From an uncultured Alphaproteobacteria bacterium (GTDB lineage Bacteria; Pseudomonadota; Alphaproteobacteria; Bin95), in NCBI GenBank assembly GCA_937891825.1, contig CALAHN010000100.1, forward strand, positions 1-43,142: a stretch of DNA of 43,142 bases. The letters are read 5' to 3'. The translations under genes and the position numbers were made by a program. The notes below the pieces were generated by a model. It saw only the letters and a program-made list of their open reading frames with translations, made no database searches and was not told the DNA's origin. Positions 1 through 43,142 of this stretch are shown here, piece after piece; the first letter of the stretch is position 1, and every line of letters begins with the position of its first letter.

Positions 1-1
1 C

Positions 2-3000
2 CGCGCCGCCGTCGCCGATCTGGCGCTCCTGACGGAGACGGGCGAGACCGCGCTCATCGCGGAAGGCGTCCGGTTCCAGCGGGTCATGCTGCGCGAGCAG
101 CATCAGCCCGAGCAGCAGGTCTATACCCTTTCGGCGGCGCCGATCGCCGGCGGCGAGGCGGACGCGAAGCCCTTGCCGATCCGGATCGCAGCCCTGGCGG
201 CAGCGGCCCGAAGCCGGCGCGCGCCATCGACCGCCCGTCGCGCCATGCTGGCGGAGCTCAACCGGATCGCGCGCATGAAGGCGCAGCCGCGCCAGGTCGC
301 GGCCTGGCGGACGCTTTGGTCGGACCATCCCGGCTGGTCAGCCGAAGCCGCATTGCTGGCGAGCGTCATCGCCGGCGCGACCCCTGATGACGCCCGGATC
401 GAACACCTGCAGCAAGGCGGGGAAAGCTTCGCGGACCTCCGCAACGGTCTGCAGGCCGCGTTCGATACGGCGGTCGCGGCCGTGCCCAAAGGCCGACGCA
501 TGCGCGTGCTCGAGATCGGCGCGCCGGGCGGGCCGTTCGCCAGCCAGCATCGGGCCGGGATCGCCGCCGGCATCCTCGACTGGACCTATGTCGACCCAGC
601 CGGCGACCGACGCGCCCGCGCCGAACAGGCGGGCGCCGCCGCGCTCGACAGCCTGCCGGAAGACGCGGCCGGGTTCGATTTCGCAATTGCGCCTTTCCTG
701 GCGGACGACAGCGCCCTGGCCGCCATCGCCAAGGCGCTGAAGCCCGACGGTTGCCTGCTGATGGGCGCTGCCGCCCCAAGCGCCTGGTCGGACAAGGTGT
801 GGCAGGCGATGGGCCATCCCGCGGCCTTGTCCGCCAAGGCGTGGCGAGACCGGCTGAAGACCGAATTCATGCAAGCGCCGGTCGCTGCCGTCGTGGCCGG
901 GGCCGGCTTACTGATGCTCGCATCCAAACCCGCTGGCGCAACGCCTGCTGCACAACCCCAGCCAGCGCTGACCGGCGCCTGGCTGATCGCGGCGGCGGCG
1001 GCCGACAGCAAGCCGGCGCGCGCTCTGGCCGGAGCGCTGGAGGCGGCGGGCGCCAGCGCCGGCATTCTGGAAATCGACGAAGAGACGACGCCGGACAGGA
1101 TCGCGAACTTGCTCGCGGGCGTCGATTGCCTTGCGATCGTCGCGGCCGAGGCCGGTCCCGGTTCCCTCTCCGCCGCGATCGCCAGTCTGGCCGCGCCCGC
1201 CCTCGGCGCCGCCAGGACCACGGGCGGCGATGACGCGCCGCGCCTGTTGCTGTTCGCGACCGCGGCGACGCCCCAGGCGGCCGCGGCTTTCGCCATGCTC
1301 GACGTGCTCGCGAACGAAGGCCCAAGCCTCAAACCGCTCGCGATGTCGCTGCCGCTGCTGGGGCTCGGCCCGAAGCGCTGGGCGGCGGAGATCGTCCAGC
1401 GGCTGCCGGGAGCGCTGGCGGCGCGGGACGCCGATGGCGAAGCGGCCCTGCATATCCGGCCGGGCGGCGGCCTTTCCGCACCGCGCCTGACCCCGGCGCC
1501 GCTGCCGGGCGCGCTGGCAGGCGCGCTCGATTTCACGCCCGGCGCGCTCGACAGCATTCGCTGGCGCTCCCGGCCGATGCCGATCGCCACCCTGGCGCCC
1601 GACGAAATCTCGGTCCAGGTGCGGGCCGCCGGGGCGAATTTCAGGGACATCATGTTCGGCCTCGGCATTCTGCCGGAAGAAGCCGTGGAAGCCGGGTTCG
1701 CCGGCGCGACGGTCGGCATGGAAGCGGCGGGCATTGTCGAGGCCGTCGGCGCCGGGGTCGAGCGCTTCAAGCCAGGCGACCGGGTCGTCTGCGTGGCGCC
1801 CGGCTGCTTCGGCGACAGGATCCGGACCAAGGCCAGCGCCGCCGCGCATATTCCCGCCGACCAGGATTTCGCCGCCGCCGCCACCCTGCCGATCGTCGCG
1901 CTGACGGCCTATTACAGCCTGGCGACGCTCGCCCGCCTCGGCCCGGACGACACGATCCTGATCCATGGCGCAGCCGGCGGCGTCGGGCTCGCCGCCATTC
2001 AATATGCGCGCCATGTCGGCGCGACGATCATCGCGACGGCCGGTTCGCCCGAGAAGCGCGCCTTGCTCGCCCTGATGGGCGTCGAGCATATCAGCGACAG
2101 CCGCAGCCTGGCGTTCGTCGATGACGTCCGGCGGTGGACGGGCGGCAAGGGCGTCGATGTCGCGCTGAATTCGCTCGCGGGCGAAGCCATGACGGCGACG
2201 CTTGCCGCCATGCGGCCATTCGGCCGGTTCATCGAACTCGGCAAGCGGGATTTCTTCGAAAACACCGAAGTCGGCTTGAAACGGCTGCGCGAGAATGTCA
2301 GCTATTTCGCCGTCGACGCCGATCAGTTGCTCGCGGCGAAACCGATGCTCGCGGCCAGCTTGTTCCGCGAGGTCGAACAGTTGATCGCTGACCGGGTCTT
2401 CCGTCCCCTGCCCTTCCAGACCTTCCCGGCCGAGCGCTTGCCCGAGGCATTGCGCTGGCTGCAACGGGCGCGCCATATCGGCAAGGTCATCATTGCGGCG
2501 CCGGATGCGCCCCTGAAAGCCAGGCGCACGCTGGCGATCAACCGCAAGGGCACATATCTCGTCACCGGCGGCGCCCAGGGCTTCGGCCTTGCGACCGCCC
2601 GCTGGCTGGCCCGGCAAGGCGCCGGGCGCATTGTCATCGCCAGTCGGCGCGGGCCGGACGGACCGGGCGTCGAGGCTGCGGTCGCCAGTCTGCAGGCGCT
2701 CGGCGCCGACGCGCGCGCGGTCGCGCTCGACGTGACCGACGCCGGGGCCGTTGACCGCCTCGTCAAGCGCATCGACGACCGCCGCTGGCCGCTGAAAGGC
2801 GTCATCCACGCCGCGGCGATCTATGCGGACGGCATCGCCGCCGAAATGTCCCTGGACGCGTTCCGCCGCGCCGTCGCCGTCAAGGCCGATGGCGCAGCCG
2901 CGCTCGACGCCGCGACCCGCGCCCTGGCGAACGAAGGACGGCCGGTCGATCTGTTCATCCTCTATGCGTCGGCGACGACCGTGCTCGGCAATCCGGGGCA

Positions 3001-3751
3001 GGCTAATTATGTTGCCGGCAACGCCGCGATGGAGGCGATCGCCCGCCAGCGCGCCGTCGACGGCCTGCCCGCCATGGCGGTCTCCTGGGGGCCGATCAAG
3101 GATGCCGGCGTGCTGGCCCGGCAAGCCGCCATCATGGACCTGCTTGAACGACAGCTTGGGCGCCCGGCGATGCCGGCGGCGACAGCGCTCGGCCTGTTGC
3201 CGGCGCTCTGGGCTTCCGAGGATCCCGCGCCGATCGTGCTCGACATCGACTGGCGGACGTTCGGCGCCCGCGCCCGCGCCGTTGCGCGGCTGGAGCGCGT
3301 CGCGCTCGCGGCGGCCAGCGGCGATGCCGCGGACTTCCTGAACCTCATTCAAGGCTTGAGCGAGCCCGACGCCCGCGATGTCGTCGCGGAATTGATCGCC
3401 GAGCAGGTCGCGGCCGTGCTCGGCATGGCGCCCGACCAGGTCGATGTGACCCGCCCGGTGAGCGATCTCGGTCTGGACAGTCTGATGGGCATGGAACTGA
3501 AACTCAGCCTGGAGGAGCGGATCGGCGTCGAGCTTCCGGCGATGGCCATTGCCGAAGGCGGCAGCGTCGCCCGGATCGCGGAAAAGGTGACGACGCAATT
3601 GCGGGCCGGCGCCGACAGTAAAACCGACCGGACCCGCAACGAAGTCGACGAAACCTTGCGGCGCCACGCCACGAGCCTGGACCCCGAAGCGGTTGACGAT
3701 GCGATAACGACCTTTCGGCAAACCGACGAGCGCCGTAGATTGCTGTCATGA
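2..3751 (+). CDS. Type I polyketide/fatty acid synthase, 3' part (RkpA-like; DH end-MT-ER-KR-ACP)
   Basis: The frame is open to the left edge, so the gene starts outside the window; 1249 C-terminal residues are present. In order I see the tail of a dehydratase fold (to about nt 150), a methyltransferase-like region with a weak SAM motif VLEIGAPGGPF (about 503-540), an enoyl reductase with NADPH loop HGAAGGVGLAAIQYA (about 1961-2005), a ketoreductase with TGGAQGFGLATA (about 2565-2600) and catalytic Tyr in GQANYVAGNA (Tyr codon 3008-3010), and an acyl carrier domain with the phosphopantetheine Ser in DLGLDSLMG (codon 3479-3481). The enzyme should extend and fully reduce an acyl chain held on its own ACP. 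Followed by an oxoamine synthase and two capsule proteins, it resembles rhizobial RkpA, which makes the lipid needed for K-antigen capsule. A free-standing secondary-metabolite PKS is the alternative. The missing KS/AT domains cannot be judged. Confidence 0.88.
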   Translation, partial: RAAVADLALLTETGETALIAEGVRFQRVMLREQHQPEQQVYTLSAAPIAGGEADAKPLPIRIAALAAAARSRRAPSTARRAMLAELNRIARMKAQPRQVAAWRTLWSDHPGWSAEAALLASVIAGATPDDARIEHLQQGGESFADLRNGLQAAFDTAVAAVPKGRRMRVLEIGAPGGPFASQHRAGIAAGILDWTYVDPAGDRRARAEQAGAAALDSLPEDAAGFDFAIAPFLADDSALAAIAKALKPDGCLLMGAAAPSAWSDKVWQAMGHPAALSAKAWRDRLKTEFMQAPVAAVVAGAGLLMLASKPAGATPAAQPQPALTGAWLIAAAAADSKPARALAGALEAAGASAGILEIDEETTPDRIANLLAGVDCLAIVAAEAGPGSLSAAIASLAAPALGAARTTGGDDAPRLLLFATAATPQAAAAFAMLDVLANEGPSLKPLAMSLPLLGLGPKRWAAEIVQRLPGALAARDADGEAALHIRPGGGLSAPRLTPAPLPGALAGALDFTPGALDSIRWRSRPMPIATLAPDEISVQVRAAGANFRDIMFGLGILPEEAVEAGFAGATVGMEAAGIVEAVGAGVERFKPGDRVVCVAPGCFGDRIRTKASAAAHIPADQDFAAAATLPIVALTAYYSLATLARLGPDDTILIHGAAGGVGLAAIQYARHVGATIIATAGSPEKRALLALMGVEHISDSRSLAFVDDVRRWTGGKGVDVALNSLAGEAMTATLAAMRPFGRFIELGKRDFFENTEVGLKRLRENVSYFAVDADQLLAAKPMLAASLFREVEQLIADRVFRPLPFQTFPAERLPEALRWLQRARHIGKVIIAAPDAPLKARRTLAINRKGTYLVTGGAQGFGLATARWLARQGAGRIVIASRRGPDGPGVEAAVASLQALGADARAVALDVTDAGAVDRLVKRIDDRRWPLKGVIHAAAIYADGIAAEMSLDAFRRAVAVKADGAAALDAATRALANEGRPVDLFILYASATTVLGNPGQANYVAGNAAMEAIARQRAVDGLPAMAVSWGPIKDAGVLARQAAIMDLLERQLGRPAMPAATALGLLPALWASEDPAPIVLDIDWRTFGARARAVARLERVALAAASGDAADFLNLIQGLSEPDARDVVAELIAEQVAAVLGMAPDQVDVTRPVSDLGLDSLMGMELKLSLEERIGVELPAMAIAEGGSVARIAEKVTTQLRAGADSKTDRTRNEVDETLRRHATSLDPEAVDDAITTFRQTDERRRLLS

Positions 3752-5121
3752 CCCAGTCGAACCCAGCATCCCGCGACGCCGTCGAAGCCTTGCTGGCGCG
3801 CGCGCGCGCGCGTCGGAGCTTGTCCCAGCCGACAGCGAACGCCGAAGCGCCGGACGAGCCCGCCGCCCAGATCGGGCAGTCCGCCGACGACATTCCAGCA
3901 TCCAGCTACCGCATCGACCAGTTCGACGCCTATCAGACCTTGAAGCTGCAGAAGGCGCTGGCTGACCAGGCCGGCCTGGAGAACCCGTTCTTCCGGGTGC
4001 ACGAAGGCATCGCGAGCGCCACCAGCCGGATCGACGGCGCCGAGGTGCTGAACTTCGCGACCTACAATTACCTCGACCTGAACGGCCATCCGGCGGTCGC
4101 CGAAGCTGCGTTCAAGGCGATCCGGCAATATGGCGTTTCGGCATCCGCCAGCCGGCTGGTCTCCGGCGAGCGCCCGCCGCACCAGGCGCTGGAGCAAGCG
4201 CTGGCGACCCTCTACGGCGTCGACGACGCTGTCGTCTTCGTCAGCGGGCACGCGACCAACGTGACGGCGATCGCGACGCTGCTCGGCCCGCGCGATCTGA
4301 TCATCCACGACCGTCTGATCCACAACAGCGTCTATGAAGGCGCGAAACTCTCTGGCGCCCAGCGGCGCGGCGTCGCCCATAACGACTATCGCGCCGTCGA
4401 CGCCCTGCTGACCCGGGAACGCGGGCGGTTCGAGAAAGTGCTGATCGTCGTCGAAGGCGTCTACAGCATGGACGGCGACATCGCCCCCCTGGACGAACTC
4501 GTCGCCCTGAAGAAGAAGCACAAGGCCCTGCTGATGGTCGACGAAGCCCATGCGCTCGGCGTGCTGGGCCGCGCGGGTCGGGGCAGCCAGGAGCATTTCG
4601 GCCTTGCCCCCGGCGATGTCGATATTTGGATGGGCACGCTTTCGAAAACGCTCTGCGGCTGCGGCGGGTTCATCGCCGGCTGCTTCGAACTGATCGAGTT
4701 GATGAAGCTGACCGCGCCCGGCTTCGTGTTCAGCGTCGGCATGCCGCCGGCGCTCGCGGCGGCTTCGACGAAGGCGCTGGAATTGATGCTGGAGGAGCCG
4801 GAGCGCGCGGCGGCGCTCCAGGCGAACGGCCGCTATTTCATCGAGCAGGCGAACGCCGCCGGGCTCGAGGTCGGTCGCTCCGCCGGATACAGCGTCGTGC
4901 CGGTGATGATCGGCGGCAGCGTGCGCGCCGCCCGCCTGTCGACGGCGCTCGGCAAGCGCGGCTTGAATGTGCAGCCGATCACCTACCCGGCCGTCGAGGA
5001 AGGCGAGGCGCGCCTCCGCTTCTTCGTGACCTCGGCGCACAGCAAGGCGCAAATCCGGGAAGCCGTGACCCTGGTCGCGGAAACTCTGGCTGAGTTGAAA
5101 GCGACCCACGGCGATGAGTGA
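3748..5121 (+). CDS. Alpha-oxoamine synthase (RkpG/AONS-like, PLP-dependent acyltransferase)
   Basis: A 457-residue fold-type I PLP enzyme of the 8-amino-7-oxononanoate/serine palmitoyltransferase family, which condenses an acyl thioester with an amino acid. Seen motifs: NFATYNYLDLNGHP near residue 100, the PLP Asp/His region MVDEAHALGVLGRAGRGSQ, and the Schiff-base Lys300 in GTLSKTLCGCGGF. It is about 60 residues longer than AONS; the extra N-terminal part is hydrophilic and Arg/Ala-rich. Its ATG overlaps the synthase stop (ATGA), so the upstream ACP is the likely acyl donor. The N-terminal extension is encoded partly by a (CG)8 run at 3797-3812. I infer a role in the capsule lipid anchor, as proposed for RkpG. 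Biotin or sphingolipid synthesis is less likely given the neighbours. Confidence 0.85.
   Translation: MTQSNPASRDAVEALLARARARRSLSQPTANAEAPDEPAAQIGQSADDIPASSYRIDQFDAYQTLKLQKALADQAGLENPFFRVHEGIASATSRIDGAEVLNFATYNYLDLNGHPAVAEAAFKAIRQYGVSASASRLVSGERPPHQALEQALATLYGVDDAVVFVSGHATNVTAIATLLGPRDLIIHDRLIHNSVYEGAKLSGAQRRGVAHNDYRAVDALLTRERGRFEKVLIVVEGVYSMDGDIAPLDELVALKKKHKALLMVDEAHALGVLGRAGRGSQEHFGLAPGDVDIWMGTLSKTLCGCGGFIAGCFELIELMKLTAPGFVFSVGMPPALAAASTKALELMLEEPERAAALQANGRYFIEQANAAGLEVGRSAGYSVVPVMIGGSVRAARLSTALGKRGLNVQPITYPAVEEGEARLRFFVTSAHSKAQIREAVTLVAETLAELKATHGDE
3797..3812. repeat. (CG)8 dinucleotide run inside the oxoamine synthase gene
   Basis: Eight perfect CG units lie at about codons 17-22 and encode alternating Ala/Arg. 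Gain or loss of one unit would shift the frame near the start of the protein and so switch it off. Whether the tract is actually unstable cannot be seen here. Confidence 0.9.
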
Positions 5122-6358
5122 GCCGCGTCGCACCATCCTGTTCCTGCAAGGCCCGATCTCGCCGTTCTTCAAGCGCGTCGGCGAGCGGATTGCGTCGCTC
5201 GCTCCCGGCGTGCGGACGCTCCGCGTCAACCTGAATTTCGGCGACTGGCTGTTCTGGCATGGCGCCGACGCGATCAACTATCGCGGCAGTTTCAAGGCCT
5301 GGCCGGACTTTATCGACGCCTTGATCCTGCGCGAGGGCGTGACGGATGTCGTCATGCTGGGCGAACAGCGGCCCTATCACAAAGCCGCCGCCGCCGCGGC
5401 CCGCGCTCGCGGCACCCGGGTGATCGCGACCGACTTCGGCTATCTCCGCCCCGACTGGATCGCGTTCGAGCTGGATGGCTTGACCGGCGCGTCCCGCATT
5501 CCCCGCGCCGCCGCCCAGGTTCGCGCCCATGCGGCTGGAACGCGCAAGCCGGACCTGACGCCGCAGTTCACCGACCGGTTCTGGCCCCAGGCGCGCATGG
5601 ATATGGCCTATCATCTGAGCGCTTGGCTGCTCTGGTTCCTGTTCCCGGGCTACAAGACCCATCAGCCGGATCATCCGGTGCTGACCTATCTTGGCTCCGG
5701 CTTGCGCATCCTTCTGCAAAAGCGCCGGGCGCGGGCCGCGACCCGCGCGATCGCGGCGGCGGAACAAAGCGCCGGCCCAGTCTTCATCTTTCCCATGCAG
5801 ATGGAGAAGGATTTCTCGATCCGCGCCTATTCGCCCTACCGGGAGCTTCGGACGCCGATCTGCGAGGTCGTCATGTCCTTCGCGGCCTTCGCGCCGGAGG
5901 ACGCGACGCTCATCATCAAGATCCACCCAGGCGATCCAGGCCTCAGGCCGTGGCGGCGCATCGTCGCCAGCATCGCGTCCGACGCCAGGGTCGCCGACCG
6001 GGTGAAATTCATCGACGGCGGCGATCTCGGCCGTCTGATCCGGGCGTCCGCCGGCGTCGTCGTCATCAACAGCACTGTCGGCATGCTGGCCCTCGAGAAG
6101 GGCCGGCCGACGCTGACTCTCGGCCAGGCGGTCTATAACGTCGACGGGATGACGGCGTCCTGCACGCTCGATGCGTTCTGGCAGAACCCGCCGACGCCCG
6201 ACGCCGCGCTCGTCGGGGATTTCATCAAGGTCATCACCAGCACGTTCATGCTGCGCGGCACGTTCTATTGCGACCCCGGCATGACGGCGGGCGCCAATGC
6301 AGCCGCTCGGCGGCTGATCGACCAGTCCGTGAACCAGCCGCTGATGGCGGCCGAATAG
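5114..6358 (+). CDS. kpsS: Capsule polysaccharide biosynthesis protein, KpsS-like
   Basis: A 414-residue cytoplasmic protein of the capsule-synthesis family (Capsule_synth). The N-terminus FLQGPISPFFKRVGE, then NLNFGDWLFWHG and NYRG followed by a Trp, is the signature of KpsS/LipB-type proteins. Known members transfer a first beta-linked Kdo onto the lipid acceptor of group 2 capsules. A conserved C-terminal block with KIHPGDPG and VVVINSTVGMLALEKGRPT matches the second half of the nucleotide-sugar-binding fold. The start overlaps the previous gene by 8 nt, so it is translated with it. No signal peptide or membrane helix is evident. Substrate specificity (Kdo or another sugar) is inferred from the family only. 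Confidence 0.85.
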   Translation: MSEPRRTILFLQGPISPFFKRVGERIASLAPGVRTLRVNLNFGDWLFWHGADAINYRGSFKAWPDFIDALILREGVTDVVMLGEQRPYHKAAAAAARARGTRVIATDFGYLRPDWIAFELDGLTGASRIPRAAAQVRAHAAGTRKPDLTPQFTDRFWPQARMDMAYHLSAWLLWFLFPGYKTHQPDHPVLTYLGSGLRILLQKRRARAATRAIAAAEQSAGPVFIFPMQMEKDFSIRAYSPYRELRTPICEVVMSFAAFAPEDATLIIKIHPGDPGLRPWRRIVASIASDARVADRVKFIDGGDLGRLIRASAGVVVINSTVGMLALEKGRPTLTLGQAVYNVDGMTASCTLDAFWQNPPTPDAALVGDFIKVITSTFMLRGTFYCDPGMTAGANAAARRLIDQSVNQPLMAAE

Positions 6359-6366
6359 CCGCACCG

Positions 6367-7437
6367 ATGCCCCGAGCCGCGGCTCCCGCTCTCCTGGTCT
6401 ATCAAGTGAAATGGTGGAACCGTCGCTCGGTCGCCCTGATGGCGGGCGGACCGACCCGGTTCACCGACCGGACCGACGCCCTGATGCGCGCCGCGACGGC
6501 GGGCAAGCCCGTCGCGGTCTGGGCCTCGCGCGAGCCTGAAGGCCTTGCCGCGCTCGCCTGCAAGGCCGGCGGCGCGCTGATGCGGATCGAAGACGGCTTC
6601 ATCCGCTCGCCCGGCCTCGGCGCCTTGTTCGCCCCGGCCTATAGCCTGATCTTCGACCGGCGCGGCATCTACTACGACGCGACCCAGCCGAACGAGCTTG
6701 AGGACATGCTGGCGGCCGAAGCGTTCGATGCGCCGACCCTGGCGCGGGCGGCGGCCCTCAGCGCGCGCCTCACGGCGCTCGCCGTCAGCAAATATGCCGT
6801 CGGGCGCGGCGCGGCGCCCAGCAGCCCACAGGGTCGGACGCGGGTCCTCGTGGTCGGCCAGGTCGAAAGCGATGCGTCGATCCGGCTCGGCGGCGGCGAC
6901 ACGGTCAACGATAACCTGACGCTGCTGGAGCATGCCCGCGCCCAGCACCCTGCCGCTTGGATCGCCTACAAGCCGCACCCGGACGTTCTGCACGCCGGGC
7001 GGCCGGGGGCCGTTCCCGCCGCCGCCGCAATGCAGTTCGCCGACGCCATCTGGACCGACACGCCCATCGCCTCCGCGCTTGACTGGGCCGAAGCGCTCCA
7101 CACCATTTCCTCGCTGACCGGCTTCGAGGCGCTGCTCCGGGGCGTCGCCGTGTTCGTGCATGGTCGGCCGTTTTATGCCGGCTGGGGCCTGACGACCGAC
7201 CTCACCGCGCAGCCCGACCGTCGGGGCCGCAGTCTGGACCTCGACACGCTCGTGGCGGCGACGCTGCTGCGCTATCCGCGCTATCTCGATCCCATGACCG
7301 GACAACGGATCGAGGCGGAAGGCCTGCTCGACCGCCTGGAAAGCGGCTGGACCGACCCGCTGGCCGGCCGGCCGCTCTGGCACCGGGCGGCCGCGGCGGC
7401 GAAGCGGCGGCTTGGCCCGCTCCGCGGCCGACGTTAG
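6367..7437 (+). CDS. Capsule polysaccharide protein, half-length KpsC-like (RkpJ-type)
   Basis: A 356-residue protein. The frame is open upstream, but the ATG at 6367, eight bases after the KpsS stop, gives a clean N-terminus. Motifs typical of KpsC repeats are present: IEDGFIRSPGLGA, DRRGIYYDAT, VGQVESDASIRLGG, WIAYKPHPDVLHAG, and the C-terminal TGFEALLRGVAVFVHGRPFYAGWGL. Full KpsC of Escherichia coli has two such catalytic repeats and extends the poly-Kdo linker; only one is present here, about half the usual length, as described for RkpJ-type proteins. It probably works with the preceding KpsS-like protein on a short sugar linker. I see no sign of truncation by mutation; the single-repeat form looks natural. 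Confidence 0.85.
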   Translation: MPRAAAPALLVYQVKWWNRRSVALMAGGPTRFTDRTDALMRAATAGKPVAVWASREPEGLAALACKAGGALMRIEDGFIRSPGLGALFAPAYSLIFDRRGIYYDATQPNELEDMLAAEAFDAPTLARAAALSARLTALAVSKYAVGRGAAPSSPQGRTRVLVVGQVESDASIRLGGGDTVNDNLTLLEHARAQHPAAWIAYKPHPDVLHAGRPGAVPAAAAMQFADAIWTDTPIASALDWAEALHTISSLTGFEALLRGVAVFVHGRPFYAGWGLTTDLTAQPDRRGRSLDLDTLVAATLLRYPRYLDPMTGQRIEAEGLLDRLESGWTDPLAGRPLWHRAAAAAKRRLGPLRGRR

Positions 7438-7477
7438 GCTTGAGGGGCACAAGCGAGAAACCCGCGAGGACGACATC

Positions 7478-8269
7478 ATGACCCGCCGCATCGTCGATAT
7501 ATCCGCGCCCCTTGAAGCTGGCATCAAAAGCGATCCGCCGGGGCTGGAGCCGGAGATCGACTATCTGGATCACGCCATGACGCGGGAGCGCGTCGTCAGC
7601 TTCTTTCCCGGCATGACCGTCGAGGATCTGCCCGACGGAGAGGGCTGGGCTTTGGAGAAGGTCCGCATCTCGACCCATAACGGCACCCATATCGATGCGC
7701 CTTGGCATTTCCACTCGACCATGAACCACCGCCTGAAGCCCGGCGGCGAGCGCGCCTGGACCATCGACGAAGTCCCGCTCGACTGGTGCTTCCGGCCCGG
7801 CGTCAAGTTGGACTTCCGGGCGCTCGCGGACGGCTATGTCGTGACCCCTGCCGACATCCAGGCGGAGTTGCAGCGCATCGGCCACAGCCTGCGGCCGCTC
7901 GATATCGTCGTCGTGAACACCGCCGCCGGCGTCCGCTACGGCGCGGACGACTATGTCGACCGCGGCTGCGGCGTCGGCCGGGACGCGACGCTCTGGCTGT
8001 TGGAGCAAGGCGTCCGCGTCACGGGCACGGACGGCTGGAGCTGGGACGCGCCCTTCTCTCTGACCGCCAAACGCTATGCCGCGGACCCGGACCCAGGCAT
8101 CGTCTGGGAAGGCCACCGCGCCGGCCGCGAGATCGGCTATTGCCACATCGAGAAGCTGCACAATCTGGAAGCTCTGCCCGCGACCGGCTTCGAAATCTCA
8201 TGCCTGCCCGTCAAGATCAAAGCCGCATCCGCCGGCTGGTGCCGCGCCGTCGCGATCTTCGAGGATTAG
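7478..8269 (+). CDS. Cyclase-family metal hydrolase (kynurenine formamidase-like)
   Basis: A 263-residue protein of the cyclase family (PF04199). These metal-dependent hydrolases include arylformamidase (KynB) and some cyclic amide hydrolases. The metal-site motif STHNGTHIDAPWHF is complete (His67, His71, Asp73, His77). The start is set by GAGGA at 7466-7470, seven bases before ATG 7478. It lies 40 nt after the capsule operon on the same strand but has its own ribosome site. Its stop overlaps the converging stop of hyuB by 4 bases. It could hydrolyse a ring-opened formamide or a cyclic amide made by the neighbouring catabolic enzymes. The specific substrate cannot be read from sequence. Confidence 0.8.
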   Translation: MTRRIVDISAPLEAGIKSDPPGLEPEIDYLDHAMTRERVVSFFPGMTVEDLPDGEGWALEKVRISTHNGTHIDAPWHFHSTMNHRLKPGGERAWTIDEVPLDWCFRPGVKLDFRALADGYVVTPADIQAELQRIGHSLRPLDIVVVNTAAGVRYGADDYVDRGCGVGRDATLWLLEQGVRVTGTDGWSWDAPFSLTAKRYAADPDPGIVWEGHRAGREIGYCHIEKLHNLEALPATGFEISCLPVKIKAASAGWCRAVAIFED

Positions 8270-9945
8270 CCGCCGAACAGCCGTTTCGCGTCCGCCGCCG
8301 TGTAGCGGCCGAGGCGCACGTCTTCCGCGACGGCGGCGGGATCGCGTCTGGCGGGGTCGCCGTAGCCGCCGCCGCCGGGGGTCTGGACATGGACCCGGTC
8401 GCCGACCTTCAAGGGGATGTCCTGCTCCTTCGAGAGATGCGCCGGCACATAGGGCTTGCCGTCGCGCCAGACTGTGATCGTGTTCGTCCCGCCATCCAGG
8501 CCGCCAAGCGCGCCCTGCGGGCCGAAGCGGCCGTGATCCATGACGAAGCTGGCGCGCGCGTCGCCCCGCCGGAGCGTCACCGCATAGTCCAGGCCGAGGC
8601 CGCCGCGGCGCCAGCCGGCGCCGCCGGAGCCTTCGTGCAACGCATAATGACTGAACAGGATCGGGTAGTTCTGCTCCAGGATCTCGACAGGCTGCGCCTT
8701 GGATATCCCGATCGTCGAACAGCCATTGCTGAGGCCGTCGCCATCGGCATAGCCGCCATAGCCGCCGCCGGTAAGCTGATACATGACATAGCTGCGGTCG
8801 GTCTTCGGATCGTAGCCGCCGAGCGCGAAATTGCCGCTGGTGCCGGCCGGCGCCGCGGTCGCCCGGTGCGGCAAGGCTTCGACGAGCGCAGCGAACACCG
8901 CCTCGGCGATGCGTTGCGACACCTCCGCCGCGCAGCCGGAAACCGGGCGCGGATAATGCGCGTCCAGGAACGTGCCGACGGGACGGATCACCTCCAGCGG
9001 CTCGAACGCGCCAGCGCTGATCGGCGCTTCGGGGAACATGTGGCGGACCGCCAGATAGACCGAACTGATCGTCGTCGCGAGCACCGAATTCATCGGCCCC
9101 TGGCAGGGCGGGCTTGAACCGGCGAAATCGAACCGCAAGCGCTCGCCCGCCTTCGTCACCTTCAGGCGGATCGCCAGCGGCTCATTGACGACGCCGTCGC
9201 TGTCGACCCAGGCGACGGAGTTGTAGTCGCCGTCCGGAATTTCCTGAATGAGCGTCCGCATCTGCTGCGCAGCGCGGCTGCGAAGCTCCTGGATAGCCTC
9301 CTTCACTGTCTGGTCGCCATAGCGGTCAAGCAAGGCCGCGAGCCGCGTTTCGCCAAGGTCCAGGGCCGCCGCCTGGGCCTTGATGTCGCCGATCCGCTGA
9401 TCCGCCACCCGGATGTTCGACGCGATGATCTGATAGATTTCCTGATCCATCCGGCCGCGCTTGAAGAGCTTGACCGGCGGCAGGCGCAAGCCCTCCTGCT
9501 CGACCGAGGTCGCCGACGCGGAGAAGCCGCCCGGCACCGCGCCGCCGATATCCGGCCAGTGCCCGGTATTGGAGAGCCAGCAGAATATCTCCCCGCCCCG
9601 ATAAACCGGCCGCGCGAAGCGCACGTCCATCAAATGGGTGCCGCCGAGATAGGGATCGTTCACGGCATACATGTCGCCGGGTTCCGGGGCCGCTGTCAGG
9701 CCGTCCCGGATGCGCTCCAGCAGGATGCGGGTCGAGTACTGCATCGTCCCGACAAAGACCGGCAGGCCGCCCGCCCCTTGCGCGATCAGAGACCCGTCCT
9801 CGGCGCTGTAGATGCCGTCGGAACGGTCGTCCGCCTCCGCGATGACGGGGGAGAAGGCCGCGCGGGAAAAAGCGAGGTCCATCTCATCGCAAACCTGCTG
9901 CAGGCCGGCCTGGATGACCGTCAGCGTGATCGGATCGAGGGTCAT
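8266..9945 (-). CDS. hyuB: Hydantoinase B / oxoprolinase beta-type subunit
   Basis: A 559-residue HyuB-family protein (PF02538), partner of the ATPase HyuA in ATP-dependent opening of cyclic amides such as hydantoins, 5-oxoproline or caprolactam. Family landmarks seen: MTLDPITLTVIQAGLQ at the start, DDRSDGIYSAEDGSLIAQG, MYAVNDPYLGGTHLMDV, WLSNTGHWPDIGG and the C-terminal TPGGGGYGDP. I chose the ATG at 9945, which overlaps the hyuA stop (ATGA); the frame is open further upstream only inside hyuA. Together with HyuA it should form one soluble enzyme. It converges on the cyclase gene with no terminator between them. Which lactam it opens is unknown. Confidence 0.92.
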   Translation of the reverse strand: MTLDPITLTVIQAGLQQVCDEMDLAFSRAAFSPVIAEADDRSDGIYSAEDGSLIAQGAGGLPVFVGTMQYSTRILLERIRDGLTAAPEPGDMYAVNDPYLGGTHLMDVRFARPVYRGGEIFCWLSNTGHWPDIGGAVPGGFSASATSVEQEGLRLPPVKLFKRGRMDQEIYQIIASNIRVADQRIGDIKAQAAALDLGETRLAALLDRYGDQTVKEAIQELRSRAAQQMRTLIQEIPDGDYNSVAWVDSDGVVNEPLAIRLKVTKAGERLRFDFAGSSPPCQGPMNSVLATTISSVYLAVRHMFPEAPISAGAFEPLEVIRPVGTFLDAHYPRPVSGCAAEVSQRIAEAVFAALVEALPHRATAAPAGTSGNFALGGYDPKTDRSYVMYQLTGGGYGGYADGDGLSNGCSTIGISKAQPVEILEQNYPILFSHYALHEGSGGAGWRRGGLGLDYAVTLRRGDARASFVMDHGRFGPQGALGGLDGGTNTITVWRDGKPYVPAHLSKEQDIPLKVGDRVHVQTPGGGGYGDPARRDPAAVAEDVRLGRYTAADAKRLFGG

Positions 9946-12002
9946 GACGCCGCTCCCACGGTCACAAGGATATTGCCCTGGCCGTCGCTTTCGGCCCGGT
10001 CGCCGGGCTCGATCAGGATGGTCGCGTCCATCTGCTCGACGATCGCCGGGCCGTCGATCTGAAATTCGGCAGGCAGGCGATCGCGCCAATAGACTGGCGT
10101 TTCGATCCAGGCGCCGTCGAAGTAGACCGGCCGCCGCCCGGTTTCAGCGCCCGCGAGGTCGGCCGCGCGATGCTCGGCGTCGATCAGGCGCGACAGGTCG
10201 AGCGGCGGCCGTTCGCCGATGATGCTGGCGTTGACGTTGACCAGTTTGGCCCGGATCTCATCGAGCTCGATCCGGAAGCGGGTCTTGTAGACCGCCTTGA
10301 ACCGGCGCTCGAGATCGGCCCGCGTCGGGTTGGGATCGTCCAGCGGCACCCGCAGAATGTGCGACTGGCCGACGAACTGCATATCGACGCTGTAGATGTG
10401 GCGGCGGCGCGCGAGGGTCACGCGCTCCTGATCCAGGAGCGCCTCGCCCTCCGCGATCTGCTGGGCGAAGACAGCGGCGACTGTCGCATCGTCCAGCCGG
10501 TCGAGCGGTTGGTTCAAGGTGTTGACGAAATCATGGCGAAGGTCCGCCAGCGCGCAACCGAGGGCGTTCGCCAAGCCGGGCCGGGCGGGCACGAGGACCG
10601 TCGGCACGCCCAGTTCCCGCGCCAGCGCCGAAGCATGCATCGGACCCGCTCCGCCGAAGGCGAACAGCGCAAAGTCGCGCGGGTCCGCCCCAAGCGAGAT
10701 CGACACCATGCGGATGGCGCCCGCCATCTTCGCGTTGCCGATCCGGATGACGGCGGCGGCGGCGGCGACGGCATCCAGCCCAAGCGGCGCGCCCAGGGTT
10801 TCGGCGAAGATCGCGCGGACGGTTTCCAAGGCGACGCCGCCTTCGACCGCCTTCAGCTTTGCCGGATCGAGCCGCCCAAGCAGCAGGTTGGCGTCGGCGA
10901 TCGTCGGCCGCGCGCCGCCGCGCCCATAGCAGATCGGCCCCGGATCGGCGCCGGCGCTTTCCGGCCCGACTTCCAGCAGCCCCGCCGCATTGACGGACGC
11001 GATCGAACCGCCGCCCGCGCCGACGGTGCGCACGTCCACCATCGGCACATGGATCGGCAGGGCATATTCGACCTCGATCTCGGAGGAAACGGCTGGCTCG
11101 GCGTTCCGGATCAGGGCGACGTCGGTCGAAGTGCCGCCCATGTCATAGGTGATGAGGTTCGGCTGCCCGGCGCGCCGTCCCGTCGCCGCCGCGGCGATCA
11201 CGCCGGACGCCGGACCCGACATCACGGTCTTCGCCGCCTCGCGGCTGACCCGGCGGGCGGACGCCATGCCGCCATTGCCGTTCATCACCAGCACTTCGCC
11301 CCGATAGCCGTTGGCGGCGAGTTCATCGGTCAAGCGGCGGATATAGCGCTCCAGCAGCGGTTGCACAGATGCGTTGACGGCGGCTGTGACGCCGCGTTCG
11401 TATTCCCGGCTTTCGGCGAGCAGGGCATGGCCCATGGTCACGAAGTCGGTTGGCCAAATATCGCGCACGATCGCGCCGGCGCGGCGCTCATGGGCCGGGT
11501 TCGCGTAGCTGTGCAGGAAATGAATGACGATCGCCTCGCACCCGGCCGCCAGCAGGCGATTGGCGGCCGCCCGGACGCTGGCTTCGTCGAGCGGCGTCAC
11601 GACTTCGCCCTCGGCGTCCATGCGCTCATCCGCTTCCAGGCGGAGGTCGCGCGGGATCAGCGGTCGGAACTGGCCCTTCATGCCATAGGGTTGCGGGCGG
11701 GTGCGGCGGCCAAGCTCCAGAATATCCCGGAAGCCCCTGGTGGTGATCATGCCGGTCCGGCTGAGCTTCCGCTCAAGCACGGCATTGGTCGTCGTCGTCG
11801 TGCCATGGACGATCAGGTCCGCGCCGGCGAGATCGACGCCAGCTTCAGCCAGCACGCGCATGACCCCGAAGGCCTGGTTTTCCGGTGTCGTCGGCGTCTT
11901 GGCGAGGCGGACGCCGCCGGTTTTCGGGTCGATAAGGACAAGATCGGTGAACGTGCCGCCGACATCGATGCCGATGATTTCGCCGCCGCCCGTCGCCGCC
12001 AT
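9942..12002 (-). CDS. hyuA: Hydantoinase A / oxoprolinase alpha-type ATPase subunit
   Basis: A 686-residue HyuA-family protein of the ASKHA ATPase fold. The phosphate-binding loop IIGIDVGGTFTDLVLID is at residues 9-25, and a second phosphate loop YDMGGTSTDVALI is visible mid-protein. It supplies ATP-dependent phosphorylation of a lactam oxygen for hydrolysis with HyuB. I prefer ATG 12002, preceded by GAGG nine bases upstream, over an in-frame TTG at 12017. A TTGACA box overlapping the marR stop and a palindrome at 12031-12044 precede the gene, so it can be transcribed separately from marR and is probably controlled by it. Candidate substrates are hydantoins, 5-oxoproline-like lactams or a partly reduced pyridone; the hydroxylase and reductase nearby favour the last. 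Confidence 0.92.
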   Translation of the reverse strand: MAATGGGEIIGIDVGGTFTDLVLIDPKTGGVRLAKTPTTPENQAFGVMRVLAEAGVDLAGADLIVHGTTTTTNAVLERKLSRTGMITTRGFRDILELGRRTRPQPYGMKGQFRPLIPRDLRLEADERMDAEGEVVTPLDEASVRAAANRLLAAGCEAIVIHFLHSYANPAHERRAGAIVRDIWPTDFVTMGHALLAESREYERGVTAAVNASVQPLLERYIRRLTDELAANGYRGEVLVMNGNGGMASARRVSREAAKTVMSGPASGVIAAAATGRRAGQPNLITYDMGGTSTDVALIRNAEPAVSSEIEVEYALPIHVPMVDVRTVGAGGGSIASVNAAGLLEVGPESAGADPGPICYGRGGARPTIADANLLLGRLDPAKLKAVEGGVALETVRAIFAETLGAPLGLDAVAAAAAVIRIGNAKMAGAIRMVSISLGADPRDFALFAFGGAGPMHASALARELGVPTVLVPARPGLANALGCALADLRHDFVNTLNQPLDRLDDATVAAVFAQQIAEGEALLDQERVTLARRRHIYSVDMQFVGQSHILRVPLDDPNPTRADLERRFKAVYKTRFRIELDEIRAKLVNVNASIIGERPPLDLSRLIDAEHRAADLAGAETGRRPVYFDGAWIETPVYWRDRLPAEFQIDGPAIVEQMDATILIEPGDRAESDGQGNILVTVGAAS

Positions 12003-12030
12003 ATCGCCCGCCCTCAATTTGCGTAAGCTC

Positions 12031-12044
12031 GTTTGTATACGAAC
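12031..12044. promoter_or_regulatory. Putative MarR operator 1 (hyuA promoter)
   Basis: GTTTGTATACGAAC is a near-perfect palindrome (one mismatched pair). Read on the minus strand it is GTTCGTATACAAAC, identical at 12 of 14 positions to the site at 12569-12582. It overlaps the predicted -10 of hyuA. Confidence 0.65.
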
Positions 12045-12066
12045 AATTTCAGCCGCTCTTTGTCAA
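12037..12066 (-). promoter_or_regulatory. Predicted hyuAB promoter
   Basis: On the minus strand a perfect TTGACA (12066-12061), which overlaps the marR stop codon, is followed after 18 bases by TCGTAT (12042-12037; three of six to consensus). The -10 lies inside operator 1, a layout expected for repression. Confidence 0.4.
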
Positions 12067-12488
12067 AGCGCCAGTTTCGCCAGAAGCTGCAGGAACCGCG
12101 CCTGCTCCCGCGCCGTCAGGGGGCCGAGCGTTTCCTCGGTGATCGCCCGCGCCGGCGGGACGGCTGCGGCATAGATATCCTTCCCCGCCTCGGTCAGCCG
12201 GACCAGAAGGCGGCGCTGGTCGGACGGGTCGGCCTCCGTCGCGACGAAGCCCTTGCGGGCGAGGCGGTCAATCACGCCCTTCATGGTCGCCGCGTCCATC
12301 GCCGTCTGCCGCCCGAGGTCGTTCTGGGAGACAGCGCCGAGTTCATCCAGCTTCGAAAGCGCAGCGAATTGCATCGGCGTCAGATGCGGGATGTAGCGGG
12401 CGAAAATCGTCAGATGCCGCTGGTTCGCCTGCCGCATGCGGAAGCCGACCTGATCGTGCAGTTGATAGGGCTTGTCGGCGTGCGGCAT
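12063..12488 (-). CDS. MarR-family transcriptional regulator
   Basis: A 141-residue winged-helix protein of the MarR family, which binds palindromic DNA as a dimer and usually releases it on binding an aromatic ligand. The DNA-recognition part is visible: LTPMQFAALSKLDELGAVSQ (helix entering the fold), DLGRQTAMDAATMKGVIDRLARKG (recognition helix), and the wing EADPSDQRRLLVRLTEAGK. It lies between two catabolic operons: upstream of hyuAB on the same strand and divergent from the Mo-hydroxylase operon. Matching palindromes occur in both promoter regions, so I infer it is the local regulator. The inducing ligand is probably the heterocyclic or aromatic substrate or an early product. Confidence 0.92.
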   Translation of the reverse strand: MPHADKPYQLHDQVGFRMRQANQRHLTIFARYIPHLTPMQFAALSKLDELGAVSQNDLGRQTAMDAATMKGVIDRLARKGFVATEADPSDQRRLLVRLTEAGKDIYAAAVPPARAITEETLGPLTAREQARFLQLLAKLAL

Positions 12489-12536
12489 GGCTCGATCCTC
12501 GCGGCGGTCGCCAAGCCTATCAAGTCCGTTTGCCGA

Positions 12537-12565
12537 TTGACACTGCCCCGCCGCTCCGACATCTT
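12537..12565 (+). promoter_or_regulatory. Predicted promoter of the Mo-hydroxylase operon
   Basis: A perfect TTGACA (12537-12542) is followed after 17 bases by CATCTT (12560-12565; three of six to consensus). The expected transcription start falls inside operator 2. Confidence 0.4.
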
Positions 12566-12568
12566 TTC

Positions 12569-12582
12569 ATTCGTATGCAAAC
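12569..12582. promoter_or_regulatory. Putative MarR operator 2 (Mo-hydroxylase / marR divergent promoter)
   Basis: ATTCGTATGCAAAC matches the reverse complement of operator 1 at 12 of 14 positions. It lies in the 117-bp divergent gap between marR and the FAD-subunit gene, at the predicted start of transcription. Confidence 0.65.
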
Positions 12583-12605
12583 GATTTTCCTGCGGGGCGA
12601 GGTCC

Positions 12606-13469
12606 TTGTCCTACTGGCGGCCGACAAGCCTTAGAGACGCGCTCGACATTGCATCTGACGGCGCCCGGATCGCCGCTGGATGCACCGATCTGTTCCCCGC
12701 CACCGAACGGCAGCGACTCGACGACGACGGGGAACGGCCGGTGCTCGACATCACGGCGATCCCCGAGATCGACGGGATCCAGCGCACCGACGAGGGCCTG
12801 CGCATCGGCGCCGCCACCCGCTGGACAGCCATTCTGAAAGCGCCGTTGCCCCATGCTTGCCAGGCCTTGCAGGAAGCGGCGGCGGAGGTCGGCTCCGTCC
12901 AGATCCAGAATGCCGGCACGATCGGCGGGAACCTGTGCAATGCCTCGCCGGCCGCCGACGGCGCGCCGCCCTTGCTGATCCTCGACGCCGCCGTCGAACT
13001 GCGTTCGGCGACGGGCGCCCGGACCTTGCCGCTCGGCGCTTTCCTGACCGGGCCGCGCCAGACCGCGCTCGCGCCGGGCGAGATCATGACGGCCGTGTTG
13101 CTGCCCAACGCGGCGCTCGCCGGTCGGTCGCGGTTCCTGAAGCTGGGCGCCCGCAAGCATCTCGTGATTTCAATCGTGATGACCGCCGCGCGGATCGCAT
13201 CCCGCGATGGCCGCGTCGTCGAAGCGGCCATCGCCGTCGGCGCCTGCAGCGCCGTCGCCCAGCGCATCCCGGCGGCGGAGCAGGCGCTGCGCGGCGCCTC
13301 CCTGGACGGCGGTCTATCCCTGATCCCCGAGGACGCCGACTTCGACCGGGCGCTGGCGCCGATCACGGATATTCGCGGCGACGCAGCCTATCGCATGGCG
13401 GCCGCGCGCGTGCTCGCACGGCGCGCCATTCGGGCGGCCGCCATCGCCGAACACCTGGGGGCGACATGA
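12606..13469 (+). CDS. Molybdenum hydroxylase, FAD-binding medium subunit
   Basis: A 287-residue protein of the CoxM/XdhA FAD-binding family. FAD motifs are AAGCTDLFPA near residue 22 (AGGTDL in most relatives) and TIGGNLCNASPAADG near residue 100. It carries electrons from the 2Fe-2S clusters of the partner subunit to NAD or another acceptor. No ATG lies near the conserved N-terminus SYWRPTSLRDAL. The best start is the TTG at 12606, preceded by GGGGCGAGG with short spacing; start confidence is moderate. The open frame further upstream runs antisense through marR and is not used. The stop overlaps the next start (ATGA), so this is the first gene of a four-gene operon. Confidence 0.88.
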   Translation: MSYWRPTSLRDALDIASDGARIAAGCTDLFPATERQRLDDDGERPVLDITAIPEIDGIQRTDEGLRIGAATRWTAILKAPLPHACQALQEAAAEVGSVQIQNAGTIGGNLCNASPAADGAPPLLILDAAVELRSATGARTLPLGAFLTGPRQTALAPGEIMTAVLLPNAALAGRSRFLKLGARKHLVISIVMTAARIASRDGRVVEAAIAVGACSAVAQRIPAAEQALRGASLDGGLSLIPEDADFDRALAPITDIRGDAAYRMAAARVLARRAIRAAAIAEHLGAT

Positions 13470-16210
13470 CGCTGACGCCGACCGTCACGCTGATCCTGAA
13501 CGGCGCCCCGACGACGCTGCACGCCGAAAGCGGCCGACGGTTGAGCGACGTGCTCCGCGAAGACGCCGGCCAGCGCGACGTCAAGGTCGGCTGCGACGCC
13601 GGCGATTGCGGGGCCTGCACCATTCTCTTGAACGACGCCCCGGTTTGCGCCTGCCTGACGCCTGTCATCCAGGCCGAGGGCGCGCGCATCGTGACCGCGC
13701 GCGGCCTGGGCGAGCCGGCCTTGTCGCGCTTGCAGGAAGCCTTCCTCCGCCACGGCGCAGCCCAATGCGGCATCTGCACGCCGGGCATGCTGGCGGCGGC
13801 GGCGGCCCTCCTCGCCGCGGCGCCGACGCCGACCCGCGCCGAAGTCGAAACAGCGCTCGCCGGCGTGCTCTGCCGCTGCACCGGCTACCAGAAGATTGTC
13901 GATGCGGTCGTCGACGCCGCAAATCCCGCCCCCGCCCCGCCGCCGCCCGGGCGCGGCTCTGCGGTCGGTCAGCCCGTCGAACGCATCGACGGCCGGGCCA
14001 AGGTCGACGGCACGGAATGCTTCGGCGCGGACGCCTGGCCCGAGGGCGCGCTGACGGTGCGGGCGGTCCGGTCGCCGCATCATGCGGCCGGCTTCGCATT
14101 CGGCGATCTGGATGTCTGGCGGGCGAGCCATCCGGGCGTCGTCGCCGTGTTCACCGCCGCCGACATTCCCGGCCGCAATTGCTTCGGCGTGATCCCGCAG
14201 CTCGCCGACCAACCGGCGCTGGCCGAGGGCGCCGCGCGTTTCCGGGGCGAGGCCGTCGCCATCGTCGCCGGCCGCCATGGCGCGATGCTGGCGCTCGACC
14301 TCGACGATTTCCCGGTCGCCTGGACGCCGACGGAGCCGCTTCTGTCGCCGGAGGCCGCCCTCGCCGACGGCGCGGCGCTGCTGCATGAAGGACGGCCAGG
14401 CAATATCCTGGTCCAGGGCCGGGTCAGGACGGGCGACCCCGAGGCCGGCATGGCGCTCGCCGCCATCACGATGACCGCGAGCTTTCGGACCAGTTCCGTC
14501 GAACATGCCTATATCGAGCCTGAAGCCGGCGCTGCATGGATGAACGGCGACGTGCTGACCATCGCCGCCTGCACCCAGGCCCCGGCGATGGACCGGGAGG
14601 GCGTCGCCGCAATCCTGGCGCTCCCCGAAGCCCGCGTCCGGATCATCCCGACCGCGACCGGCGGCGGATTCGGATCGAAGCTCGATATCTCACTCCAGCC
14701 CTTGATCGGCCTCGTCGCGCTCAAGACCGGTCAGCCTTGCCGGATGGTCTACACCCGCCGGGAATCCATGGCTTCGACGACGAAGCGCCACCCCGCCGCC
14801 ATGACCGCGACCATCGGCGCGGACGGCGCCGGCCGCATCCTGGCCATGACCTTCGCCGGCGACTTCGATACCGGGCCCTACGCAAGTTGGGGGCCGACGG
14901 TCGCGAACCGCGTGCCCGTGCACGCCTCCGGCCCCCACAAGACGCCGCACTATCTGGCCGAGGCCCGCGCCGTCCACACCAATGGCCCGATTTCCGGGGC
15001 ATTCCGGGGCTTCGGCGTCCCCCAGGCGGCGATCCTGCAGGAAATGCTCTACGACCGGATGGCGAACGCGCTTGGCCAGGACCGCCTGGAGTTCCGGAAA
15101 CTGAACGCGCTCCGCGACGGCGAGACGACCGTCTGCGGCCAGGCGCTGGAAGCCGTCGGCATCCTCGACTGCCTGGAAGCGCTGACCCCGCGCTGGCGGG
15201 CGGCGCTCGCCGTCGCCGAGGCTTTCAATTCGCTCGGCGGCCCGATCCGGCGCGGCGTCGGCGTCGCCTCCTGCTGGTACGGCTGCGGCAACACGAGCCT
15301 CGCCAATCCATCGACGATCCGGGTCGGACTGACGCAAGCCGGCCAGTTGATCCTGCACCAGGGCGCCACCGACATCGGCCAGGGCAGCAACACCGTGATC
15401 GCGCAAATCCTGGCCGACGCCATCGGCCTGCCGCTCGCCGACGTCCGGATTGTCGGCCCGGATACAGCGCTGACGCCGGATGCCGGCAAGACCTCGGCGT
15501 CGCGCCAGACCTTCGTCTCCGGGAAGGCGGCGTTGCTTGCGGGCCGGGCGTTGCGGCAGGCGATCCTCCGGCAAAGCAATATGGGGGAAAGCGCGACGCT
15601 CAGCCTGATTGACGGCTGCGTCGTCCTCGCGGACGGGGCGAGGGTGCAGGCCATCGACCTAGGCCTGCTGCCGGCCGACCGGCACGGCTATGCCCTCTCG
15701 GCGGAGGAAACCTACGATCCGCCGACGCTGCCGCTCGATGCAGACGGCCAGGGCAAGCCCTATGCGGTCTATGGCTACGGCGCCCAGATCGCCGAGGTCG
15801 AGGTCGACCAGGAGTTGGGCACGGTCAAAGTGCGGCGGGTGACTGCGGCCCATGACGTCGGCCGCGCGATCAACCCCCTGCTGGCCGAAGGGCAAATCCA
15901 GGGCGGCGTCGCGCAAGGCCTGGGGCTGGCGCTGATGGAAGAATATCTGGCGGGCCGCACGGAGAACCTGCACGACTATCTGATCCCGACGATCGGCGAC
16001 ATGCCGGAGATCGAGACGATCCTGATCGAAAAACCCGATCCCGAAGGCCCCCTCGGCGCGAAGGGCCTTGGCGAGCATGTGCTGATCCCGACCGCGCCCG
16101 CGATCTTCAACGCCATCCGCCACGCGACCGGGGCGGAAATGACCATAGCGCCCGCCCTGCCCCACCGCGTCCGGGCGGCCATCGTCAAAGCGAGGCAGGA
16201 CACCCCATGA
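13466..16210 (+). CDS. Molybdenum hydroxylase, fused 2Fe-2S and molybdopterin-binding subunit
   Basis: A 914-residue xanthine dehydrogenase/aldehyde oxidoreductase-family protein. Residues 1-85 are a plant-type ferredoxin domain (Cys43, Cys48, Cys51, Cys63). Residues 86-150 hold the second 2Fe-2S cluster (QCGICTPGM with Cys101/Cys104, LCRCTGY with Cys136/Cys138). The rest is the Mo domain with GGGFGSKLD, GAFRGFGVPQA, GATDIGQGSN and the active-site Glu in GAKGLGEH. The architecture and length resemble Desulfovibrio Mop (907 residues), but here a separate FAD subunit precedes it. Such enzymes hydroxylate an aromatic N-heterocycle or an aldehyde with water. The downstream reductase favours a pyridine- or similar N-ring substrate. 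The protein needs molybdopterin cofactor; no Mo-cofactor chaperone gene is in the window. Confidence 0.92.
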   Translation: MTLTPTVTLILNGAPTTLHAESGRRLSDVLREDAGQRDVKVGCDAGDCGACTILLNDAPVCACLTPVIQAEGARIVTARGLGEPALSRLQEAFLRHGAAQCGICTPGMLAAAAALLAAAPTPTRAEVETALAGVLCRCTGYQKIVDAVVDAANPAPAPPPPGRGSAVGQPVERIDGRAKVDGTECFGADAWPEGALTVRAVRSPHHAAGFAFGDLDVWRASHPGVVAVFTAADIPGRNCFGVIPQLADQPALAEGAARFRGEAVAIVAGRHGAMLALDLDDFPVAWTPTEPLLSPEAALADGAALLHEGRPGNILVQGRVRTGDPEAGMALAAITMTASFRTSSVEHAYIEPEAGAAWMNGDVLTIAACTQAPAMDREGVAAILALPEARVRIIPTATGGGFGSKLDISLQPLIGLVALKTGQPCRMVYTRRESMASTTKRHPAAMTATIGADGAGRILAMTFAGDFDTGPYASWGPTVANRVPVHASGPHKTPHYLAEARAVHTNGPISGAFRGFGVPQAAILQEMLYDRMANALGQDRLEFRKLNALRDGETTVCGQALEAVGILDCLEALTPRWRAALAVAEAFNSLGGPIRRGVGVASCWYGCGNTSLANPSTIRVGLTQAGQLILHQGATDIGQGSNTVIAQILADAIGLPLADVRIVGPDTALTPDAGKTSASRQTFVSGKAALLAGRALRQAILRQSNMGESATLSLIDGCVVLADGARVQAIDLGLLPADRHGYALSAEETYDPPTLPLDADGQGKPYAVYGYGAQIAEVEVDQELGTVKVRRVTAAHDVGRAINPLLAEGQIQGGVAQGLGLALMEEYLAGRTENLHDYLIPTIGDMPEIETILIEKPDPEGPLGAKGLGEHVLIPTAPAIFNAIRHATGAEMTIAPALPHRVRAAIVKARQDTP

Positions 16211-17646
16211 CCAGCCCGAAAGCCGCAACCGACAAGATCCGCTGCGACGCCTGTCCCGTCATGTGCTACGTCGCCCCCGGCCGCGCCGGCGCCTGCGACC
16301 GCTATGCCAATATCGATGGCCGCATCGTCCGGACCGACCCCCTGACGGTGCTCGACCGGCGCATCGAGGCCGGTGGCGAGATCAAACCCTTCCTGGCGGC
16401 CGACTGGCAGGACGCGCCCTTCGCGCCGGACGAACTGTTCGTCACCGCCATCGGCGCCGGCACCACCTATCCGGATTACAAGCCGGCCCCCTTCATCGTC
16501 AGTCGCGAGATCGACGGCGTCGATTTCATCACGGTCGTCAGCGAGGCGATATTCTCCTATTGCGGCGCCAAGGTGAAAATCGACACCGACCGCCATGTCG
16601 GCGACGAAGCCAAGACGGTGCGCAGCAATGGCGAGGCCATCGGCATCGTCATGACGGGCGAATACGGCTCGCAGATGCTGTCGCTCGGCGGCGTCGACCA
16701 TCTGACCGGCGGCGGCAAGAAGGAAGGCCGGGAGACCTGCGACGCGCTCATGCGGCTTTGCAACAAGCAAGCTGTCGAACTGACCATCGATGACGGCTCG
16801 ACGCTTGTGGTCCAGGCCGGCAAGCCGCCGATCGTCGACGGCAAGCCGGAAGCGCGCATGCGGGTCGGCTGCGGTTCGGCGACGATCGGCATGTTCGCCT
16901 CCCAGTGGCAGGGTCTGGTCGACGAGGTCGTGGTGGTCGACGATCACATCACCGGCGTCGTGTCGGAGCATCAGGCCGGCAAGGTGCTGGACTGGGCGGA
17001 CACCGGCATCCGCATTCTCGGCCGCCGCTCGACGCCGGGCCGCTATTTCGAGGTGGCGGCGCCCGGCCTCGGCTGGGGCGGAACCGATATCGAGGACCCG
17101 CTTACCATCCTTGGCGGCTGGAACGCCAAAAAGGGCGCCCGACCCGGCCTGACGCTGCTGATGGTCTCAACCACCGGCGAGCATCACGGCTATTACGTGC
17201 TGGACGAGGACCTGCAGCCGCGCCGCCAGCCTGTGCCCGCCGCGCTGCTGCCCTCGGTCGAGTTGATCGGCGAGAACTGCGAGCCGGCGCTCTGCACGGT
17301 CCTGTTCATGGGCGGAGCGGGCGGATCGTTGCGCTCGGGCGTCACGCGGAACCCCGTGCAGTTGACCCGCTCCGTCCAGGCGAAGCGCACGACCGTCACT
17401 CTCGGCGGCGCGCCGGCCTATGTCTGGCCCGGCGGCGGCATCACGGTGATGACGGACGTGACGGCAATGCCGGACAACGCCTTCGGCTATGTCCCGACCC
17501 CGGCGATCGTGGCGCCGTTGGAGTTCACAACGACAAGGTATGAGTACCAAAAATTGGGCGGTCACGATAGTTTCGTACGTGAAATTAGCGATGTGTTGGC
17601 GAATGGCGGCGAATATGGAGCGGCGACGCGCGCCATTGCCAGGTAA
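16207..17646 (+). CDS. 6-hydroxynicotinate reductase-like iron-sulfur protein
   Basis: A 479-residue protein I recognise as resembling proteins annotated as 6-hydroxynicotinate reductase. In Eubacterium barkeri nicotinate fermentation that enzyme reduces 6-hydroxynicotinate to 1,4,5,6-tetrahydro-6-oxonicotinate. An N-terminal cluster motif is clear: Cys13, Cys16, Cys20 and Cys30 (CX2CX3CX9C), fit for a 4Fe-4S cluster. More Cys occur at SYCGAKV, RVGCGSATIG and ENCEPALC. No signal peptide or membrane helix is visible. The start overlaps the Mo-subunit stop (ATGA) and the UPF0280 gene starts six bases after its stop, so hydroxylation and reduction are co-expressed. The last ~40 codons are noticeably less GC-rich than the rest. 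The actual substrate may be a different hydroxylated N-ring; function is by family resemblance and context. Confidence 0.65.
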   Translation: MTSPKAATDKIRCDACPVMCYVAPGRAGACDRYANIDGRIVRTDPLTVLDRRIEAGGEIKPFLAADWQDAPFAPDELFVTAIGAGTTYPDYKPAPFIVSREIDGVDFITVVSEAIFSYCGAKVKIDTDRHVGDEAKTVRSNGEAIGIVMTGEYGSQMLSLGGVDHLTGGGKKEGRETCDALMRLCNKQAVELTIDDGSTLVVQAGKPPIVDGKPEARMRVGCGSATIGMFASQWQGLVDEVVVVDDHITGVVSEHQAGKVLDWADTGIRILGRRSTPGRYFEVAAPGLGWGGTDIEDPLTILGGWNAKKGARPGLTLLMVSTTGEHHGYYVLDEDLQPRRQPVPAALLPSVELIGENCEPALCTVLFMGGAGGSLRSGVTRNPVQLTRSVQAKRTTVTLGGAPAYVWPGGGITVMTDVTAMPDNAFGYVPTPAIVAPLEFTTTRYEYQKLGGHDSFVREISDVLANGGEYGAATRAIAR

Positions 17647-17652
17647 CCCTCC

Positions 17653-18489
17653 ATGCAGACCCCACAAGCTCACCTGTTGCCCGACGGCAGGCTGCACTTG
17701 CATCACGGCCCGATCGACCTGATCGCCGAAGCCTTCGGCCCCGGGAAGAAACCGGCCTACAACCGGGTGTTTCGGCGGTTCGGTACAATTTTAGGCGATT
17801 TGACCCGTGAATTGCCGGCGCTCCGCCGGGATATCCGCCATTGCCCGACGATCGCGGACCCTGTCGGCCGCAACATGGCCCACGTCGCCGGTCTCTACGC
17901 GCCGGAATTCGTGACTCCAATGGCCGCCGTCGCCGGCGCCGTCGCCGACGCCATGCTGACCGCCCTCGTCGCGGGCGAGGGCATTGAAAAGGCTTATGTG
18001 AACAATGGCGGCGACGTCGCCCTCTACCTGACGCCCGGCGAACGCTTCGTCGCCGCCGTCGTCGCCGAACAGAGCGGCGCCTTTCAGGTATCGGCCGAAT
18101 CGATCGTGCGCGGCGTCGCGACCTCCGGCTGGCGCGGCCGCAGCCATTCCCTCGGCATCGCCGACGCCGTGACCGTGCTGGCGGCGACCGCCGCCGAAGC
18201 CGACGTCGCGGCGACGATGATCGCCAACCGCGTGGACCTGCCGGGACACCCGGCCATCGGCCGCGCGCCAGCGGTCGCGTTGAGCCCGGACAGCGACCTC
18301 GGCGATCTCCTGGTGACGGTCGAAGTCGGCGCGCTCGACGCCGCCGAAACCGACGCCGCGCTCGACGCGGGCGCAGTTTACGCCGACACCCTGTTCGACC
18401 GCGGCCTGATCGTCGCGGCCGCCCTCCAGTTGAACGGCGCGCTCCGGATCGTCGGCGAAACCAACCATCGCCAATCGCTCCGATCGTAG
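17653..18489 (+). CDS. UPF0280 family protein (ApbE-like fold)
   Basis: A 278-residue member of UPF0280, a family of unknown activity related to the flavin transferase ApbE. ApbE-like features are PMAAVAGAVADAM, the glycine pair in AYVNNGGDVALYL, and a C-terminal SLGIADAVTVLAATAAEAD resembling the metal/flavin-site region. It is last in the operon FAD subunit, fused Mo subunit, reductase-like protein, UPF0280. I recall the same reductase-UPF0280 pairing in other proteobacteria, which suggests a maturation, flavin-delivery or partner-subunit role for the reductase; this is inference. No secretion signal is present, unlike classical ApbE, so it should act in the cytoplasm. A strong palindrome follows the stop. 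Confidence 0.75.
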   Translation: MQTPQAHLLPDGRLHLHHGPIDLIAEAFGPGKKPAYNRVFRRFGTILGDLTRELPALRRDIRHCPTIADPVGRNMAHVAGLYAPEFVTPMAAVAGAVADAMLTALVAGEGIEKAYVNNGGDVALYLTPGERFVAAVVAEQSGAFQVSAESIVRGVATSGWRGRSHSLGIADAVTVLAATAAEADVAATMIANRVDLPGHPAIGRAPAVALSPDSDLGDLLVTVEVGALDAAETDAALDAGAVYADTLFDRGLIVAAALQLNGALRIVGETNHRQSLRS

Positions 18490-18511
18490 GCGGCGCGCGG
18501 CAGCTTGCCAC

Positions 18512-18549
18512 TAGAACATGGCGCGTCCAGGTGGACGCGCCATGTTCTA
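18512..18549. repeat. Perfect 18-bp inverted repeat with 2-nt centre (REP-like / bidirectional terminator)
   Basis: The arms at 18512-18529 and 18532-18549 are exact reverse complements with only GG between. It lies between the convergent UPF0280 and SDR genes, so it may end transcription from both sides, although no T-run follows on either strand. With the hairpin at 18560-18612 it forms a compound palindromic element of the kind scattered in alphaproteobacterial intergenic regions. Confidence 0.85.
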
Positions 18550-18559
18550 CCTTATTGAA

Positions 18560-18612
18560 ATCGATCAAATTATCCAATCGTAGGCGATTCCGCCTAAGAT
18601 TGGTTTGATCTA
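18560..18612. repeat. Second, interrupted palindrome of the intergenic element
   Basis: Paired blocks GATCAAA/TTTGATC, CCAATC/GATTGG and TAGGCG/CGCCTA nest around GATTC. The right end includes the SDR stop codon. A partly similar 55-bp stretch occurs at 41011-41065, sharing the outer ATCGATC, the central CGATTCCGC and the terminal TTGATCTA at almost the same spacing, so this may be a dispersed repeat family. Confidence 0.7.
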
Positions 18613-19404
18613 GCGCGGCCAGTCGCGGACGTTCAGTAGGCCGCCGTCGATCGGCAGCATCGCGCCGGTGATCCAGCGTGCTTCGTCGCTCGCGAGATAG
18701 ACCATGCCCCAACCGACATCCCAGCCGAGGCCTTCGCGGCGGAGCGGGACCATCGCGGCGCGGCGCGCCCGTGCTTCCGTGCCCTGGCTTTCAACCATGG
18801 GCGTGTAGACCGTGCCGACGACGATGCAGTTGGCGCGAATGCCATCCTTGGCATAATCGGCCGCGAGGGAGAGCGTCAGCCCGAGCAGGCCGGCCTTGGC
18901 GGCGGCATAGGCGGCCGCGCCCGTATGGCTCATCAAGCCCAGCACGCCGACGACCGACGAAATGTTCAGGATCGAGCCGCCGCCCGCCCGCTGCATCGCC
19001 GGCAGACAGGCCTTGGACGCCAGCATCGCCGACGTCAGGTTGAGGGCGAGCGTCGCATGCCAGTCGGCTTCCGCGAGCGCGGAGACCGAGCCCGAGCGCC
19101 CGGCGCTGCCGCCGACATTGTTGCAAAGCACGTCAATCCGCCCGAAGCGCGCTTCTGCCGCTTCCGCCATGGCCTGCATGTCGCTCGCCTGGGTGACATC
19201 GGCCGCAAATGACATCGCGACGCCGCCTTCCGCCTCGATCTCCGCCTTGAGCGTCTGGCCGCGCTCCGCCGAACGATTGACCAGAACCAGCTTCGCGCCT
19301 TCCCGCGCCGCCAGGATCGCCATCGCCTTGCCGGTGCCGACGCCCTCCGAACGGGAAGCAGCGCCGGTCACGACCACAACCTTGTCCTGCAAGCGCCCGG
19401 TCAT
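18610..19404 (-). CDS. Short-chain dehydrogenase/reductase
   Basis: A 264-residue classical SDR, a cytoplasmic NAD(P)-dependent alcohol/ketone oxidoreductase. The cofactor loop TGAASRSEGVGTG is at residues 13-25 and is longer than the usual TGxxxGxG. NNVGG follows near residue 95, the catalytic Ser lies in NISSVVG (about 149-150), and Tyr166 and Lys170 in AAAYAAAKAG complete the site. The Ser-Tyr spacing is a few residues longer than usual. Its start overlaps the stop of the transglutaminase-like gene (ATGA), so the two form one minus-strand unit divergent from the VOC gene. Substrate is not deducible; it may oxidise or reduce a hydroxy-acid intermediate of the local pathway. Confidence 0.9.
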   Translation of the reverse strand: MTGRLQDKVVVVTGAASRSEGVGTGKAMAILAAREGAKLVLVNRSAERGQTLKAEIEAEGGVAMSFAADVTQASDMQAMAEAAEARFGRIDVLCNNVGGSAGRSGSVSALAEADWHATLALNLTSAMLASKACLPAMQRAGGGSILNISSVVGVLGLMSHTGAAAYAAAKAGLLGLTLSLAADYAKDGIRANCIVVGTVYTPMVESQGTEARARRAAMVPLRREGLGWDVGWGMVYLASDEARWITGAMLPIDGGLLNVRDWPR

Positions 19405-20126
19405 TGGGCAAGCCCCTTGGCGAAGCCCGGCGGGTAGTAGGCCGCGAACTCATCCCGGATGCGGTCCAGCGGCAGGTCCGACCAGTAGCCATGGTCTTTC
19501 AGGTATTCCATGCGCAGGTTCCGGTCGGCGTCATACTCCTGGAGGATCGCATGGGAGCGGCCGTCGAACTCGGTCGCGCCGACGCCGAACCGGTCGCACA
19601 TTTCCTTGTTGAAGGCCGGCGCCGCCTTGACCCAGCGCCCCTCCAGATACAGCGTCGCGTAGCCGTGATGGATGAAGACGTCGCAGTCGCCCATCTTCTC
19701 CTGAAGCTTGGGCGTCGTGAAGTGATTGATCACGTCGCTGAGGCCGATCGCCGCCGGAATGCCGACGGCGCGCGCCGTCGCGGCCAGCAGCACGGCCTTT
19801 GGAATACAGAACGCGGCCCCCTCCTCGATGACTGTGCTCGCCCGAAAGGCCTTCGGATTGAAATCGATGCGGAAGGCGTCGTATCGGATCCGATCCCGCG
19901 CGGCATAGAACAACGCCACTGCCTGGTCGACAGGATCCTGCAAGCCAGCCGTCGCCTCAGCGGTGAAAGCCGCGACGACGGGGTGTTCGAAGTCGAGAAA
20001 CGGCGTCGGCGCCAGGTAGTCTTCCGGCCGACGCGGCGCGCCATAGGGAGTGAAAATCACGGGGGTGGGTCCGCCCATTGCAGAATACGGGATGACAGTG
20101 TCGCGTTTTGGGGCTTTGGAATCCAT
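19401..20126 (-). CDS. Transglutaminase-like domain protein
   Basis: A 241-residue protein with a transglutaminase/papain-like core. The nucleophile candidate is Cys107 in EEGAAFCIPKAVLL and the His is at 153-154 in FIHHGYATLYLEGRWVK. The third position, normally Asp in a DPT-type motif, reads AAPAFN (168-173), so Asp is absent and Asn173 may serve instead. Similar bacterial proteins act as peptidases or amide hydrolases, but none of their substrates applies with certainty. I used the ATG at 20126; Met17 (20078) is possible. It leads the two-gene unit with the SDR. No signal peptide, so it should be cytoplasmic, perhaps acting on an amide or ester intermediate. Confidence 0.75.
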   Translation of the reverse strand: MDSKAPKRDTVIPYSAMGGPTPVIFTPYGAPRRPEDYLAPTPFLDFEHPVVAAFTAEATAGLQDPVDQAVALFYAARDRIRYDAFRIDFNPKAFRASTVIEEGAAFCIPKAVLLAATARAVGIPAAIGLSDVINHFTTPKLQEKMGDCDVFIHHGYATLYLEGRWVKAAPAFNKEMCDRFGVGATEFDGRSHAILQEYDADRNLRMEYLKDHGYWSDLPLDRIRDEFAAYYPPGFAKGLAQ

Positions 20127-20136
20127 CCCCTGTCGT

Positions 20137-20148
20137 GATTAGATAATC
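20137..20148. promoter_or_regulatory. Small palindrome with -10-like box in a divergent promoter gap
   Basis: GATTAGATAATC (GATTA/TAATC) lies in the 50-bp gap between the divergent transglutaminase-like and VOC genes. It contains GATAAT (20142-20147), five of six to a -10 box, followed by AAGGA at about 20162. No good -35 is visible. It does not match the MarR-type palindromes near 12.0 and 12.6 kb. Confidence 0.3.
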
Positions 20149-20176
20149 GTCCCTCGCACAAAAGGATGGGCGCCCC

Positions 20177-21037
20177 ATGCAAGCGTTCGACCGCACCCAA
20201 GAAGATATCGGCAATATCGTATCGCTCGAGCACGTGAATACCCGCGTGCCCGACCAGGGCCTCGCCACGACGTTTTACGTGATGGGCATGGGACTGACGC
20301 GCGATCCCTATCTCGTCACCGGCACGGCGAACATGTGGATCAACGCCGGCAAGACGCAGTTCCATCTGCCGACCGGCGGCGCCCAGGTCCTGAACGGCCA
20401 TACCGGCCTCGTCATGCCGGGCCGCAAGGCGCTGCTGGAGCGGCTGAAGTCGGTCGCGAAACCGCTGGAGGGCACCGCTTTCCAGTACAAGGCGGCGAAA
20501 GGCCATGTCGATGTGGTCTGCCCTTGGGGCAACCGCTTCCGCGTCTTCGAGCCGTCGGAGCAGTTCGGCCGCCTCCGCCTCGGCATCGCCTATGTCGAGG
20601 TCGATGCGCCGAAGGGCTCGGCCAAGGCGATCGCCCGTTTCTATCGGGAGATCATGGAGACCGCGGCCGACACGAAAGGCGGCGCGGCTCATGTCTCCGT
20701 CGGCGAAGGCCAGACGCTGATCTACCGCGAGACGAAGGCCGAACCGCCCGCCTATGACGGCCACCATATCGCTGTCTACCTCGCCAACTTTTCCCGGCCC
20801 TATAATCGCCTGCTGGAGCGCGGCCTCGTGACCGAGGAGAGCGACCAGCATCAGTACCGCTTCCTGGACGTCATCGATCTCGACAACGGCGAGCCGCTCG
20901 TCCGGCTGGAGCATGAAGTCCGCAGCATGCTGCACCCGCTCTACGGCCGCGTGCACACCAACCGCAACCCGGCCCAGACGAACCGGATGTTCTCGCCAAG
21001 CCACGAAGAGAACGCCTGGGCGATGCCGGTCGCATGA
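20177..21037 (+). CDS. VOC-superfamily protein (two-domain glyoxalase/extradiol dioxygenase fold)
   Basis: A 286-residue protein with two vicinal-oxygen-chelate modules. The first begins at SLEHVNTRVPD (about 16-26), giving a likely metal His in EHVN, with GHVDVVCPWGNRFRVFEPS closing it. The second begins near LGIAYVEVDAP (about 138), with HHIAVYLANF and EPLVRLEHEVRSM. Members of this superfamily include glyoxalases, ring-cleaving dioxygenases and non-catalytic binding proteins, and I cannot choose among them. AAGGA precedes ATG 20177 by about ten bases. It opens a four-gene plus-strand operon with a luciferase-like flavoprotein and two Lin0512 proteins; the next start overlaps its stop (ATGA). 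Confidence 0.8.
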   Translation: MQAFDRTQEDIGNIVSLEHVNTRVPDQGLATTFYVMGMGLTRDPYLVTGTANMWINAGKTQFHLPTGGAQVLNGHTGLVMPGRKALLERLKSVAKPLEGTAFQYKAAKGHVDVVCPWGNRFRVFEPSEQFGRLRLGIAYVEVDAPKGSAKAIARFYREIMETAADTKGGAAHVSVGEGQTLIYRETKAEPPAYDGHHIAVYLANFSRPYNRLLERGLVTEESDQHQYRFLDVIDLDNGEPLVRLEHEVRSMLHPLYGRVHTNRNPAQTNRMFSPSHEENAWAMPVA

Positions 21038-21930
21038 AGATCGGTTACAGCATCCCGAGCAATCAGGGCGTCGACGACGCCCGCGCCCTGATCGACCTTG
21101 GCGTTCTGGCGGAGGAGCTCGGCCTCGACAGCGTCTGGGCGAGCGAGCACCTGTTCCACTCCGCCTATATCGCCGAGCGCCTGGACAATCGGCCTTATTA
21201 CGAGCCCCTGACGATCCTGACAGCGGTCGCGGCACGAACCCAGCGCATCCGGCTCGGCACCTCGGTTCTGGTGCTGCCCTGGCACGATCCGCCGCGTCTC
21301 GGCAAGGTCGTGGCGACCCTCGACCATGTCTCCCGGGGCAGGGTCGACCTTGGCGTCGGCGTCGCGACCACCGAGGACGAGTTCAATAATCTCGGGGTCG
21401 ATTTCAAGTCGCGCGGCAAGCGGGCGAACGAGGTTCTGGGGGCGCTCCGCGCGCTCTGGACCGAGGAACGGCCGGAGTTCGCGGGCGAATTCTACCAGTA
21501 TTCCGGACTGAAGTTCTCGCCGAAGCCCTTCCAGAAGCCCCATCCACCCATCCTGATCGGCGGCCACAGTCCGGCCGCGATCCGGCGGATCGCCGCCTAT
21601 GGCGACGGCTGGCACACGCTCCGGCAATCGCCGGACGAGGTCAGGGATACGCTGCCCGCGATCCAGGCGGCGATGCAGGCGGCGGGACGCGACCCTGGGA
21701 CGCTGCGGACGTCGATCAGCATCGGCCTTATGCCGGCGGGCGACGCGCCGACAAAGCCGCCTGAACAACGGCGGAGCCTTTCCGGCGCCGACGGGGATGT
21801 CGCCGCGACCATGCGCGCCTATGAGGCCGCTGGCGTCGACGAGATCGTCATCACCACCTCGAGCGCCGATCCGGCGGTCCACAAGGCCGCCCTCATGCGG
21901 ATATCCGACGACATTCGACCGAAACTCTGA
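21034..21930 (+). CDS. Luciferase-like (LLM) flavin-dependent oxidoreductase
   Basis: A 298-residue TIM-barrel protein of the bacterial luciferase superfamily. Typical segments are GLDSVWASEHLF (about 30-41), RIRLGTSVLVLPWHDP, LDHVSRGRVDLGVGVA and PPILIGGHSPAAIRRIAAYGDGW. Relatives are often labelled F420-dependent; in an alphaproteobacterium FMNH2 from a partner reductase is at least as likely, and no F420 gene is in the window. It may be a monooxygenase or dehydrogenase. Its ATG overlaps the VOC stop by four bases, so the two proteins are made together, which fits successive oxidative steps on one substrate. No export signal is visible. Confidence 0.88.
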   Translation: MKIGYSIPSNQGVDDARALIDLGVLAEELGLDSVWASEHLFHSAYIAERLDNRPYYEPLTILTAVAARTQRIRLGTSVLVLPWHDPPRLGKVVATLDHVSRGRVDLGVGVATTEDEFNNLGVDFKSRGKRANEVLGALRALWTEERPEFAGEFYQYSGLKFSPKPFQKPHPPILIGGHSPAAIRRIAAYGDGWHTLRQSPDEVRDTLPAIQAAMQAAGRDPGTLRTSISIGLMPAGDAPTKPPEQRRSLSGADGDVAATMRAYEAAGVDEIVITTSSADPAVHKAALMRISDDIRPKL

Positions 21931-21946
21931 AGGACAAAGTCCAAAC

Positions 21947-22288
21947 ATGGCCTGGAAACGCATGGTGCTGGAAATCGGCATGGGCACGGATATTCGCGGC
22001 GGCGACAGCACGAAGGCCGCGGTCCGCGCGCTGAAGGACGCGCTTTGGCATAACACCCTGACGATCGGCGCCCTCGTCGGCCAGAATGCCGACGACATGC
22101 GCGTCGATGTCACCATCGGCGTGCCGAACCCGGAAACCGTCGACAAGGCTCAGGTGCTGGCCGTGCTGCCCCACGGCACGGGCACGGTCAAAACCGTCGT
22201 CGGCGGCCTCTCGATCCCGAAGGACGGATCGAGCGACGTCACCCTGATCGCCCACGCGGCCGCGGCCGTCTACATGGATATCGCCTGA
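21947..22288 (+). CDS. Lin0512-family protein, copy 1
   Basis: A 113-residue member of the Lin0512 family (PF09585), whose function is unknown. Family features are an N-terminal MVLEIGMGTDIRGGDSTKAA, a central VDVTIGVPNPETVD and a C-terminal TVVGGLSIP near the end. It starts at ATG 21947, 16 bases after the luciferase-like gene, with AAGGA upstream at longer-than-usual spacing. Its stop overlaps the start of copy 2 by one base (TGATG). The two copies probably form a hetero-oligomer. The frame is open upstream inside the previous gene, but that extension is not part of the family. Confidence 0.85.
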   Translation: MAWKRMVLEIGMGTDIRGGDSTKAAVRALKDALWHNTLTIGALVGQNADDMRVDVTIGVPNPETVDKAQVLAVLPHGTGTVKTVVGGLSIPKDGSSDVTLIAHAAAAVYMDIA

Positions 22289-22632
22289 TGGCCAAGCAAC
22301 GCGTCATTCTGGAAATGGGCGCCGGCAACGACCTGCACGGGCGCGACTACACCAAGGCTGCGATCCGGGCTGTCGACGACGCCCTGCATCACAGCTCCCT
22401 GACCTTCATCCGCAATCTCGGCATCGACAAGTCGACGCTTCAGGTGGACGTCACCATCGGCGTGCAGAACCCGGACGCCGTGGACACGGCGAAGGTCGCG
22501 GCCCGGTTGCCGGTCGGCAAGGTGACGGTGCGCGCGGTCCTTGGCGGCCTCGACGTGCCCGATGACGACGGCGACGACGTGGCCGTGATCGCAAGCGCCG
22601 CGATCGAGGTCAGGGTCGAGGCGAAAGGCTAA
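22288..22632 (+). CDS. Lin0512-family protein, copy 2
   Basis: A 114-residue paralogue of the preceding protein, matching family landmarks more closely: VILEMGAGNDLHGRDYTKAA, ALHHSSLTF, VDVTIGVQNPDAVD, PVGKVTVRAVLGGLDVP. It is the last gene of the VOC-led operon and ends five bases from the converging CoA-transferase B stop. Two diverged copies in tandem suggest a complex with two subunit types or two binding specificities. No catalytic motif is known for the family, and I do not assign an activity. Confidence 0.87.
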   Translation: MAKQRVILEMGAGNDLHGRDYTKAAIRAVDDALHHSSLTFIRNLGIDKSTLQVDVTIGVQNPDAVDTAKVAARLPVGKVTVRAVLGGLDVPDDDGDDVAVIASAAIEVRVEAKG

Positions 22633-22637
22633 ATCAG

Positions 22638-23309
22638 CTACACAGGCGCCGCCAGAACGCCGCAATCGGCGGCGAAGATCAGGGGGGCTTCGGTCTTCGC
22701 CCGGAGATCGGCCTCGGTCAGGCCCGCCAGCAGCTCCCGGACGACGAAGCCCTTTGGCGTCACGTCGACGACGGCGAGGTCGGTATAGACGCGGGTGACG
22801 CAGGCCGGCGCCGTCAGCGGCAGGCGGCAGGCGTTCAACAGGCGCGGCGCGCCGTCCTTCGTGCAGTGCTGCATGATCACCCGGACCTCGCCCGCGCCGA
22901 ACGCCAGGTCCATGGCGCCGCCGACAAGCTGGCCCTTGAGGGGAACCTGCATGTCCCAGTTCGCCAGGTCGCCGTTCGCCGCAACCTCGAAGCCGCCGAG
23001 CAAGGTCACGTCGATATGGCCGCCGCGGATCATCGCGAACGCGGCCGCCGAATCGACGATCACGCCGCCGGGCGCCAGGGTGACGCGGCGGCTGCCGGCG
23101 TCGACCAGGTCGGGGTCGGCCTCGTTCTCCGAAGCTTCCGGCCCGACGCCGATAATCCCGTTTTCCGACTGATAGACCACTTCCCGGCCGGGCGGCGCAT
23201 AGCCCGACGCCAGCACCGGCATGCCGATGCCGAGATTGACGACCATGCCATCTTCCAAATCCTGGGCGGCGCGCCAGGCGATGCCGTCGCGGCTGAGCGG
23301 CTTAACCAA
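22638..23309 (-). CDS. CoA-transferase subunit B (3-oxoacid / dicarboxylate type)
   Basis: A 223-residue beta subunit of a family I CoA-transferase (PcaJ/ScoB-like). The catalytic Glu49 lies in QSENGIIGVG, which forms the thioester with CoA during transfer. Other landmarks are NLGIGMPVLAS near residue 25 and GGFEVAANGDLANW. With subunit A it should move CoA from succinyl- or acetyl-CoA to a carboxylic acid. It is the last gene of a minus-strand operon and overlaps subunit A by 8 bases. In this island it probably activates the open-chain product of heterocycle breakdown, such as a dicarboxylic or oxo acid. Sequence alone does not separate 3-oxoadipate, acetoacetate or glutaconate specificity. 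Confidence 0.92.
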   Translation of the reverse strand: MVKPLSRDGIAWRAAQDLEDGMVVNLGIGMPVLASGYAPPGREVVYQSENGIIGVGPEASENEADPDLVDAGSRRVTLAPGGVIVDSAAAFAMIRGGHIDVTLLGGFEVAANGDLANWDMQVPLKGQLVGGAMDLAFGAGEVRVIMQHCTKDGAPRLLNACRLPLTAPACVTRVYTDLAVVDVTPKGFVVRELLAGLTEADLRAKTEAPLIFAADCGVLAAPV

Positions 23310-23988
23310 GGATCTCTCCTGTCTCTGGGGCGTGGATCACGCGATTGACGTAGACGCCGGGGCAATGGATCCGGTCCGGCGGCAAGAGGGTTTCGGAAAC
23401 GACGCCGACCTCGACGACCGCCACTTTGGACGCCATCGCCATGGCCGGGCCGAAATTCCCCTGGGTCCCATGAAACCGAATATTGCCCATGCGGTCGGCT
23501 TCGGCGGCGCGCAGGAACGCGAAATCCGCCTTCAGCGCTGTTTCCAGCACGGCCGGGCGACCGTCGAAGCTCCGGACTTCCTTGCCCTCGCCCAATTCCA
23601 GCCCCGCCGCCGTCGGCGTGAAGAACGCCGGGATGCCGGCGCCGCCCGCGCGGATACGCTCCGCGAAGGTGCCCTGGGGCGAAAGCTCGATCTTGAGCGC
23701 GCCTTCCTGCCATTGCCGCTCATAGGCGCTTGGCGTCGCGCCCCTGCCTCGGAACGCGCTACACACAGCCGCAATCACCCGGCGGTCGTCGAACAGCGAC
23801 GGCGCCTGGCCTTCGAGGAACCGCAGCGAATTGATGATCACCGTCAGGTCGCGGGCGTCATGGCGGGCGAGCGCGCGCATCAGGTTGACCGGCGCCCCCG
23901 CCCCGCCGAAGCCGGACATCATCAGCGTCATCCCGCTCGTGAGGCCGGCAAGCGCCGCCTCAAGCGATGGGACTCGTTTATCGATCAT
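23302..23988 (-). CDS. CoA-transferase subunit A (3-oxoacid / dicarboxylate type)
   Basis: A 228-residue alpha subunit (PcaI/ScoA-like). Features are the CoA-binding glycine loop MSGFGGAGAPVNLMRAL near residue 24, RIRAGGAGIPAFFTPTAAG, and the C-terminal HCPGVYVNRVI. The start ATG 23988 overlaps the preceding dehydrogenase stop (ATGA) and has GGAG eight bases upstream; the long frame to the right is the antisense continuation and is not used. It pairs with subunit B downstream. Co-transcription with two ketopantoate-reductase-like dehydrogenases suggests successive reduction or oxidation of a beta-oxo or formyl acid and CoA activation. Confidence 0.92.
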   Translation of the reverse strand: MIDKRVPSLEAALAGLTSGMTLMMSGFGGAGAPVNLMRALARHDARDLTVIINSLRFLEGQAPSLFDDRRVIAAVCSAFRGRGATPSAYERQWQEGALKIELSPQGTFAERIRAGGAGIPAFFTPTAAGLELGEGKEVRSFDGRPAVLETALKADFAFLRAAEADRMGNIRFHGTQGNFGPAMAMASKVAVVEVGVVSETLLPPDRIHCPGVYVNRVIHAPETGEILG

Positions 23989-24977
23989 GCAGCATCTCCA
24001 TAAAGGCCCGCCGTCCGGGCTTTCGCCCGGACCAGCGGCAGAATGACATCCAGGGTCGGGGTCGAAACCCCGGCGGCTTTGGCAAAATCCGAAACGCAGG
24101 AGAGGATCGGATCGACTTCCATCCGCCGCCCGGCCTCGAAGTCCTGCAGCATCGAAGGCTTGTGGTTCGGACGGGTCTGGGGATCGGTCATCGCCGCCAC
24201 ATCCGCAGCGACGTCGAAGCCATGGGACGCGGCGACCGCGATCGCTTCCAGCATCAGCGCCTGGGCGACGGCGCGCACGCCGGGATTGGACATATTGGTC
24301 CTGATCGTGGCGCCGGTCAGCACCGCGGTCGAGGCGGTCGCGACATTGAACAGCAGCTTCGCCCAGACTTCCCGGCGGATATCGGCGGCGATCGGCGCGT
24401 TGACGCCCGCCGCTTCCAGCGCCGCCGCGAAGGCTTTCAGGCCAGGCGACGTCTTGCCGTCGGGCTGCCCCAGCGTGTAGGTCGACGGCCGGACGGAAGC
24501 GTTGCGGACGACGCCGGGCGCCGGCACGGAATTCGGCGAGAAGATCGTACAGCCGACCGCCCGCTCCGGCCCGAAGCCGTTCCAGATGGCGCCGTCCGGG
24601 TCGATCCGCGTCAGGGGGCCGGGCGCAAGGCCGGGCGCCGTGAAGCCGTGGGCATACCACCAGGGCACGCCGTTCTGGGCGAAGACGACCTGCGTCTCCG
24701 CCCCAAGCAACGGCCCCGCCGACGCTGCGACGGACGCGAGGCCATGGGCCTTGGTCGCGACGACGACAATATCCTGCGGGCCGAAATCCCCGGGCGCTTC
24801 GCTCGCCGGCATCTGGACGACGGTTTCGCCCGATGCTTCTTCCATGCGCAGCCCGTTCGCCCGGATCGCCGCGAGCGCCGCACCCCGCGCGATCATGCTG
24901 ACATCGGCGCCGGAAGCGCCCAATTTCGCAGCCAGGAAGGAGCCGATGGCGCCGGCGCCGACAATACAAATCCGCAT
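23985..24977 (-). CDS. Ketopantoate reductase-like (ApbA/PanE family) dehydrogenase 1
   Basis: A 330-residue NADP-binding protein of the 2-dehydropantoate 2-reductase family. The Rossmann loop GAGAIGSFLAAKLG follows the start MRICIVGAG, VVVATKAHGL carries a conserved Lys, and the C-terminal EVWAKLLFNVA holds the second conserved Lys. True PanE makes pantoate, but the family also includes beta-hydroxyacid dehydrogenases. Its place in a catabolic operon, next to a second copy and a CoA-transferase, argues for a catabolic role. I used ATG 24977 so that the Rossmann fold begins at once; the frame extends eleven codons further. It is co-directional with copy 2, 50 bases downstream of that stop. 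Confidence 0.88.
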   Translation of the reverse strand: MRICIVGAGAIGSFLAAKLGASGADVSMIARGAALAAIRANGLRMEEASGETVVQMPASEAPGDFGPQDIVVVATKAHGLASVAASAGPLLGAETQVVFAQNGVPWWYAHGFTAPGLAPGPLTRIDPDGAIWNGFGPERAVGCTIFSPNSVPAPGVVRNASVRPSTYTLGQPDGKTSPGLKAFAAALEAAGVNAPIAADIRREVWAKLLFNVATASTAVLTGATIRTNMSNPGVRAVAQALMLEAIAVAASHGFDVAADVAAMTDPQTRPNHKPSMLQDFEAGRRMEVDPILSCVSDFAKAAGVSTPTLDVILPLVRAKARTAGLYGDAA

Positions 24978-25027
24978 GAGGTGAGGTTTCCTTGGCGATC
25001 GAGCGGACAAGCCTAACCCGGTCCAGA

Positions 25028-26014
25028 CTAAGCTGAATAGAGCCCCGCCGTCCGCGCCCGCTGGCGCAGCAGCGGCAGCACGATATCGAGCGTTGGCGTC
25101 GGAACGCCGGCCGCCTTGGCGAAGGCATGGGGGCAGCCGACGATGGGGTCGATCTCCATCAGCCGTCCCGCCTCAAGATCCTGCAGCATCGATGACTTGT
25201 GATCGGGCCAGCGCGTCGGATCGGTGTTGGCCGCGATATCCACGTCCAGCAGGAAGCCGTGGGCTGCGGCGACCGCGACGCCCTCGGCCATGATCGCGGC
25301 CGACAGCGCGGATACGCCCGGGTCCTCCAGCATGCCCCTGACGCTGGCGCCGGTCAGCGAGCATCCCGGCGCGCCCGCGATATTGAGGATGAGCTTGCTC
25401 CAGACCTCACGCCGGATGTCCGGCAGGATGGGCGCCCGAACCCCGGCCGCTTCGAGCGCGGCGGCGATCTTCACGGTCGTCGGCGACGCGCCGCCCTTCG
25501 GCTCGCCGAGCGGCAATCCGGCAGGCCGGTTGGCGGCGTTCCGGACGACGCCTGGCGCGACGATCGTGTTGGGCGAATGAATGACGGCGCCGATCGCCCG
25601 CTCCGGCCGGAACCCATCCCAGATCGCCCGGTCCGGGTCGAGCAGCGGCAAGGGGCCTTCGTCGAGGCCAGGCGCCGCGAAGCCATGCGCATACCACCAG
25701 GGAATGCCGTTCTGCGCGAACACAAGCGCGGTTTCCAGCCCGATCAGCGGCTGGGCGAGCGCCGCCGCCGTCCCGAGCGAATGCGCCTTGGTCGTGAAGA
25801 TCACGGCGTCCTGGGGACCGAGCGCCGACGGATCGTCGGTCGCGGTCAAACGGGCATGGATCGTGCCGGCCGCTTCCTCGAGCTGCAGGCCGTCCGCCTG
25901 GATCGCCGCCAGATGCGGGCCGCGCGCGACGGCGGCGACATCCAGGCCGGCAGCCGCGAGACGGGCGGCCAGAAATGAGCCGACAGCGCCCGCGCCAAAA
26001 ACACAAATCCGCAT
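25028..26014 (-). CDS. Ketopantoate reductase-like (ApbA/PanE family) dehydrogenase 2
   Basis: A 328-residue paralogue of the preceding protein. Both share GAGAxGSFLAA, the block QNGIPWWYAHGF or QNGVPWWYAHGF, a GFxPERAxG segment, EVWxKL and the C-terminal FAKAAGVxTPTLD. It begins MRICVFGAGAVGSF at ATG 26014; the open frame adds 25 unlikely residues upstream. It is the first gene of the operon dehydrogenase 2, dehydrogenase 1, CoA-transferase A, B. The two copies clearly arose by tandem duplication and then diverged, which suggests two related substrates or stereoisomers. Pantothenate synthesis is unlikely to need two adjacent copies. Confidence 0.87.
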   Translation of the reverse strand: MRICVFGAGAVGSFLAARLAAAGLDVAAVARGPHLAAIQADGLQLEEAAGTIHARLTATDDPSALGPQDAVIFTTKAHSLGTAAALAQPLIGLETALVFAQNGIPWWYAHGFAAPGLDEGPLPLLDPDRAIWDGFRPERAIGAVIHSPNTIVAPGVVRNAANRPAGLPLGEPKGGASPTTVKIAAALEAAGVRAPILPDIRREVWSKLILNIAGAPGCSLTGASVRGMLEDPGVSALSAAIMAEGVAVAAAHGFLLDVDIAANTDPTRWPDHKSSMLQDLEAGRLMEIDPIVGCPHAFAKAAGVPTPTLDIVLPLLRQRARTAGLYSA

Positions 26015-26103
26015 CGCTTCGTGCACTTCCCCATTGACGCCGCCGACGCGGCGGACGAACCTTGCCAGGCAGTGTTCACAGGTTTCCATTCAGGAGCAAG
26101 CAT

Positions 26104-26343
26104 ATGGCCGACCCCGTCGTCGCCGGCAACGCGCCCGTCCGCATCGAGCTTGAAGCGGACAAGACCTATTTCTGGTGCACTTGCGGGCAGTCCGCGAAGC
26201 AGCCGTTCTGCGACGGCGCCCACAAGGGCAGCGAATTCGCGCCGATGAAGTTCAAGCCGGAAGCGGCGGCGACGAAATCCATGTGCCTCTGCAAGCACAC
26301 CAAGAACGGCCCCTATTGCGACGGCAGCCACAAGGCTCTTTAA
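26104..26343 (+). CDS. Double CDGSH iron-sulfur domain protein
   Basis: A 79-residue protein made of two CDGSH domains, which bind 2Fe-2S clusters through three Cys and one His. Domain 1: Cys25, Cys27, Cys36, His40 (WCTCGQSAKQPFCDGAH). Domain 2: Cys61, Cys63, Cys72, His76 (MCLCKHTKNGPYCDGSH). The ATG at 26104 has AGGAG seven bases upstream. There is no membrane anchor, unlike mitoNEET. Such small proteins move clusters or electrons in the cytoplasm. It diverges from the dehydrogenase operon across an 89-bp gap that holds a 6-bp hairpin at 26038-26053, and ends five bases from the pheT stop. Membership of the catabolic island is uncertain. Confidence 0.93.
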   Translation: MADPVVAGNAPVRIELEADKTYFWCTCGQSAKQPFCDGAHKGSEFAPMKFKPEAAATKSMCLCKHTKNGPYCDGSHKAL

Positions 26344-26348
26344 CGCCC

Positions 26349-28757
26349 TTAGCTGCGCAGGGTCCCGCCGGTCGCCTTTTCGACGGCGGCGACGATCTTG
26401 GCGGAGAGCGCCTCGATGTCGGCTTCCGTCAGGGTCGCGTCCTTCGGCTGTAACGTCACCGCGATCGCGAGCGATTTCTTGCCGGGCTCGACGCCCTTGC
26501 CCTGATAGGCGTCGAACGCTTCCACGCCCGAAATCAGTTGCCGGTCGACATTGCGCGCCGCAGCGACGGCTTTCTGGGCCGGCAGTTCGGCATCGACCAG
26601 GAAGGCGAAATCGCGGCCGACTGGCAGCAGCGCATCCAGCTTGAGAAACGGCTTGGTCTTGCCGCTCGCCTTCTGCTTCGGCGCCGGGGCATGGTCCAGG
26701 AAGACCTCGAACGCGACGACCGGTCCGTCGATATCGTAGGCGGCTGCGATGGCCGGATGGATTTCCCCGAACTGCGCGAGCATGGTCTTGCCCAGGCGGA
26801 CCATGGCCGAGCGGCCGGGATGCAGCCAGGAGGCCGCCGCCTGATCCAGCGGCGCTTCCGTCGGCGCGCCGATGGCCGCCAGCACGCCCAGCACGTCGGC
26901 TTTCGCGTCGAACGCATCGACCGGACGGCGCCCGCCGGTCCAGTGCCGGCCGACAGCGTCGCCCCAGCGGACGCCGGCGGCGACCCAGTCCTGACCGGTT
27001 TCGCTTGGGTCCCGGTATGCCGGGCCGACCTCGAAAAGCGCGCCATCCCGCTGCGCGCGGGCGATATTGCGCCCGGCCGCGGCCAGAAGGTTCGGAATGA
27101 TCGACGGCCGCATCGTATCGAGGTCGGCGCTGATCGGGTTGTCGAGCAGCATCGCGGGCTCGCCGCCGCCGAAGCGTTGCGCGTCCGCCTGCTTGAGGAA
27201 GGAGAACGTCAGCGCCTCCACCATGCCGCGGCCGGCGAGCGCCCGGCGCGCCCGCACCCGGCGCGACTGCGTGAGCGACAGGGCCTGCTCCGGCTGGTCG
27301 GCGAGGCGCGGCAAGGGCACGGTCGGGATGTGATCGAAACCGACGATGCGCGCGACCTCCTCAACCAGGTCGGCCTCGCCGTGAATATCCGGACGCCAGG
27401 AGGGCGGCGTCACTTCGATCAGATCGCCCCCGTCCTTCGGCTGGAAGCCGAGGGCGGCAAGAATGCGGATCTGCTCGGTCTTCGGGACGTCGATGCCGGC
27501 CAGAGCTTCGGTCCGCGACGGGCGGAGCGATATGTTGCGGCGCCATGCCGGGGCTTCGCCGGCGAACACGACGTCGCTCGCCTCGCCGCCGCACAGTTCG
27601 AGGATCATCGCCGTCGCGGCTTCGATGCCGGGCTTCAGCGATTCCGGATCGACGCCGCGCTCGAACCGGTAGCGCGCGTCGGAATGGACGCCGAGCCGGC
27701 GGCCGGTCGAGGCCGTCCGCAGGGGATCGAACCACGCGGCCTCGAGGAAGACGGACGTGGTCGCCTCCGTACAGCCCGAGACAGCGCCGCCGATAATGCC
27801 GCCAAGCGAGTGCGCCTGCGCCTGATCGCCGACGACCGTCATGCCTTCAGCCAGGGCATAGGTCCTGTTGTCCAGGGCTTCCAGGGTCTCGCCAGGCCGG
27901 GCGAGCCGGACCAGCACATCGCCCGACAGCGTGTCAGCGTCGAACACATGCAGCGGCCGGGCCGTGTCCATGGTGAAAAAATTCGTGATGTCGACCAGCG
28001 CCGAGATCGGGCGGAGGCCGATTGCGCGCAGCCGGTCCTGCAGCCACTTGGGGCTTGGGCCGTTCTTGACGCCCCGGATCAGCCGGCCGGCGAACGCGGC
28101 GCAAGCGTCCCGCGCGTCATCGGGAAAGTCGAACACGACGCGGATCGGGCTTTCGAAGGCTGGCGGAATCGCCTGGTCCCAACCCGGCGCCCGCTTCAGG
28201 TTGCCGAAGCCGGCCGCCGCCAGGTCGCGCGCAATGCCGCGCACGCCCGCGCAGTCGCCGCGGTTCGGCGTCAGGCCGATTTCGATGACCGGATCGTCGA
28301 GGCCCGCGATCTTGGCGTAGGGCGCGCCCACCGGCACGCCGGCCGGCAGGTCGATGATGCCTTCATGGTCGTCGGAGAGCATCAGCTCCCGCTCCGAGCA
28401 CAGCATGCCCGATGAGGCGACGCCGCGGATGACCGCGTCCTTCAATGTCATGTCGCTGCCGGGGATGTAGCTGCCGGGGCCGGCGAAGACGCCGATCATG
28501 CCTGCCCGCGCGTTGGGCGCGCCGCAGACGACCTGCACTTCCTTTTCGCCGGTATCGACGATGCAGACCTGCAGCCGGTCGGCATCGGGATGCGGCGTCG
28601 CGGAGAGCACCCGCGCCGTCTTGAAGGCGGCGAGCGCCGGGCCCTTGTCGGTGACGCTGTCGACCTCAAGGCCGATCATCGTCAGCTTGGCGCAGATATC
28701 CTCCAGGCTCGCATCCGTATCCAGATGCTCCTTGAGCCAGCCGAGGGTGAACTTCAT
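26349..28757 (-). CDS. pheT: Phenylalanyl-tRNA synthetase beta subunit
   Basis: An 802-residue beta chain of the (alpha-beta)2 PheRS, normal bacterial length. In order: N-terminal domain [20 protein letters not shown], the tRNA-binding OB fold (about 39-150, [23 protein letters not shown]), the B3/B4 editing module, the B5 domain, the catalytic-core-like region, and the C-terminal FDX-ACB anticodon-binding domain ([20 protein letters not shown]). It charges tRNA-Phe with PheS in the cytoplasm and edits mischarged Tyr. The start overlaps the pheS stop by four bases. It is the last gene of the rpmI-rplT-pheS-pheT unit and faces the CDGSH gene with only five bases between stops. Confidence 0.98.
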
Positions 28758-29833
28758 CGGTGCAACCCCCCGAGCGCGCCCGGAATGTCGAGCGGCACGA
28801 ACCCATAATGGCGAAGCCAGCGCAGATCGGAATCGTAGAACGTGCGCAAATCCGGAATGCCGTATTTCAGCATGGCGATCCGCTCGATCCCCATGCCGAA
28901 GGCGAAGCCCTGGTACTTGTCCGGATCGAGGCCGCAGTTCGCGATCACCTTCGGATGCACCATGCCGGAGCCCAGAATTTCGAGCCAGTCGTCGCCGTGG
29001 CCGATCTTGAATTCGCCGCCAGCGCGGGTGCAGCCGATATCGACCTCGGCCGACGGCTCCGTGAACGGGAAATGGCTTGCCCGGAAGCGGACCGGCAGGT
29101 CGGCGACCTCGAAGAACGTACGGCAGAATTCGATCAGGCAGCCCTTGAGATGGCCCATGTGGCTGGCCTCGTCGATGACCAGGCCTTCGACCTGATGGAA
29201 CATCGGCGAATGGGTCGCGTCATGGTCCGAGCGGAAGGTCCGGCCGGGCACGATCACGCGAATGGGCGGCTTTTCGGTCATCATCGTGCGGATCTGCACG
29301 GGGCTCGTGTGGGTTCGGAGCACGGGCCTGGCCCCATCCGCCCCGGCGCGGAGATAGAACGTATCCATCTCCTGGCGGGCTGGATGCTCCGGCGGGATAT
29401 TGAGCGCGGTGAAGTTCTTCCAGTCGTCCTCAAGATCCGGGCCTTCGGCGACGCGGAAGCCCATCTGGCCGAAAATCTGCACGATCTCGTCGATCGTCTG
29501 GCTGATCGGGTGGATGCGGCCTTCGGCTTCGGGGCGGACCGGCAGGGTCAGGTCGATCCGCTCGGCCGCGAGCCGCGCATCAAGCGCCGCGCCGTCAAGC
29601 CGCGCCTTGCGCGCGTCGATGGCCGTTTCGACGGCCGTCTTCAAGGCGTTGACGCTTTGACCGTAGTCCCGGCGCTGCTCGGGCGGGAGATCGCCCAGGG
29701 TTTTCATCAGCGCGCCAAGCCGGCCCTTACGGCCGACAGCCGCAACGCGCGCGGCCTCAAGAGCGTCCAGCGTATCGGCGCTTTCGACGGCGGCCAGCAA
29801 CTCCGCCTGGACTGCTGCCAAGTCGGCGGTCAT
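28754..29833 (-). CDS. pheS: Phenylalanyl-tRNA synthetase alpha subunit
   Basis: A 359-residue catalytic alpha subunit. The N-terminal coiled-coil (about 1-90) precedes the class II core. Motif 2 is seen in [18 protein letters not shown] and motif 3 in [20 protein letters not shown]; the Phe-pocket region [12 protein letters not shown] is intact. It forms the Phe-adenylate and transfers it to tRNA-Phe with PheT. It lies 96 bases after rplT, and the gap contains a strong GC hairpin without a U-run. The unit order is the standard bacterial one. Confidence 0.98.
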
Positions 29834-29880
29834 AGGTCTTGCCTCGCTTCAAGTCGATCCGGCGCGGTTGAAGGCGACAC

Positions 29881-29916
29881 GGACGGCGCCGCCGGACCTG
29901 CCGGCGGCATCCGTCC
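29881..29916 (-). other. GC-rich hairpin between rplT and pheS
   Basis: GCCGCCGG pairs with CCGGCGGC around a 5-nt loop, extended by GGACGG/CCGTCC across a 1/2-nt bulge. No T-run follows in the sense direction, so it is not a classical terminator. It may stabilise processed mRNA ends or lower pheST expression relative to the ribosomal genes. Confidence 0.6.
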
Positions 29917-29929
29917 GCGCCTGTTCGTC

Positions 29930-30286
29930 TCAGGCCAACGCCGCGCGCGCTTTTTCGACGACCGCCTCGAAACCGGCGGCGTCGTTCATGGCGAGATCGG
30001 CGAGCATCTTGCGATCCACCTCGATCCCGGCCTTGTGCACGCCGTTCATGAGCTGGCTGTAGGAAAGGCCATGCTCACGGGCGCCGGCGTTGATGCGCTG
30101 AATCCAGAGCGCGCGGAAATTGCGCTTCTTAACGCGGCGGTCGCGGTAGGCGTATTGCAGCGCCTTCTCGACCCGCTCAAGCGCCAGGCGGTAATTATTG
30201 TTCGAACGGCCGCGATAACCCTTCGCGAGCTTCGTGATCTTCTTGTGGCGGGCGCGGCTGGTAACGCCGCCTTTGACGCGCGACAT
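29930..30286 (-). CDS. rplT: 50S ribosomal protein L20
   Basis: A 118-residue basic protein with the L20 signature: N-terminal [40 protein letters not shown] and [19 protein letters not shown]. It binds 23S rRNA early in 50S assembly and in several bacteria represses its own operon. AAAGGAGA lies just upstream of ATG 30286. The short AT-rich gap to rpmI (41 bp) shows no terminator, so both are on one mRNA. Confidence 0.98.
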
Positions 30287-30327
30287 CGGCTGTCTCCTTT
30301 AATATAATTTGGACGAAATGGGTCAGA

Positions 30328-30525
30328 TCAGCCGTAAGGCATGAACTGGCGCACGATCTTCGTATCCCCGGCGGACAGAAGACGCGTGCCGCGCGCTTGG
30401 CGCTTCATTTTCGTCGATTTGGAGGACAGTTGATGGCGCTTGTACGCCACGTTGAACTTGAGCTTACCGGTCGCAGTCTTGGTGAAGCGGCGCTTCACGC
30501 TCGACTTGGTCTTCATTTTGGGCAT
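30328..30525 (-). CDS. rpmI: 50S ribosomal protein L35
   Basis: A 65-residue L35 beginning [14 protein letters not shown] and ending in RQFMPYG, the usual length. The ATG at 30525 has GAGGT upstream; the longer open frame upstream is not part of the protein. It is the first gene of the rpmI-rplT-pheS-pheT unit; infC, which often precedes it, is absent here and an MFS transporter gene lies upstream instead. A good promoter sits at 30619-30647, giving a leader of about 85 nt with hairpins. Confidence 0.98.
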
Positions 30526-30549
30526 TTTGCACCTCGCTGATATAGAGAG

Positions 30550-30616
30550 TTGGCGGGTCGCCAAATTGAACAGCCCTGGCATGCCCTTGTCGCCAGGCCG
30601 TTCGTTCAAGAACGGC
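30550..30616 (-). promoter_or_regulatory. Hairpin-rich leader of the rpmI operon
   Basis: Three short inverted repeats lie between promoter and start: TTGGCG/CGCCAA with a 3-nt loop (30550-30564), CCTGGC/GCCAGG with an 11-nt loop (30575-30597), and GCCGTT/AACGGC with an 8-nt loop (30597-30616), which spans the predicted transcription start. It could be an L20- or L35-responsive leader; this is inference from position. Confidence 0.45.
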
Positions 30617-30618
30617 GG

Positions 30619-30647
30619 GTTATACGGGGCTTGCCGGCCTAGAGCAA
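30619..30647 (-). promoter_or_regulatory. Predicted promoter of rpmI-rplT-pheS-pheT
   Basis: On the minus strand TTGCTC (30647-30642) and TATAAC (30624-30619) are separated by exactly 17 bases. The -35 overlaps the last codons of the MFS gene. Expected start of transcription is near 30612. Confidence 0.6.
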
Positions 30648-31847
30648 GGGTTTCCGGCTGCGATATTCCGCCCGCAGAAGGATGTACCCGACAAGCAGCG
30701 CCGGCAGGCCGATGGCGATATAGGCCAGGCCGTAGCCGCCGAGAAAATCCCCGACGCCAAAGAGCGGCGGATAGATGACCTGCCCGGCCGATCCGAACGC
30801 CAGCACGCCGCCCGTCATGCGGCCCGCCTCGCCGATCGGCGCCAGCCTGGCGGCTTCCGAAAGGAGAATGCCGTGCCATGACAGCACCGTCAGGCTGACG
30901 AACGCCAGGACCAGGAAAATCTCCGTCTGGCTCCACGCATCGGAAAAGCCGCCCATCGCCGCAGTCGAGATCGCCATCAGCGCCGCCAGCCCGGCCAGCA
31001 GGACGCGCGGCGCGACAAGCGCGCTGCCAATCCAGCCCCAGAATATCCGCGCCGGCACCGCGATCAGGGCGGCCGCCCCGAAAAGCGGCCCCGCCTCCTC
31101 AACCGCAAGGCCGAGCGCCTCATGCAGGTAGGTGATGCTGAACCCCATGAAAACCGACTGCATGCCGACGAAACAGAACGCCGCGATCGCCAGAACCTTG
31201 AGGTCCGTGTTCCCGACGACATCGCGGATGGTGTTGGGAAAATCGCTCCAGCGCGGCCGGGCGGTTGGGTCCCGGTCGCGGTCGAACTCGGCGCGGAGCG
31301 GCTGCAAGCCGATCGCGATCAGGAGACAGACGACCGCGAGGCCCATCAACGCGCCCCGCCAGCCGTAAGCCGCCGCCGCCGGCGCCAGGATCATGCCGGA
31401 GATCGCGAGCCCCGCCGGCACCCCGGTCTGCTTGATCGAGAACACCAGCGGCGCCCATTTCGGCGGCGCGTATTTCGCAAGGATCTGCGAACTGGCCGGC
31501 GTCGCGACCGTCGACCCGCCGCTGTTCAGGATGACGCCCAGCACCAGCGGCGGCAGCGCCAGCCATGGGTGCGCCAGCAAGGCCGCGGCCGCCAGACCGC
31601 CCGCCATCATCACGCAGCCGATCTGGCTGGTGCGAAGCGCGCCCCAGCGCCGGAGCGCGCCGCCGCAGCCCGCCATGACGACGATCCCGCAGACGGCATA
31701 GCCCCAGGTATAGGCAAGCGCGAATTTTGGGTCGAAGCCCAGATCGGCCGCGATGGTCGGGAACATCGCCGGCATGCCAAGCTTCGCCGTTGTGGCGATC
31801 GTCTGCTGCGCCAGCATGGCGATAATTGCGAGAACCAGGATGGACAT
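30639..31847 (-). CDS. Major facilitator superfamily transporter
   Basis: A 402-residue, very hydrophobic inner-membrane protein with about 12 predicted helices in two halves, joined by a charged loop near residues 185-210 ([16 protein letters not shown]). The first half carries a [10 protein letters not shown] segment after helix 2, matching the MFS loop 2-3 motif. It probably exchanges a small solute, in or out, driven by proton symport or antiport. No substrate can be assigned. It diverges from an acyl-CoA dehydrogenase gene across 57 bases, so uptake of an organic acid is possible but unproven. Confidence 0.85.
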
Positions 31848-31904
31848 GGACGGGCGGGCGCTCGATACGCTTCAATCGCGCCCTCAAATGCAAGGAACGC
31901 TGCT

Positions 31905-33059
31905 GTGACCGACTATAAGACCTTCGGCTTCACCGATGAGCAAGTGATGATCCGCGACAATGTTCTGGGGCTGCTGCAGCGCGTGCTGCCGCAAAGCCGG
32001 ATCGCGGAGCTGGACGCGGCGCAAGCCGATCCGACCGAAGCGTTTCAGGCGCTCGCGGCCGATGGCTGGCTGGCCTTGCCCTTCGCCGAGGCGTTGGGCG
32101 GGGCCAATGCCTCCAACAAGGATATGGCGGTCTTCATCGAAGCGCTGGGCTATTGGCACTATGGCGTGCGCTCCGCCTATATGACGACGGTCATCTACGG
32201 CGGCGGCCACCTGAAGCACCATGCGAGGCCGGAGCTCCGCGACGCGCTGCTGCCGAAACTGATCGCGGGCGAGCACCGGATGGCGATCGCCTATACCGAA
32301 CCGGAAAGCGGGTCGGACGCCGCCGGCATCCGCACCCGCGCCGTGCGCGACGGCGACGGCTACAGGATTACGGGCCAGAAGGTCTACATCACCAATGCCC
32401 ATGTGGCGGACACGCTGATCGTCAGCGTCAAGACCGATCCGGGCGCCGGCCGGCGCGGCCTGTCCCTGATCGCCGTCGATACGAAAGCGGAAGGCGTCAC
32501 GATCAAGCCGATGAATTCCCTCGGCACGCGCACCAGCCGACCGAACGAAGTGTTCCTGGATAACGTCTATGCGCCCGCCCATCACCTGCTTGGGGAAGAG
32601 AATGGCGGCTGGCCGCTCCTGATGCGCGGCCTCAACGAGGAGCGCCTGCTCCTCGCCGCGACCGGCGCCGGCCACGCCATGCGCTGCCTGGACGTGGCGC
32701 GGGAGTTCGCGCGCAATCGCGTCGCCTTCGGCCGGAAGATCGCGGAATATCAGGCGGTCGCCCACAAGTTCGCCGACATGCACATGCTGACCGAAGCCGC
32801 GCGCCTCGCCACATTCCACGCCGCCGACATGCTCGACGCCGGCGAGGACGCCGTCATGGCGACCACGACCGCGAAGCTCATCGCGACCGAAAACAATTAC
32901 AAGGTCGCCGACCTCGCCATGCAGGTCATGGGCGGGGCGGGCTATGTCGAGGGCGAGATGCAGCGCCTGTTCCGGGAAGCGCGCCTCGGTCCGATCGGCG
33001 GCGGGTCGAGCGAAATTCTGCGCAACGTGCTGGCGGCGCGGATGGCGCTTTCAGCCTAA
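31905..33059 (+). CDS. Acyl-CoA dehydrogenase
   Basis: A 384-residue FAD enzyme of the acyl-CoA dehydrogenase family, oxidising an acyl-CoA to the 2-enoyl-CoA and passing electrons to ETF. Family blocks: AYTEPESGSDAAGIRTRA (FAD/substrate region), ITGQKVYITNAHVAD, RVAFGRKIAEYQAVAHKFADM, and the C-terminal GPIGGGSSEILRNVLA. I chose GTG 31905 (reading MTDYKTFGF), nine bases after AAGGA; the frame upstream runs antisense to the transporter. Chain-length preference cannot be read. It may act in general beta-oxidation or on an acid taken up by the divergent transporter. Confidence 0.93.
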   Translation: MTDYKTFGFTDEQVMIRDNVLGLLQRVLPQSRIAELDAAQADPTEAFQALAADGWLALPFAEALGGANASNKDMAVFIEALGYWHYGVRSAYMTTVIYGGGHLKHHARPELRDALLPKLIAGEHRMAIAYTEPESGSDAAGIRTRAVRDGDGYRITGQKVYITNAHVADTLIVSVKTDPGAGRRGLSLIAVDTKAEGVTIKPMNSLGTRTSRPNEVFLDNVYAPAHHLLGEENGGWPLLMRGLNEERLLLAATGAGHAMRCLDVAREFARNRVAFGRKIAEYQAVAHKFADMHMLTEAARLATFHAADMLDAGEDAVMATTTAKLIATENNYKVADLAMQVMGGAGYVEGEMQRLFREARLGPIGGGSSEILRNVLAARMALSA

Positions 33060-33072
33060 GAAACGGGCGCTT

Positions 33073-33116
33073 GGCGCCTCAATTTTGGGCGCCTGCGTAA
33101 TGGCGATTTTTTACGC
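33073..33116 (+). terminator. Possible terminator after the acyl-CoA dehydrogenase gene
   Basis: Two adjacent hairpins: GGCGCC/GGCGCC with a 9-nt loop (33073-33093) and GCGTAA/TTACGC (33095-33116), with a run of six T at 33107-33112 inside the second. The T-run position is not ideal, so termination is tentative. Confidence 0.4.
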
Positions 33117-33196
33117 AAAACCAAGCATATACTTTGATCTTTAGCCTGCTTTTTTTGCATCTGCGTGAAATTCTCAACGAAATGTTGCGGCGCGAT

Positions 33197-33224
33197 GAAT
33201 TTTTTGTTGACGGCACAAAAATTC
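33197..33224. promoter_or_regulatory. Inverted repeat over the predicted porin -35 box
   Basis: GAATTTTTTGT and ACAAAAATTC are inverted copies (one extra T) separated by 7 bases. A TTGACG box (33207-33212) lies at the centre. This fits an operator or a cruciform in the AT-rich 226-bp gap before the porin. Confidence 0.5.
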
Positions 33225-33234
33225 GTCGTAATCC
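33207..33234 (+). promoter_or_regulatory. Candidate porin promoter
   Basis: TTGACG, 16 bases, then TAATCC (33229-33234). A separate TATACT box at 33128-33133 lacks a -35. Either could serve; the rest of the 33060-33285 gap holds only the hairpins noted. Confidence 0.3.
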
Positions 33235-33285
33235 GGAAACACGCGCGCAATCGGCGCGTTCATTGACCTACTGGGAAGATCACTC

Positions 33286-34317
33286 ATGCACATAAAGCGG
33301 GCGCTACTCGCATCAACTTTCCTGGCGGCTGCGACGCAGTTCGCCGTCAGCCCGGCCCAGGCCGCCCAGTTCGAAATGACCGTGGGCGGTTTCATGGAGC
33401 AATGGTTCGGCTATACCGACGGTCCCGCAAACAATCAGGGCTTCGACCAGCAGAGCGACGGCGAAATCGAATTCGCGCCCGAGATCGCGCTCGACAACGG
33501 CCTGACCGTCGGCGTGAGCGTGCAGCTCGAAGCTAAGACGGACGGCGACCAGATCGACCAGCAGTTCCTGTTCGTCGAAGGCAGCTTCGGCCGGCTCGTC
33601 ATGGGCTCGGAAAATTCCGCGCCGTATCTGATGTCGATCACCGTGCCGAGCGCCGGCGCTGGCCTCGACTCGGGCGACCTGCCGAACTGGATCGCCGGCA
33701 TGAACGGCTTCCTGATAAACACCGCCAACAACTTCGCGGCGGACGAAGACTCCTCCGAGAAGGTCAGCTATTTCACGCCGCGCTTCGCGGGCTTCCAGCT
33801 TGGCGTCAGCTATGTGCCGCAGTTGCAGGAAGATATCGACGCGCCCGCCAACAATAACGACGCGACGCGCGACGACGCCTTTGGCGTCGCCGTGAACTTC
33901 GACCACGAATTCGGCGATTTCACGCTCGGCGCCTCGGCAGGCTACATGCACTACGGCGATGACGCCGCCGCCGCCGGCGAAGCGCCGGAAAATCTTGCAT
34001 TCGGCCTGAGCCTCGGCTACGGCGGCTTCACGGTCGCGGGCGCTTACAATGACCTGAATGATTCCGTCGCGGGCGACATCGAAAGCTTCGGCATCGGCGC
34101 GCTCTATGACGCCGGTCCGTTCAGCGTCTCGCTTGGCTATATCTACGGCGAAGACAAGGGTGCCGATTCGGACTCGAACGCCTTCGAACTTGGCGGCTCA
34201 TACGTTCTCGGGCCAGGCGTTTCCGCCGTCGGCTCGATCTTCTACGGCGAACAGGAAACGGCTGGCGTGAAGACCGACGGCGTCGCGGTCATCGGCGGTC
34301 TCGCGCTGACCTTCTAG
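33286..34317 (+). CDS. Outer-membrane porin
   Basis: A 343-residue porin with a signal peptide (MHIKRALLASTFLAAATQFA, cleavage likely after SPAQA at residue 26) and a terminal aromatic strand ending LALTF, as BamA substrates require. The mature protein is acidic and rich in alternating polar/hydrophobic strands (FEMTVGGFMEQWFGY, FGLSLGYGGFTVAGAYNDL), typical of a 16-stranded general porin in Rhodospirillales/Rhodobacterales. It should form a trimeric diffusion channel. It stands alone, with its own AT-rich upstream region and a strong terminator after it, and faces the PmbA gene. Codon use looks strongly biased, fitting high expression. Confidence 0.88.
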   Translation: MHIKRALLASTFLAAATQFAVSPAQAAQFEMTVGGFMEQWFGYTDGPANNQGFDQQSDGEIEFAPEIALDNGLTVGVSVQLEAKTDGDQIDQQFLFVEGSFGRLVMGSENSAPYLMSITVPSAGAGLDSGDLPNWIAGMNGFLINTANNFAADEDSSEKVSYFTPRFAGFQLGVSYVPQLQEDIDAPANNNDATRDDAFGVAVNFDHEFGDFTLGASAGYMHYGDDAAAAGEAPENLAFGLSLGYGGFTVAGAYNDLNDSVAGDIESFGIGALYDAGPFSVSLGYIYGEDKGADSDSNAFELGGSYVLGPGVSAVGSIFYGEQETAGVKTDGVAVIGGLALTF

Positions 34318-34362
34318 TTCAACCTGCGCCTACCACTCGCCGCCGCCTTGCAGCGAGAGCAG

Positions 34363-34392
34363 CAGCCGCCAGGACGCAGGTCCTGGCGGCTG
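34363..34392. terminator. 13-bp perfect hairpin between converging genes
   Basis: Arms 34363-34375 and 34380-34392 pair perfectly around GCAG. It lies about 45 bases after the porin stop and 30 from the PmbA stop, so it can act in both directions; only a weak T-rich tail follows on the plus strand. Confidence 0.75.
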
Positions 34393-34421
34393 TTATCGTC
34401 TCAGGCGGTCCAAGTCTGGCG

Positions 34422-35765
34422 CTATTGCCCGGCGACGGTCATGCCGTCGATGCGCACGGTCGGCGCGTTGACGCTGCCGCGCCGGATCAGGTCGTTCGCC
34501 GGCGTCAGCGCAAGGAACATGTCCTTCAGATTTCCGGCGATGGTCAGCTCATTCACCGGATACGCGAGCGCGCCGTTCTCGATCCAGTAGCCAGAGGCGC
34601 CGCGGCTATAGTCGCCGGTCGCCATATCGCCGCCATGGCCGATCAGTTCGGTGATGAACAGGCCCGACCGGATATCGCCGATCAATGCTTCCGGCGACAG
34701 CGCGCCCGGCTGCATATCCAGGTTGGTGACGCCGGGACTGGGGTTCGAGCCAATGCCGCGGCTGGCCCGCCCATTGCTCGTGAGGCCGAGCTTCGCCGCC
34801 GCCCTGAGGTCAAGCGTCCAGGTCGTCAGCACGCCGTCTTCGATCAGATTGAGGGCGCGCGCGGGCAAGCCTTCCCCGTCGAACGGCTTCGAGGCCATGC
34901 CGCGCGTCCGGAGCGGATCGTCGACGATCTGCACGCCCGGCCCGAACACCGGCTGCCCCAGCTTGTCTTTCAGATAGGAAACGCCGCGGGCGATCGCAGC
35001 GCCGTTGATCGCGCCCGCAAAGCTGCGCACGAGACCGCCCGCCAGCCGTTGCTCGAAGACGACCGGCACGGCCTGGGATTTCACCCGGCGCGCGCCAAGC
35101 CGCCGCACCGCCCGCTCGCCCGCGCTCCGGCCAATGACGGCAGGGTCCGCCAGGTCGGCCAGATGGGTGGCGGAACTGTAGTCGTAGTCCCGCTCCATGA
35201 CGCCGTCGCGCTTGGCGATCGCGGTCGTGGAGAACGAAGCGCCGGTGCGCGCATAGGACCCCGCGAAGCCATTCGAGGTCGCGAGCGCGATCGCCGTGAC
35301 GCCCCAACTCGCGCCGCCGCCCTCGGAATTCCCGACGCCCGCGACATCCAGCGCCGCCGCTTCGGCCGCAAGGGCGAGAGCGCCCAGTTGCTCCGGGGTC
35401 GGCTCGCCTGGGTCGACCAGATCGAGATCGGGGAAGGTTTGCGCCAGCATGGCAGCCGGCGCCAGGAACGCCAGCGGATCGGGCGGCGCGGCTTTCGCCA
35501 TGGCGACCGCCCGCTCGACCAGGGCATCCAGGGTTCGGAGCGAAAGGTCGCCCGTCGCGACCGACGCCTGCCGGTCGCCGACGAAAACCCGCAGACCAAG
35601 ATCCAGGCTTTCCGCCCGTTCGAGGGTTTCCCGCTTGCCCATGCGGCAAGCGACCTCCAGGCTGCGGCTTTCGGCGACAAGGGCGTCGGCCCCATCGGCG
35701 CCGGCGCGGCGCGCCCGGGCGACGAGATCGGCGAGACGGTCGAGCAAGGCGGCTGATTGGGTCAT
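34422..35765 (-). CDS. pmbA: TldD/PmbA-family metalloprotease subunit (PmbA/TldE)
   Basis: A 447-residue PmbA/TldE-type protein. TldD and TldE form a zinc protease that trims peptides such as microcin precursors, unfolded chains or antitoxins; TldE has no metal site of its own. Family blocks: AESRSLEVACRMGKRETLERAES, NSEGGGASWGVT, FEQRLAGGLVRSFAGAINGAAI, GMASKPFDGEGLPARALNLI and ITELIGHGGDMATGDYSRG. TldD is not in this window. It is a single gene with its own start ATG 35765, divergent from the MoxR operon. Confidence 0.93.
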   Translation of the reverse strand: MTQSAALLDRLADLVARARRAGADGADALVAESRSLEVACRMGKRETLERAESLDLGLRVFVGDRQASVATGDLSLRTLDALVERAVAMAKAAPPDPLAFLAPAAMLAQTFPDLDLVDPGEPTPEQLGALALAAEAAALDVAGVGNSEGGGASWGVTAIALATSNGFAGSYARTGASFSTTAIAKRDGVMERDYDYSSATHLADLADPAVIGRSAGERAVRRLGARRVKSQAVPVVFEQRLAGGLVRSFAGAINGAAIARGVSYLKDKLGQPVFGPGVQIVDDPLRTRGMASKPFDGEGLPARALNLIEDGVLTTWTLDLRAAAKLGLTSNGRASRGIGSNPSPGVTNLDMQPGALSPEALIGDIRSGLFITELIGHGGDMATGDYSRGASGYWIENGALAYPVNELTIAGNLKDMFLALTPANDLIRRGSVNAPTVRIDGMTVAGQ

Positions 35766-35805
35766 GACATGCTTTCAGGCGTCGGAGGGCGCGACCGATC
35801 CAGCT

Positions 35806-35823
35806 TTTGGCAGCTCCGCCAAA
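35806..35823. other. Hairpin in the pmbA-moxR divergent gap
   Basis: TTTGGC/GCCAAA around a 6-nt loop, in the 198-bp gap. Further right, TTGCAC (35878-35883), 17 bases, TACCGT (35901-35906) is a weak candidate promoter for the MoxR operon. Nothing else is evident in the gap. Confidence 0.4.
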
Positions 35824-35963
35824 TGGCAGGTCGATCTAGGGACATAGCGTTTGACCGCGCGCCCGCCAAGTCGCAGCTTGCACGGCGGCGCTGGGCTGGC
35901 TACCGTTCGGCCTTGAATGTGCAGACACAATTCTCCCATCCCTGAATAAAGGTTTCGCAAGAC

Positions 35964-36809
35964 ATGCGTTTTGAAGGCTCCGACTCCTACGTCGCAACCG
36001 ATGATCTGATGCTCGCCGTCAACGCTTCGATCATTCTGGAGCGTCCCCTCCTGATCAAGGGCGAGCCCGGCACCGGCAAAACCGTGCTGGCCTATGAGGT
36101 CGCGGAAGCCCTGGGCTTGGACCTGATCACATGGCACGTCAAATCGACGACCAAGGCGCAGCACGGCCTGTATGAATATGACGCGGTTTCGCGCCTCAGG
36201 GACAGCCAGTTCGGCGACGATAAAGTCAAGGATATCAGCAACTACATCAATCGCGGCAAGCTTTGGGAAGCGTTCGACGCGGACAAGCGCGTCGTGCTGC
36301 TGATCGACGAAATCGACAAGGCCGACATCGAATTCCCGAACGATCTCCTGCAGGAGCTCGATCGCATGGAGTTCTATGTCTACGAGACGAACCAGACCGT
36401 GAAGGCGAAGCTGCGCCCCATCGTGATCATCACGTCGAACAACGAAAAGGAACTGCCCGACGCATTCCTGCGCCGTTGTTTCTTCCACTACATCCAGTTC
36501 CCCGACAAGGAGACGATGGCGGATATCGTCAACGTTCATTTCCCGGACATCAAGAAAGACCTGCTGACCGCGGCGATGGAATCGTTTTTCGGGCTGCGGG
36601 AAATTCCCGGCGTCAAGAAGAAGCCGTCCACATCGGAACTGCTGGACTGGCTGAAGCTGCTGTTGGCCGAGGACATTCCCCCGGAGAGCATCAAGGGCAA
36701 GGACGCCTCCAGCGCGATCCCGCCGCTATACGGCGCCCTGTTGAAAAACGAGCAGGACGTGCACATGGTCGAACGGCTGGTCTTCATGAGCCGGCGCGAA
36801 CGCGGCTAA
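35964..36809 (+). CDS. MoxR-family AAA+ ATPase
   Basis: A 281-residue AAA+ protein. Walker A GEPGTGKT is at residues 33-40, Walker B VVLLIDEID at 110-118, sensor-1 region PIVIITSNNEKELPDAFLRRC with the arginine finger pair after it. MoxR ATPases work as chaperones that activate or insert metal cofactors into partner enzymes, together with a VWA protein. It starts twelve bases before the VWA gene and shares its operon. The pair resembles CoxD/CoxE and RavA/ViaA-type sets. Its client is not evident; the Mo hydroxylase lies far away on this window, so a link to it is only a guess. Confidence 0.93.
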   Translation: MRFEGSDSYVATDDLMLAVNASIILERPLLIKGEPGTGKTVLAYEVAEALGLDLITWHVKSTTKAQHGLYEYDAVSRLRDSQFGDDKVKDISNYINRGKLWEAFDADKRVVLLIDEIDKADIEFPNDLLQELDRMEFYVYETNQTVKAKLRPIVIITSNNEKELPDAFLRRCFFHYIQFPDKETMADIVNVHFPDIKKDLLTAAMESFFGLREIPGVKKKPSTSELLDWLKLLLAEDIPPESIKGKDASSAIPPLYGALLKNEQDVHMVERLVFMSRRERG

Positions 36810-36821
36810 GGGGCAAAGCCC

Positions 36822-38003
36822 ATGTTTATCGACTTCTATATGAAGGTGAAGGCTGCCAAGGTCCCCGCCTCGATCCGGGAATATCTGATGCTGCTGGAGG
36901 CGATGAACGCGCACGTCGCCGGCATGAGCGTCGATAATTTTTATTATCTGTCCCGCTCGGCCCTGGTGAAGGACGAGAAATATTTCGACCGCTACGACCG
37001 GGTCTTTGGCGAATTCTTCAAGGGCGTCCAGGAAGTCGGCGAGCACTTCTTCGGCGCCGACATTCCGGAAGAATGGCTGGCGAAGCAAGCCGAACTCCTG
37101 CTGTCCGACGCCGACAAGGCCCAGATCGAGGCCATGGGCGGCTGGGAAAAGGTGATGGAGGAGCTGAAGAAGCGCCTGGAAGAGCAAAAGGGCGAGCATC
37201 ACGGCGGCAATAAATGGATCGGCACCGGCGGCACCTCGCCGTTCGGGACCGGCGGCTTCAACCCAGAAGGCGTCGCCATCGGCCAGAAGAAGCGCCGCCA
37301 GGGCAAAGCGCTTAAGGTCTGGGAAAAGCGCGAGTACAAGAACTACGACGACAACCTGCAACTCGGCATCCGCAACATCCAGTTGGCGCTGCGCCGGCTC
37401 CGGCAGTTCGCGCGCACCGGCGCCGAAGACGAGTTCGATCTGAAGGAAACGATCGACCGCACCGCGAAGAACGCCGGCTTGCTGGACATCGTGATGCGGC
37501 CGGAACGGACGAACCGCGTCAAGGTGCTGATGTTCTTCGACGTCGGCGGCTCCATGGACGATCACATCCGGGTCTGCGAGGAGCTGTTTTCAGCCTCTCG
37601 GACGGAATTCAAGAACCTGGAGTTCTACTACTTTCACAACTGCGTCTATGAAGGCCTCTGGAAGGACAATCGCCGCCGGTTCGACGAGCGGGCGCCGACC
37701 ATCGACGTCATCAACAAGTACCCGACCGACTACAAGGCGATCTTCGTCGGGGACGCTTTCATGAGCCCCTATGAAATTACCTACAAGGGCGGATCGGTCG
37801 AGCATTGGAACGAAGAGCCCGGCGCGCTCTGGATTTCGCGGATGCTCGACCATTGGCCCGATGCGATCTGGCTGAACCCGCGGCCGGAACAACGGTGGGA
37901 CCACACGCCCTCCACCCAGATCATCAAGGAATTGATGACCAACCGGATGTACCCCCTGACGGTCGAAGGGCTGGACCGCGGCTTGAAAGCGCTCAGTCGA
38001 TGA
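36822..38003 (+). CDS. VWA-domain protein (CoxE-like partner of MoxR)
   Basis: A 393-residue cytoplasmic protein. The N-terminal half is helical and highly charged, with a Lys/Glu-rich stretch near residues 110-130 and a Gly-rich linker (IGTGGTSPFGTGGF). The C-terminal half is a von Willebrand A domain with MIDAS motif DVGGSM (Asp240, Ser244), which binds Mg. VWA partners recognise the client of the AAA+ chaperone. It follows the MoxR gene by 12 bases and its stop overlaps the next start by four, so the trio is co-translated. No membrane helix is seen. Confidence 0.9.
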   Translation: MFIDFYMKVKAAKVPASIREYLMLLEAMNAHVAGMSVDNFYYLSRSALVKDEKYFDRYDRVFGEFFKGVQEVGEHFFGADIPEEWLAKQAELLLSDADKAQIEAMGGWEKVMEELKKRLEEQKGEHHGGNKWIGTGGTSPFGTGGFNPEGVAIGQKKRRQGKALKVWEKREYKNYDDNLQLGIRNIQLALRRLRQFARTGAEDEFDLKETIDRTAKNAGLLDIVMRPERTNRVKVLMFFDVGGSMDDHIRVCEELFSASRTEFKNLEFYYFHNCVYEGLWKDNRRRFDERAPTIDVINKYPTDYKAIFVGDAFMSPYEITYKGGSVEHWNEEPGALWISRMLDHWPDAIWLNPRPEQRWDHTPSTQIIKELMTNRMYPLTVEGLDRGLKALSR

Positions 38004-39409
38004 CAGACCTCCCCGTCGCCGCCGTCCTGGACCAGGTCGACGCCGACCTGGACGGTTCCTTGAAACGCCTTTTCGACCTGCTTTCGATCCCCTCGATCTC
38101 GACCGATCCGGCCTACAAGCCGGATGTCGAGCGCGCGGCCGACTGGTGCGTCCGGGAGCTTGAGGGCCTGGATTTCAGCGCCGGCAAGCGTCAGACGCCC
38201 GGCCATCCGATGGTGGTCGCCCATCATCCCGGCCCGAACGCCGACGGCGTCAAGCGGGCGCCCCATGTCCTCTATTACGGCCATTACGACGTGCAGCCGG
38301 CGGAGCCGCTGGAGCTTTGGGACGCGCCGCCGTTCGAGCCGCAGTTGATCGACGCCGAACGCGGCAAGCGCATCGTCGCCCGCGGCGCGGTCGACGACAA
38401 AGGCCAGGTCATGACCTGGATCGAGGCGCTCCGCGCCTGGAAAACCGTCCACGGCGCGCCGCCCTGCGAGGTCACCGTGCTGCTGGAAGGCGAGGAGGAG
38501 ACCGGCAGCCCGAGCCTGGAGCCGTTCCTGATCGCGAACCAGGAGGAACTGTCCCGGGCCGATGTCGCGATTGTCTGCGATACGCCGATGTGGAGCATGA
38601 CGAAGCCGGCGATCACCTGGCTGCTGCGCGGCATGTGCTATGTCGAGATCACCCTCGAAGGCCCAAGCCACGACCTGCATTCCGGCATGTATGGCGGCGC
38701 GGTCCTTAACCCGATCAACGCGCTTGCCGGCATCATCGGCCGGCTCCATGACGACCAGGGCCGCGTCCAGATCCCCGGATTCTACGATGCTGTTGAGGAG
38801 CCGCCGGCCGAGGTCAAGGCGAACTGGGCCGGGCTTGGCTTCGATGAGGCCGCATTTCTCGCGAGCGTCGGGCTGACAGTGCCGCACGGCGAAGCCGGGC
38901 GCTCGCCCCTTGAGCGGATGTGGTCCCGCCCGACGGCGGACGTCAACGGCATCTGGGGCGGTTATACAGGCGAAGGCTCGAAGACTGTAATCGCGGCCAA
39001 AGCCTCCTGCAAACTCTCCTGCCGGCTCGTGCCGAACCAGGATCCGATGCAGGTCGCGGCTGGGATCGAGACGTTTTTCAAGGCCCATGCGCCCAAGGAT
39101 GCGAAGCTGAGCTTCCGCTTCTTCGGCCGGTCGCCTGGGCTGAAAGCGGCGACCGACACCGCCTATTTCAAGGCGGCCGAGCAAGGGCTGACCGATATAT
39201 TCGGGGTTGCGCCCGCCCTGATGGGCTGCGGCGGATCGATCCCCGTCGTCGGCTCGATGCAGCGGCTGCTGAACCTGGACTCGCTGCTGATCGGCTTCGG
39301 CCTGGACGACGATCGCATGCACAGTCCGAACGAAAAATTCGAGCAGGCCTGCCTGCATCTCGGCATCCGGTCGAACGCCGCCATTCTGGGGCGGCTGGCC
39401 ATAATCTAA
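38000..39409 (+). CDS. M20-family metallopeptidase (dipeptidase-like)
   Basis: A 469-residue zinc hydrolase of the M20/M25/M40 family. Metal-site blocks: VLYYGHYDVQP (His and Asp ligand), GAVDDKGQ (bridging Asp region) and LLEGEEETGSPSLEPF (catalytic Glu pair). The lid-domain segment GPSHDLHSGMYGG follows. Family members cut dipeptides, N-acyl amino acids or carnosine-like compounds. ATG 38000 overlaps the VWA stop (ATGA). Co-translation with MoxR-VWA is unusual; the chaperone pair might act on this enzyme. A short hairpin (about 39415-39431) follows. Confidence 0.93.
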   Translation: MTDLPVAAVLDQVDADLDGSLKRLFDLLSIPSISTDPAYKPDVERAADWCVRELEGLDFSAGKRQTPGHPMVVAHHPGPNADGVKRAPHVLYYGHYDVQPAEPLELWDAPPFEPQLIDAERGKRIVARGAVDDKGQVMTWIEALRAWKTVHGAPPCEVTVLLEGEEETGSPSLEPFLIANQEELSRADVAIVCDTPMWSMTKPAITWLLRGMCYVEITLEGPSHDLHSGMYGGAVLNPINALAGIIGRLHDDQGRVQIPGFYDAVEEPPAEVKANWAGLGFDEAAFLASVGLTVPHGEAGRSPLERMWSRPTADVNGIWGGYTGEGSKTVIAAKASCKLSCRLVPNQDPMQVAAGIETFFKAHAPKDAKLSFRFFGRSPGLKAATDTAYFKAAEQGLTDIFGVAPALMGCGGSIPVVGSMQRLLNLDSLLIGFGLDDDRMHSPNEKFEQACLHLGIRSNAAILGRLAII

Positions 39410-39574
39410 ATCAGCCCGCGGTTTGGCGGGTTCGTTAAAAGGTGGATAAGTGGGCCGCCCTCTGTCTGATGAAGCATGGCGCGTCCGCCAGGAATCGCCA
39501 CGATCTGGCCGCATTTGCAGCCTACCTCGGAGGGCGGTTTATGAACGAATTTGAAACCAGGAGGATATCGAACC
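39410..39574 (+). other. Gap before the SYLF gene with possible structured leader
   Basis: After a weak 5-bp terminator-like hairpin (39416-39431), CCGCCCTC (39455-39462) can pair with GAGGGCGG (39530-39537). Inside lies CATGGCGCGTCC (39475-39486), 12 bases shared with the palindrome at 18512-18549. AGGAGGA at 39559-39565 is a strong ribosome site for the ATG at 39575. Confidence 0.35.
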
Positions 39575-40252
39575 ATGGTTCGCACACTTGCCCTCGCACT
39601 CGCCGTCGCCGTGGGATTTGCCGCCGCGCCGGCATACGCAGCCTCGCCTGAGGCCGAAGATATCGTCGCCAAGAGCGAGATCACCCTGAAGCGCGTGCTC
39701 CGCGACCAGGAGAACGGTCCGCGCGTTCGCGACCTGATGAAGCGCGCCAAGGGCGTCATGATTTTCCCGAACATCATCAAGGGCGCTTTCTTCATCGGCG
39801 GCGAAGGCGGATCGGGCGTTCTGATGGCTCGCTACGCCAACGATGCCTGGAGTTATCCGGCGTTCTACACGATGGGGTCAGTCAGTTTCGGCCTGCAGAT
39901 CGGCGGCCAGTCGTCGGAAGCCGTGCTGCTGGTCATGACCCAGAATGGCGTGGACGCGATCCTGAACGATCAGGTGAAGCTCGGCGCCGATCTTAGCGCC
40001 GCGGCCGGTCCTGTCGGCGCTGGGGCCGAGGCCTCGACCACGACCGCGGGCGGCGCGGATATCTATGTCTATTCCTTGAACCAGGGCCTGTTTGTCGGCG
40101 CTTCGCTTGAAGGCGCAGTCGTCGCCCGACGCAATGACTGGAACGAAGGCTATTACGGCAAGCCCGTGACGCCAATTGGCATTGTCCGGGAAAACAAGGC
40201 GCAGAACCCGGATGCCGATCCCCTCCGCGCCCAGGTGGAAGCCCTGAATTGA
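39575..40252 (+). CDS. Secreted SYLF-domain (YSC84-like) protein
   Basis: A 225-residue protein with a signal peptide (MVRTLALALAVAVGFAAAPAYA, cleavage after residue 22), so it should be periplasmic. The rest is an YSC84-related SYLF domain, a lipid-binding fold: KRAKGVMIFPNIIKGAFFIG, GSGVLMAR, SVSFGLQIGGQSSEAVL and a Gly/Ala-rich loop near residue 145. ATG 39575 is preceded by AGGAGGA at ideal spacing, so I prefer it over the earlier in-frame ATG 39551. Its function in bacteria is not defined; envelope lipid binding is the family expectation. It is translationally coupled to the following hydrolase. Confidence 0.85.
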   Translation: MVRTLALALAVAVGFAAAPAYAASPEAEDIVAKSEITLKRVLRDQENGPRVRDLMKRAKGVMIFPNIIKGAFFIGGEGGSGVLMARYANDAWSYPAFYTMGSVSFGLQIGGQSSEAVLLVMTQNGVDAILNDQVKLGADLSAAAGPVGAGAEASTTTAGGADIYVYSLNQGLFVGASLEGAVVARRNDWNEGYYGKPVTPIGIVRENKAQNPDADPLRAQVEALN

Positions 40253-40989
40253 TCGAAGCGATCGTCGATATCGCGCGGCCCGGCGGGCAGATGGAGACTT
40301 TCATCTGCCGGCCGGAGCGCGGCGCGCCTGCCCCGGCCGTCCTGTTGCTGATGGATGCGCCGGGCATTCGCGAGGAACTGCACGACATGGCCCGCCGTCT
40401 TGCGACGGCGGGTTATGGCGTTCTGGTCCCGAACCTTTACTACCGCGCCGGACGGGATACGAAATTCGACAGTTCCGTGCTCAGTCACGGCAGCCCGGAA
40501 CATGGCCGCATGCGCGCCATCCGCACGAAAATGACCATCCCGCCGGTGATGGACGACATCGACGCGCTTTTGGCCCATATCGACGCCGAACCGGGCCTGT
40601 CCGACGGCCCCGTCGGCGCCCACGGCTATTGCATGAGCGGCCCCTATGCGCTCGCCGCCGCCGCCCGCTTTCCGAAGCGGATCGCCGCCGCCGCCTCGTT
40701 CTACGGCACCTGGCTGGTCAGCGACGCCGAGGAAAGCCCGCACAGCAACCTCGGCAAGGCCAAGGGCGAACTCTATATCGCCTGCGCCGAATATGACGAT
40801 CTGGCCCCGCTCGACATGGTCGAAACGCTGCAGGGCCTGCTTGCCGCATCGGGCGCCGAGGGCGAACTGGAGCTTTATCCGGACGTCCACCATGGCTACG
40901 CCTTTCCCGGCCGCTGGTGCTACGACCGGCCGGCCGCCGAACGCCATTGGGAACGGCTGATCGCCTTGTACCGGCGCAGGCTCGGCTGA
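40249..40989 (+). CDS. Dienelactone hydrolase-family enzyme
   Basis: A 246-residue alpha/beta hydrolase of the dienelactone hydrolase type. The nucleophile is Cys128 in HGYCMSGPYA (most members have GxCxGG), the acid lies in ACAEYDDLAP (Asp183/184), and the His in YPDVHHGYAFPG (214-215). Start: TTG 40249, overlapping the SYLF stop (TTGA), with GGTGGAAG upstream; the first ATG is at codon 15. It cleaves an ester or lactone in the cytoplasm. The DLH name does not prove a chloroaromatic pathway. Linkage to the SYLF gene looks like simple operon coupling. Confidence 0.85.
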   Translation: MIEAIVDIARPGGQMETFICRPERGAPAPAVLLLMDAPGIREELHDMARRLATAGYGVLVPNLYYRAGRDTKFDSSVLSHGSPEHGRMRAIRTKMTIPPVMDDIDALLAHIDAEPGLSDGPVGAHGYCMSGPYALAAAARFPKRIAAAASFYGTWLVSDAEESPHSNLGKAKGELYIACAEYDDLAPLDMVETLQGLLAASGAEGELELYPDVHHGYAFPGRWCYDRPAAERHWERLIALYRRRLG

Positions 40990-41010
40990 CTGCTTGGCGC
41001 CGCTATTGCG

Positions 41011-41065
41011 ATCGATCGGCGCTTTTCCGCCAATTGCCGATTCCGCTGCGGGACGGGTTGATCTA
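41011..41065. repeat. Partial second copy of the intergenic palindromic element
   Basis: It shares with 18560-18612 the outer ATCGATC, the central CGATTCCGC and the end TTGATCTA at nearly equal spacing, but its inner arms no longer pair well. It lies in the 116-bp gap before the phosphoribosyltransferase gene; the other bases of the gap show no clear promoter. Confidence 0.4.
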
Positions 41066-41105
41066 AGGTTGGCAGTCTCCTGCCCCTGAACCCAGGTTCC
41101 TCGCC

Positions 41106-41600
41106 ATGCCCGAACATTTCTTCCCCGTCTCCTGGAGCGACCTGCACCGGGACGCTCGGGCGCTGGCCTGGCGGCTTGCGGCGCTTGGGCCGTTCGACGG
41201 CATCGTCGCGATCGCGCGCGGCGGCCTCGCGCCGGCAGCGATCATCGCGCGCGAACTGGACATCCGCAGGATCGATACGGTCTGCATCGTTTCATACCGG
41301 GAGAATGAGGAGGGCGTCGCCAGCGTGCGCGGCCAGATCGACGTGCTGAAGGGCCTGGACGGCGACGGGACCGGCCTGCTGGTGATCGACGACCTCGTCG
41401 ATTCCGGCGAGACGGCGCGCCTGGTGAAATCCATGTTGCCGAAGGCCCATATCGCGACCGTCTATGCCAAGCCTGCCGGGCTTTCGGTCGTCGACACCTA
41501 TGTGACCCAAGTCAGCCAGGACACCTGGATCGTCTTCCCCTGGGACGAGGGCGAGCCGGTCGCCAAGGCGCGCGCCGCCGGAAAATCGGAAAGCGACTGA
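41106..41600 (+). CDS. gpt: Xanthine-guanine phosphoribosyltransferase
   Basis: A 164-residue purine phosphoribosyltransferase resembling E. coli Gpt in length and sequence. The PRPP motif [13 protein letters not shown] is at residues 91-103, and [13 protein letters not shown] forms the N-terminal substrate loop. The C-terminal [10 protein letters not shown] is typical of Gpt. It converts guanine, xanthine or hypoxanthine plus PRPP to the nucleotide in purine salvage. It faces the ParB-like gene with 11 bases between stops. A role in the catabolic island is not indicated. Confidence 0.92.
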
Positions 41601-41611
41601 CGTTCAGGCGA

Positions 41612-41857
41612 TTAAAACCGCTTCGCGCCCACATAAATGCACGGCACTGTCGCTTCGCCGAGCGCCTTCGCGGCTTCCAATCGGTGCAGGCCTTCGACCA
41701 GCACGATCCGCTCGCCGTCCTGGCGCACCTGAAGCGGCACCTTGACGCCGTCCTCCATGACGCTTGCGGCCAGATCCTCGACCTTGGCTTCATCCACGGT
41801 GCGGCGGCGCTTCGCCGGCACATAGATGCTTTCAACGGCTATCTGATGCGTCTCCAT
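41612..41857 (-). CDS. Small ParB/Srx-like nuclease-fold protein
   Basis: An 81-residue protein consisting only of a ParB N-terminal-like domain. The nucleotide-binding block EGLHRLEAAKALG at residues 55-67 corresponds to the GERR/H-type box of ParB/Srx proteins. There is no DNA-binding helix-turn-helix or dimer domain, so it is not a chromosome-partition ParB. GAGGT sits six bases before ATG 41857. Such stand-alone domains bind nucleotide and occur in varied contexts; no function is assigned. The 115 bp between it and meaB contain nothing I recognise. Confidence 0.75.
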   Translation of the reverse strand: METHQIAVESIYVPAKRRRTVDEAKVEDLAASVMEDGVKVPLQVRQDGERIVLVEGLHRLEAAKALGEATVPCIYVGAKRF

Positions 41858-41972
41858 TACCAGACCTCCATCGCATGCAGGTTGTCGGCGGCGGCGCCGA
41901 ACGGCGATCCATCGCTACAGGCTAGCCCGGAAGCGCCGAACCGGGAAGCGGCAAGCGGGCGGAGCAATTCGG

Positions 41973-42998
41973 CTAAACCTCGCCGAAATCCGCCGCAAGG
42001 CCGATGGCGCCGAGCACCTGCTCGACGCCCTGCGGCGCCGTCAGATCGCCCGCCAGCACTGCCGCCGCCGCAGCCTTGACGCTCTCCGCCGCAGCCTTTG
42101 AGCCGAGATGGCCCCGAAGCAGCCGCTCGTCCAGCATTGACCGCATCCAGCCGACCTGCTGCGCCTGTCGGCGGCGGTCGAAGGCGCCGCTGGCGCGCAT
42201 GATCGCCTGATGGCGCTCGATCTCGGCCCAAAGCGCGTCGAGGCCCTGGTTGCGGAGGCCGCTGCACAGGACGACCGGCGGCGACCAATCGGGCGAGGCT
42301 GGAACCATGATGTGGAGGGCCGCCTTGTATTCCCGCCGTGCGGCCTCGGCGCGGGCCGCATTGTCGCCGTCCGCCTTGTTGACGGCGATCATGTCCGCGA
42401 TCTCCAGCAGGCCCTTCTTGATGCCTTGCAACTCGTCGCCGGCGCCCGGCAGCATCAGCGCCAGGAAGAAGTCGGTCATCTCGGCGACAGCGGTTTCGGA
42501 CTGGCCGACGCCGACGGTCTCGACCAGGACGACGTCATAGCCTGCCGCTTCCATGACGATCATGGTTTCGCGGGTGGCGCGGGCGACGCCGCCAAGCGTG
42601 CCCGAGGATGGCGACGGCCGAATGAACGCGGCTGTGTCCGCCGCCAGTGCGGCCATCCGCGTCTTGTCGCCAAGGATGCTGCCATGGGTCCGCGAGGATG
42701 TGGGATCGACCGCCAGCACCGCCACCCGATGCCCCGCCGCGATCAGCATCTGGCCAAGCGCTTCGATGAAGGTGCTTTTGCCGACGCCCGGCACGCCCGT
42801 GACGCCGACCCGATAGGCCTGGCCCGCATCGGCGTTCAGGATCCGTAACATGACCTGGGCTTCCGCGCGCCGGCGGGCGCTGCGGCTTTCGACGAGCGTG
42901 ATCGCCCGCCCGATCATCGCCCGATCGCCGGCGCGCACGCCCTCGGCCAGCGCGGCCGGGGAGCGTTCGAATCGGGCGTTTCGGGACAGTCCGCTCAT
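41973..42998 (-). CDS. meaB: MeaB/ArgK-type GTPase (methylmalonyl-CoA mutase-associated)
   Basis: A 341-residue G3E-family GTPase. P-loop GVTGVPGVGKST is at residues 65-76; the switch region DPTSSRTHGSILGDKTRM, ETVGVGQSE and the base-specificity motif NKAD are present. MeaB proteins guard methylmalonyl-CoA mutase (or a related B12 mutase), loading cobalamin and ejecting inactive cofactor. Normal length. No mutase gene is in this window, so it acts in trans. Some relatives help LAO/AO transport in annotation only. A tRNA-Val gene lies upstream on the same strand. Confidence 0.94.
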   Translation of the reverse strand: MSGLSRNARFERSPAALAEGVRAGDRAMIGRAITLVESRSARRRAEAQVMLRILNADAGQAYRVGVTGVPGVGKSTFIEALGQMLIAAGHRVAVLAVDPTSSRTHGSILGDKTRMAALAADTAAFIRPSPSSGTLGGVARATRETMIVMEAAGYDVVLVETVGVGQSETAVAEMTDFFLALMLPGAGDELQGIKKGLLEIADMIAVNKADGDNAARAEAARREYKAALHIMVPASPDWSPPVVLCSGLRNQGLDALWAEIERHQAIMRASGAFDRRRQAQQVGWMRSMLDERLLRGHLGSKAAAESVKAAAAAVLAGDLTAPQGVEQVLGAIGLAADFGEV

Positions 42999-43093
42999 GT
43001 CGTCTCAAACCAGCAGGAATTCGGCGGATATGGCTGCCGCGCCGGGCGATGGCCGCGAGCCCGATAAGTCCCCGATATGGCATTTGTGCAAGA

Positions 43094-43142
43094 TGGTGGG
43101 CGCGACAGGGATTGAACCTGTGACCCCTGCCGTGTGAAGGCA
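43094..43142 (-). tRNA. tRNA-Val(CAC), 3' part
   Basis: On the minus strand the window holds the 3' portion of a tRNA: an anticodon stem-loop with loop TTCACAC (anticodon CAC, Val), a T-arm with ACAGG/CCTGT around TTCAATC, the acceptor 3' strand GCGCCCA and an encoded CCA (43096-43094). The 5' half (acceptor 5' strand and D-arm) lies beyond the right edge. A protein frame ending here is an artefact of the tRNA. Confidence 0.93.

Follow-up and report, generated by a model that had tools for sequence, protein, structure and literature searches.

The four coupled genes at the start of the window, the 43,142-nucleotide stretch of alphaproteobacterial DNA analysed here, are a minimal version of the known rkp-1/wcb-type gene set and encode a polyketide synthase (PKS), an alpha-oxoamine synthase (AOS), a KpsS-like protein and a half KpsC. 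We slightly favor the interpretation that they form a capsule anchor operon, in which the amino lipid made by the PKS and the AOS is the acceptor of KpsS and a lone C-terminal KpsC module extends the linker. The new part of the analysis is a comparison of KpsS and KpsC trees, in which KpsS, but not KpsC, follows the presence of the AOS.

Results

Gene set and its relatives

The first gene (2..3751; forward strand, as for the next four genes) encodes the C-terminal half of a mono-modular type I PKS of the RkpA/WcbR type, for which Pfam and NCBIfam profiles delimited an ER of the zinc-ADH type (~1538-2494), a KR (~2549-3103; E 5.7e-52) and an ACP (~3392-3583; E 2.7e-13). Its 5′ end is open at the contig edge. 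The sequence-only reading had suggested looking upstream for KS and AT domains, and the missing KS-AT-DH half was found at the end of another contig (C106, 1-3423, reverse strand), where 1141 aa run off the contig end. The two halves, 1141 and 1249 aa, compare with 2391 aa for the intact copy in G013, a genome of the same genus, and between them hold the KS-AT-DH-ER-KR-ACP order of a mono-modular synthase of ~2400-2600 aa. The PKS stop and the start of the AOS gene (RkpG/WcbT type; 3748..5121; Aminotran_1_2, E 7.4e-53) share an ATGA overlap. The gene for the KpsS-like protein, a putative beta-Kdo transferase that would place the first Kdo onto lipid (5114..6358; PF05159 Capsule_synth, E 1.6e-67), overlaps the AOS end by 8 bases, and the best start of the half KpsC (6367..7437; Capsule_synth, E 2.7e-37), an ATG at 6367, lies 8 bases past the KpsS stop. 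The profile matches and overlaps thus bear out the coupled four-gene run that the sequence-only reading had described. In G013 the PKS, AOS, KpsS and half KpsC genes are intact, in identical order and with overlapping ends. A putative cyclase gene (PF04199; 7478..8269), which begins 40 bases downstream of the half KpsC and is a possible fifth member, adjoins the set in G013 as well.

With the AOS directly 3′ of the synthase and KpsS and KpsC coupled downstream, the window genes match the rkpA-rkpG/wcbR-wcbT cassette, and the link to rhizobial rkp genes drawn earlier was correct. The PKS-AOS arrangement is not a matter of chance, because, of 80 named loci that an AOS profile picked out, 66 have a PKS directly upstream as scored by a distance rule. 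In the rkp-1 region of Sinorhizobium (rkpA PKS/FAS, rkpG AOS, rkpH, rkpI and rkpJ), an RkpA-type PKS is likewise followed directly by the AOS, and in two Ensifer loci of this type (L133 and L139) KpsS lies within the same cluster. However, these Ensifer loci contain an SDR and a sulfatase-fold (PF00884) gene, both absent from the window set, whereas the coupled single-module KpsC of the window is unlike the rkp-1 region. The wcb cluster of Burkholderia, Cobetia and others has its PKS-AOS pair (wcbR, wcbT) near kpsS/kpsC, as in the window, but it also has polymer and export genes nearby, while in the window genome the KpsM, KpsT, KpsE and KpsD-like genes lie on another contig (C157). KdsB scored above its cut-off on contig C89. 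No Capsule_synth gene other than KpsS and the half KpsC was found in this 99.97% complete genome, so that the full KpsC/KpsS set elsewhere, which the sequence-only reading had named as evidence against itself, is absent. Next to the window genes there is neither a ketone reductase nor a head-group gene. SDRs belonging to a single BLAST cluster occur in 30 of the 80 named AOS loci, and the apparently sole member of this cluster in the window (18613-19449, reverse strand) is 11 kb off.

The encoded enzymes

The PLP lysine of the AOS, K300 in GTLSK, is invariant across 13 homologues, and the protein is 49-82% identical to the AOS of the 80 named loci. Its scores fell below the NCBIfam equivalog cut-offs for bioF (353.6 against 426.45), for glycine C-acetyltransferase (314.2 against 460) and for both SPT models (292.1 against 640 and 288.8 against 500). 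E. coli UTI89 Spt shares the fold type and the PLP lysine at 34% identity. Unlike serine palmitoyltransferase and similar enzymes, which use free acyl-CoA or a small ACP, the AOS is presumably coupled to the ACP of the PKS. No AOS relatives were found in viral contigs, and a PHROGs search with the AOS gave no match.

The KpsS-like protein combines a beta-Kdo transferase fold, membership of the Capsule_synth family and the QxxxD nucleophile motif, present as QMEKD. Its model (pLDDT 93) matched two beta-Kdo transferases, WbbB (Z 18.6, 287 residues) and KpsC (Z 16.4, 257 residues); these two lead by Z, although the top Foldseek rows were UDP-GlcNAc 2-epimerases at TM ~0.3. The E. coli group 2 enzymes KpsS and KpsC are also PF05159 beta-Kdo transferases with QxxxD and the same fold.

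The window KpsC is a single module, unlike the two-module KpsC of E. coli. A full-length KpsC comprises two GT107 modules, an N-terminal beta-(2->4) and a C-terminal beta-(2->7) one, and the term half KpsC used in the sequence-only reading can be sharpened to the C-module. Among solved structures the best match was 6mgd, a beta Kdo 2,7 transferase, with E 8.3e-55, compared with 7e-40 for E. coli KpsC-N; identity was 42% to the C-half of E. coli KpsC and 36% to its N-half, and QxxxD is kept as QVESD. In AOS-positive alphaproteobacteria the KpsC N-module is commonly lost or decayed, with decay visible in G294, G515, G522 and G638; G554, cut by a contig end, was left out of this tally. The half KpsC could on this account be a decaying remnant in linker machinery that no longer functions, but we consider this very improbable: its reading frame is intact, QxxxD is present, it is 67% identical to the G013 counterpart, which is likewise a single module, and lone KpsC modules are described in Thermosulfurimonas dismutans (PMC10148158).

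KpsS, KpsC and the presence of the AOS

Among 398 Pseudomonadota genomes, the AOS was present in 19 and KpsS in 58. KpsS occurred in 14 of the 19 AOS-positive genomes against 44 of the 379 others, a contrast assessed with a Fisher test that ignores relatedness, and those 14 KpsS ranked 1-11, 13, 14 and 17 of the 58 by similarity to the window KpsS, in a rank test that ignores relatedness too. In 11 of 17 genomes, no more than about 15 kb separated KpsS from the AOS.

KpsS is described as acting before KpsC, with phosphatidylglycerol as the acceptor in E. coli (PMC10148158). The KpsS tree had 90 rows, of which 42 AOS-positive and three AOS-negative ones formed one clade (SH-aLRT 97), and E. coli KpsS, the phosphatidylglycerol-using type, was outside it. 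In the three exceptions (G267, G667 and G689), a clade-type KpsS is accompanied by nothing closer than AOS paralogues of 30-43% identity. The tree leaves out L063, which comes from the G013 genome, L111, whose KpsS is too short, and G743, a near copy of G745; all trees were quick ones (LG+G4, with SH-aLRT only). In a matched set of 71 genomes or loci that carry both enzymes, the AOS label requires two changes on the KpsS tree and 11 on the KpsC-C tree. The possibility that KpsS clustering was an artefact of locus choice is countered by the same contrast, two changes against seven, in the 60 genomes whose selection did not depend on AOS proximity. Nor is KpsC merely poorly resolved, as the AU test rejected a single AOS-positive clade for KpsC (p 0.0002) and did not for KpsS (p 0.23). 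Judging from these trees, the enzyme predicted to touch the lipid follows the lipid synthase, whereas the Kdo-extending enzyme does not. Genetic linkage explains part of the co-segregation of KpsS with the AOS and could act without acceptor specificity. In G473 and G537, however, KpsS is still in the AOS clade even though it is at least 100 kb from the AOS, as judged from contig sizes.

Discussion

A lipid role for these genes has been proposed before. A lipophilic carrier or anchor is said to be produced, modified and moved by the products of rkpA and rkpGHIJ (PMC3557214, PMC4881576), the wcb operon of Cobetia, beside kpsSC, is assigned to lipid carrier biosynthesis (PMC11766843), and wcb and rkp are described as orthologous (PMC3908369). 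The proposal of the sequence-only reading, with a PKS/AOS lipid as the base of the capsule linker, is therefore not new; it is compatible with all our findings and gains indirect support from the trees. In the rhizobial and wcb literature that we found, a special lipid carrier is proposed and the lipid itself is not identified. Within the open-licence literature we found no paper tying an oxoamine synthase and a PKS to capsule, or wcbR to a lipid anchor, and none on rkp with KpsC and an oxoamine synthase, or on Rhizobium capsule KpsS and phosphatidylglycerol. The PKS of the swf sponge system was dropped as a relative, since its authors set swf apart from wcb/rkp (PMC3908369).

In the mechanism that we infer, the PKS would work iteratively, and the acyl chain assembled on its ACP would end up largely reduced. 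The translationally coupled AOS would join this chain to an amino acid, releasing a long-chain, sphingoid-like alpha-aminoketone, which enzymes from other loci may reduce or furnish with a head group. The co-evolved KpsS would then add the first beta-Kdo to this lipid and the lone KpsC C-module would add beta-(2->7)-linked Kdo. With only the C-module, the linker would therefore either be short, at about two Kdo, or consist of (2->7) linkages throughout. The polymer would come from other glycosyltransferases and be exported by the KpsMTED-like system on C157.

It is also possible, though we rate it clearly below this mechanism, that the anchor is ordinary phosphatidylglycerol and that the PKS/AOS product is a separate envelope aminolipid travelling with the capsule genes; it would aid export or surface retention, and capsule mutants would lose polymer indirectly. 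In recent papers, ABC-exported, Kdo-linked capsules are said to share a conserved (lyso)phosphatidylglycerol anchor (PMC11666461, PMC12220298), and the title of Fraysse 2005 claims a phospholipid anchor for S. meliloti (cited in the reference list of PMC5539429). Moreover, of the 27 AOS-positive genomes surveyed, 10 yielded no KpsS or KpsC, although nine of these 10 have a PKS KR beside the AOS, and the lipid therefore cannot be solely a KpsS acceptor; the co-segregation, too, can come from linkage alone. Against a phosphatidylglycerol anchor, the AOS is tracked by KpsS and not by KpsC, even in the two unlinked genomes, and both the window and G013 have the lipid genes coupled to the two Kdo transferases. 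The same 10 genomes would fit a diffusible or secondary-metabolite aminoketone whose genes lie beside kps genes because of common regulation or a common island, as would the 22 of 55 long named loci in which capsule synthesis and export genes are absent within 10 kb of the AOS. Such genes are nevertheless present within this distance in the other 33, gene overlaps join the set to KpsS/KpsC both in the window and in G013, and rkp-1 mutants are described as KPS-deficient (PMC4881576), all of which makes a secondary metabolite improbable.

If the PKS/AOS lipid is the KpsS acceptor, group 2 capsules may, we tentatively suggest, have two anchor chemistries: phosphatidylglycerol with E. coli-like KpsS, and a sphingoid-like PKS/AOS amino lipid with a dedicated KpsS clade in alpha-, beta- and gamma-proteobacteria and beyond, part of which has lost the KpsC N-module and would make a beta-(2->7)-Kdo-only linker. 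The tree comparison supports the long-standing idea that the anchor is a special amino lipid and not an ordinary membrane phospholipid. The KpsS clade would serve as a sequence marker for capsules expected to carry a non-phosphatidylglycerol lipid, and clade and non-clade KpsS offer enzyme pairs for direct comparison of acceptors. This has implications for rhizobial symbiosis, and for vaccines or inhibitors that target a capsule anchor assumed to be universal.

Between the KpsS groups, divergence per position averaged highest in residues 155-204, a descriptive value obtained without a control. These residues surround two helices of the model, 156-172 and 188-200, which could face the lipid.

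The PKS–AOS–KpsS–KpsC gene set

Four coupled genes lie on the plus strand of the window, which is contig C100 of an alphaproteobacterial genome: the C-terminal half of a PKS (2-3751; ER, KR and ACP domains), an alpha-oxoamine synthase (AOS; 3748-5121) overlapping it by ATGA, a KpsS-like Capsule_synth (PF05159) protein (5114-6358) and, at 6367-7437, a KpsC with one module. The sequence-only reading pointed upstream for KS and AT domains, and the KS-AT-DH half of the synthase is present on contig C106, extending past the contig end. In G013, a genome of the same genus, the set is in one piece, with a 2391-aa PKS, AOS, KpsS and half KpsC followed by a cyclase. The coupled operon first proposed is borne out. 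Key motifs in the translations are, for the KS half, DTACSS and HGTGT, for the ACP, GLDSL, and for the AOS, GTLSK. QMEKD in KpsS and QVESD in KpsC correspond to the QXXXD motif as given in a passage of PMC10148158. The two genomes of the genus that carry the set each have a PF04199 cyclase gene after it (window, 7478-8269; locus L017, 3136-3927), and this gene may be a member of the operon. A molybdenum hydroxylase (12680-16210), phenylalanyl-tRNA synthetase subunits (26349-29833) and a porin (33286-34317) are ordinary neighbours in the window.

The four-gene set is a real, well conserved, minimal variant of a known cassette. With an AOS profile built from 13 proteins, the best 80 named loci listed came from Thiothrix, Pseudomonas, Bordetella, Burkholderia, Nitrosomonas, Halomonas/Vreelandella, Ensifer, Rhizobium, Methylobacterium, Desulfovibrio, Nitrospira and others, the closest named relative of the window genome among them being an uncultured Alphaproteobacteria MAG (L063). 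By a distance rule, a PKS lies immediately 5' of the AOS in 66 of these 80; six loci from planctomycetes, as well as short contigs, are among the 14 without one. The planctomycete AOS relatives (L117, L122, L127, L130, L135, L137) show 49-54% identity and no upstream PKS. Capsule genes occur within 10 kb in 40 of the best 80 listed, and in 33 of the 55 that span at least 18 kb. Members of a single SDR BLAST cluster are found in 30/80, Ensifer loci included, and a PF00884 sulfatase-fold protein in 32/80 (L131, L133, L139 and 29 others), again with the Ensifer loci, in which rkpI is expected. PF00884 takes in phosphoglycerol and phosphoethanolamine transferases, and the protein could add a phosphate head group.

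The special-lipid anchor idea is already in print in general form: passages in the literature give the rkp-1 products a role in lipid carrier synthesis and modification (PMC4881576), describe Cobetia wcb as a lipid carrier operon close to kpsSC (PMC11766843) and call wcb orthologous to rkp (PMC3908369). Phosphatidylglycerol is stated as the conserved anchor in passages of PMC11666461 and PMC12220298.

The half KpsC and the predicted linker

Among solved structures, the window KpsC is closest to 6mgd, a T. dismutans beta Kdo 2,7 transferase, and its identity to E. coli UTI89 KpsC is 42% over the C-half and 36% over the N-half; on these similarities the half KpsC is the C-module. In the scheme given by PMC10148158, the first Kdo comes from KpsS, the beta-(2->7) Kdo from KpsC-C and the beta-(2->4) Kdo from KpsC-N. 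No further Capsule_synth protein was found in the window genome (163 contigs, 99.97% complete), so that the full KpsC/KpsS set elsewhere that would have undercut the proposal is absent, and the linker is predicted either to end after the (2->7) step or to be a pure (2->7) chain. A passage of PMC5539429 describes a homopolymer of beta-(2-7) Kdo made by S. meliloti.

Contig C157 encodes KpsD-like (PF02563 and SLBB), KpsE-like (Wzz, under its cut-off) and KpsM-like (ABC2_membrane) proteins and an ABC ATPase domain, and KdsB is above its cut-off on C89. A second, Wza/Wzc-like exopolysaccharide export pair lies on C163 (L013). For the KpsS model (AlphaFold2, 23 KpsS sequences; mean pLDDT 93.1), WbbB (Z 18.6, rmsd 4.0, 287 residues) and KpsC modules (Z 15.9-16.4) ranked above the remaining GT-B enzymes listed as matches.

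Across genomes with KpsC examined, the N-module was seen in 42/44 AOS-negative genomes (partial in two) and 6/16 AOS-positive ones; G554, truncated at the edge of a contig, is not counted. The Fisher p of 5.6e-6 overstates this association, because most AOS-positive genomes without the module share a single KpsC clade with G171, which has two modules, and this indicates few independent losses. An N-part, mutually similar but unrecognised, is left in G294, G515, G522 and G638, and G629 has another, common to named locus L105. Long N-terminal parts, with an N-module beyond Pfam recognition, are seen in KpsC of the AOS-positive alphaproteobacterial loci L218, L219, L220, L221, L025, L246 and L105.

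KpsS, not KpsC, follows the AOS

If the PKS/AOS lipid is the KpsS acceptor, the enzyme in contact with the lipid, KpsS, would be expected to track the AOS; no such tracking would be expected of KpsC, whose contact is with Kdo. Of 398 Pseudomonadota genomes, 19 carry the AOS (E <= 1e-100) and 58 carry KpsS (E <= 1e-15). KpsS is present in 14/19 AOS-positive vs 44/379 other genomes; those 14 took ranks 1-11, 13, 14 and 17 of the 58 by similarity to the window KpsS. On a KpsS tree of 90 rows (42 AOS-positive, 48 AOS-negative), one clade (SH-aLRT 97) held all 42 AOS-positive rows and three AOS-negative ones (G267, G667, G689), with E. coli KpsS outside; the label changed 3 times, against a shuffled mean of 30. 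For 71 genomes or loci that have KpsS as well as KpsC (28 AOS-positive, 43 AOS-negative), the label changed 2 times on the KpsS tree and 11 times on that of KpsC-C (shuffles ~22), and for 60 genomes chosen without regard to AOS proximity (17 positive, 43 negative), 2 and 7. A single AOS-positive clade was rejected by KpsC (p 0.0002) but not by KpsS (p 0.23). We found no precedent for this contrast in the openly licensed literature searched, and it makes the capsule anchor question directly testable.

Linkage explains the contrast in part, since KpsS lies within ~15 kb of the AOS in 11/17 genomes; yet in G473 and G537, where the distance is at least 100 kb by contig extents, KpsS is still inside the clade. 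The AOS-negative clade members G267, G667 and G689 have AOS paralogues only 30-43% identical. Acceptor choice or long co-inheritance may underlie the pattern, the trees being unable to separate the two. The proposal that the linker is built on a PKS-derived amino lipid instead of phosphatidylglycerol gains indirect support from the KpsS and KpsC trees, but 10 of the 27 AOS-positive genomes of two surveys are without KpsS, and there the lipid must have another role. PF05159 is absent altogether from G201, G257, G288, G291, G336 and G368, and no KpsS or KpsC matches were found in G424, G539 (71% complete), G684 and G686. The PKS KR adjoins the AOS in nine of these ten, the exception being G686. 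G291 and G368 (99% complete, PKS/AOS-positive), which lack PF05159 and in which KdsB is absent or a weak match only, use the lipid without KpsS/KpsC.

In E. coli UTI89, an operon ~30 kb from the kps cluster (L306, 12177-16264) encodes a fatty acyl-AMP ligase, an epimerase, an ACP and a serine palmitoyltransferase; the last, Spt, shares 34% identity with the window AOS.
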